Source: Chloroflexota bacterium (lineage in GTDB: Bacteria > Chloroflexota > Anaerolineae > DTLA01). Taken from it: a DNA stretch of 33,977 nucleotides. This document shows, piece after piece, positions 1 to 33,977 of this stretch; position 1 is the first letter of the stretch; the number at the start of each line of letters is the position of its first letter. The position numbers and the translations under genes were made by a program. The notes beneath the pieces are model-generated. The model was given only the letters and a program-made list of their open reading frames with translations. It had not been told where the DNA came from and made no database searches. The stretch spans positions 1 through 33,977 of the forward strand of contig JACIWU010000034.1 of NCBI GenBank assembly GCA_014360805.1, in the 5' to 3' direction.

Positions 1-29
1 GTGCGACGCACCTTGGAGGTGCGTCGCAC
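1..29. repeat. Perfect palindrome, copy 1 of a dispersed repeat
   Basis: Bases 1-12 and 18-29 are perfect 12-bp inverted arms around a 5-nt loop. The arm itself is nearly self-complementary (GGTGCG-N-CGCACC core). The same core with a different loop occurs at 17161-17197. The repeat lies downstream of the minus-strand PrpD-like gene and may act as a terminator or as an extragenic palindromic repeat. The window edge may cut it, so its true extent is unknown. Confidence 0.8.
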
Positions 30-36
30 GTTCCCT

Positions 37-66
37 ATTCGCGTGGATTCGCGTTCATTCGCGGTT
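37..66. repeat. Three tandem 10-bp units
   Basis: Three consecutive 10-mers begin with ATTCGCG (ATTCGCGTGG, ATTCGCGTTC, ATTCGCGGTT). They form a short imperfect tandem repeat between the edge palindrome and the end of the PrpD-like gene. No function is evident; they look like degenerate intergenic repeat sequence. Confidence 0.55.
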
Positions 67-94
67 ACAAATCCGCGGGCTGGATTCGCCCCGC

Positions 95-1450
95 TCACAC
101 CTCGCGCAACTGCGCCACCAGTTCGCGCACGTCGGCGACCTCGTCCAGATGCCACAGGGTGTCCACCAGGCGGTCGGTGCGCTTATCTCCCAGCATGGGG
201 GCGACAAGCCAGCGGAATTTCGCCTCAACCCGCGCCTCGTCCCAGCCGGTCTGCGGGTAGTTGATGTTGCCCTCCACGATGCCCGAGTAGAACTCGCGCC
301 CGTCCTGCGTCCGAATGGCGACGGCGCACGCGTACTTGCCGCTCAGGTCGCCCGTCTCCGCCAGGCGATACAGGCGGTTCAGTTCGTCGGTCTCCGACAG
401 TTCTATCTTCTGCGCAAGGGCACGAATCTCGGGGTCGTCGTAGCGGTGCTCCAGAATCTGCTCGGGGCCAACTTCGCCATCTACAAGGATGGCCGCCAGC
501 GGCCACGCCATGTTGAACTGCGCTTCCTCGGTGGTGGTGGGCAGCCGCGTGCCCAGGCGCACGCCCACCCACGGCGACTCCACGCGGATGTGGGCGATAT
601 CGCCCACCGCGATGTTGTGCTGGCGCACCAGGTCGGTGGCCGCCTTCAGCGCGGCGTGCGTCCAGGCGCAGCAGGCGTATTCCTTCCAGGCGATGCCCTC
701 GGTCATGATGTACTTCGCGCCGATGTCCCGCACCCAGTCGGCGTGCTCGGCCATTTCCAGCACGCTGGGGATACCGGTGAACCCCTCCGCGGCCAGTTGC
801 GCCGAGATGATGCCGTTCATCGCGCCCCATCCGATGCCGTGCTTCACCATGGCCGGATGGTCAATGTCGCGCATCATGGGCAGGTTGGGCGCGTGGTACT
901 CGGCGATGCCCAGCGCCTGGCGCACCGTCGGGACGGGCAGGCGCATGAGGTGCGAAGCCACCGCCGCGCACGCCACCGACCCCCACGACCCGCACGCCTG
1001 GTACACGTTGTGCGTCGCGTGCCAGATGCGGGCGGTGCGGTGCGCCACCTCGTAGCCCACCACGAGGCCGGTGAGCATCTCCGCGCCGCTGCGCCCCAAC
1101 GATTCGGCCACCGCCAGCGCCGTCGGGAACAACTGCGCGCCCGGGTGCCCCTTGGTGAACAGGCCGCAGTCGTCAATGTCAATCCCATTGGCCGCGTACC
1201 CGTTGGCAAAGGCCGCCCCGATGGCCGAGGCGCGGCTTCCGTGCAGGAGAATCGTCGCCGCGTCGCCCGGCCACGTCCTCGCAGCGTAGCGCGCCGTGAT
1301 GCGGCTCACCGGCGTGCGCGTGCCGGGGATCGTCGCGCCCAGCGTGTCCATCGCCGCCATGCGCGCCATGCGCCGAACCGTCGGCGGCAGGTCAGCCCAG
1401 CGGATATCGGCCACAAATCGGGCCGCGATGTCCGAGCCATCCCAAGCCAT
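95..1450 (-). CDS. MmgE/PrpD family protein (2-methylcitrate dehydratase-like)
   Basis: This 451-residue protein has the MmgE/PrpD length and motifs. An early Asp-rich stretch (GIDIDDCGLF) is followed by KGHPG and a Pro-Thr-Ala-Leu-Ala helix, as around the family's active site, and KHGIGWGAMNG is typical of the central helical domain. Known members dehydrate 2-methylcitrate, isomerise or decarboxylate related acids, or are uncharacterised, so the substrate cannot be read from the sequence. The start is well supported by AAGGAGGTTGAT directly before the ATG. It is the last gene of a three-gene unit after an MttB homologue and a PLP enzyme. A route from methionine through 2-oxobutyrate and propionyl-CoA to methylcitrate would fit the PLP neighbour, but this is inference. 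Confidence 0.88.
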   Translation of the reverse strand: MAWDGSDIAARFVADIRWADLPPTVRRMARMAAMDTLGATIPGTRTPVSRITARYAARTWPGDAATILLHGSRASAIGAAFANGYAANGIDIDDCGLFTKGHPGAQLFPTALAVAESLGRSGAEMLTGLVVGYEVAHRTARIWHATHNVYQACGSWGSVACAAVASHLMRLPVPTVRQALGIAEYHAPNLPMMRDIDHPAMVKHGIGWGAMNGIISAQLAAEGFTGIPSVLEMAEHADWVRDIGAKYIMTEGIAWKEYACCAWTHAALKAATDLVRQHNIAVGDIAHIRVESPWVGVRLGTRLPTTTEEAQFNMAWPLAAILVDGEVGPEQILEHRYDDPEIRALAQKIELSETDELNRLYRLAETGDLSGKYACAVAIRTQDGREFYSGIVEGNINYPQTGWDEARVEAKFRWLVAPMLGDKRTDRLVDTLWHLDEVADVRELVAQLREV

Positions 1451-1470
1451 ATCAACCTCCTTTGTTGGAC

Positions 1471-2718
1471 TTACAACTGCGCCAGCGCCTGCTCCAGATC
1501 CTGGATGATGTCCTGCGGGTCTTCCAGCCCGACCGACAGGCGAATCAGGCCGTCGTCAATGCCCGCTGCCGCTCGCTCCTCGGGCGTCATGTGCTCGTGG
1601 GTGATGGTGGGCGGGTGCATGCAAATCGTGCGGCTCGTGCCGAAGGTAACGGCATGGGTGATCAGGCGGAAGGCATCAATCACCGTCGCCGCGCCGCGCA
1701 TGCCACCGCGCACCACGAAGGACAGCAGCCCGCCGCCTGCCCTCATCTGCCGCCGCGCCAGTTCGTACTGCGGATGGCTCGGCAGGCCCGGATAGTTGAC
1801 GCGCTCCACTTTCGGGTGCGCCGCCAGGAATTCGGCCACCTTCTGCGCGTTGGCGCTGTGCCGCTCCATGCGCAGCGACAGCGTCTCCAGGAATTGTAGC
1901 GTCATCCACGAGTCAAACGGCTGCATGATGGCGCCGACGAACTCCGTCGTGTTCCAGCGGATGTCTTCCACCAGCGCCTCGGGCCCCACGATGGCCCCGC
2001 CCAGCACCGTGGCATTGCCCGCCAGGAACTTGGTGATGGACAGCAGCACGATGTCGGCCCCCAGGTCCATGGGCCGCTGGAGCGCCGCCGTCGCCGTCGT
2101 GTTGTCCACCAGGAGCGGCACGCCGTGGGCGTGGGCCACCTCGGCCACCGCCGCGATGTCCGTTACGAACAGGCACGGGTTGCTGGGCGTCTCCACCCAC
2201 ACCAGGCGCGTGCGGCGGTCAATCTCGCGGTCCCACGACTCGGGTCGCGCAGGGTTTTTGACGAAGCGGAAATCCACATTGCAGCGTTCGGGGAAGATGG
2301 TCGCCGCCTGCTTGTAGCCCTCGCCGAAGATGTGCAGGCTCGTAACGACGTTGTCGCCCGGCCGCGCGATGGTGAAGATGAGGTTGAACAGCGCCTGCGA
2401 CCCCGACGCTGCCGTAACCGCCGCCTCGCCGCCTTCCAGCGACGCCAGCCGCTCCTCCAGAATCGCGGCCGTAGGCGTCTTGGTGCGACCATAGACCGGG
2501 TAGGGAATCTTGTCAAATCGCTCGTAGGGGTAGGTCATGGACTGCACGATCGGCGGAACAAACGAGCGGAACTTCTCCAGGTCCTTGCCAGGCCGAAAGC
2601 CGGCGTGGAGCGCCCGCGTGTTGAAACCCCAATCGGCGTCAGCGCGCCGGGGTGGCTTGCGCGTGGGGTCGTAAACCCAGGGCTTGCGCATGAAAAAGCG
2701 TTCGTCATCGTGCGGCAT
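1471..2718 (-). CDS. PLP-dependent Cys/Met (trans-sulfuration) family enzyme
   Basis: This is a fold-type I PLP enzyme of the Cys/Met metabolism family: cystathionine gamma-synthase/lyase, methionine gamma-lyase or O-acetylhomoserine sulfhydrylase. Visible landmarks are a Tyr-Gly-Arg segment (YPVYGRTKTPT), the phosphate-binding SGSQA, VETPSNP, the pyridine-binding Asp in LLVDNTTA, the Schiff-base lysine in SITKFLAGN, and the C-terminal RLSVGLEDP. The length of about 415 residues is normal. ATG codons lie at 2724 and 2718; 2718 gives better spacing to GGAGG (8 nt versus 3). The gene sits between an MttB homologue and PrpD. A gamma-lyase acting on methionine or a homoserine ether is plausible, but subfamily and direction of reaction cannot be fixed here. 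Confidence 0.88.
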   Translation of the reverse strand: MPHDDERFFMRKPWVYDPTRKPPRRADADWGFNTRALHAGFRPGKDLEKFRSFVPPIVQSMTYPYERFDKIPYPVYGRTKTPTAAILEERLASLEGGEAAVTAASGSQALFNLIFTIARPGDNVVTSLHIFGEGYKQAATIFPERCNVDFRFVKNPARPESWDREIDRRTRLVWVETPSNPCLFVTDIAAVAEVAHAHGVPLLVDNTTATAALQRPMDLGADIVLLSITKFLAGNATVLGGAIVGPEALVEDIRWNTTEFVGAIMQPFDSWMTLQFLETLSLRMERHSANAQKVAEFLAAHPKVERVNYPGLPSHPQYELARRQMRAGGGLLSFVVRGGMRGAATVIDAFRLITHAVTFGTSRTICMHPPTITHEHMTPEERAAAGIDDGLIRLSVGLEDPQDIIQDLEQALAQL

Positions 2719-2753
2719 ACACATCTTCCTCCGTCTGTCGTGCTATTGCAGGC

Positions 2754-4205
2754 CTAGGGCCTGGCGCTGACGCGCTCCTGCTCGCGCTCCACGATGCGGC
2801 GGATAGCGCGCTGCACGTCTTCGGGGAGTGGTTCGGGCTTGTGCTCGGCGAGAATCTTGTCCACTTGCTGGGCGGCGCGCTGCTCCATGGTCGTCGCGCC
2901 CATCTCCACCCACTGCGAGTACACGCGCTTGTCGGCCAGGCGCGAGTAGTACGCCTTCTTGAAATTGCGCAGCGTGTGCTTGTGCTCCAGGTAGTTGCCG
3001 GTGGGGCCCAGTTCGTCCACCACGTCCAGCGCCAGCGTCTCATCGTTCACCGGCACGCCCGCCGTCGCGGCGCGCAGAAAGCCGATAAGGTCATTGCAGA
3101 TGGCCATGAGTTGCAGCGAGCCTTGCAGCCCCGCGTCCATGAACCCCACATCATGCACGATGTTGGCGCCGTGCAAGAGCGCGGTGAACAGGCTGATGGT
3201 CGCCTCGGCAGCACACTGCTGGTCCAGCACCTTGGAGTCCGTGGAGCCGCCCAGCCCGAACACCGGCAGCCCGTAGAACTTGCCCATCTCGGTGGGAACG
3301 CCCTGCTCCTCGGCCAGCACGTAGTTGCCCACCATCGTTTGGAGATTGTACGGCCCGCCGTTCCAGCCCGGCACCGCCACCGGCGAGCCTTCGCGCACCA
3401 GTTGCGCCAGCACGATGCCCAGAAGCGTGCCCGCATTCATCGTCGCGGTGCAGCCGGCAGTGGTTACCGGCGAGTTGACGCCGCCAGCGTTCAGCGGGAT
3501 GTACAGTTGCGGCAGGCCCTTCTCGGCGAAGTACATGCACTTCTGCAGCGCCTCGGCGTTGGCGATGAGGCCCGACGTAACGTTGATGTAGCAGACGGCG
3601 AAGGGCCGCCGCTGGAAGGCTTCCGCCCCACCCGCCACCGCCTCGCACATCTCCACCGCCGCCACGCAGCCCTCAAAGTCGGGCGTAACGAACACGATGG
3701 GCTTGGTGGTGTTGTTCAGCATCACCTCCATCTGGTAGCGGTCGTAGATGCGCTGATCCACGTCCTCGGGCAGGAACATGGACATGACGAAATCTATCTC
3801 GGGGAGCGCGTCCTGCACGATGGCGGCGTCGCGCACGTCGTTGAGCGTCGGCTTGCGGCGCTGGCCCGTGCGGTGGTCCAGGATGTTGAGGCAGTCGGAG
3901 CCGCCGCCGTAGTACGTGTTGTAGTCCCGCGCGCGGATGGCCACCCTGCCGTGTCGGTCGTAGAGGGTGATCTGTTTGGGCGTAACCGCCAGCGCCTTCA
4001 TGACCATGTGCTCGGGAATGCGGACGCGGATGCCGTCGGCCTTGGCGCCGCCCTTCACCAGGAGAGCGCGCGCCCGTTCATCGTGCACGTCCACGCCCAC
4101 GCGCTGGAGAATCTCCAGGCTGGCGGCGTGGATTTTCTCGCGCTCCTGCTGCCCCAGGCGACAGTAGTGCGCGCTGGTCATGCTCATTCCATGCGTTTGC
4201 AGCAT
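2754..4205 (-). CDS. MttB/MtgB-superfamily methyltransferase, paralogue 1
   Basis: This 483-residue member of the trimethylamine methyltransferase superfamily should move a methyl group from a quaternary or tertiary amine to a corrinoid protein. The family core is intact: IHAASLEILQRVGV near the N terminus, a Gly-rich GGGSDC at about 100-105, STDSKVLDQQ near residue 320, NIVHDVGF, and the C-terminal GPTGNYLEHKHT. There is no in-frame amber codon, so it is not a pyrrolysine enzyme; the closest characterised functional class is the non-Pyl type such as glycine betaine methyltransferase MtgB. The start follows GGAGGGAGAAG. It is the first gene of its unit, read from its own consensus promoter with an overlapping palindrome. 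The substrate is unknown. Confidence 0.92.
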   Translation of the reverse strand: MLQTHGMSMTSAHYCRLGQQEREKIHAASLEILQRVGVDVHDERARALLVKGGAKADGIRVRIPEHMVMKALAVTPKQITLYDRHGRVAIRARDYNTYYGGGSDCLNILDHRTGQRRKPTLNDVRDAAIVQDALPEIDFVMSMFLPEDVDQRIYDRYQMEVMLNNTTKPIVFVTPDFEGCVAAVEMCEAVAGGAEAFQRRPFAVCYINVTSGLIANAEALQKCMYFAEKGLPQLYIPLNAGGVNSPVTTAGCTATMNAGTLLGIVLAQLVREGSPVAVPGWNGGPYNLQTMVGNYVLAEEQGVPTEMGKFYGLPVFGLGGSTDSKVLDQQCAAEATISLFTALLHGANIVHDVGFMDAGLQGSLQLMAICNDLIGFLRAATAGVPVNDETLALDVVDELGPTGNYLEHKHTLRNFKKAYYSRLADKRVYSQWVEMGATTMEQRAAQQVDKILAEHKPEPLPEDVQRAIRRIVEREQERVSARP

Positions 4206-4219
4206 CTTCTCCCTCCGGC

Positions 4220-4237
4220 AATGTGATATATCACATT
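4220..4237. promoter_or_regulatory. 18-bp perfect palindrome, probable operator
   Basis: AATGTGATATATCACATT is a perfect 18-bp palindrome, very AT-rich against its surroundings. It overlaps the -10 box of the mttB1 promoter and is centred on the predicted start site (about 4228). The position suits a repressor that blocks initiation. The TGTGA/TCACA halves have a 4-bp centre, not the 6-bp centre of classic CRP sites. The cognate regulator is unknown. Confidence 0.7.
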
Positions 4238-4263
4238 ATAGGATATAACACATTTGCTGTCAA
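4235..4263 (-). promoter_or_regulatory. Consensus sigma-70 promoter of mttB1-PLP-prpD unit
   Basis: On the minus strand TTGACA (4263-4258), a 17-bp spacer and TATAAT (4240-4235) match both consensus hexamers exactly with optimal spacing. The predicted start is near 4228, giving a leader of about 22 nt before the ATG at 4205. Confidence 0.85.
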
Positions 4264-4295
4264 AGTTGGTACGTTTGCCCGCGCCGCCCGCCTGT

Positions 4296-4330
4296 ACGGG
4301 CGAACCTACGTGTCCGCCCGTGTTCGCCCG
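4296..4330 (-). terminator. Hairpin downstream of mttB2, possible terminator
   Basis: CGGGCGAAC at 4297-4305 pairs with GTTCGCCCG at 4322-4330. An alternative stem pairs 4296-4302 with 4315-4321. The hairpin lies between the mttB2 stop (4353) and the next promoter (-35 at 4263), where a transcript end would be expected. No U-tract follows, so it could instead be a dispersed repeat. Confidence 0.4.
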
Positions 4331-4352
4331 CTGCGGTTGCCGCCGCGTCCCC

Positions 4353-5783
4353 TCACGCGCCCTTCAGGATATACGCAATCTCCGCGCGCACCGAGTCGGG
4401 CAAGGGTTGCGGCTTGTGCTCCTCCAGGATGCTGAGCGTCTTCTCCTTCAGCCGCTGGCCCAGGCGCTTGCTCCCCTGCGCCACCCAATCCTCCATGCGC
4501 TGGCGGCTGAACAGCGACGGCTCCCACAGGTCGCGGAAATGCTTCAGCGTGTGCTTCTGGGTCAGGAAGTCGCCCCCCGGCCCCACCTTGTGGATGACAT
4601 CCAGCGCCAACGACTCGGCGTCCAGCGTGACGCCGCCCATGAACTTGCGCATCATCCCGATGATCTCGGCGGTGAACACGATCATCTCCGGCGACGTGGT
4701 CAGCCCCGCCTCCAGGTAGCCCACGTCGTGCACCAGGTTGTTGCCCGCCAGGAGCGCCACCAGAACCGAGAATGTCGCGTCGGCCGCCGCCTGCTCGTCC
4801 AGGGCGCAACTGTCCGAGTGGCCGGCGTAGCCCCACGTGGGCAGGCCGTAGAACCGCCCCATCTCGGCCACGGCCACGCGGGCCAACTGGAACTCCGGCG
4901 CGCCGTACACGCTGATGGTGGTCTTCATGTCCATGTGGTGCAGGCCGCTGCCGTACACAAACGGCGCGCCCGGCCGCTTCAACTGATGCATGACCAGGCT
5001 GGACAGCGTCTCGGCGTTGCCCAACGCCAGCGCCCCCGCCATGGTTACGGGCGCGGTCCCGCCCATCATCGGCGCGGGCGAATGCACGATGGGCAGCATG
5101 TTCTCGGCCATGAAGAGCAACTTGCCCGTCGCCGTCTCGGAATGCTTCAGCGGCGTGGAAGGCTCCGAGTACAACAGGAGCGTGGGGTTCAGGCGCAGTT
5201 GCTCCATGCCGCCCGCCGCCGCAGCCGCCATGGCCGCGATGGCCTCGCAGTCGGCGCGGTCGTCGCACACGAAGACGAGGGGTTTCGTCGTGTTCTCCAG
5301 CATGAGCGCAAACTGATGACGGTAAGCGTTGGCCGTCTTCAGATCCGACGGAATGCCCATGGACATACAGAACTGGAGTTCGGGCAGCGCGTCCACCACG
5401 TGGATGGCGTCCACCACGTCGGCCACCGTGAAGGGCCGCACCTGACCCGTGCGCGGGTCCAGGTAATTGGGGCAGTCGGAGCCGGTGCCGAAGTTCACGT
5501 TGCGGCCTTCCAGCGCCGCGCCCACTTCATTGCTCCCCCGCTTGCACAGGGCGATGCGCGAGGGGGCCTGGGCCAGCGCCCATTCCACCAAGCCCGGCTG
5601 GAAGCGCACCAGGTTACCATCGGTGATGGTTACGTCGGCCTGGCGCAGCAGGGCCAGCGCCTCCTCGTGGTACACGCGCACGCCCGTTCGCCGCAGAATC
5701 TCCAGCGACGCGCGGTGAATGACTTCGCACTGGTCGTTTGTGAGCATCCCCAGCCTGGGGAATGCCTGGGTACTGACAGTCAT
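4353..5783 (-). CDS. MttB/MtgB-superfamily methyltransferase, paralogue 2
   Basis: This 476-residue non-pyrrolysine MttB homologue shows IHRASLEILRRTGVRVYHEE, FGTGSDC near residues 99-104, LHHMDMK, NNLVHDVGYLEAG and GPGGDFLTQKHT. It is most like paralogue 4: both share a YSEP-S-P block, an HSP block before the central glycines and GLHHMDM, which points to a relatively recent duplication. In the conserved S-D-A/S-K-x-x-D-x-Q segment it has SDSCALDEQ, so the lysine kept in the other five copies is Cys here. The start follows GGAGGAACCTACT. It ends the large transporter/hut/Mo-hydroxylase unit, 51 bp after the FAD subunit. The substrate is unknown; a methylamine-type compound is the family expectation. 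Confidence 0.92.
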   Translation of the reverse strand: MTVSTQAFPRLGMLTNDQCEVIHRASLEILRRTGVRVYHEEALALLRQADVTITDGNLVRFQPGLVEWALAQAPSRIALCKRGSNEVGAALEGRNVNFGTGSDCPNYLDPRTGQVRPFTVADVVDAIHVVDALPELQFCMSMGIPSDLKTANAYRHQFALMLENTTKPLVFVCDDRADCEAIAAMAAAAAGGMEQLRLNPTLLLYSEPSTPLKHSETATGKLLFMAENMLPIVHSPAPMMGGTAPVTMAGALALGNAETLSSLVMHQLKRPGAPFVYGSGLHHMDMKTTISVYGAPEFQLARVAVAEMGRFYGLPTWGYAGHSDSCALDEQAAADATFSVLVALLAGNNLVHDVGYLEAGLTTSPEMIVFTAEIIGMMRKFMGGVTLDAESLALDVIHKVGPGGDFLTQKHTLKHFRDLWEPSLFSRQRMEDWVAQGSKRLGQRLKEKTLSILEEHKPQPLPDSVRAEIAYILKGA

Positions 5784-5834
5784 AGTAGGTTCCTCCTCCA
5801 GATGATTGAAGTTGAAAGTACGCAGCCGCCCATG

Positions 5835-6728
5835 CTACCGTGGGGGCGGCTGATAACTCGCTCGCTTCGCGGCGCGATCCACCGCGACTTCCAATGTCTG
5901 CGCCACCATCGCCGGGATGAGCGCCAGGCGATACTCGCGAGACGCGCGCGTCGGACTCGTGCGCGGGTTGGACTCGCCCTGGGCAATGCGGCCGGCCTCG
6001 GCCAGCGTCGCCGAGTCCGGGATTTTGCCGCACAGGAACGCCTCGGCCTGGCGAGAGCGAAACGGCCTCGGCGCGACCGGCCCCAGGGCGATGACCGCAT
6101 CCTGCACCGCGCCATCCGCGCCCAGGGTCAAGCAAGCGCCGCAGTTGAGCGTGGGCAAGACCAGCGATTCGCGGCGGCCCGCGCGGCTCCACGCGCTGCC
6201 CCACAAGCCCTGCGGCACGCGAAAGCGGATGTGGGTGATGATCTGGCGGCAGGGGTTCACCGCCGACACCCCCGGCCGCACGAACAGCGACTCCACCGGC
6301 CTCCACTGCGCCCCCGTCGCGTTCACAATGCGCGCCTCGGCCCGCAGCGCAACGGCAGCCAGCGCCCCGTCGGCGGCGGGCATCGCCTGCACGATGTTGC
6401 CGGCCCACGTCGCGGCGGTCTGGATGGGCAAGGCCCCAACGCACCGCGCCGCCTCGGCCAGCACGTGCACGTTCTGGGCGATGAAGGGATGCTGGCGGAT
6501 TTCCGCAAACGTTACCGCGGCCCCAACGTTCACCCACTCGCCCTCAACCGTTACCTGGCGCAGTTCCGGAATCCGCGTGATGTCCACCAGGCAGCGCGGC
6601 GCGATCTTCCCCTTGCGCATGTCTACCATGACATCGGTCCCGCCCGCCACGATGCGCGCCTCGCCGCCGTGCTCTTCCAGCAACGCCAGCGCCTCCTCAA
6701 CGGAAGCGGCTATGCAATAGCGCGTCAT
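5835..6728 (-). CDS. Molybdenum hydroxylase FAD-binding subunit (CoxM/XdhB-like)
   Basis: This 297-residue FAD subunit of the xanthine dehydrogenase/CO dehydrogenase family would pass electrons from the Fe-S clusters of its partner to an acceptor. The N terminus has the flavin-binding AGGTDVMVDMRKG, followed by LVDITRIPELR and GAAVTFAEI, and the second half has the CO_deh_flav_C-like region around NCGACLTLG. Length is normal for a stand-alone subunit. Its ATG overlaps the TGA of the upstream Mo subunit gene (ATGA), implying translational coupling and stoichiometric assembly. The gene order of large subunit before FAD subunit is less common than the reverse. Confidence 0.92.
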   Translation of the reverse strand: MTRYCIAASVEEALALLEEHGGEARIVAGGTDVMVDMRKGKIAPRCLVDITRIPELRQVTVEGEWVNVGAAVTFAEIRQHPFIAQNVHVLAEAARCVGALPIQTAATWAGNIVQAMPAADGALAAVALRAEARIVNATGAQWRPVESLFVRPGVSAVNPCRQIITHIRFRVPQGLWGSAWSRAGRRESLVLPTLNCGACLTLGADGAVQDAVIALGPVAPRPFRSRQAEAFLCGKIPDSATLAEAGRIAQGESNPRTSPTRASREYRLALIPAMVAQTLEVAVDRAAKRASYQPPPR

Positions 6729-9478
6729 CGCTGCCCTCCCTGTCGCATCGCCATCAGCACGCGCTCGGGCGTGGCGGGAATCTCGCGGATGCGCGCCCCG
6801 ATGGCCCGCGAGATGGCGTTCACGATGGCCGGCGCTGCGGGTAGAGTGGCCGCCTCACCCAGCCCCTTCGCGCCGAACGGGCCTTGATAACTCGGCACCT
6901 CTATCAGGATCACCTCTATTTCCGGCATGGCTTTGGCCGTCGGGATGTAATAGTCGGCGAAGCCGGTGGTAACGCCGGGGACGTATTCCTCCAGAAGCGC
7001 CGCGCCCAGGCCCATGACGACGGCCCCCTCTACCTGACCCTGGGCGTCGCGCGGGTTGATGGCGCGGCCCACGTCGTGCGCCGCCACTACCCGCGTTACG
7101 CGCACTTGCCCCGTGGCCACGTTCACCAGCACCTCGGCGACGTGCGCGCCGGTAACGAAGTGCGGCGTGTACACCTCCCGCTCGTGCTGGGGAAACTGCT
7201 CGCGAAGGTCAAAGACGCCCGTAACCTTGCGCGATTGGCCCAGCCGCTCCATCTCGGCGGCGACCTCGCGCAGCCCCACGGAGCGGGCGGCGTCGCCCTG
7301 CACCATCACACGGTCGTCGGTCAGCACGACAGCCGAGGGCGGGCAATCCAGCATCTCCGACGCCGCCTCGGCCACCACCTCGCGCAGGCTCATTACCGCG
7401 CGGCACACGGCGCCCCCGACCCAATAGGTGGCCCGCGAGGCTCCAGGCACCCCACTGTCCAACGTGGTCGCCGTGTCCGCGTTCACCAGCCGAACGGCGT
7501 CGCGCGACACGCCCAGCGTCTCGGCGGCCAGTTGCACCATCACCGTCGCGATGCCCTGTCCGTAGTCCGGCGCGGAGCAGTACACCACGAAGCGCCCGTC
7601 CAGCCCCAACTCGGCCTCGGCCGCCACGCGCGGAATCCCGTATTTGCCGAAGCGGTACCACATGCCGGCTAGGCCCACGCCCTTGCGCCAGGGGCCGCGC
7701 TCGCTTTCGTTGAAGGCGCGCGCCGCCTCCTCCAACGCCTGATAGCGCGGGCGGATGGCTTCCAGCACCTGCCGGTAGCCCAGCGTCTCGGCCACGGGAT
7801 ACCCCAGCCACGTCGCTTCGTGCTGGCGAATGGCATTGCGTAGCCGGAACTCAATGGGGTCGTCGCCCAGGCGCTGAATCAACTCGTCCAGCGTGCACTC
7901 CAGGGCGAAGTTGGACTGGGGCGTGCCATACCCGCGCATCTGGCCCGACTTGGGGCCGTTGGTATACACGCTCTGCGCGAAGGCGTCCACGCCCCGCCAG
8001 CGGTAAGGCCCGCCCCCCGCCACCACGGCGTAGTTGGGAATCCAGTAGCCGCCGGAGTCATACGCGCCCGTGTTTGCCGTGATCCGCAGGCGAAGCCCCG
8101 TCAGTTCGCCGTCATTGGTCGCCCCCACCGCATACTGGCACGTGTACGGATGGCGCTTGGGCGAGGCGTCAAAGGATTCGCGGCGCGTGTAGGCGATGCG
8201 CACCGGGCGTCGCATGTGGTACACCGCCAGCGCCGTTGCCGCCGCCAGCCACGGGTCCTGTCGCTTGCCGAAGGACCCGCCCGTGGGCGGCATGATGACC
8301 CGCACCTGCGACGGCTCCAGTCCCAAGACCGGCGCGACGAAATCGCGATGCCAGTGGGGTTCGTGCGTCCCGCTGACAACGGTAATGCGCCCGTCTTCGT
8401 CTATGTAGCCCAGCGCCGCCTCCCGTTCCAGCGTGGCGTGTTCCAGGTACGACGTGCGGTATGTGGCGTCCACGCGCACGTCGCTGGCCGCCAGGGCCTC
8501 GTCGGCGTCGCCGTGGGCCACCGCGAACGTGCCCAGCACGTTGCCATCGGCGTGGATGCTCACGGCGTCGGGCGCGAGCGCCTCCTGCGGGTCCAGCACC
8601 GCAGGCAGGGGTTCGTAGTCCACCTCCACCGCTTCCGCGCCAGCCTGGGCGGCTTCGGGCGTCGTCGCCACCACCAGCGCCACCGCGTCGCCGATCATCT
8701 TGACGGTGCCCCCGACGGGCACGAGCACCGTCTCGTCTTTGCTGTATCCCTCAATGCTGTTCTGGCCTGGGATGTCGGCGGCCGTGAGCACGCGGAGCAC
8801 GCCCGGCACCCGCAGGGCCTTGTCGGCATTCAGCGCCACCACGCGGGCGTGAAAGTGAGGGCTGCGCACCACCCGCACGTGGAGCGCGTCGGGCAAGGGG
8901 ATGTCCTCCACGTAGCGCGTGCGGCCGGTTACGCGCTCGGCCACGTCCACGCGAAGAGAATCGCCGCCGATGACCTTCTCGCCGGACACAGCGGCCTCTG
9001 CCGCCTCGCCCCGCATCCGCGCCGCCGCCAGTTCCACGGCTACCACGATCTTGGTGTAGCCCGTGCAGCGGCACAGATTGCCCTCCAGCGCCTCCACGAT
9101 CTCGGCGCGGCTTGGGTTGGGATTGCGCATCAGGAGCGCCGCCGCGCCCATGATCATGCCAGGGGTACAGTAGCCGCACTGCACGGCCCCCGCCTCGGCG
9201 AAGGCCTTCTGCACCGGATGCAGGCGCTCGGGATCCCCAAGCCCCTCCACCGTCAGGACGCTGCGCCCGTGCACCTTGCCCACGGGGGCCAGGCACGATC
9301 GCACCGGCACGCCGTCCAGCAGCACGGTGCACGCCCCGCATTCGCCCTCCAGGTCGCACCCCTGCTTGGTGCCCGTCAGGCCCAGATCGTTGCGCAGCAC
9401 CTCCAGCAGGGTGCGCGCGGGGTCGGTCCGAACCGTTACGTCCTTCCCGTTCAGTGTGAAGGAGATGGTCGCCTCCAT
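6725..9478 (-). CDS. Molybdenum hydroxylase, fused 2Fe-2S and Mo-cofactor subunit
   Basis: This 917-residue fusion has two N-terminal [2Fe-2S] domains and a molybdopterin domain, the arrangement of aldehyde oxidoreductase and some xanthine dehydrogenases, but with FAD on a separate chain. Cluster ligands are C41, C47, C50 and C62, then C101, C104, C136 and C138. The Mo domain starts near residue 170 and shows [35 protein letters not shown] and the catalytic-Glu motif GAKGLGEA (Glu about 875). Such enzymes hydroxylate N-heterocycles or oxidise aldehydes with water as the oxygen source. The substrate is not predictable; its position between MttB genes suggests oxidation of a heterocyclic or aldehyde intermediate of the same pathway. 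The start lies 6 bp after the preceding stop. Confidence 0.94.
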
Positions 9479-9484
9479 GTCCGC

Positions 9485-10942
9485 CTACCTGCCCCCTCGC
9501 TCCCGCGCTTCGGCGGCTTCCAGGATGGCGCGGATGCGTACCTCGGTCTCGGCGGGCAGCGGCGGCACGCGGTGATTCGCGAGGATGTCGCGCAGTTTCC
9601 TGCGAATGCGATCCAGCGTGGTCAGCGCGCCTTCCTGCTCCCAGGTTACCCACGGGCTGCGGTCAAAGATGGTCGGCATCCAGATTTCCGAGCGGCACAG
9701 TTTGGCCGTCTCTTTGGTGGACATGAACTCGCCGCCGGGGCCAACCTTGTCAATCAGGTCCAGCATCATCGTCGCGTCGCTGACCTCAATCCCCCGCAGG
9801 ATGCGCCGCGCCATGGCGATGATCTCATCGTTCATGATGACCGACTCCAGCGAGCCGATGTCGGCGCAGTCCAGGAAGCCCACATCGTGCACCAAGCTGG
9901 CCCCGCTCAGGCCAGACATCAGCACCTGCACCGTGCTCTCAATCGCCGCCTGCAGGTCCAGCACTTTCGCCTCGGACGCGCCCGCCGTGCCCATGAACGG
10001 CACGCCCAGGGAGCGCGAGAGGTCCGACATAGCCGCGCTGTACAGGCTCATCTCGGGGCCGCCGTAGGCCGGGCGACTGGTGCGCAGGTCCGTCGGTTCG
10101 GGCACGCCGCCGATGCACACCGGAGCGCCGCGCGCCTTCAGTTGGACGGCGACCAGCCCCGTGAGCGCGCCCGCCAGGTAGGACACCAGAAGCCCCGCGC
10201 CGGTGATGGGCGCCGTGCTGCCCGCCGTGCCCCCGCCGAGGTAGATGATGGGGATGCCGCGCTCGGCCATCCACAGCACGTTGGCCAGGTCGTGGTCGGT
10301 GGCCATCAGCGGGGACTGGAACGTCGCGAAGAACGCCAGGAAGGGCCGCGCGCGCAAGGCGTGCTCGCTGCCGGCCACGGCTACGGCGATGTCGTAGATG
10401 TCGCGCACGTTGCCCACGTTGTACGCCCACGCCATGACCGGCTTCGTCGTGTTCGCCACCATCTCGGCGAACTCGTACACGGGGGCCAGGTTCGGCGGCA
10501 CGTCGCCGATGAGGCCCAGCCCCATCACGTAGTCTATGTTCGGCAGGGCGTCGCACACCCTGGCCGTGAGCGCCGGGTCGCCCCGCCGCGTCTTGCGCCG
10601 TTCGCCGGTCTCCGGGTCTATGAAATACGTGTTCGTCAGCCCCGGGCCAAAGTGGACGCGGTCGGGGACAACCTGAATGCGCGGCTTGCCATCCCTGCTC
10701 CACAGCGTGAACGTGCGGGGCGTCGCGGCGATGGCATCCTGCACGATGTGGGGCGGAATGCGCACTCGCACGCCATCCACGCGCGCCCCGGCCTTCGCCA
10801 TCAACTCCCGCGCCTCGCTGTTGTGCACATGCACACCGGTGCGGTTCAGCACCTCCAGCGCGCCGTGATAGATGGCGCGGGCTTGCGCGTCGGAAAGGAC
10901 GCGGAACTGCGGAGTCTGATGAGCGCTGTAGTTGGTATCCAC
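9485..10942 (-). CDS. MttB/MtgB-superfamily methyltransferase, paralogue 3
   Basis: This 485-residue MttB homologue is not pyrrolysine-dependent. Family features include ALEVLNRTGVHVHNSEA, the glycine-rich GGGTAGSTAPITGAG, SEAKVLDLQ, SLVHDVGFLDC and GPGGEFMSTKET. It lacks the GSDC motif seen in paralogues 1, 2, 4 and 6; the equivalent segment reads FGPGLTNTYFID, which may reflect different substrate or cofactor-partner contacts. The start codon is GTG, preceded by AGAGGGTTCAA. It lies 33 bp after paralogue 4 and 6 bp before the Mo hydroxylase gene, so all are probably co-transcribed. Substrate unknown. Confidence 0.92.
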   Translation of the reverse strand: MDTNYSAHQTPQFRVLSDAQARAIYHGALEVLNRTGVHVHNSEARELMAKAGARVDGVRVRIPPHIVQDAIAATPRTFTLWSRDGKPRIQVVPDRVHFGPGLTNTYFIDPETGERRKTRRGDPALTARVCDALPNIDYVMGLGLIGDVPPNLAPVYEFAEMVANTTKPVMAWAYNVGNVRDIYDIAVAVAGSEHALRARPFLAFFATFQSPLMATDHDLANVLWMAERGIPIIYLGGGTAGSTAPITGAGLLVSYLAGALTGLVAVQLKARGAPVCIGGVPEPTDLRTSRPAYGGPEMSLYSAAMSDLSRSLGVPFMGTAGASEAKVLDLQAAIESTVQVLMSGLSGASLVHDVGFLDCADIGSLESVIMNDEIIAMARRILRGIEVSDATMMLDLIDKVGPGGEFMSTKETAKLCRSEIWMPTIFDRSPWVTWEQEGALTTLDRIRRKLRDILANHRVPPLPAETEVRIRAILEAAEARERGGR

Positions 10943-10975
10943 TTGAACCCTCTTCGCAATGGAATTCGGCCTGTG

Positions 10976-12415
10976 CTAATTGGCGCCGGAGACGATGTCC
11001 CAAACCTTCTGCCTGACCTCGGCGGGCAGGGGCTTGGGACGGTGTTCGGCCAGAATCTCCCTCACCCGGCCCGTGAGCCGCTGGCCCAGCGTGGTGGCCC
11101 CCGTTTCTAGCCACTGCGGGCGCGTCTTGCGATCCAGCAGGCCGGGGAACCAGAACTCGCGGAACCGCTGAACCGTGGCGCGGGTTGACAGGAAGTTGCC
11201 GCCCGGGCCGACGGCGTCCAGTTCGTCCACCATCAGCGTGGCGTCGCTGACCTCAATCCCCTTCATCAGATGATCGGCCATGCCCACCAACTCGTCCGTG
11301 AGCACGATCATTTCAAACGATGTGGTCAGGCCACTCTCCATGTAGCCCACGTCGTGGATGAGATTGGCGCCGCTGAGTTTGGCCATGAGCACCGACAGCA
11401 TGGCTTCCAGCGCCGCCTGCTCGTCCATCACCTTCGCGTCCGAGCAACCCGCGTAGCCCCACGTGGGCAGCCCATACCAGCGCCCCATCTCGGCCACCGC
11501 CGCCTTGGTCAACTGGAACTCGGGCGACGCGTAGCAAATCTGCATGGCGCCCATGTCCATGTGGTGAAGTCCCGCGCCGAAGACGAACGGCGCGCCGGGC
11601 CTGTGCAACTGGTGGACAACCAGGCCGCTCAGGATTTCCGCCAGCGACATCACCAGGCCGCCCGCCATCGTGATAGGAGCCGTCGCGCCCATCTGCGGCC
11701 CAGGCGAATGCACCACCGGCAGTTCGTATTCTGCCATGAGGAGCAACTTATCCACAGCCGTCTCCGACTGCTGGAGCGGCGACGACGGCTCGGAGTAGAG
11801 CAGGATGTGCTGCTGCTCGCGCAGGGCCTCGTGCCCGCCGGCGACGGCAGCGGCCATGTCTATCGCCCGCCGACAACTGGCGCCATCGTTCGTAACGAAG
11901 ACAATGGGCTTGGTGGTGTGCTCCAGCATCAGCGCCATCTGCACGTCATACGTCAGCGCCGGATTCACGTCGGACGGGATGCCGATGGACATGACGAAGT
12001 GAATGTTGGGCAGCGCGTCGCAGAGGCGATAGCCGTTCACGATGTCGGCCTGGGTGAACGGGCGATGGGCCCCCGTTTCGGGATCCAGGAAGTTCAGGCA
12101 GTCCGACCCCGTGCCGAAGTGGGTCTTCGTGCCCTCCAGAAGCATGGCCGGAGCGCCGTCTCGGTCGCACATGACGACGCGGCTCGGCGGCGACGACAGC
12201 GCCTCGGTGATCAGCCGAGCCGGGAACTTCACCAAGTTCCCGTCGGACACGAACGCGCCCGCCTTCTTGAGCATCTCCAGCGCGCCCCGATGGTGGAACC
12301 GCACGCCGGTACGGCGCAACACTTCCAGCGCGGCCAGGTGCAAATCTTGCTTCTGCTGCTCCGAAAGGAGCGCAAACTGTGGCGATGTGAACACGATGCG
12401 ATTTGCCGATTTCAT
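10976..12415 (-). CDS. MttB/MtgB-superfamily methyltransferase, paralogue 4
   Basis: A non-pyrrolysine MttB homologue of about 479 residues, closest to paralogue 2. Landmarks are LAALEVLRRTGVRFHHRGA, FGTGSDC near residue 105, YSEPSSPLQQSE, GLHHMDMG, CSDAKVMDEQ, NLIHDVGYMESG and GPGGNFLSTRAT. Two ATGs compete: 12430 gives five extra residues but no clear Shine-Dalgarno, while 12415 follows GGGAGAGAAAGGG and is preferred. It is directly downstream of methylaspartate ammonia-lyase, with about 22 bp between them from this start. The conserved Lys of the SDAK segment is present here and replaced by Cys in paralogue 2, so the two may have diverged in substrate after duplication. Confidence 0.91.
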   Translation of the reverse strand: MKSANRIVFTSPQFALLSEQQKQDLHLAALEVLRRTGVRFHHRGALEMLKKAGAFVSDGNLVKFPARLITEALSSPPSRVVMCDRDGAPAMLLEGTKTHFGTGSDCLNFLDPETGAHRPFTQADIVNGYRLCDALPNIHFVMSIGIPSDVNPALTYDVQMALMLEHTTKPIVFVTNDGASCRRAIDMAAAVAGGHEALREQQHILLYSEPSSPLQQSETAVDKLLLMAEYELPVVHSPGPQMGATAPITMAGGLVMSLAEILSGLVVHQLHRPGAPFVFGAGLHHMDMGAMQICYASPEFQLTKAAVAEMGRWYGLPTWGYAGCSDAKVMDEQAALEAMLSVLMAKLSGANLIHDVGYMESGLTTSFEMIVLTDELVGMADHLMKGIEVSDATLMVDELDAVGPGGNFLSTRATVQRFREFWFPGLLDRKTRPQWLETGATTLGQRLTGRVREILAEHRPKPLPAEVRQKVWDIVSGAN

Positions 12416-12437
12416 CCCTTTCTCTCCCATAAGAATC

Positions 12438-13817
12438 TTATTGAGCAGCGCACCTGTGCGCCATCTCGGCCAGGGCGCGCCCCATCTCGTTCTGAGTGAG
12501 CATCACGGCCTCGTCCACGCCCATCCCTGGCTTCGCCATCAGGATGTCCGGGCGCGTGGCCAGCGCCACGTGGACGCTCATGCGGGCCGACAGGTCGGTC
12601 TCCGCGCAACTGCCTCCGAGGAACGCGCCCACGCCGCCCTGCTTGCACGCAAGGACGGCATCCACCGCGTTGTGGACGCTCCCCAGGTCGGGCATCTTGA
12701 TCTGAATCATGTCGGCGGCCTGGGCGTCCACGAAGGCGCGGATGTCGTCCAGCGTATTGGCCCACTCGTCGGCCACCAGTTGCACCTGAAGGCCGCGCGC
12801 CCGCACGTAGTCGCGCAGCGTGCGCATGGCGTCTATCTGCGCCTCGCGGCTGGCGAGCATCACCGGACACTCCACCCGCAGCGGGTAGGGCTTCACCGCC
12901 GACTCCAGGGCGTACAGGGCGCCCAGCACCTTGCCCAGGTTGTTGTCAAAAATCTGCCCCAGCGTCCCATGCACGTCCAGGTGGATGGTGGGCCGGTAGT
13001 CCGCGCCCGCCAGCGCCTGGATGCGCTCCTTGACCCAGCGGGCGTACTGCACCAGTTTGGAGCCGTCGCTGCCCAACTGCTCGGGGATGTCGTCCACCAG
13101 CGCATGGGGGAGAGAGGCCACCCGTCGGGCGATCATCTTGTCCACGTTGGCGTATCGGTCGCCGCCCGATTGGGCATGGATGGGCACTGGCTCCGATGGC
13201 GCAGGCAGGCCCCATTCGTCGGCGATGACCTCGGCCATGGTGAGGCCACGCGCCAGGGCCGCCGCCCCGAGCAGCGCCTGGCTCACGCCGTAGCGCACCG
13301 CCGTGTGCAGGGACCGCGTTACCATGACACGCTCCACGCCGGGCGACTCGGCCCCCTCGGCGCGCGCAAAGCGCCCCGTCAGCAGGTCGCGGCGGGACAG
13401 CCCGCCCTGCTGCCCCTTGGGCGCTTTCACAGGACGCTCCTCAACGACCGACTCCGTCAGGCCCTCCACAGCCTCGGCCAGCGGACGGAACGCGGTCAGC
13501 GGCTGGCCCTCCAGGGCGGGCGCGACCACCGTGCGCAGCGTCGCCACACCCTCCGCGGCGCGGAACACCGGCCAGCGCCCCGCCTTGCCGCAATAGGCCA
13601 CGGCGACGCAATCGCCCCAGGCCACGCGCCCGTCGTCCAGCGCCAGCCCCACCGACACCGCCTCGGCCACCTCGCGCACACGGCGAAAGCCGGGCGTAAC
13701 GGCGGGCGCGGCGTAACGGTCGGGGATAGGCATGGGACGCGATTGCAGGGCCGCCAGGTCTTCGCAGTAGTAGCCGCCCACCGCAGGGACGGCGAGGAGA
13801 CGCACAATCGCGGGCAT
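12438..13817 (-). CDS. mal: Methylaspartate ammonia-lyase
   Basis: This enolase-superfamily enzyme reversibly deaminates (2S,3S)-3-methylaspartate to mesaconate in the methylaspartate route of glutamate fermentation. With the ATG at 13817 the protein has 459 residues. The likely Mg ligands are D281 (HLDVHG), E316 (VECP) and D350 (ADEW). The likely catalytic lysine is K374 in QIKMPDLG, and the LPHAL His (about 238) fits the second base. QSGGDRYANVDKMI is family-typical. The open frame runs further upstream into the Fe-S gene, but 13817 has GGTGAG before it and no overlap. It is longer than the roughly 413-residue characterised enzyme, partly through a charged stretch near residues 131-160. No glutamate mutase genes are in the window, so a related substrate is possible. 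Confidence 0.9.
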   Translation of the reverse strand: MPAIVRLLAVPAVGGYYCEDLAALQSRPMPIPDRYAAPAVTPGFRRVREVAEAVSVGLALDDGRVAWGDCVAVAYCGKAGRWPVFRAAEGVATLRTVVAPALEGQPLTAFRPLAEAVEGLTESVVEERPVKAPKGQQGGLSRRDLLTGRFARAEGAESPGVERVMVTRSLHTAVRYGVSQALLGAAALARGLTMAEVIADEWGLPAPSEPVPIHAQSGGDRYANVDKMIARRVASLPHALVDDIPEQLGSDGSKLVQYARWVKERIQALAGADYRPTIHLDVHGTLGQIFDNNLGKVLGALYALESAVKPYPLRVECPVMLASREAQIDAMRTLRDYVRARGLQVQLVADEWANTLDDIRAFVDAQAADMIQIKMPDLGSVHNAVDAVLACKQGGVGAFLGGSCAETDLSARMSVHVALATRPDILMAKPGMGVDEAVMLTQNEMGRALAEMAHRCAAQ

Positions 13818-13825
13818 ACGCTGTC

Positions 13826-14839
13826 TCACCGTGTCCCTTCGGGGGCGGGAGCGAGCGGACGCATGACGATAGCGCCGGTCGGGCACGAGTTGGCGCACAG
13901 CCCGCAGCCCCAGCACAGGGCGGGGTCAAATTGGACGTTGCGCGCGGTCTTTCCGGCCACGGTTACTTCGCCACCGTCGTGGTAGAAGGCCCCGAAGTGG
14001 CAGCGCCGGACGCACAGGCCGCAGAAGGAGCACGCGGCGCGGTCGTGGGCGGCCACGTAGCGGCTTCGCGGCCACACCCCCTTGCTGCCGATTTCGCGGG
14101 CCGCGTTGAAGGGATAGCAATCGCAGGCGCAGCAGTTGCAGATAGGCGACAGCCCGTTCGTCCGCCACTCGCTGTCGCCGGTGTGCATCAGGCCCTTCCT
14201 GTCCGCCTTGCGCACCAGAGCCTTGGCTTCGTCGCGCGTCAGCCGCCGACCGTGGCCCCTGTCCAGCGCCTCGCGCGCCGACTTGTCCAGCCAGATGCAG
14301 GTCTCCACGGGGCGGTCGCAGTTCTGCGCCAGGCGGCGACAGTCGCACGGCTGAACGACGATGTCGGTGGCCGCGTCCAGCATCTCCTCCACTTCGTGGA
14401 GCAGCAGGATGTCGTTGTTGTGAAGGCCATCGGCCGAGGGCGCGCCTGCCATGAGTTGCTCCACCTTGGGCCGCACGCGCGCGATGAACTCGTCCAGGTA
14501 GCGCCGATGGATGGCCTTGCGGTCGGCCGGGGGGATGTCGTCCCAGTTCTCGTACTTGGCGAAAACGTCCAGGCGGGTGTAGAAATCCGCCGCCGAGTAG
14601 GTCGCCCCCTCGCCCTCGCCCGACTTGTTGACGATACCACGCCGATAGGCCCGCTGCAGGAGACCCTCCGCCTGCTCCGCGGGCAGGCCCATACGCTGCG
14701 CCACCTCCAACGGCGAAAGCGCCTCGCCGCGCATGGTCAGCACCAGCGCCATCTCGGCTTCGTCCACCATCATGGCAAGATAGGGGCGCGCCGGCTCCCA
14801 AACGTCAAAAACCCGAATGAACTCTTCCGTCAGGGTCAT
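13826..14839 (-). CDS. Multi-cluster 4Fe-4S protein with winged-helix-like N terminus
   Basis: This 337-residue cytoplasmic protein has three visible parts. Residues 1 to about 75 look like a small helical/winged-helix unit (SPLEVAQRMGLPAEQAEGLL). The middle carries the motif PCDCRRLAQNCDRP followed by ETC, and ICNCCACDCYPF, both Cys-rich. The C terminus is a ferredoxin-like pair, CSFCGLCVRRC and CWGCGLCANSC, each followed by a fourth-cysteine pattern typical of 2[4Fe-4S] ferredoxins. The family occurs in anaerobes and is usually annotated only as a 4Fe-4S binding protein. It probably relays electrons or senses redox state; given the corrinoid enzymes nearby, supply of low-potential electrons for corrinoid reactivation or the Mo hydroxylase is a guess. 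No membrane segments. No strong ribosome binding site was seen. Confidence 0.85.
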   Translation of the reverse strand: MTLTEEFIRVFDVWEPARPYLAMMVDEAEMALVLTMRGEALSPLEVAQRMGLPAEQAEGLLQRAYRRGIVNKSGEGEGATYSAADFYTRLDVFAKYENWDDIPPADRKAIHRRYLDEFIARVRPKVEQLMAGAPSADGLHNNDILLLHEVEEMLDAATDIVVQPCDCRRLAQNCDRPVETCIWLDKSAREALDRGHGRRLTRDEAKALVRKADRKGLMHTGDSEWRTNGLSPICNCCACDCYPFNAAREIGSKGVWPRSRYVAAHDRAACSFCGLCVRRCHFGAFYHDGGEVTVAGKTARNVQFDPALCWGCGLCANSCPTGAIVMRPLAPAPEGTR

Positions 14840-14857
14840 GTTAGCACTCGGTTTCGG

Positions 14858-15511
14858 TTAGCATTCCCGTATGTCTACGATCTGTTGGCCTTCTACACCG
14901 GACAGGGCCGCCGCGACCTGGTCTTTCGTAACGTAGCGAATCTTGACGACGGCATCCCACTTGCCCGGTTCGCGCGGGGCGGGCGCGCCGCCCAGGGCCA
15001 GAATGCCCCACCCCTGCGCGGCGATGGCGCCCACCAGTTTCGCCAGTTCCCCGCGCACGTCCGGCATGCGAACGGTAACGCGCACCGCCGGCGTGCCCGC
15101 CGCCATCATCTGCATCAGGTGCGCCAGCATGTCGGTATCGGTGAGAATGCCCACCACAACCCCGTCCTCCAAGACGGGCAGGCAGCCCACCTTGCGGTCT
15201 ACCATCACCCGGGCTGCCTCCTCTATCGTCGCGTCGGGATGGATCGTGATCACGTCCCGCGCCCTGATCATCACGTCCTTGACCGTGAGACCCGCCAAGT
15301 AGCGGGCGATCTCCCACACGTCCAGGCTGCTAAGCCGGCCCGGGTCTACCAGAAGCGAACTCCGCGTTACCAGCCCCAGCAGCCGCTTCCCTTCGCCCAC
15401 AACGGGAAGGTGGCGGATGTTGTTCTCGCCCATAAGGCGCTGCGCCTCCACGATGGACATGGACGGCTCGGCCATAAATGGGTGGCGGGTCATGTAGTCT
15501 CTCACAAGCAT
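14858..15511 (-). CDS. CBS-domain pair with C-terminal ACT-like domain
   Basis: This 217-residue protein contains two CBS motifs. The first is near residues 1-60 (VRDYMTRHPFMAEPSMSI, HLPVVGEGKRLLGLVT); the second is near 77-135 (VKDVMIRARDVITIHPD, GCLPVLEDGVVVGILTDTD). An ACT-like domain follows from about 145 (VRVTVRMPDVRGELAKLVGA). CBS pairs bind adenine nucleotides or S-adenosylmethionine, and ACT domains bind amino acids, so an allosteric or sensing role is likely. It carries no DNA-binding or catalytic domain, so it probably acts on a partner protein. The start follows AGGAGGAGACCC. It lies 18 bp after hutH and 18 bp before the Fe-S gene, consistent with one transcript. Confidence 0.88.
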   Translation of the reverse strand: MLVRDYMTRHPFMAEPSMSIVEAQRLMGENNIRHLPVVGEGKRLLGLVTRSSLLVDPGRLSSLDVWEIARYLAGLTVKDVMIRARDVITIHPDATIEEAARVMVDRKVGCLPVLEDGVVVGILTDTDMLAHLMQMMAAGTPAVRVTVRMPDVRGELAKLVGAIAAQGWGILALGGAPAPREPGKWDAVVKIRYVTKDQVAAALSGVEGQQIVDIREC

Positions 15512-15529
15512 GGGTCTCCTCCTAAGCGC

Positions 15530-17122
15530 CTAGCCATTGTCGGCCAGGGCGTCTTCCACGGCCCTGGTCAGGGCGCCGGTCGCCACAAGCGCCGTAACCG
15601 ATTCTATGTACGGATACATCACGTCATCGCGTTCCAGGAACGGGACATGTTGCCGAATTAGCGAGTAGGCGGCCTGGGTGCCCTTGCCCAGGCGCGCGTT
15701 CGGGCCGAGGATGGCCCGCCTGAAGTCAATGCCCTGCGCCGCGGCCATCAGTTCCAGCGCCAGAATCCGCTCCACGTTGGCCGCGATCCTCCGCGCATGG
15801 CGCGCCGCGGTCGGCCCCATGCTCACGTGGTCTTCTATGTTGGCCGAGGTCGGGATGGTGTCAGCGCTGGCCGGATGCGCCAGGACTTTGTTCTCCGACG
15901 CCAGCGCCGCGGCGGTGTATTGGGTGAGCATGAAGCCCGAATTCAGGCCGCCTTCGCGGGTCAGGAACGCGGGCAACGTCTCCGCGTTGCTGGACTCATC
16001 GGTGAGGCGGGCCAGCCGCCGCTCGGACATGTTGCCCAACTCGGTGAGCGCCAGGCTGAGGTAATCCATGGCGATGGCCAGCGGCTCGCCGTGGAAGTTC
16101 CCGCCCGACAGCACCGTCGCCTCGCCGGTGTCCTCGTCAATGAAGATGAGCGGGTTGTCGGTGGCCGCGTTCAGTTCTATGCTCAGCACCCAACGGGCGT
16201 AGGCGATGGCGTCGCGCACCGCGCCGTGCACCTGCGGGATGCAGCGCAACGTGTAGGCATCCTGGACGTTGAGCGGGTCGTCGGGGCGGGTGTAGGTGCT
16301 GCCTTCTATCAGGCGGCGCAGGTAGGCGGCGCATTCCACCTGGCGGGGGTGCGGCCGCGCGGCGTGGATGCGGGCGTCAAAAGCGCGCGGCGTCCCGTAG
16401 GTGGCCTCCAGGGTCAGGCAGCCCGCGATGTCGGCCACGCGCGACAGGTTCTCGGCCTGCCACGTGGTCAGCGCGCCGATGGCCGCCATCAGGGCGGTGC
16501 CGTTGGTGAGGGCAAGCCCCTCCTTGGCCTCCAGCGTCGTGGGGCGCAGACCGGCCCGCGCCAGCGCCTCGGCGCCGGGCAGCCGCTCACCCTGGTACAC
16601 CGCCTCGCCCAGGCCGATGATGGGCAGCGCCATGTGCGCCAGGGGAGCCAGATCCCCGCTGGCTCCCAGCGACCCCTGCGCGGGCACCACCGGATGCACC
16701 CCGCGGTTCAGCATGTCCAGCAGCAGTTGCAGCGTCTCCAAGCGGATGCCCGAATGCCCCTTGGCGAGGGCATTGGCGCGGATGAGCATCATGGCGCGCA
16801 CCGTCGGCTCGTCCAGCGGCTCCCCTACCCCCACGGCGTGGCTCATGAGGATATTGCGCTGCAATTGGCGAACCTGGTCGGGCGGGATGATGCGCCCCTT
16901 GAAGGCCCCGAACCCCGTCGTAACGCCGTACACAATCTCGCCGCGGGCGATGAACTCCTGCACGGCCCTTTCGGCCCGCCGCACCCGCGCGCAACTCTCC
17001 TCGGACAGGGCGACCTCCAGGCTCTGGCCCCTGGCCGGCGCGTAGGCGACCGCGACTACATCCTTCAGGGTGAGGCTGTTTCCGTCAATCACCAGCAGAG
17101 AAACCAAGTCCAAACGCTCCAC
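15530..17122 (-). CDS. hutH: Histidine ammonia-lyase
   Basis: This 530-residue MIO-dependent aromatic amino acid lyase would convert L-histidine to urocanate and ammonia. The Ala-Ser-Gly triad that cyclises to the MIO cofactor is at 154-156 in GSLGASGDLAPLAH, and the loop tyrosine is Y65 in VYGVTTGFG. NGTALMAA and DNPLIF are also characteristic. The length is slightly above the usual 505-515. The start is uncertain: GTG at 17122 is used here, without a good Shine-Dalgarno, and a second in-frame GTG lies 30 bp inside. It follows urocanate hydratase, as in hut operons, but a nested inverted repeat separates the two. Action on an N-methylated histidine is conceivable but not shown; the intact MIO triad favours ordinary histidine. 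Confidence 0.93.
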   Translation of the reverse strand: MERLDLVSLLVIDGNSLTLKDVVAVAYAPARGQSLEVALSEESCARVRRAERAVQEFIARGEIVYGVTTGFGAFKGRIIPPDQVRQLQRNILMSHAVGVGEPLDEPTVRAMMLIRANALAKGHSGIRLETLQLLLDMLNRGVHPVVPAQGSLGASGDLAPLAHMALPIIGLGEAVYQGERLPGAEALARAGLRPTTLEAKEGLALTNGTALMAAIGALTTWQAENLSRVADIAGCLTLEATYGTPRAFDARIHAARPHPRQVECAAYLRRLIEGSTYTRPDDPLNVQDAYTLRCIPQVHGAVRDAIAYARWVLSIELNAATDNPLIFIDEDTGEATVLSGGNFHGEPLAIAMDYLSLALTELGNMSERRLARLTDESSNAETLPAFLTREGGLNSGFMLTQYTAAALASENKVLAHPASADTIPTSANIEDHVSMGPTAARHARRIAANVERILALELMAAAQGIDFRRAILGPNARLGKGTQAAYSLIRQHVPFLERDDVMYPYIESVTALVATGALTRAVEDALADNG

Positions 17123-17142
17123 CGTTGTGTGTACTTCTGGAT

Positions 17143-17249
17143 TCGGTTCTCACATTCTCTTCAGGTGCGACGCACCTGCGAGGTGCGTCGCACCTGACCT
17201 GAACGCTCTGCCTTGCGCAATGTCCGACACCGACGAACTTGAGAACCGA
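17143..17249. repeat. Nested inverted-repeat element between hutU and hutH
   Basis: Outer arms TCGGTTCTCA (17143-17152) and TGAGAACCGA (17240-17249) are perfect 10-bp inverted repeats, extendable by a G-T and an A-T pair. They enclose the 37-bp palindrome listed separately. The layout resembles a very small non-coding repeat or MITE-like element of about 107 bp filling the whole gap between the two genes. No coding capacity is visible. Confidence 0.6.
17161..17197. repeat. Perfect 16-bp-arm palindrome, copy 2 of dispersed repeat
   Basis: Arms 17161-17176 and 17182-17197 are perfectly complementary over 16 bp with a 5-nt loop (TGCGA). The inner 12 bp of each arm are identical to the palindrome at 1-29. 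Each arm is also nearly self-palindromic, so a four-way cruciform is possible. In RNA it would form a very stable hairpin that could attenuate or protect the hutU transcript. Confidence 0.85.
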
Positions 17250-17251
17250 GT

Positions 17252-18901
17252 CTATTTCAGCATAGGAATCTTCACGCCGCGCTCTTTCGCCACCTGGATG
17301 GCCCGCTCGTAGCCGGCGTCCGCATGGCGCACCACGCCCATCCCTGGGTCGGTGGTCAGGACGCGCTCCAATCGGCGTGCGGCTTCGGGCGTGCCGTCGG
17401 CCACGATGACCATGCCCGCGTGTTGGCTGTAGCCGATGCCCACGCCCCCGCCGTGGTGGAAACTCACCCACGTGGCGCCGTTCACCGCGTTGATGAGCGC
17501 GTTCAGAATCGCCCAGTCGGAGATGGCGTCAGAGCCGTCCTTCATCCCCTCCGTCTCGCGGCGCGGCGACGCCACCGAACCGGCGTCCAGGTGATCGCGC
17601 CCGATGACGATGGGGGCCTTCACCCTACCGCTGGCCACCAAGTCGTTGAAGGCCAGGCCGGCCTTGGCGCGCTCGCCGTACCCCAGCCAGCAGATGCGCG
17701 ACGGAAGGCCCTGGAACTTGACCTTCTTCTGCGCCATCTTGATCCAGCGCACCAGGTGCTCGTCGTGCGGGAAAAGGTCCATGATAACCTGGTCGGTTAC
17801 GTAGATGTCTTCGGGGTCGCCCGAAAGCGCCACCCAGCGGAATGGCCCCTTGCCCTCGCAGAAAAGCGGGCGGATGTACAGCGGCACGAACCCCTGGAAG
17901 TCAAAGGCGTTCTTGACGCCCATATCATAGGCCCGCTGGCGGATGTTGTTGCCGTAATCAAAGACCACGCTCCCCTTCGCCTGGAAGTCCAGCATGGCCT
18001 GCACGTGGGCCGCCATGGACTCCATGGCGCGGCGCTTGAACGCTTCGGGGTCGCGCTCGCGCAGGGCCTTGGCCTCCTCAAAGGTCATGCCGCGCGGGAA
18101 GTAGCGCAGGGGGTCATGGGCGCTCGTCTGGTCGGTTACCACGTCGGGCACGACGCCGCGCTGCACCAGTTCGGGCAGCACCTCGGCGGCATTGCCGATC
18201 AGCCCGACCGACAGCGGCTTCTCCGCGGCTACCGCCTCCTCCACCCACGTCATCGCCTCTTCTATGTTCTCGGCGATGCGGTCCAGGTAGCCGGTGCGCA
18301 GTCGGCGCTCGGCCCGCCAGCGGTCAATCTCCACCACCAGCGCCACACCTTCGTTCATGGTAACGGCAAGGGGCTGAGCGCCGCCCATCTCGCCCAGGCC
18401 CGCGGTGAGCACGAACTTGCCCTTCAGGCTGGGCCAGCCCTGGGCCTTGGCGCACGCCGCCATCGTCTCGTAGGTCCCTTGCAGGATGCCCTGTGTGCCG
18501 ATGTAAATCCAACTTCCGGCCGTCATCTGGCCGTACATGATGAGGCCCTTGCGCTCCAGTTCGTCAAAGTAGTCCTGCGTGGCCCAGGCCGGCACCAAGT
18601 TGGAGTTGGCAATGAGCACGCGAGGGGCATCGGTGTGGGTCTTGAAGATGGCGACGGGCTTGCCGCTCTGCACCAGCAGCGTCTCGTCGGGCTCCAGGTT
18701 GCGCAAACTATCCAGGATGGCGTCAAAGCATTCCCAGTTGCGGGCCGCCTTGCCGCTCCCCCCGTACACAATGAGGTTGTCGGGGTCAAAGGCCACGTCG
18801 GGATCCAGGTTGTGCTGGATCATGCGATACGCAGCCTCTATGAGCCAGTTCTTGCATGTCAGTTGGGTACCCGTAGGTGGATGTACGACTCGCCTCGCCA
18901 T
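17252..18901 (-). CDS. hutU: Urocanate hydratase
   Basis: Urocanase adds water to urocanate, using tightly bound NAD+, to give 4-imidazolone-5-propionate. The protein has 549 residues, the usual length. The urocanase signature is clear in [20 protein letters not shown], with the conserved Cys. Other family blocks are [49 protein letters not shown] and [18 protein letters not shown]. The ATG follows GGGAG and AGAGG. It starts only 15 bp after the ABC ATPase stop, tying histidine breakdown to the transporter operon. The next hut enzyme, imidazolonepropionase, is not in the window. Confidence 0.96.
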
Positions 18902-18916
18902 ACCTCTATACTCCCT

Positions 18917-20995
18917 CTAGTTTTCGGTTTTGCTCGGCGCGACGACCACCGCCTCCGTCTTCCGCAGTTCGTCCAGCGGAATGTGGCAGAAAATCCGATG
19001 CCCGTTGCCGGCCTCCTGCCATGGCGGGGTCTCTCGCTCGCAGATCTCGCCCAGTTTGCGCGGGCAGCGCGTATGGAACCGGCAGCCGCTGGGCGGGTTC
19101 AGCGCACTGGGCACCGTGCCGCTCAGGCGGATGCTCTTCTGCTTCACCGTCGGGTCGGGGAACGGCACCGCCGACAGCAGCGCCTCGGTGTAGGGATGGT
19201 ACGGCGGCGCGTAGATGGCCTCGGCGGGGCCCGACTCCACCACATGCCCCAGGTACATGACCGCGATGTAGTCGCAGAAGAACCGCACCACGCTCAAGTC
19301 GTGGGCGATGAAGACCATCGTCGTCCCCAGTTCGGCCTGAATCTCCAGCAACAGGTTAAGCACCGCCGCCTGCACCGACACATCCAGCGCCGACACCGGC
19401 TCATCGCACAGCACCATGGCGGGCAGGCCCGCGATGGCCCGCGCGATGCCCACGCGCTGCTTCTCGCCGCCGCTCAACTGGCGCGGCAAGCGGTCGTAAT
19501 ACCGCTCGCCCAACTTCATCATCTCCAGCAGGCGCACCACCTCGCGGCGCACATCCTTGCGCGGGATATTCCGGAATCGGCGCAGCGGCCAGGCGATCTG
19601 CTGCCCCACGCTGAACGACGGATTGAGCGTGGAGTCGGGATTCTGGAAGACCATCTGCAAGTTGCGGATGATCTCCATGCTGCGCTTGGAGACCGGCACC
19701 GAGATGTCCATGCCCATGAACTCAAACTCGCCGCCGGTCGGCTTCTCCATCCCAACGATCGTCTTGACGAGTGTGGTCTTGCCGCAGCCCGATTCGCCGA
19801 CGATGCCCAGCGTCTGACCGCGCCTCACCTCCACGCTCACGCCGTCCACCGCCTTCACTACCTGCTTGCGCCCCATGATCTGGCGAGACGGCACCTCGTA
19901 GTACGTGCGGGCGTTGCGCACGCTGAGCAGCGGCTTCTCGTCCGCGGTCCCCTGCACAGCAGGCAGACGGACAGGCACCTCTTCCGACGGCGCCCAGTCC
20001 GATTGCACCACCTCCTCGGCAAACAGGCAACGCGCCCAATGGCCCGGAGCCACCTCCCGCAAATCGGGCCGGCTTAGGCTGCAGTCGGGCCGCGCGTAGG
20101 GGCAACGCGGCTCAAAGACGCACCCGGGCGGGAGCCTATCTGGCGGCGGCACTCGCCCCTTGATGGGGTACAGGTAACTACTGGCCTTGTCCATGCCCAG
20201 CCTGGGCACGCAGCGCATCAGCCCCTGCGTGTACGGATGATGCGGCTGCAGGAACACATCCTCCACCGAGGCGCGCTCAACCAACTCGCCCGCGTACATC
20301 ACCCCCACGCTGTCCGACACGCGGGCGATGACGCCCAGGTTATGGCTGATGTACATGATGGCCGTGTCAAAGTCCTTCTGCAGTTCCTCCACCAGGTCCA
20401 GGACCGCCGCCTCCACGGTAACGTCCAGGGCCGTCGTCGGCTCGTCCATGATGAGCAGCGCCGGGTCGTTGAGCAGGGCCATGGCAATGACCACGCGCTG
20501 TTGCTGGCCGCCCGACAGTTGGTGCGGATAGCGCCGCATGACGTTGGCCGGGTCGGGCATGTACACACGCCGAAGCATCTGGATGCACCGATCCTCGGCC
20601 TCTTTGCGCTTCATGCCCCGATGCACCACCAGCACCTCGCTCAGTTGCTCGCCGATACGCAGCGACGGGTTCAGCGCCTGCATCGGGTCCTGGTACACCA
20701 TGGCAATGCGGTCGCCGCGCAACCGCCGCAGTTCCTCTTCGGAGCGCCCTACCAGGTCCTGGCCCTGGAAGAGGATGCGCCCGTTGGTGATCCGCCCATT
20801 CCGCCCCAGGAAGTTGACGATGCCGAAGGCCACGGTGCTTTTCCCGCAGCCCGACTCGCCGACGATGCCCAGAGTTTCGCCACGGCGTATCTCAAACGAC
20901 ACATTGCGCACCGCGTTCACATCGCCCTTTCGTGTCTCATAGGCGATGGCCAGGTCCTGCACCCTCAGAATCGGAGCACTACGCGCTTGCTGCAT
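18917..20995 (-). CDS. Fused double ATPase of peptide-type ABC transporter (DppD-DppF like)
   Basis: This 692-residue protein carries two complete oligopeptide-type ABC ATPases in one chain. Domain 1 has Walker A GESGCGKST (from 46), signature LSGGQQQRVVIAMAL and Walker B LLIMDEPTTALD. Domain 2, from about 350, has GESGCGKTT, LSGGEKQRVGIARAI and MVLCDEPVSALD. Each ends with the oligo_HPY-type extension holding a Cys pattern (CVFEPRCPYARPDC and CRFHTRCPRKLGEIC), which in this family may bind an Fe-S cluster. One fused polypeptide replaces the usual DppD/DppF pair. It energises the permeases encoded just upstream. Both sites look catalytically intact. Confidence 0.95.
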   Translation of the reverse strand: MQQARSAPILRVQDLAIAYETRKGDVNAVRNVSFEIRRGETLGIVGESGCGKSTVAFGIVNFLGRNGRITNGRILFQGQDLVGRSEEELRRLRGDRIAMVYQDPMQALNPSLRIGEQLSEVLVVHRGMKRKEAEDRCIQMLRRVYMPDPANVMRRYPHQLSGGQQQRVVIAMALLNDPALLIMDEPTTALDVTVEAAVLDLVEELQKDFDTAIMYISHNLGVIARVSDSVGVMYAGELVERASVEDVFLQPHHPYTQGLMRCVPRLGMDKASSYLYPIKGRVPPPDRLPPGCVFEPRCPYARPDCSLSRPDLREVAPGHWARCLFAEEVVQSDWAPSEEVPVRLPAVQGTADEKPLLSVRNARTYYEVPSRQIMGRKQVVKAVDGVSVEVRRGQTLGIVGESGCGKTTLVKTIVGMEKPTGGEFEFMGMDISVPVSKRSMEIIRNLQMVFQNPDSTLNPSFSVGQQIAWPLRRFRNIPRKDVRREVVRLLEMMKLGERYYDRLPRQLSGGEKQRVGIARAIAGLPAMVLCDEPVSALDVSVQAAVLNLLLEIQAELGTTMVFIAHDLSVVRFFCDYIAVMYLGHVVESGPAEAIYAPPYHPYTEALLSAVPFPDPTVKQKSIRLSGTVPSALNPPSGCRFHTRCPRKLGEICERETPPWQEAGNGHRIFCHIPLDELRKTEAVVVAPSKTEN

Positions 20996-21043
20996 TCCCT
21001 CTTGCCTCTCATATCGGTTCTACTCGCGCCCAGAGCCGCACGG

Positions 21044-21928
<885 letters not shown>

Positions 21929-21971
21929 GCGCATTTCTCCTTGCAGCCTGCCATGTCCAACAGCCCCCGAA

Positions 21972-23273
21972 TTACGTGTAACGAATGCGCGGATTGAGGA
22001 ATGTGTAGATAATATCTGCGATCAGTTGTGTCCCCACGGCCAGAGCCACCATCACCATGGCCCCCGCTTCAATGGCATTGATATCCTTGAACAACGCCGA
22101 ATCCAGCATATACATCCCCAGACCCGGGTAGCCGAACACCGACTCCACAACCACAATCCCGCCGATAAGCCAGTTCACGTGGAGCATGATGACGGTTATC
22201 GGGGCCATCAGCGCGTTGCGCACGGCGTGCTTGAAGACGATGCGCCAGTAGGGCAGGCCCTTCAGGAACGCCGTGCGGATATACGGCGCGTTCATGACCT
22301 CAATCATGCTGGCGCGCGTCATGCGGGTAACGTAGCCCACCTCCACCAGTGTCAGGGTGAGCACGGGCAGGATGAGCAACTTCGGCTGCATGTACGGCGC
22401 CACATCGCTCACGAACACCGTCGCGCCGGGCAGCACCTTAAGCCAGAACGCAAACAGCAGGATGAGAAACACTCCGCTGGCGAACTCCGGCACGGATGTG
22501 GTAACAAGGCTGAAAATGGAGATAGTACGATCCAGCGCGCGGCCCTCCTTCAGCCCCGCCAGGATGCCCAACAGCAGCGCGATGGGCATGATGATGACGA
22601 AGGCGATGCCCGCCAGCACGAACGAGTTGCGCAGCCGCCGCACGAGGGTAGGCCCGACCGGCTTGTTGGTGCGCAGCGAGATGCCCGGGTCGCCTCGCAG
22701 CAGCCCCTTGCGCAGCGGATAGTACTCCACGCCGCTGGCCTCGGTCATGGTGCGGCCCGCCGAGGCGGGGCCGACTTTCTGCGCCTCCTCGCCTTTGCGC
22801 CATAGGACGACGTGGTCGGCGGTGTCGACGCCCCAGAAGATTTCGCTGCCATCCTCGGCGACCTGCCAATCCTCAAAGAGAACTTCGTCGCGGGTTCCGT
22901 CGGGAGCGACGCGAATCTCTATCAGGCCCGTGTCCTTCTTCATGCGCCACTGCTTGAGCGTGCCGTCGGCCTCCACCGCCCACCAGGACGGGCTGTCGTA
23001 CTGGCCCACTTGGGTATACCGCAAGGGCTTGCCAACCAGCCGCCACAGCCTCCAGTCGTTGCCCACCAGCCAGTCCAGATAGCGAATCGCCACGTGCTGG
23101 TCAAGGCCCATCTGGTCGCGCAGGAGTTCCACCTGCTCGGGCGTGGCGAACTGGCCCAGGATGTGCCGGGCCACGTCTCCAGGCGCCACCTCCGAGATGA
23201 GGAAGATGGCGACGGAAACCAGGAGCATCGTCAGAAGCATGAATCCGATTCGGCGCAGGATATACTTGGCCAT
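21972..23273 (-). CDS. ABC transporter permease (DppB-like) with large extra domain
   Basis: This 433-residue OppB/DppB permease is about 110 longer than the usual 310-330. The first helix is at roughly 10-30 and LRDQMGLDQHVAIRYLDWL follows normally. At about 72 the sequence departs from the family and rejoins it near 190 at KGLLRGDPGISLRT. The extra roughly 118 residues are hydrophilic, rich in Trp, Asp and Glu, and contain two similar strands-and-turn units (WWAVEADGTLKQWR, FWGVDTADHVVLWR). It should face the outside, next to the binding protein. The remaining five helices and the EAA loop (MIEVMNAPYIRTAFLKG) are normal. The ATG at 23273 follows AAGGGAG; an upstream in-frame ATG at 23321 lacks support. 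Confidence 0.94.
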   Translation of the reverse strand: MAKYILRRIGFMLLTMLLVSVAIFLISEVAPGDVARHILGQFATPEQVELLRDQMGLDQHVAIRYLDWLVGNDWRLWRLVGKPLRYTQVGQYDSPSWWAVEADGTLKQWRMKKDTGLIEIRVAPDGTRDEVLFEDWQVAEDGSEIFWGVDTADHVVLWRKGEEAQKVGPASAGRTMTEASGVEYYPLRKGLLRGDPGISLRTNKPVGPTLVRRLRNSFVLAGIAFVIIMPIALLLGILAGLKEGRALDRTISIFSLVTTSVPEFASGVFLILLFAFWLKVLPGATVFVSDVAPYMQPKLLILPVLTLTLVEVGYVTRMTRASMIEVMNAPYIRTAFLKGLPYWRIVFKHAVRNALMAPITVIMLHVNWLIGGIVVVESVFGYPGLGMYMLDSALFKDINAIEAGAMVMVALAVGTQLIADIIYTFLNPRIRYT

Positions 23274-23304
23274 GTTACTCCCTTGCTTATCTCGTTCCGG
23301 GTCG

Positions 23305-23409
23305 CCGCTTTGGACTGCCAAAGCGGACCCCTAGCCGTCCGACGGCCTTGCTTCAGCAGCCCGAGGCGTCAGGTTCGGCTCCCATGCCCGGCGTGCGAGC
23401 ATGGGAGCC
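23305..23409. other. Three hairpins between binding-protein and permease genes
   Basis: The 180-bp gap holds CCGCTTTGG/CCAAAGCGG (23305-23313, 23318-23326), GCCGTC/GACGGC (23334-23339, 23341-23346) and GGCTCCCATGC/GCATGGGAGCC (23377-23387, 23399-23409), all perfect. Placed just after the binding-protein stop, they may cause partial termination or protect the upstream mRNA, so that the binding protein is made in excess over the membrane parts, as in other importers. No U-tract was seen. Confidence 0.65.
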
Positions 23410-23453
23410 AAGTAACCCATCACGCGGACACAAATCCCCGCGTGCGATCCGCA

Positions 23454-25160
23454 CTACGCCTCCGGGTCGTACCAGGCGTTGTACAGGATGTCGTAGTTGG
23501 TCGGGTGCGCGCCCACGTTCTTGAACTTCTTGTTCGCAATGTACCAAACATTGGTCCAGAACGCAATCCCGACCGAGCCGCGCTCCATCTGGATGTCTTC
23601 CAGTTTGCACATGATAGCGCGGCGCTTCTCCACATCCAGCGTCCGCTCGGCTTCCTTGAGCAGCGTCGTGAACTCCGGATCCACCCAGTAGGTCTCGTTC
23701 CACGGCACGGGCTTGCCGGTGTCGTCGGCGGTGTAGGCCAGCGCCAGCACCATGGTGCCCAGCGGACGGTGCGCCCAGATGGTGATGCCCAGCGGGACCT
23801 CGGTCCAGATGTCCCAGTACTGCGCCGAGGGCAAGATGTTGAGTTGGATGTCAAACCCGCCCGCGGCTGCCGATTCGCGCAGCGCCTGCGCCATGGCCGG
23901 CTCGGCGCGCGCCTGCTGGGTGGACAGTTCCACCGACAGTCCGTTGGGATAGCCGGCTTCGGCCAGCAACTTCTTGGCGCCCTCCGGGTCGTAGGGCGGG
24001 ATGTCCTTCGGGCAGTACTCGGGGTGGATCGGCGCCACATGCGCGTCGTGGCCCAGCACGCCCTCGCCAAACCAGGCCAGGTCCAGCATCTTCTGGCGGT
24101 CAATGCACTTCTTGAGCGCGAGGCGCACGCGGTTGTCGTTCCACGGCTCCTTGTCCACGCGCATGCGGATGACGAAAGTCTGGGCAGTCGGTGTGGAGTA
24201 GACGGTTACCGTGGGCAAGTCCTTCACCGCCTGCCAGATTTCCGCGGACGGGTTGAAGATGTTGTCCACCTGCCCGCTCTGCATGGCCGCGATGCGGGCC
24301 GCATCGTCCTGCCCCAGGTCCAGGTACACCAGCCGATCCAGGTAGGGGTACGGCTTGCCGTCGTCGGCCATCAGCCAGTAGTCCTCGCGGCGGCGGAACA
24401 CGGCGCGCTCGGTCTCGCGGAACTCTTCCAACAGGAACGGCCCCGTGCCGATGGGCTGCTTGGTGATGTCGCCCTCAAAGGTGCGCGGGACGATCATGGC
24501 CGGGTAGTGGAACAGGTGCTCGGGCACGGCAATCTGCGGCGAATCCAGATGCAACTTGACGGTGTAGTCGTCCACCTTCTCAATGCCGGTCGGCTGGAGG
24601 TAACTCAGCAGGCCCAGCATGGACGAACCCACGTCCTTGTCCAGCCACTGCTGGAAGTTGAAGATGACGTCGTCGGCGGTCAGTTCCTGGCCGTTGTTGA
24701 ACTTGATGCCCTTCCGGATGTGGAGCGTCCACTCCTTGACCTCGGCGTCGGCCTCCCACTTCTCCAGCAGCCAGGGGTGCGTGATGTTGTCGTAGTCGGT
24801 GTAGGTGAGGTACTCGCAGACCTGGCGGAACTGGTTCACGCCTTCAATCCAGGACAGGCGCGCAGGGTGATCCACGCGCGGCACGCGGGTGGCGATGGTC
24901 ATGGTGCCGCCGCGCTTGGGGCCGGCCGGCTTGGGCGTGGCCGTGGGCTGAACGGCAGGAGGCTTCGTGGGCGCGGTGGTGGGGGTCGCCTTCGTGCCGC
25001 ACGCCGACAGGAATGCGGTCGCGCTGGCCAGGGACATGCCCAGCAGAGTGGCGTTGCGAAGGAACTCGCGGCGCGTGATCCTCCCCTTCTTGTAGAGTTC
25101 CTTCAGTTCGGGGATATACGGGTGCTCGTGCTGCGTCTCATCCTTCTTGATGATCTCCAT
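23454..25160 (-). CDS. Peptide-type ABC transporter substrate-binding lipoprotein, Tat-type signal
   Basis: This 568-residue solute-binding protein belongs to family 5 (DppA/OppA type). Its N terminus has a twin-arginine motif (TRREFLRN, R30-R31), a hydrophobic stretch and a lipobox LSAC with C54, then a Thr/Pro-rich linker (about 56-85). This indicates export, possibly folded via Tat, and lipid anchoring outside the membrane. Family blocks include KEWTLHIRKGIKFNNGQELT, GTGPFLLEEF and the C-terminal half with repeated aromatic motifs. The start follows GAGGAGGAG. It is the first gene after the minus-strand promoter at 25411-25439. The ligand is unknown; the downstream hut and methyltransferase genes suggest a histidine-derived or N-methylated compound. 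Confidence 0.95.
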   Translation of the reverse strand: MEIIKKDETQHEHPYIPELKELYKKGRITRREFLRNATLLGMSLASATAFLSACGTKATPTTAPTKPPAVQPTATPKPAGPKRGGTMTIATRVPRVDHPARLSWIEGVNQFRQVCEYLTYTDYDNITHPWLLEKWEADAEVKEWTLHIRKGIKFNNGQELTADDVIFNFQQWLDKDVGSSMLGLLSYLQPTGIEKVDDYTVKLHLDSPQIAVPEHLFHYPAMIVPRTFEGDITKQPIGTGPFLLEEFRETERAVFRRREDYWLMADDGKPYPYLDRLVYLDLGQDDAARIAAMQSGQVDNIFNPSAEIWQAVKDLPTVTVYSTPTAQTFVIRMRVDKEPWNDNRVRLALKKCIDRQKMLDLAWFGEGVLGHDAHVAPIHPEYCPKDIPPYDPEGAKKLLAEAGYPNGLSVELSTQQARAEPAMAQALRESAAAGGFDIQLNILPSAQYWDIWTEVPLGITIWAHRPLGTMVLALAYTADDTGKPVPWNETYWVDPEFTTLLKEAERTLDVEKRRAIMCKLEDIQMERGSVGIAFWTNVWYIANKKFKNVGAHPTNYDILYNAWYDPEA

Positions 25161-25181
25161 CAGATACTCCTCCTCTGGTTT

Positions 25182-25255
25182 AGAGAATCTGCCCCCGACG
25201 GTGGGGTTGGGGAACCTGCTTCGGTTCCGGCGTCCGAGTCATCGCAAGAATCTCT
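25182..25255 (-). promoter_or_regulatory. Structured leader of the transporter operon
   Basis: The predicted leader is about 240 nt long. Near the start codon it can fold as an outer stem (25247-25255 with 25182-25190, one mismatch) enclosing two hairpins: GGAACC/GGTTCC at 25211-25228, and CCCC (25203-25206) with GGGG (within 25192-25196). The shape could be a regulatory leader or a dispersed repeat; I recognise no known riboswitch core with confidence. Confidence 0.3.
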
Positions 25256-25410
25256 CCGAGCGCACCTCCTTTCTGTCCGGTGAGAAATGGTGGACCACGG
25301 GCTTTCTATGCTATGTCTCGCAGCAACGATTGCGCAAGGTGAGTCCATTGCCGCCCGTGGCCGGTAGGTGGGGCATAGCAATTCACGGTCGGCGTCTGTG
25401 TGATGCATCA

Positions 25411-25439
25411 AGTATAGCACATGCTATGCCACCTGTCAA
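25411..25439 (-). promoter_or_regulatory. Near-consensus promoter of the transporter/hut/mttB operon
   Basis: On the minus strand TTGACA (25439-25434), a 17-bp spacer and TATACT (25416-25411) form a near-perfect sigma-70 promoter. Predicted start about 25404. It reads toward the binding-protein gene at 25160 and, with no strong terminator seen before 4353, may serve about 21 kb. A palindrome overlaps its -10 and spacer. Confidence 0.8.
25414..25427. promoter_or_regulatory. Palindrome in divergent promoter region, candidate GntR operator
   Basis: ATAGCA-CA-TGCTAT is an inverted repeat with 6-bp arms inside the minus-strand promoter, overlapping its -10. Related half-sites lie at 25308-25314 (ATGCTAT), 25375-25380 (ATAGCA) and 25475-25481 (GTGCTAT, across the gntR -10). 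The adjacent divergent GntR gene is the natural candidate regulator. Part of the similarity at the two -10 boxes could simply be extended -10 sequence. Confidence 0.55.
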
Positions 25440-25455
25440 TAGAGATACGCAAGTA

Positions 25456-25484
25456 TTGCAATTCTGTGTTTCTTGTGCTATAAT
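25456..25484 (+). promoter_or_regulatory. Promoter of the gntR gene
   Basis: TTGCAA (25456-25461), a 17-bp spacer ending in TGC (extended -10) and a perfect TATAAT (25479-25484). The predicted start is near 25491, about 55 nt before the GTG at 25546. Confidence 0.75.
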
Positions 25485-25545
25485 GCGTACGAATGGACAG
25501 CACACCGGCATGGCGTATCGGGGTCATTCCCGCCAGGAGGTTTCC

Positions 25546-26220
25546 GTGGCGACTACCCAGCCCGGCGAGACATCCAAATCGGTGATCTACAAACAGTTGC
25601 GGCGGGCCATCATCATGGGGCACCTCAAGCCCGGCCTGAAACTGGACGTGGACGAACTGGCGCGCAAGTATGGCACCAGCGTTACCCCCGTCCGCGACGC
25701 CCTGCAGATGCTGGGCCAGGAAGGCCTCGTAACCATCAAGTCCCGCTCGGGCTACTTCGTTACGCATACCACCCTCAAAGAACTGCGCGATCTCCTGGAC
25801 CTCCGCGAGATTCTGGAAGTCGCCGCCGTGGAGCGCGCCATCGGTCGCATCACCGAGGAGCAGTTGGAGCAACTGGCGCACGTCCACGCCCCCTATACCG
25901 GCGACGACGACGAATCCTACGACCGCTACACCGACGAGAACCGCCGCTTCCACTACCTCCTCGCCAAGGCGTCGGGCAACGACCAACTGGCCGAGACCCT
26001 GGGCCGGCTCCACGACCGCCTGGCCCGTTTCATGGTGCTGCGCCACGCGGGGCGCATTCAGCCCGAAAGCCACGCCCGCATTCTGGAAGCCATCCGCCTG
26101 GGCGACAGGGACAGGGCCATCGCCCTCACGCGCCAGGAACTGAACGCCACCCGCGACGCCATCCTGGACCGCGTGATGCAGGAAGAGGCCGCCAACTGGC
26201 CCGTCGGCGCGATCCGCTGA
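25546..26220 (+). CDS. GntR-family transcriptional regulator, FCD type
   Basis: A 224-residue regulator and the only plus-strand gene. Residues 10-75 are the GntR winged helix (SVIYKQLRRAIIMGHLKPG, LARKYGTSVTPVRDALQML, GYFVTHTTL). Residues 80-215 are an all-helical FCD ligand domain with RDLLDLREILE, DENRRFHYLLAKASGN (possible metal ligands D130, H136) and SHARILEAIRLGD (H176); a C-terminal His ligand is not obvious. GTG at 25546 is preferred because AGGAGG ends 5 nt before it and the promoter lies just upstream; an open frame continues upstream to 25147, but that stretch holds both promoters. It is divergent from the transporter operon, so local and self-regulation is likely. It converges on mttB5 with only 10 bp between stops. 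Confidence 0.93.
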   Translation: MATTQPGETSKSVIYKQLRRAIIMGHLKPGLKLDVDELARKYGTSVTPVRDALQMLGQEGLVTIKSRSGYFVTHTTLKELRDLLDLREILEVAAVERAIGRITEEQLEQLAHVHAPYTGDDDESYDRYTDENRRFHYLLAKASGNDQLAETLGRLHDRLARFMVLRHAGRIQPESHARILEAIRLGDRDRAIALTRQELNATRDAILDRVMQEEAANWPVGAIR

Positions 26221-26230
26221 GCCTCCTCCC

Positions 26231-27670
26231 CTATTCCAGTCTGATGCGAAACTCGCTTCGGATGGCGGCATCCACATCCGCCGGCCATGCTGGCGGCCGC
26301 TGGCCTTCCAGAAGTGCGGCGGCCCGCTCCTGCGCCCGTACGCGGGTATCCCGCCGGCCGCCCTCCTCCCACATGGCGCGGCTCTGGCGGTCGGCCACGC
26401 GCGGGTAGAAGAACTCGCCCCGCATGTGCCGCACCGTGTGCGGGTCCGCCAGGTAATGCCCGCCCGGCCCCACGCGCCCGATGACCTCCACCGCCATCGC
26501 CTCGTCTGTTATGTCAATCCCGCGGAGCGCCCGCATCGCCATCCCCACGATCTCGTCGTCTATCACCGCCTGCTCGGGCGAGACCGCGCTCATGTTCGTT
26601 ACCATGCCGATGGCGTGGTGGATGTAGTTGCACCCACCCATGGCCGCCAGCAAGAACGTTACCATCTTCTCGTACCCCGCCTGGGCGTCGGGAATCTTGG
26701 CGTCGCTCATCCCGCCCGAGCCGTAGATGGGTACGCCGTAGAACTGCGCCATCTGCGCGGCGGCCGCCTGCATCATCCCGAACTCCACCGCCCCGCCCAG
26801 GTATCCGCCGCTTCGCATGTCGGCCACGCCCGGGATATAGCCGGCCAGCACCGGCGTGCCGGGCCGCGCCAACTGGGTCAGCACAATCCCGCTCAACTGC
26901 TCGGCGTTCAGTTGCACCAGCGTCCCCGCCAGCGTTACGGGCGATGTGGAGCCGGCCATCGGCGCCGACGACAGCGCCACCGGCAGGCCCCGCGCGCACC
27001 ATTCCAGCAGGATGTCGGTAACTTCCGTATCCAGGCGCAAGGGGCTGACCATCCAACTCGTGATGGCGGAGATGAAAGGGCGCGCCCGCAGGCGATCTTC
27101 CCCGCCCGCCAGGATCGCGCCCAGACGGATCACCTGTCGCGCGCCCGCCACCGAGTCCACGCCGCCCATCACGTGTTTGCCCGTGCCCCACAGGCACGCG
27201 TAGAACCGATTCACGGGCACGTCCTCGCGCGGCACGTCTGTGGGATACAGGGGCGCGACGACAAAATCGCAATGCTCCAGCGCGTCCGCGAGCCGCGCCA
27301 TCATCGCCACGTCGCGGAGCGTGCACGGGCGCGGCGTGTCGGCCCCCGCATCCAGCACCATCGTGGGCGAGCCGCCCGTGCCCGCGTACACCCGCCTGCC
27401 CTCCAGCACGATGTCGTGCTCGGGCAGCCGCCCGGCCAGCAACACCCGTTGCGGGACGGTCTTCAGCGCGGCGTCCACCATCGCCCGCGGGATGCGCACC
27501 CGGTGGCCGTCCACGGATGCGCCGCCCTCGCGGTACAGGCGCAGCGCCGTCTCGTTCTCCACCAGGATTCCCGTCGTCTCCAGCACCGCCAGCGACGCCC
27601 GGTGAATCTCCTGCACCTGCGCCTGACTCAAGGGACGGTACTGCCCGCCTTCAGGCCCCGGTCGCGCCAT
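26231..27670 (-). CDS. MttB/MtgB-superfamily methyltransferase, paralogue 5
   Basis: Of the six copies, this 479-residue protein looks most like classical MttB/MtgB. Motifs include IHRASLAVLETTGILVENE, GSTSPVTLAGTLVQLNAEQ, SGGMSDAKIPDAQAGYEKM and DEIVGMAMRALRGIDI. There is no in-frame amber codon at the pyrrolysine position or elsewhere. Unlike the others it has NYIHHAIGM instead of the VHDVG block, and GTGGSPTMVLD instead of GSDC. It probably demethylates a betaine- or trimethylamine-like substrate onto the corrinoid protein encoded upstream. The start follows GCAGGAGGTGAAGC. It lies 13 bp after paralogue 6 and ends the methyl-transfer unit. Confidence 0.93.
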   Translation of the reverse strand: MARPGPEGGQYRPLSQAQVQEIHRASLAVLETTGILVENETALRLYREGGASVDGHRVRIPRAMVDAALKTVPQRVLLAGRLPEHDIVLEGRRVYAGTGGSPTMVLDAGADTPRPCTLRDVAMMARLADALEHCDFVVAPLYPTDVPREDVPVNRFYACLWGTGKHVMGGVDSVAGARQVIRLGAILAGGEDRLRARPFISAITSWMVSPLRLDTEVTDILLEWCARGLPVALSSAPMAGSTSPVTLAGTLVQLNAEQLSGIVLTQLARPGTPVLAGYIPGVADMRSGGYLGGAVEFGMMQAAAAQMAQFYGVPIYGSGGMSDAKIPDAQAGYEKMVTFLLAAMGGCNYIHHAIGMVTNMSAVSPEQAVIDDEIVGMAMRALRGIDITDEAMAVEVIGRVGPGGHYLADPHTVRHMRGEFFYPRVADRQSRAMWEEGGRRDTRVRAQERAAALLEGQRPPAWPADVDAAIRSEFRIRLE

Positions 27671-27683
27671 GCTTCACCTCCTG

Positions 27684-29129
27684 CTACTTGCCCGCGCGAC
27701 GCCGCAGCACGGCCCGAATCTCTTCCTCGGCGGCCTCCGGAAGCGGCGGCACCTCATGCTCGCTCAGGATGCGGCGCGCCCGCTCGTTGGCGCGGGCAGC
27801 CATGTCCTTGCCGCCCTTGTCGCGCCACTCGTCGTAGCGCATGCGGTCTATGACGCGCGGGCGGAACTGCGCCCACTTCCAGTTGCGCAGCGTGTGCTCA
27901 TCGGCGAGGAAGCCGCCGCCGGGCGTCGCGCGATGGATGGCCTCGCGGGCCAGCGTGCGCTCGCTCACCTCAACGCCGTTCATGATGAAGCGCACGTCGC
28001 GGATAATCTCATCGGCGATGACCAGCATCTCCATGGACGACGTGGAGCCATACTCTATGTACCCAACATCGTGCACCAGGTTGCAGCGGGTCAGGTAGGC
28101 GGTCATGATGGTGATGGCAGCCTCCAGGCCGGCTTGAGCGTCCACCACTTTGCTGTCGGTGGCCCCCGCCGCGCCCCACGTGGGCAGGCCGTAGAATCGG
28201 GCGATGTCGCACCAGGCCGCCATACCCGTGGGCCATTCGGGCGCGCCGTAACTGACGATGGCCGATTTCATGTCCAGCGCGGCGGTGTTCATGCCGTAGA
28301 GGAACGGCGTGCCGGGCCGCACCAACTGCGTGAGCACAAGCCCCACCAGGCACTCGGCGTTGCCCAGCGCCAGCGCCCCGGCCAACGTGATCGGCCCGCC
28401 ACCCCCCGTGTTCGGCGACGGCGGGTAGGTTACCGGAATCCCCTTCTCGGCGCAGAACAGCAACTTGTCCACCGACTCGTCGGGATACAGCAAGGGCGAG
28501 ATGGACTCGGCGTAGAGCATGAGGAACGGCCGCTCGCGCAGGCGCTGCTCGCTGCCGGCGACGGCGCACGCGATGCGGTAGATGTCCTCCATGTCGCCAC
28601 GATGATTCGCCGTGTACACGTTGGGCTTCACCGACCCGCGAACCATGCCGATGAACCCGTGAATGTATACATCCAGCGGCGGCACGTCCGACGGGTTGCT
28701 CATGGACATGACGCACGAAATCTCGTCCAGGCCATCAATGAGACGCGCGATACGGTACACGTCGTCATACGTGGCCTTGCGGCGTTGGCCGGTCTCCACG
28801 TCAATCGTGAACACGCAGTCCGAACCGCTGCCGAAGAACACGTTGCCGGCTTCCAGGGGCATCACCAACTCGCCCAGGCGGTTGTACATCGGGATGCGCG
28901 ACGGCGCCGAGGCGATGGCGTCCATGACGAGGCGCTCCGGAATCTTGATGCGCCCGTCCGACTCCCAAGCGCCGGCGTCCAGAAGCAATTCCCGCGCTTT
29001 CTCGTTCTTCATCACGATGCCGGTGCGAGACAGGATGTCCAGACTGGCATTGTGAATGGCCAAAATCTGCTCGTCCGACAACATGCGGATCGTTGGACGC
29101 AGTGTCTCAATGGGTATCTGCTCCGACAC
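27684..29129 (-). CDS. MttB/MtgB-superfamily methyltransferase, paralogue 6
   Basis: This 481-residue non-pyrrolysine MttB homologue shows IHNASLDILSRTGIVMKNEK, GSGSDC at 101-105, ATDSKVVDAQAGLEA, NLVHDVGYIEYG and a C terminus with GGGFLADEHTLRNWKW, close to paralogue 1. The start is GTG, preceded by AAAGGAGATTCCT. It is separated from the corrinoid-protein gene by a 341-bp repeat-bearing gap, in which no clear promoter was found; it is followed closely by paralogue 5. Proximity suggests that paralogues 5 and 6 use that corrinoid protein. Substrate unknown. Confidence 0.92.
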   Translation of the reverse strand: MSEQIPIETLRPTIRMLSDEQILAIHNASLDILSRTGIVMKNEKARELLLDAGAWESDGRIKIPERLVMDAIASAPSRIPMYNRLGELVMPLEAGNVFFGSGSDCVFTIDVETGQRRKATYDDVYRIARLIDGLDEISCVMSMSNPSDVPPLDVYIHGFIGMVRGSVKPNVYTANHRGDMEDIYRIACAVAGSEQRLRERPFLMLYAESISPLLYPDESVDKLLFCAEKGIPVTYPPSPNTGGGGPITLAGALALGNAECLVGLVLTQLVRPGTPFLYGMNTAALDMKSAIVSYGAPEWPTGMAAWCDIARFYGLPTWGAAGATDSKVVDAQAGLEAAITIMTAYLTRCNLVHDVGYIEYGSTSSMEMLVIADEIIRDVRFIMNGVEVSERTLAREAIHRATPGGGFLADEHTLRNWKWAQFRPRVIDRMRYDEWRDKGGKDMAARANERARRILSEHEVPPLPEAAEEEIRAVLRRRAGK

Positions 29130-29158
29130 AGGAATCTCCTTTCCACAATGTATATTGC

Positions 29159-29246
29159 GTCATTGCAGAGGCGCGCAGTGCCTTAGTCGAGCCTCCACGT
29201 GACGACGCGCGAAATCGCTCGCCCGCTTTCGGCGTCTCGCAATGAC
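29159..29246. repeat. Imperfect inverted-repeat element upstream of mttB6
   Basis: GTCATTGC (29159-29166) and GCAATGAC (29239-29246) are perfect 8-bp ends of an imperfectly self-complementary stretch of about 88 bp; GAGGCG and GGCGTCTC continue the pairing inward. It has the look of a widespread non-coding extragenic repeat. It directly precedes the mttB6 ribosome binding site. Confidence 0.45.
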
Positions 29247-29356
29247 CGCCCTACGGCGTTGATTGGTTCGGGCGCATTTCAGTTTGGGAAGCAAACCCGT
29301 TGCAATACGCAGACGCCGACCACAGTCGCGGGCTGCTGCACATCCGACGAAGCCAG

Positions 29357-29383
29357 CCCTCGCCGCTGGCTATGCGGCGAGGG
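29357..29383. other. Perfect 10-bp hairpin in the corrinoid-mttB6 gap
   Basis: CCCTCGCCGC and GCGGCGAGGG are perfect arms around a 7-nt loop (TGGCTAT). It could slow or end transcription coming from the corrinoid gene, but no U-tract follows on either strand. Confidence 0.6.
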
Positions 29384-29390
29384 GGCCGTA

Positions 29391-29435
29391 ACCTCACCCA
29401 TCCCCACCCCAGCCTGAGAGCGGTCAGGGTGAGGT
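29391..29435. other. 9-bp inverted repeat after the corrinoid gene
   Basis: ACCTCACCC (29391-29399) and GGGTGAGGT (29427-29435) form 9-bp arms with a 27-nt loop, 36 bp after the corrinoid-protein stop on the minus strand. With the neighbouring hairpin it makes this gap a plausible site of partial termination or mRNA protection. Confidence 0.5.
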
Positions 29436-29470
29436 AGCCTCTGCTCGGCAAACCGGCATGCGCGCGGCGA

Positions 29471-30103
29471 CTACGCCAACTTGCGGGCCACGTCCACGGC
29501 GGTGGCCGCGTCGGGCGCGTAGGCGTCGGCGCCGATCTGCTGGGCGAAGGCCGCCGTTACCGGCGCGCCGCCCACCATGATCTTGACCGAATCCCGTAGC
29601 CCGGCTTCCTGCAGTGCGTCAATGGTGGACTTCATGTTGACCATCGTCGTCGTCAGCAGGGCGCTCATGCCCACGATGCGCGGCTTGTGCTCCTGCACCG
29701 CCTGCACGAAGGCCTCGGGCGCCACGTCCGTGCCCAGGTCCACCGTCTCAAACCCGGCGCCTTCCAGCATCATCTTGACCAGGTTCTTGCCGATGTCGTG
29801 CAGGTCGCCCTTCACCGTGCCGATGACGTACTTGCCCACCGTGGGCGAGTCGCTGGCCGACAGCAGCGGGCGCAGCACGTTCATCCCCGCGTGCATGGCG
29901 CGCGCCGCGATGAGCACTTCGGGCACGAACAGGTCGCCCGCCTTGAAATCCTTGCCCACCTGGTCCATGCCGGCGATGAGGCCGTCCTGGAGAATCTCCT
30001 TCGGCGTCAGGCCCGAGTCCAAAGCCTGCTGCACCAGTTCGGCCACTTCCTCGTCTTCGCCCTCGTACAACTTGGTTGCGATCTTCTGCAGAATGTCTGC
30101 CAT
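29471..30103 (-). CDS. Methyltransferase cognate corrinoid protein (MttC/MtbC type)
   Basis: This 210-residue protein carries the methyl group on cobalamin between methyltransferases. Residues 1-85 are the helical cap (B12-binding_2 domain), and 90-210 are the Rossmann-like B12 domain. The base-off/His-on motif is D100-L-H102-D-I-G105, so H102 should be the lower cobalt ligand; SALLTTT (147-153) and GGAP (178-181) complete the site. The ATG at 30103 follows GGAGGAGGGTATTCC; the frame stays open further upstream but only through the neighbouring gene's end. It is the sole corrinoid protein in the window and would have to serve up to six MttB homologues, or others are encoded elsewhere. It is embedded with its activase candidates and MeTr. 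Confidence 0.97.
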   Translation of the reverse strand: MADILQKIATKLYEGEDEEVAELVQQALDSGLTPKEILQDGLIAGMDQVGKDFKAGDLFVPEVLIAARAMHAGMNVLRPLLSASDSPTVGKYVIGTVKGDLHDIGKNLVKMMLEGAGFETVDLGTDVAPEAFVQAVQEHKPRIVGMSALLTTTMVNMKSTIDALQEAGLRDSVKIMVGGAPVTAAFAQQIGADAYAPDAATAVDVARKLA

Positions 30104-30150
30104 TGGAATACCCTCCTCCGATTGTTTTGAAGTTCTGTATTGTCTTACAC

Positions 30151-32166
30151 TCACCGCGCGGGGCTGGGACGCCCGGCAGCGGTGAAGGTAAGTTCCGTGC
30201 ACAGATACACCTCGTGCCCCCATCCGGCCTGCGCCATCGCGACGCGGTCCTCCCGCGCGATGTGCACATCCACGTCGGCAGCGCCTGCCCGCCGCACCGC
30301 AGCGGCCAGTTCCGCAGGAACCGTCCGCTCAGCGTAGGCGACGCCATCCTCCACGGTCGGGAAGTCGCGCACTTCGCCAGGTAGGTGCACGCGGAACGCC
30401 TCGCCTCCGGGGAGTGGCTGCACCATGACCCGCCACGTCTGAACGACTCCGCCCGCTACGGCTCCGACCGCGTTGGCCACATCGGCGTGGTCTGGGATAA
30501 TCAAATCCGTGTGCAGCATCTCGGCCACCGCCGGCATGTACGCAGCGGCCGGCGCGCCGATAGCCACGATCGGCTCCCGCAGGCCCAGCCGACAGGCCAG
30601 GCTGGAACCGTTGCCGTTGTCGACAGAGCGCGCAAACAGCGCTTCCAGCGCGGGCATCGTCCAATCGGCAGCCACACCCTCGTCGGCGAGGACTTTGGTA
30701 ACCAGTTCCCGCGCGACCTTCTCGGAGACCGCGGCCACCACCCGTTCGCAGAACGCCTCGGCCGTGCAGCCCAGCCTTGCCGCAAGCAACCCCGCGCCCA
30801 CGACCGACGCGCGGGCGTCCCACCGGCGGAAGCGCCCCAGCACATGCAGGGCGTCGGTGGGGGTGAAGCCAGCCCGGGCTACCAGGCCCAGCGCCTCCAG
30901 GCGCTCCAGCCGCCTGAGCGCCACCAGCGGATACCCGCCCTCGCGCAACAGCGCCGTTACAGGGCGCGGCCCATCGGCCAGGCTCCGCAGGAGCGACCGC
31001 TCCTCATCGGCCAGGGCGTTGGCGGGCCGGCGCTGCAGAAGCGCGAACTGCCCGTCCCACGGCTCGTCCGCGCCCTGTGTCGCTTGGCGCTCCAACTCGG
31101 CCACGATGTCGGGATAGTCCGAGGCCAACAGGCACAGCGGAGCCACGCGCCCCGGCCCGATGTGCAGCCGGCGCTCCCCGTCCAGGCGCACCAGGCTGTC
31201 GCCGCCCAGGCCGGTGGTTCGGACGTCCACGGCCTCCACCATCGTCTGCCACTGGCCGACGCGCGCGCCCTCGGGGTTGAGGCGCGGGTGCCCGCCGCGC
31301 AGCGCCGCGATGTCCGTCGTCGTTCCGCCCACGTCTACTACCCACACGTCGCGGCGGCCGGCCAGGTGCCAGGCTCCGACGGCGCTCGCGGCAGGGCCGG
31401 AGAGAATCGTCTCAACGGGCCTGAGCATAGCCCAGTCGGCGCGCACCAGCGAGCCGTCGCCTTTCACCACCATCAGCGGCGCAGAAATCCCCTGTTCGGC
31501 CAACGTGCGCTGAACCGTGGAAATGAGGTCTTGCAAGAGCGGGATAAGGCGCGCGTTGAGCGCCGCCGTCGTCGCCCGCCGCACGGCGTTCAGGCGAACC
31601 GACAGTTCGTGCCCGCACGTTATCGGCAGCGGACGCCCGTCGTCCGAATGCAGCGCGGTCATCTCCTCAATGATGGCGCGCGCGCGAAGTTCGTGCGCGG
31701 GGTTGCGTGCCGCGAAGTAGCCCGAAACCGCGAAGGCCGCCACGCGCCCGATCCGCGATGCCACAGCCTCGCGGACGGCCTGCTCGTCCAGCGGCTCCAC
31801 CTCGTCGCCGATGGCGTCGTGGCCGCCTCGCACATAGACTACATCTGGGGTAACCAGGGCCCCCTCAAACCCGAATTCGCGCATCAGGTCGCGGTCGTAG
31901 CCGATGAGGAGCAGGCACACAGGGCTGCCCTGGCCTTCCACGATGGCGTTGGTGGCCAGCGTCGTGGACAGCGCCACCAGACTCACGCGCGACGCTGCCA
32001 CAGCCCCCTGCGACAGCACCGCCGCGATGGCCTTGCCAATGCCCACCGACAAATCCCAGCGCGTCGTCAGAGCCTTGGCCGAATGGAGCACCTGGCCCGT
32101 GCCTTCGTCCACCAGCACGGCGTCGGTGTATGTCCCGCCCGTGTCAATGCCGAGCGCGATGGTCAT
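30151..32166 (-). CDS. Hydantoinase A/oxoprolinase-family ASKHA ATPase
   Basis: This 671-residue protein starts with the family phosphate-binding loop LGIDTGGTYTDAVLVDEG. STTLATNAIVEGQG and a second nucleotide motif VVDVGGTTTDIAAL follow. A helical stretch in the second half (around GPRPVTALLREGGYP) looks winged-helix-like, and the C-terminal part ends with ADVANAVGAVAGG and a beta-rich tail. Classical members hydrolyse hydantoins or 5-oxoproline with ATP and normally pair with a HyuB subunit, which is absent here. The gene overlaps a MetH-activation-like gene by ATGA and sits beside the corrinoid gene, so an ATP-dependent role in corrinoid activation is an attractive inference; N-methylhydantoin hydrolysis is the alternative. 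The ATG at 32166 is preferred over a much longer frame that would cover the neighbour. Confidence 0.85.
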   Translation of the reverse strand: MTIALGIDTGGTYTDAVLVDEGTGQVLHSAKALTTRWDLSVGIGKAIAAVLSQGAVAASRVSLVALSTTLATNAIVEGQGSPVCLLLIGYDRDLMREFGFEGALVTPDVVYVRGGHDAIGDEVEPLDEQAVREAVASRIGRVAAFAVSGYFAARNPAHELRARAIIEEMTALHSDDGRPLPITCGHELSVRLNAVRRATTAALNARLIPLLQDLISTVQRTLAEQGISAPLMVVKGDGSLVRADWAMLRPVETILSGPAASAVGAWHLAGRRDVWVVDVGGTTTDIAALRGGHPRLNPEGARVGQWQTMVEAVDVRTTGLGGDSLVRLDGERRLHIGPGRVAPLCLLASDYPDIVAELERQATQGADEPWDGQFALLQRRPANALADEERSLLRSLADGPRPVTALLREGGYPLVALRRLERLEALGLVARAGFTPTDALHVLGRFRRWDARASVVGAGLLAARLGCTAEAFCERVVAAVSEKVARELVTKVLADEGVAADWTMPALEALFARSVDNGNGSSLACRLGLREPIVAIGAPAAAYMPAVAEMLHTDLIIPDHADVANAVGAVAGGVVQTWRVMVQPLPGGEAFRVHLPGEVRDFPTVEDGVAYAERTVPAELAAAVRRAGAADVDVHIAREDRVAMAQAGWGHEVYLCTELTFTAAGRPSPAR

Positions 32167-32870
32167 TCGGCATCCTCCCGCCTGCGCCAGCAGGTGTCGG
32201 CCAGGGCACAGGCGCGGCACAGCGCCCCGACGTGGGCGGACGAAAAGCCAGGCCCCACGCCGATAAGTCCCGAGCAAGATTTGTGCGGGCGCAGAACGCA
32301 GTAGGGCGACAACTCCACGCCGATGTCGGCGAGGGGCAAGAGCGCACACAAATCCCGCTGCCCGTCCACGGGCCATCCCACCAGCGACCCAGGGCTGAGC
32401 GCAGGCGACACACCCCATCCCTCCGCGGCCGCGCGCTGCTCGGCGATGGTTCGCACCGCCTCGCCCACCGCTCCCAGCACGAGGACGCCTGCGGTGTCCA
32501 GCATGAACGCCAGCAGGGCCTGGCCCTGTCGGTGCAGGTCGTTCACCCGCATCTCCAGTTCCAGCCCGATGGTCCACACGGCCACGAGGACGCGACGCGC
32601 CTCTCGTACAAACGCCGCACCCTGCCCCATCTTCAGTTCGCGCGCCCCGTTGGATGTGCGTAGCACAAGGGCGTCGTCCGACGCGCCGGCCACCTCAAAC
32701 TCGTCCCAGACCGCCACCGGACGGGCCAAATCCAGCGCCATCAGCGCCGCCATGTCGGCGGCTTGGCGCGCCAGCGGGCTGTGGGATTTGCGGTGGCCCG
32801 CGCGCACCTGGGATTCCAGGATGGCCTCCGACGTCAGGGTTATGGGAATGTCGCGCACGATGGTCGCCAT
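32163..32870 (-). CDS. MetH activation-domain-like protein with C-terminal Cys cluster
   Basis: A 235-residue protein resembling stand-alone vitamin B12-dependent methionine synthase activation domains. The block SPGSLVGWPVDGQ, then IGVELSPYCVLRPHKSCSG and LIGVGPGF, matches the region that in MetH binds S-adenosylmethionine during reductive methylation of cobalamin. C199, C218, C221 and C227 (CRACALADTC at the end) could hold an Fe-S cluster. No signal or membrane segment. The start follows GAGGAG; the stop overlaps the ASKHA ATPase start (ATGA). Probable role: reactivation of oxidised Co(II) corrinoid for the methyltransferases. This rests on partial motif resemblance and context. Confidence 0.75.
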   Translation of the reverse strand: MATIVRDIPITLTSEAILESQVRAGHRKSHSPLARQAADMAALMALDLARPVAVWDEFEVAGASDDALVLRTSNGARELKMGQGAAFVREARRVLVAVWTIGLELEMRVNDLHRQGQALLAFMLDTAGVLVLGAVGEAVRTIAEQRAAAEGWGVSPALSPGSLVGWPVDGQRDLCALLPLADIGVELSPYCVLRPHKSCSGLIGVGPGFSSAHVGALCRACALADTCWRRREDAE

Positions 32871-32902
32871 TCGGCTCCTCGTGGAGAGTCGCCCGCGCCG
32901 CG

Positions 32903-33775
32903 CTACTTGGCTTGCGCAGCCTTGAGGCGTTTCTTGTAGTCCTTCAAGTACCGCATGGCGTAATCATCGCGGCCCAGGATGAGATCGGTCGCCAGAATCG
33001 CAGGCCGCACCTTGGCCGCGTCCACAATCGGGCAGTTGACGCCGCGCAGGATGGCCATGGCCAGGAAGACGCCGTTGATGGTCTCGCGCTCGGGCAGGCC
33101 GAACGAGATGTTGCTGGCGCCCAGGGTCATGTTCACGCCCAACTCCTCGCGCACCATGCGGATGGCGTCCAGCGTTACCAGGCCGGCGCGGGAATCGGCG
33201 CCCACGGTGAGGGCCAGGCAGTCAATGACCACATCCTGGCGCGGGATGCCCATGGCTTCGGCGCGCTCCACGATGCGGCGGGCCACCGCCAGGCGGCCGT
33301 CCGCGGTCGGCGGAATGCCCTGCTCGTCCATGGCAAGCCCGATGACGGCGGCGCCGAATTCGGCCACCAGCGGCAGGACGCGGTCCAGGCTGGCCGGTTC
33401 GCCGTTGACCGAGTTCACCAGCGGCTTGCCGTTGGGGGCCAACTCGCGGTACAGGCCCAGCGCCGCGCGCAAGGCGGCGGGGTTGGCGCTGTCTATGCAG
33501 AGTGGAACGTCCACCGTCTCGGCCACCAGTCGCACGGCCTTCGGCAACAGGTCCACCTCGTCAACGCCGGCGGCGCCCACATTCACGTCCAGAACGTCGG
33601 CGCCGGCGTCTACCTGGGCCTCGGCTTCCTGGCGCACGATGTCCAGGTTGCCCTCGGCCAGGGCCGCAGCCAAGCGCTTCTTGCCGGTGGGGTTGATTCG
33701 CTCGCCGATGAGGACGGTGGGCCTGTCGGGGCTAATGACTACGGTCTTGCGGGCACTCCTCAGGACTGTCTCCAT
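32903..33775 (-). CDS. Methyltetrahydrofolate:corrinoid methyltransferase (MtgA/AcsE/MetH-like)
   Basis: A 290-residue pterin-binding TIM barrel that moves a methyl group between corrinoid protein and tetrahydrofolate. Family signatures are LIGERINPTGKKRL, AGADVLDVNVG, LCIDSANPAALRAAL, LVNSVNGEPASLDR and LGASNISFGLPER, the last including the Asn that binds the pterin in homologues. In MtgA systems it makes methyl-THF from methyl-corrinoid, feeding one-carbon metabolism or the Wood-Ljungdahl pathway. ATGs at 33781 and 33775 are both open; 33775 has the better 6-nt spacing to GGAG. It heads the methyl-transfer cluster, downstream of an IclR-type regulator. Confidence 0.95.
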   Translation of the reverse strand: METVLRSARKTVVISPDRPTVLIGERINPTGKKRLAAALAEGNLDIVRQEAEAQVDAGADVLDVNVGAAGVDEVDLLPKAVRLVAETVDVPLCIDSANPAALRAALGLYRELAPNGKPLVNSVNGEPASLDRVLPLVAEFGAAVIGLAMDEQGIPPTADGRLAVARRIVERAEAMGIPRQDVVIDCLALTVGADSRAGLVTLDAIRMVREELGVNMTLGASNISFGLPERETINGVFLAMAILRGVNCPIVDAAKVRPAILATDLILGRDDYAMRYLKDYKKRLKAAQAK

Positions 33776-33806
33776 ACGCATCTCCTACATTGGCATGATG
33801 GGCATA

Positions 33807-33977
33807 TTAGATTCTGTCGGCGGGAAACGGCGCACCCTGCGAAGCGTGCAGGACGGGGCGGTATCCCAACTCGGCAGAGATTCTACGGGTTGTTTCCAGC
33901 AGGAGCGCCGCCAGTTGCGGGAAGACGGCAGGCAAAACGCGAAAGGCCGGGCCCGCCAGGCTCACCGCCGCGTGGAC
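33807..33977 (-). CDS. IclR-family regulator, C-terminal fragment (runs off window)
   Basis: The minus strand from the window edge encodes 56 residues and a TAA stop at 33809-33807. The segment AAVSLAGPAFRVLPAVFPQL, followed by a helix with TTRRISAELGYRP, matches the end of the IclR effector-binding domain. The rest of the gene, including the DNA-binding part, lies beyond the window. It ends 31 bp before the MeTr start, so it may be first in, and regulate, the methyl-transfer unit. Confidence 0.8.
   Translation of the reverse strand, partial: VHAAVSLAGPAFRVLPAVFPQLAALLLETTRRISAELGYRPVLHASQGAPFPADRI

Follow-up and report, generated by a model that had tools for sequence, protein, structure and literature searches.

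Which regulator would recognise the palindrome lying across the start of mttB1, and what else would it govern? In the 33,977-nucleotide stretch of Chloroflexota DNA analysed here (the window), mttB1 (2754-4205, minus strand) is preceded by a promoter of consensus sequence. The initial annotation of the window had seen in its palindrome a motif different from a second palindrome near 25414, and thus a separate regulator, perhaps the IclR protein encoded at its right end. We examined both promoters, their counterparts in related genomes, and the candidate binding proteins.

The mttB1 promoter and its palindrome

The -35 element TTGACA (4258-4263) and the -10 element TATAAT (4235-4240), separated by a 17-bp spacer (4257-4241), were read directly on the minus strand between 4263 and 4235, as previously annotated. 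Both hexamers are kept in two genomes of the same genus, G001 and G002 (the congeners). A ribosome-binding sequence, GGAGGG (4211-4216, minus strand, also read directly), stands upstream of the mttB1 ATG at 4205 (minus strand). The predicted +1, assigned by rule as the 7th base past the -10 hexamer, is 4228. The putative operator AATGTGATATATCACATT, a perfect 18-bp palindrome at 4220-4237 with the core TGATATATCA at 4224-4233, has its dyad axis at 4228.5, that is, at -1/+1, and so does cover the predicted start, as had been claimed.

The annotation had also pointed to the exact consensus as exceptional in a GC-rich genome. The match itself stands, but its rarity does not: the 3.24-Mb genome has 42 exact copies of TTGACA-17-TATAAT, 18 of them forward and 24 reverse (none with a reversed-pattern control), which makes the promoter strong but unexceptional by itself. 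Two more of these exact-consensus promoters (G000:C46:19333-19361 and 20087-20115) have palindrome-like spacers, TAGAACGCATGTTCTA and TAGAACGAATGTTCGT, which resemble a LexA/SOS box. The informative part of the mttB1 promoter region is the palindrome. With up to 3 mismatches allowed, the 18-mer matched the window once (0 matches in 100 shuffles), and the genome search that had been suggested, run with the same tolerance, found it at one place only. Among the 7 perfect palindromes of at least 12 bp in the window it shares first place in length with the perfect 18-bp GTGGGCGATATCGCCCAC (590-607), which lies inside the PrpD-family coding sequence. A degenerate copy, AATGTGTTATATCC, was present in the -35/-10 spacer (4241-4254, minus strand, centre -17.5); it is out of phase with the sites of relatives, its role is doubtful, and it may not matter.

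With 276.7 bits against PF06253 (cut-off 25), the mttB1 product belongs to the MttB superfamily; against the TMA methyltransferase equivalog model TIGR02369 it reached 358.1 bits, under the cut-off of 525. The putative operon continues with a PLP enzyme of the Cys/Met metabolism family (1471-2724, minus strand), which accompanies mttB1 in relatives too, and ends with an MmgE/PrpD family protein (95-1450, minus strand). The surrounding cluster (2754-29129) holds six MttB-family genes (at 2754, 4353, 9485, 10976, 26231 and 27684), together with genes for histidine ammonia-lyase (15530-17122), urocanase (17252-18901), methylaspartate ammonia-lyase and xanthine-dehydrogenase-like subunits. Judging from these genes, demethylation of hercynine (histidine betaine) leading into histidine breakdown is a possible pathway; a literature search for hercynine with MttB found no paper.

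Conservation of the core and its link to a GntR/FCD gene

Both congeners retain the promoter with ATGTGATATATCACA, while the outermost arm of the palindrome is altered, its second arm being ACAG in each (ATGT...ACAG). A scan of species genomes for MttB1 gave 58 loci, mostly from Anaerolineae and other Chloroflexota, and from Desulfobacterota (taxon groups as in the record titles). The core was taken from the window palindrome and a first upstream listing; the loci counted afterwards overlap with those that defined it. Genes were called mechanically, promoters were located by their hexamers, and the majority of the relatives are metagenome assemblies. Leaving out 10 truncated or distant loci, exact TGATATATCA was found within 200 bp upstream of mttB1 in 12 of the 48 loci used (shuffle mean 0.025, maximum 1), and with at most one mismatch in 18 (shuffle mean 0.545, maximum 3). 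Across 40 sites the commonest letters read approximately CATCTGATATATCAGATG; the arms vary and TGATATATCA is kept. As the core recurs in the upstream DNA of relatives far above shuffles, the conserved element is the core and not the arms. The annotation had named lack of conservation upstream of orthologues as the observation that would count against it. Core and position are conserved there, in keeping with the predicted regulated promoter whose palindromic operator would control mttB1, the PLP enzyme and PrpD.

The same core appears at a second promoter, about 21 kb from the first. Downstream of TTGACA (25434-25439, minus strand) and, after 17 bp, TATACT (25411-25416, minus strand), the window has a second putative operator, TGATGCATCA (25401-25410), at the start of a transporter operon. 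The first gene encodes a solute-binding protein of family 5 (23454-25160, minus strand), and the OppB, OppC and fused OppD/F genes follow (18917-23321, minus strand). This site departs from the core at both central bases (2 mismatches). In G001 and G002, exact TGATATATCA occurs twice per whole genome, once at the mttB1 start and once 150 bp upstream of the start of a GntR gene; alignment places this second copy directly after the TTGACA-17-TATAAT of the divergent solute-binding-protein operon. The genome of the window has exact TGATATATCA once, and TGATGCATCA at the aligned GntR-side place. The palindrome noted earlier near 25414, ATAGCACATGCTAT (25414-25427), overlaps the transporter -10 and spacer; G001 and G002 both have one of its pairs disrupted. 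Because the operator recurs immediately beside it, the mttB1 and 25414 motifs are not different in the way assumed, and the argument for a separate regulator is not supported. At one mismatch or fewer, the three genus genomes gave 5, 8 and 7 forward matches to the core versus 5, 5 and 1 with a reversed control, hence little sign of targets past the two promoters.

In 11 relatives GntR, the solute-binding protein, OppB and mttB1 share one locus, usually in the order GntR | SBP-mttB1-OppB-OppC-OppDF-PLP; the window solute-binding and Opp proteins are 53-81% identical to those of relatives' clusters among the matches listed. The simplest history would be that one operon was split in two in this genus, or that two were joined elsewhere, with an operator kept on each start.

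The GntR/FCD gene of the window (25546-26220, plus strand) encodes our proposed operator-binding protein, with an N-terminal winged helix-turn-helix (PF00392, 65.3 bits, cut-off 27) and a C-terminal FCD effector domain (PF07729, 76 bits, cut-off 24.3). Gene clustering found one GntR/FCD protein adjoining mttB1 or the transporter-mttB1 operon in 27 relatives, where it sits divergently beside them. It is the orthologue of the window GntR, the aligned proteins showing 57-65% identity, against 27-36% for the remaining GntR matches of the genus genomes. The recognition-helix region (TSVTPVRDALQML in the window GntR) is nearly unchanged in most relatives. Exact cores were present in 17 of the 27 clustered loci (shuffle mean 0.037, maximum 1) and cores with at most one mismatch in all 27 (shuffle mean 0.8, maximum 5); among 29 control palindromes with matching composition, the most successful scored in 2 of the 27 loci. 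One analysis of these loci took 22 of the 27, the 5 without the anchor motif being dropped.

A tblastn recount, which added GntR in two loci absent from the ORF clustering set (L033 and L039), placed the gene in 29 of the 58 mttB1 loci, and in 27 of these 29 the 350 bp upstream of the match contained a site with no more than one mismatch. Among mttB1 loci without GntR in the locus and with more than 2.5 kb of upstream DNA, a site was found in 1 of 10. L015 was scored as having no GntR, although one genome of the class sample, G192, has the gene on an equally long contig, beyond the stretch compared; omitting L015 gives 1 of 9. The sole locus with a site, L005, belongs to the window's own genus, and its GntR lies ~21 kb away. 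The difference gives a Fisher p of 2.4e-6, a value that ignores the relatedness of the loci. The two exceptions have divergent GntR genes without a good core: L033 (2468-2723) has no site at 2 mismatches, and L039 (2153-2435), which carries an imperfect palindrome, ACTCTGATATTGCAGAGT, has one only at 2 mismatches. It may be that the operators of these two loci have diverged. A separate draw from 396 genomes of the class yielded 17 GntR loci (3 from the window's genus, 6 identical duplicates, 2 at contig edges and 6 usable). Four of the 6 usable new loci, a small sample, had a site at one mismatch or fewer; L104 had one only at 2 mismatches and L098 none. By itself, the nearness of site and GntR gene is no proof of binding: the promoter on which the site falls belongs to the target operon next door.

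Site positions, proposed mechanism and rival regulators

The position of the site relative to predicted promoters is fixed. Of 23 promoters (23 of 27 loci; the 4 without a promoter scoring at least 9.5 were left out), 13 had a site centred at most 1 bp from -22.5, 11 had one as close to -0.5 and 7 to +20.5, and 5000 trials of random shifts gave means near 0.6 and maxima of 4, 5 and 5. Further centres lie at about -44.5, -53.5 and -75.5 in some relatives. Spacings of 21-22 and 31 bp amount to two or three helical turns, so that neighbouring dimers would sit on the same face of the DNA. In the window the centres are at -0.5 (mttB1) and -1.5 (transporter) from the predicted starts. A protein bound at -22.5 or -0.5 would stand in the path of RNA polymerase, which makes occlusion the likely mode of repression.

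We propose that the palindrome is the operator of the GntR/FCD regulator encoded at 25546-26220. A GntR dimer on the core TGATATATCA at the mttB1 start would block RNA polymerase at a near-perfect sigma-70 promoter, and the same protein would bind the homologous site next to its own gene, where the divergent ABC-transporter operon, of oligopeptide type, begins. A pathway ligand, presumably a methylated amine, a betaine or something derived from one of these, would release it, and because the same GntR would occupy both sites, uptake and the mttB1, PLP enzyme and PrpD operon would be induced together. The sites, their conservation, their tie to the GntR gene and their fixed placement come from sequence comparison; from them we infer GntR as the binder, repression as the effect, the place of +1 and the kind of ligand. 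We are strongly inclined to believe that this GntR binds and represses the mttB1 and transporter promoters at their start sites until a ligand releases it, and one GntR regulator would thus probably govern how a methylated compound is both taken up and broken down. Speaking against this reading are the poor or missing sites of L033, L039, L104 and L098, a core that has none of the GT/AC boxes common in FadR-subfamily operators, and the two altered central bases of the site beside GntR in the window.

The same protein could instead bind as an activator or a dual regulator, and the upstream sites near -44, -53 and -75 in some relatives are indeed where activators or cooperative dimers can sit. 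We think this unlikely: in the window promoters the site coincides with the start and both hexamers are close to consensus, and in the 13 and 11 related promoters counted above the site falls within the spacer or at the start, so that a protein there would get in the way of polymerase.

A metal-dependent repressor of the DtxR/TroR type has only a slim chance of being the binder. The motif tracks the GntR gene across loci; the loci around DtxR-like genes (L107-L110) have no site at one mismatch or fewer, and the exact sites in the genus are confined to mttB1 and the transporter promoter beside GntR, with none at metal-transport genes. This candidate owes its interest to the Treponema tro operator oligonucleotides, which contain TTTTGATATATCAAAA and TTTTGATGCATCAAAG, the same pair of cores (excerpt of PMC2628430), and to a DtxR-family match above cut-off in each genus genome.

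The IclR protein favoured by the initial annotation, as a separate regulator binding the mttB1 palindrome, is an unlikely candidate, its chances slimmer still. It is encoded in the same window (its C-terminal part, at the edge), and an IclR gene lies beside GntR in the relatives L006, L007 and L036, but these are the only 3 relatives' loci in which IclR clusters, against 27 with GntR, the gene that the motif follows across phyla. According to PMC8222616, proteins of the IclR family also occupy tandem sites spaced by about two turns, but the consensus types given there, GKTYCRYW3-4RYGRAMC and TGRAACAN1-2TGTTYCA, are unlike TGATATATCA. In G001, whose IclR gene is complete, a stretch of 3.5 kb around that gene has no site at up to 2 mismatches, and the only one-mismatch site near IclR in L006 falls within the GntR coding sequence. 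This G001 gene (L119, G001:C116:34000-37500) has its own TTGACA-16-TATAAT-like promoter, with an inverted repeat, TAGGGGCAATTCACGAATTGCCCCTA, upstream and no TGATATATCA-like site. A TGCAAC-N3-GTTGCA-like inverted repeat upstream of the L006 IclR gene was not above chance in the window.

A PadR-type repressor, whose box is ATGT-N8-ACAT, is scarcely credible, for although the window palindrome fits this box exactly and the genome has PadR-family genes, the second arm is ACAG in both congeners and the arms vary across the 40 sites with TGATATATCA kept. The same variation led us to reject a CRP-like reading (TGTGA...TCACA).

Significance and comparison with known systems

To our knowledge, many MttB-superfamily enzymes are without a known substrate. 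In two phyla this regulator goes with a single MttB clade, a single PLP enzyme and a single transporter, which offers a handle on the pathway: the ligand that releases this GntR would point to the pathway substrate. On balance we lean towards seeing in these loci a GntR/FCD regulon for anaerobic methylated-amine breakdown in Chloroflexota and Desulfobacterota. It would have an atypical operator class, TGATATATCA without GT/AC boxes, in arrays phased at two or three helical turns (-75, -53 or -44, -22, 0, +21), and in the window's genus one ancestral operon would have been split into two promoters 21 kb apart with the operator on both starts. A literature search for the string TGATATATCA returned, among the matches listed, TroR and mostly barcode or primer sequences, none on GntR by title; in the titles and abstracts listed, with few subscription papers covered, no description of this GntR regulator was found.

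There is a likeness in sequence to the operators of the DtxR-like TroR of Treponema, whose cores TGATATATCA and TGATGCATCA lie near a sigma-70-like promoter, as here (excerpt of PMC2628430). The Treponema tro operators alternate TGATATATCA and TGATGCATCA in the way of the GntR-linked sites (same excerpt). TroR differs from the window GntR in being of an unrelated protein family with metal-transport targets, and the likeness is probably convergence on a short AT-rich palindrome.

The window GntR stayed under the cut-off of every NCBIfam model that it matched. Its best match, TIGR03338 (phnR_burk, a phosphonate-associated GntR regulator), gave 99.3 bits, far under the curated cut-off of 271.5, which places the protein outside that family; the window proteins scanned included no phosphonate genes. 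The nearest PDB entries by sequence were 3sxy (E 2e-23) and 3fms (E 5e-23), the latter of which we take to be TM0439 of Thermotoga maritima. The former is given as TM0439 of T. maritima in PMC4494728, which also names small organic acids as the expected effectors of the FadR subfamily and TKGT/ACMA boxes as its operator consensus, with exceptions such as BioR and NanR. By position frequencies over the 40 sites, TGATATATCA is without these boxes and is not the usual FadR-type operator described there. Given those exceptions, an unusual motif leaves the window GntR in its family. It would add an operator, open to testing, for a group within the FadR subfamily whose motif strays from the standard one. 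With the FadR-subfamily (FCD) GntR repressors the window GntR has in common the PF00392 and PF07729 architecture, a gene divergent from its target operon and an AT-rich palindromic operator on the promoter; it differs from them in its targets, here an MttB-family methyltransferase and an Opp-type transporter.

Follow-up and report, generated by a model that had tools for sequence, protein, structure and literature searches.

An uncultured Anaerolineae bacterium carries, adjoining its genes for B12-dependent methyl transfer, a pair of overlapping genes encoding a stand-alone protein akin to the activation domain of methionine synthase (P1) and a hydantoinase A-type ASKHA ATPase (HyuA). Judged by fold and gene context, the two proteins may act as a module dedicated to the ATP-driven reactivation of the neighbouring corrinoid protein (CoP), a reading to which we assign a probability of roughly 0.55. 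Corrinoid methyltransferases stall when their Co(I) gets oxidised, and the restart of stalled B12 proteins is usually the job of RamA-type proteins; the P1-HyuA pair is likely a variant of ATP-driven corrinoid reactivation that is not of the RamA type.

Gene order at the locus

The window, by which we mean the whole stretch of 33,977 nucleotides that was analysed, shows the minus-strand order MeTr, P1, HyuA, CoP, MttB and MttB, with the following features:

32903..33781, minus strand: MeTr, methyltetrahydrofolate:corrinoid methyltransferase (NF005719), directly upstream of P1
32163..32870, minus strand: P1, 235 aa, stand-alone MetH-activation-domain-like protein, assigned by fold and profile homology
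30151..32166, minus strand: HyuA-type ASKHA ATPase, 671 aa (PF05378 and PF01968)
29471..30103, minus strand: CoP, 210 aa, corrinoid protein of the MtgC/TIGR02370 type with DLHDIG at position 100, the presumed client
27684..29129, minus strand: MttB superfamily methyltransferase 1 (MTI)
26231..27670, minus strand: MttB superfamily methyltransferase 2 (MTI)

An earlier note on this DNA had described a pair of open reading frames overlapping by ATGA between the corrinoid and MeTr genes, and the coordinates, the gene order and the overlap of the P1 stop with the HyuA start (...GATGCCGAATGACCATC...) were all seen as described. Both reading frames were taken as coding because the pair is retained in synteny within the same genus, at an identity of 73% for P1 and 84% for HyuA. 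The start of HyuA was placed at the ATG at 32166, the position where the matches of its orthologues begin, and a longer reading frame of 808 aa opening with GTG has no orthologue support. A gene for a GntR/FCD regulator sits on the plus strand (25147-26220), with the MttB genes on one side and the Opp transporter on the other. The reading frame at 25408-26277 on the minus strand has no family match and is probably an antisense shadow of this regulator gene; it was discarded as an artefact.

P1: fold, AdoMet loop and cysteines

P1 matches no Pfam or NCBIfam family, PF02965 remaining below its gathering score, and in one relative paired with RACo the PF02965 match is weak (20 bits vs a cut-off of 25). 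Its kinship emerges from comparison with TM0269 of Thermotoga maritima, a separate MetH reactivation domain (PDB 1J6R), which was matched at E 3e-5 in a single-sequence search and at E 7e-15 in a profile search. An AlphaFold2 model of P1 built from 12 homologues (pLDDT 88, pTM 0.86) matches 1J6R with a Foldseek E of 3e-12 and a Z of 18.7, 192 residues superposing at an rmsd of 2.5 A, while MetH reactivation domains score at Z of about 14-16.5 and the next fold class at 5.5. All chains that Foldseek matched to the model at E<=0.001 are methionine synthase or its activation domain. The description of P1 as a MetH activation-like protein, which had been made from the letters of the sequence, is borne out by the TM0269 profile match and by the fold.

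In MetH, the Arg and the Tyr of the RxSPGY loop bind AdoMet, and in the alignments TM0269 and Thermus MetH show this loop as RxSPGY or RxSFGY. P1 has ALSPGS at this place, with both residues replaced; among 29 homologues the Tyr is missing in all and the Arg in 27, the remaining 2 having kept it. Since P1 is devoid of the AdoMet motif, its sequence indicates that AdoMet-dependent reductive methylation should not be expected of it. P1 and TM0269 thus share a stand-alone activation-domain fold, whereas TM0269 keeps RxSPGY and P1 has a CX2CX5C tail in addition and an ATPase as its partner.

This tail accounts for three of the six cysteines of P1: C218-x2-C221-x5-C227, at the C-terminus, is invariant in 29/29 homologues. 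C175 is Cys in 7/8 aligned members of the HyuA-paired group and Phe in 7/7 RACo-paired ones, and C191 and C199 show no conservation among homologues. What had been read as a four-Cys cluster is therefore retained as an invariant three-Cys motif, the fourth Cys (C175) being specific to one clade. The CX2CX5C tail, together with C175 in the HyuA-paired clade, is the probable seat of an Fe-S or other metal centre; in the AlphaFold2 model the tail is placed with low confidence.

HyuA: family, motifs and relatives

The assignment of HyuA as a hydantoinase A-type ASKHA ATPase holds, with Pfam matches to Hydant_A_N (PF05378) and to part of Hydantoinase_A (PF01968), a further short match to MutL, and intact phosphate motifs (DTGGTYTD at 8 and DVGGTTTD at 278) that vary little or not at all among 19 orthologues. 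Across the same 19 orthologues no invariant Cys was found, and the Pfam matches of HyuA itself include neither an Fe-S domain nor RACo_C_ter (PF14574). Its relatives by sequence and fold, members of the same superfamily, are caprolactamase/5-oxoprolinase, N-methylhydantoinase and the ATPase subunits of acetone/acetophenone carboxylase, which were matched at profile E values of 5e-45 to 3e-19 over residues 4-332, the sequence match stopping near residue 340. RACo appeared in the fold search as a generic ASKHA match with a TM of 0.19-0.20, no closer than other ASKHA proteins, and this low similarity is no evidence for a differing function.

In N-methylhydantoinase, 5-oxoprolinase/caprolactamase and acetone/acetophenone carboxylase, catalysis requires a HyuB-type subunit or domain besides the ATPase part. 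No HyuB was found at the window locus, and the genome's own HyuB, used as query, had no match in the fetched loci of HyuA orthologues, several of which are cut by contig ends. This single HyuB of the genome (PF02538) lies on contig C63 beside another HyuA of its own. A HyuB partner, which the earlier note had named as speaking against its reading, was accordingly seen at none of the fetched orthologue loci, and an identity of the window HyuA as a HyuAB hydantoinase was rejected on this ground.

Pairing and co-occurrence across Anaerolineae

The P1-HyuA pair is real and non-random. In a sample of 298 genomes of the class Anaerolineae, P1 homologues are present in 73 and HyuA orthologues, at a cut-off of E below about 1e-95 and counted by hand, in 66; the genome lists behind the co-occurrence tests were transcribed by hand. 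P1 is found in 45 of the 66 genomes with HyuA vs 28 of the 232 without (odds ratio 15.6, p 1.6e-18, kinship ignored), and counted by family the association persists (18/23 vs 11/36, p=4.8e-4). Strong CoP matches occur in 64/66 HyuA-orthologue genomes vs 135/232 others, again with kinship ignored. The two genes adjoin in nine genomes (the window's own, G001, G002, G014, G019, G086, G133, G223 and G271), and a scan of public contigs gave 8 loci, all from Chloroflexota/Anaerolineae MAGs, on which the naming of the class is based.

P1 homologues also adjoin or cluster with RACo, in seven loci (L017/L067, L018/L068, L019, L020/L069, L023, L026/L050 and L027), one of which carries HyuA as well, and further P1 relatives stand without an adjoining HyuA or RACo. 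In the tree, the HyuA-paired P1 proteins fall within one clade (support 100/99), unpaired members included, and the RACo-paired ones lie outside it in several places, the deep forks being weak. Because P1 pairs with HyuA or with RACo at different loci, the data support the view that HyuA, beside P1, fills the slot that RACo has elsewhere. At L050 (5355-10048) RACo and P1 form a tandem, and a HyuA orthologue converges on them.

HyuA orthologues are adjoined by MeTr, P1, CoP, MttB or RACo in about half of the fetched loci, spread over many families. About 20 orthologues are solitary, corrinoid genes being absent nearby, and two P1-HyuA pairs (L092 and L097) lack a methyltransferase gene in cis. 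Among 60 CoP loci (L117-L176), ranked by TIGR02370 score and many of them shortened by contig ends, HyuA was observed within about 9 kb of the CoP gene in 3 (about 0.05 expected) and RACo likewise in 3 (0.25 expected). HyuA and RACo are not mutually exclusive: at L098 (1244-12106) a HyuA orthologue is found between two corrinoid-protein genes together with UroD-type genes, with RACo in the same 17 kb.

Relation of the pair to RamA

The earlier note had regarded the pair as a possible replacement of RamA, with the two elements of RamA perhaps split over two chains. RACo, RamA and AE activators (DUF4445, PF14574 plus Fer2) resemble the pair in that an ASKHA ATPase is encoded with corrinoid methyltransferase genes and, in places, beside P1 homologues; unlike the pair, they are single chains with their own 2Fe-2S, linker, middle and RACo_C_ter domains, all of which the window HyuA, a member of the HyuA branch of ASKHA, does without. 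The window contig indeed gives no match to RACo/RamA (PF14574), whereas the genome carries two RACo_C_ter genes on other contigs, C28 and C1, so that the reported absence of a RamA-like activase is confined to this contig. RACo1, on C28, adjoins an ACS-type MeTr, and its neighbourhood is likely a CODH/ACS operon to judge from protein sizes and starts. RACo2, on C1, lies at L085 (8236-13865), where no methyltransferase gene was found near it. This protein has Fer2 and RACo domains, and its gene is aligned with those for a SpoIIE protein, a FeFe-hydrogenase-like protein containing PAS and the FeFe-hydrogenase C-terminal domain, a small thioredoxin-like 2Fe-2S protein and a 192-aa protein that Pfam does not match.

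RACo is present in 9/9 pair genomes and in 64/66 HyuA-orthologue genomes. RamA in every genome with the pair is an outcome that had been named beforehand as counting against replacement, and it is what was found, although of the two RACo genes in this genome at least one is linked to CODH/ACS by its position. A replacement of RamA can thus be spoken of at the level of the locus but not at that of the genome. The absence of RamA from the cluster was dismissed as evidence: neither RACo nor HyuA lies within about 9 kb in 54/60 CoP loci, and since most CoP loci have no RACo in cis, its absence there is uninformative. The linkage of HyuA to MeTr, CoP and MttB nonetheless greatly exceeds what chance would give.

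The notion of a RamA split over two chains had to be given up. In L068 the RACo that adjoins P1 is complete, with Fer2, linker, middle and C-terminal domains, and because a P1 homologue pairs there with a RACo that bears its own 2Fe-2S domain, P1 was excluded as the part that would supply the Fe-S centre of a divided RamA; HyuA, for its part, is no nearer to RACo than other ASKHA proteins are.

Proposed mechanism and alternative readings

In MetH the B12 domain is the docking site of the activation domain, and the reduction of Co(II) to Co(I) is enabled by ASKHA ATPases such as RACo. The mechanism proposed for the pair starts from the observed fold homology of P1, the loss of its AdoMet residues, its invariant cysteines, the intact ATPase motifs of HyuA, the gene coupling, the co-occurrence and the alternation of HyuA with RACo. 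To these we add, by inference, how the two proteins would act: P1, a separate protein with the activation-domain fold of MetH/TM0269, would dock on the B12 domain of CoP at the Co(II) stage, the metal centre in its CX2CX5C tail would provide the entry for electrons, and ATP binding and hydrolysis by HyuA would drive the uphill step from Co(II) to Co(I) in the way of the ASKHA domain of RACo/RamA. Several observations weigh against this mechanism: RACo is present in all nine pair genomes, some HyuA orthologues are solitary, two pairs lack a methyltransferase gene in cis, some P1 relatives adjoin neither ATPase, the solved structures nearest to HyuA are of ATP-dependent amide hydrolases and ketone carboxylases, and the Cys tail is modelled with low confidence. 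In this 96%-complete genome no match to full-length MetH or PF02965 was found, and service to MetH was rejected as the role of the pair for a genome without MetH.

Alternatively, HyuA and P1 might use ATP to load cobamide onto CoP or eject it, with no redox step, as a corrinoid chaperone or cofactor-exchange system comparable to DdrAB or GlmL/MutL. Two-subunit ASKHA reactivases are known from diol dehydratase, and the match of HyuA to MutL/GlmL, an accessory ASKHA protein of B12 mutases, passes the Pfam cut-off; that match, however, spans the N-terminal phosphate motif alone (residues 5-56), a pure chaperone has no obvious need for the invariant Cys triad of P1, and RACo, a redox activator, also partners P1 homologues. 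We consider this reading unlikely.

Quite unlikely, too, is a catabolic HyuA that performs an ATP-dependent ring opening or acts as a kinase on an N-methylated or imidazole-derived substrate (e.g. hydantoin-5-propionate from histidine), its link with P1 being incidental. N-methylhydantoinase, caprolactamase and acetone carboxylase as its closest structural relatives would fit such a role, as would the histidine ammonia-lyase, urocanase and molybdenum hydroxylase in the same operon, the solitary orthologues and the presence of HyuA in betaine clusters elsewhere (PMC9768040). Yet a HyuB partner was not found in the fetched loci, the loci fetched from other genera show no Hut genes close to HyuA, MeTr and P1 repeatedly accompany HyuA where the cluster has no substrate genes, and P1 and HyuA co-occur genome-wide. 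That P1 is a TM0269-type AdoMet-dependent activator of a split MetH-like system of MeTr and CoP, with HyuA as accessory, is very improbable, for although P1 matches TM0269 in fold and profile and MeTr and CoP are the counterparts of the folate and B12 modules of MetH, the Tyr of RxSPGY is gone in 29/29 homologues and the Arg in 27/29, and a full MetH was not found in this genome.

Comparison with known systems and significance

Two proteins have been proposed for B12 reactivation in Phaeobacter inhibens as well, encoded by a RamA-like DUF4445 gene and a DUF1638 gene (PMC5764234). This pair differs from P1-HyuA in its RamA-like ATPase and its DUF1638 partner, and it includes no activation-domain homologue (PMC5764234). 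A further known case is 'HydA', a HyuA-family protein that strain DCMF, Sporomusa ovata and Frackibacter encode in their clusters for glycine betaine methyltransferases, for which no function was given and which in DCMF showed higher protein abundance with betaine (PMC9768040). Like the window HyuA, it is encoded inside an MttB/CoP/MTII cluster, the likeness being one of gene context (PMC9768040). No report of HyuA or of a P1-HyuA pair as a corrinoid activator was found in the literature searched, subscription papers lying mostly outside that search.

Many MttB clusters are without a recognisable activase. If reactivation of CoP by P1 and HyuA is the true reading, the pair fills part of this gap in Anaerolineae, a function is suggested for the HyuA genes in betaine clusters, and a two-chain system becomes available in which the docking and electron-transferring part and the ATPase are separable for study. 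More tentatively, and in our estimate somewhat short of an even chance, a HyuA ATPase with an AdoMet-independent, metal-carrying activation-domain partner might constitute a further class of corrinoid reactivase beside the AdoMet/flavodoxin (MetH) and RACo/RamA classes, one that would include the betaine-cluster HydA of other phyla.

The catabolic operon in the same window

The minus strand of the window also carries a catabolic operon (95-25160) with four further MttB genes and two genes that score above the NCBIfam equivalog cut-off:

2754-4205, minus strand: MttB gene
4353-5783, minus strand: MttB gene
9485-10942, minus strand: MttB gene
10976-12430, minus strand: MttB gene
15530-17122, minus strand: histidine ammonia-lyase, above the equivalog cut-off
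17252-18901, minus strand: urocanase, above the equivalog cut-off

The same operon encodes a methylaspartate ammonia-lyase, a molybdenum hydroxylase with its FAD subunit, a PLP enzyme of Cys/Met metabolism, an MmgE/PrpD protein and an Opp-type transporter. Its predicted gene content suggests that the operon breaks down a methylated histidine such as hercynine.
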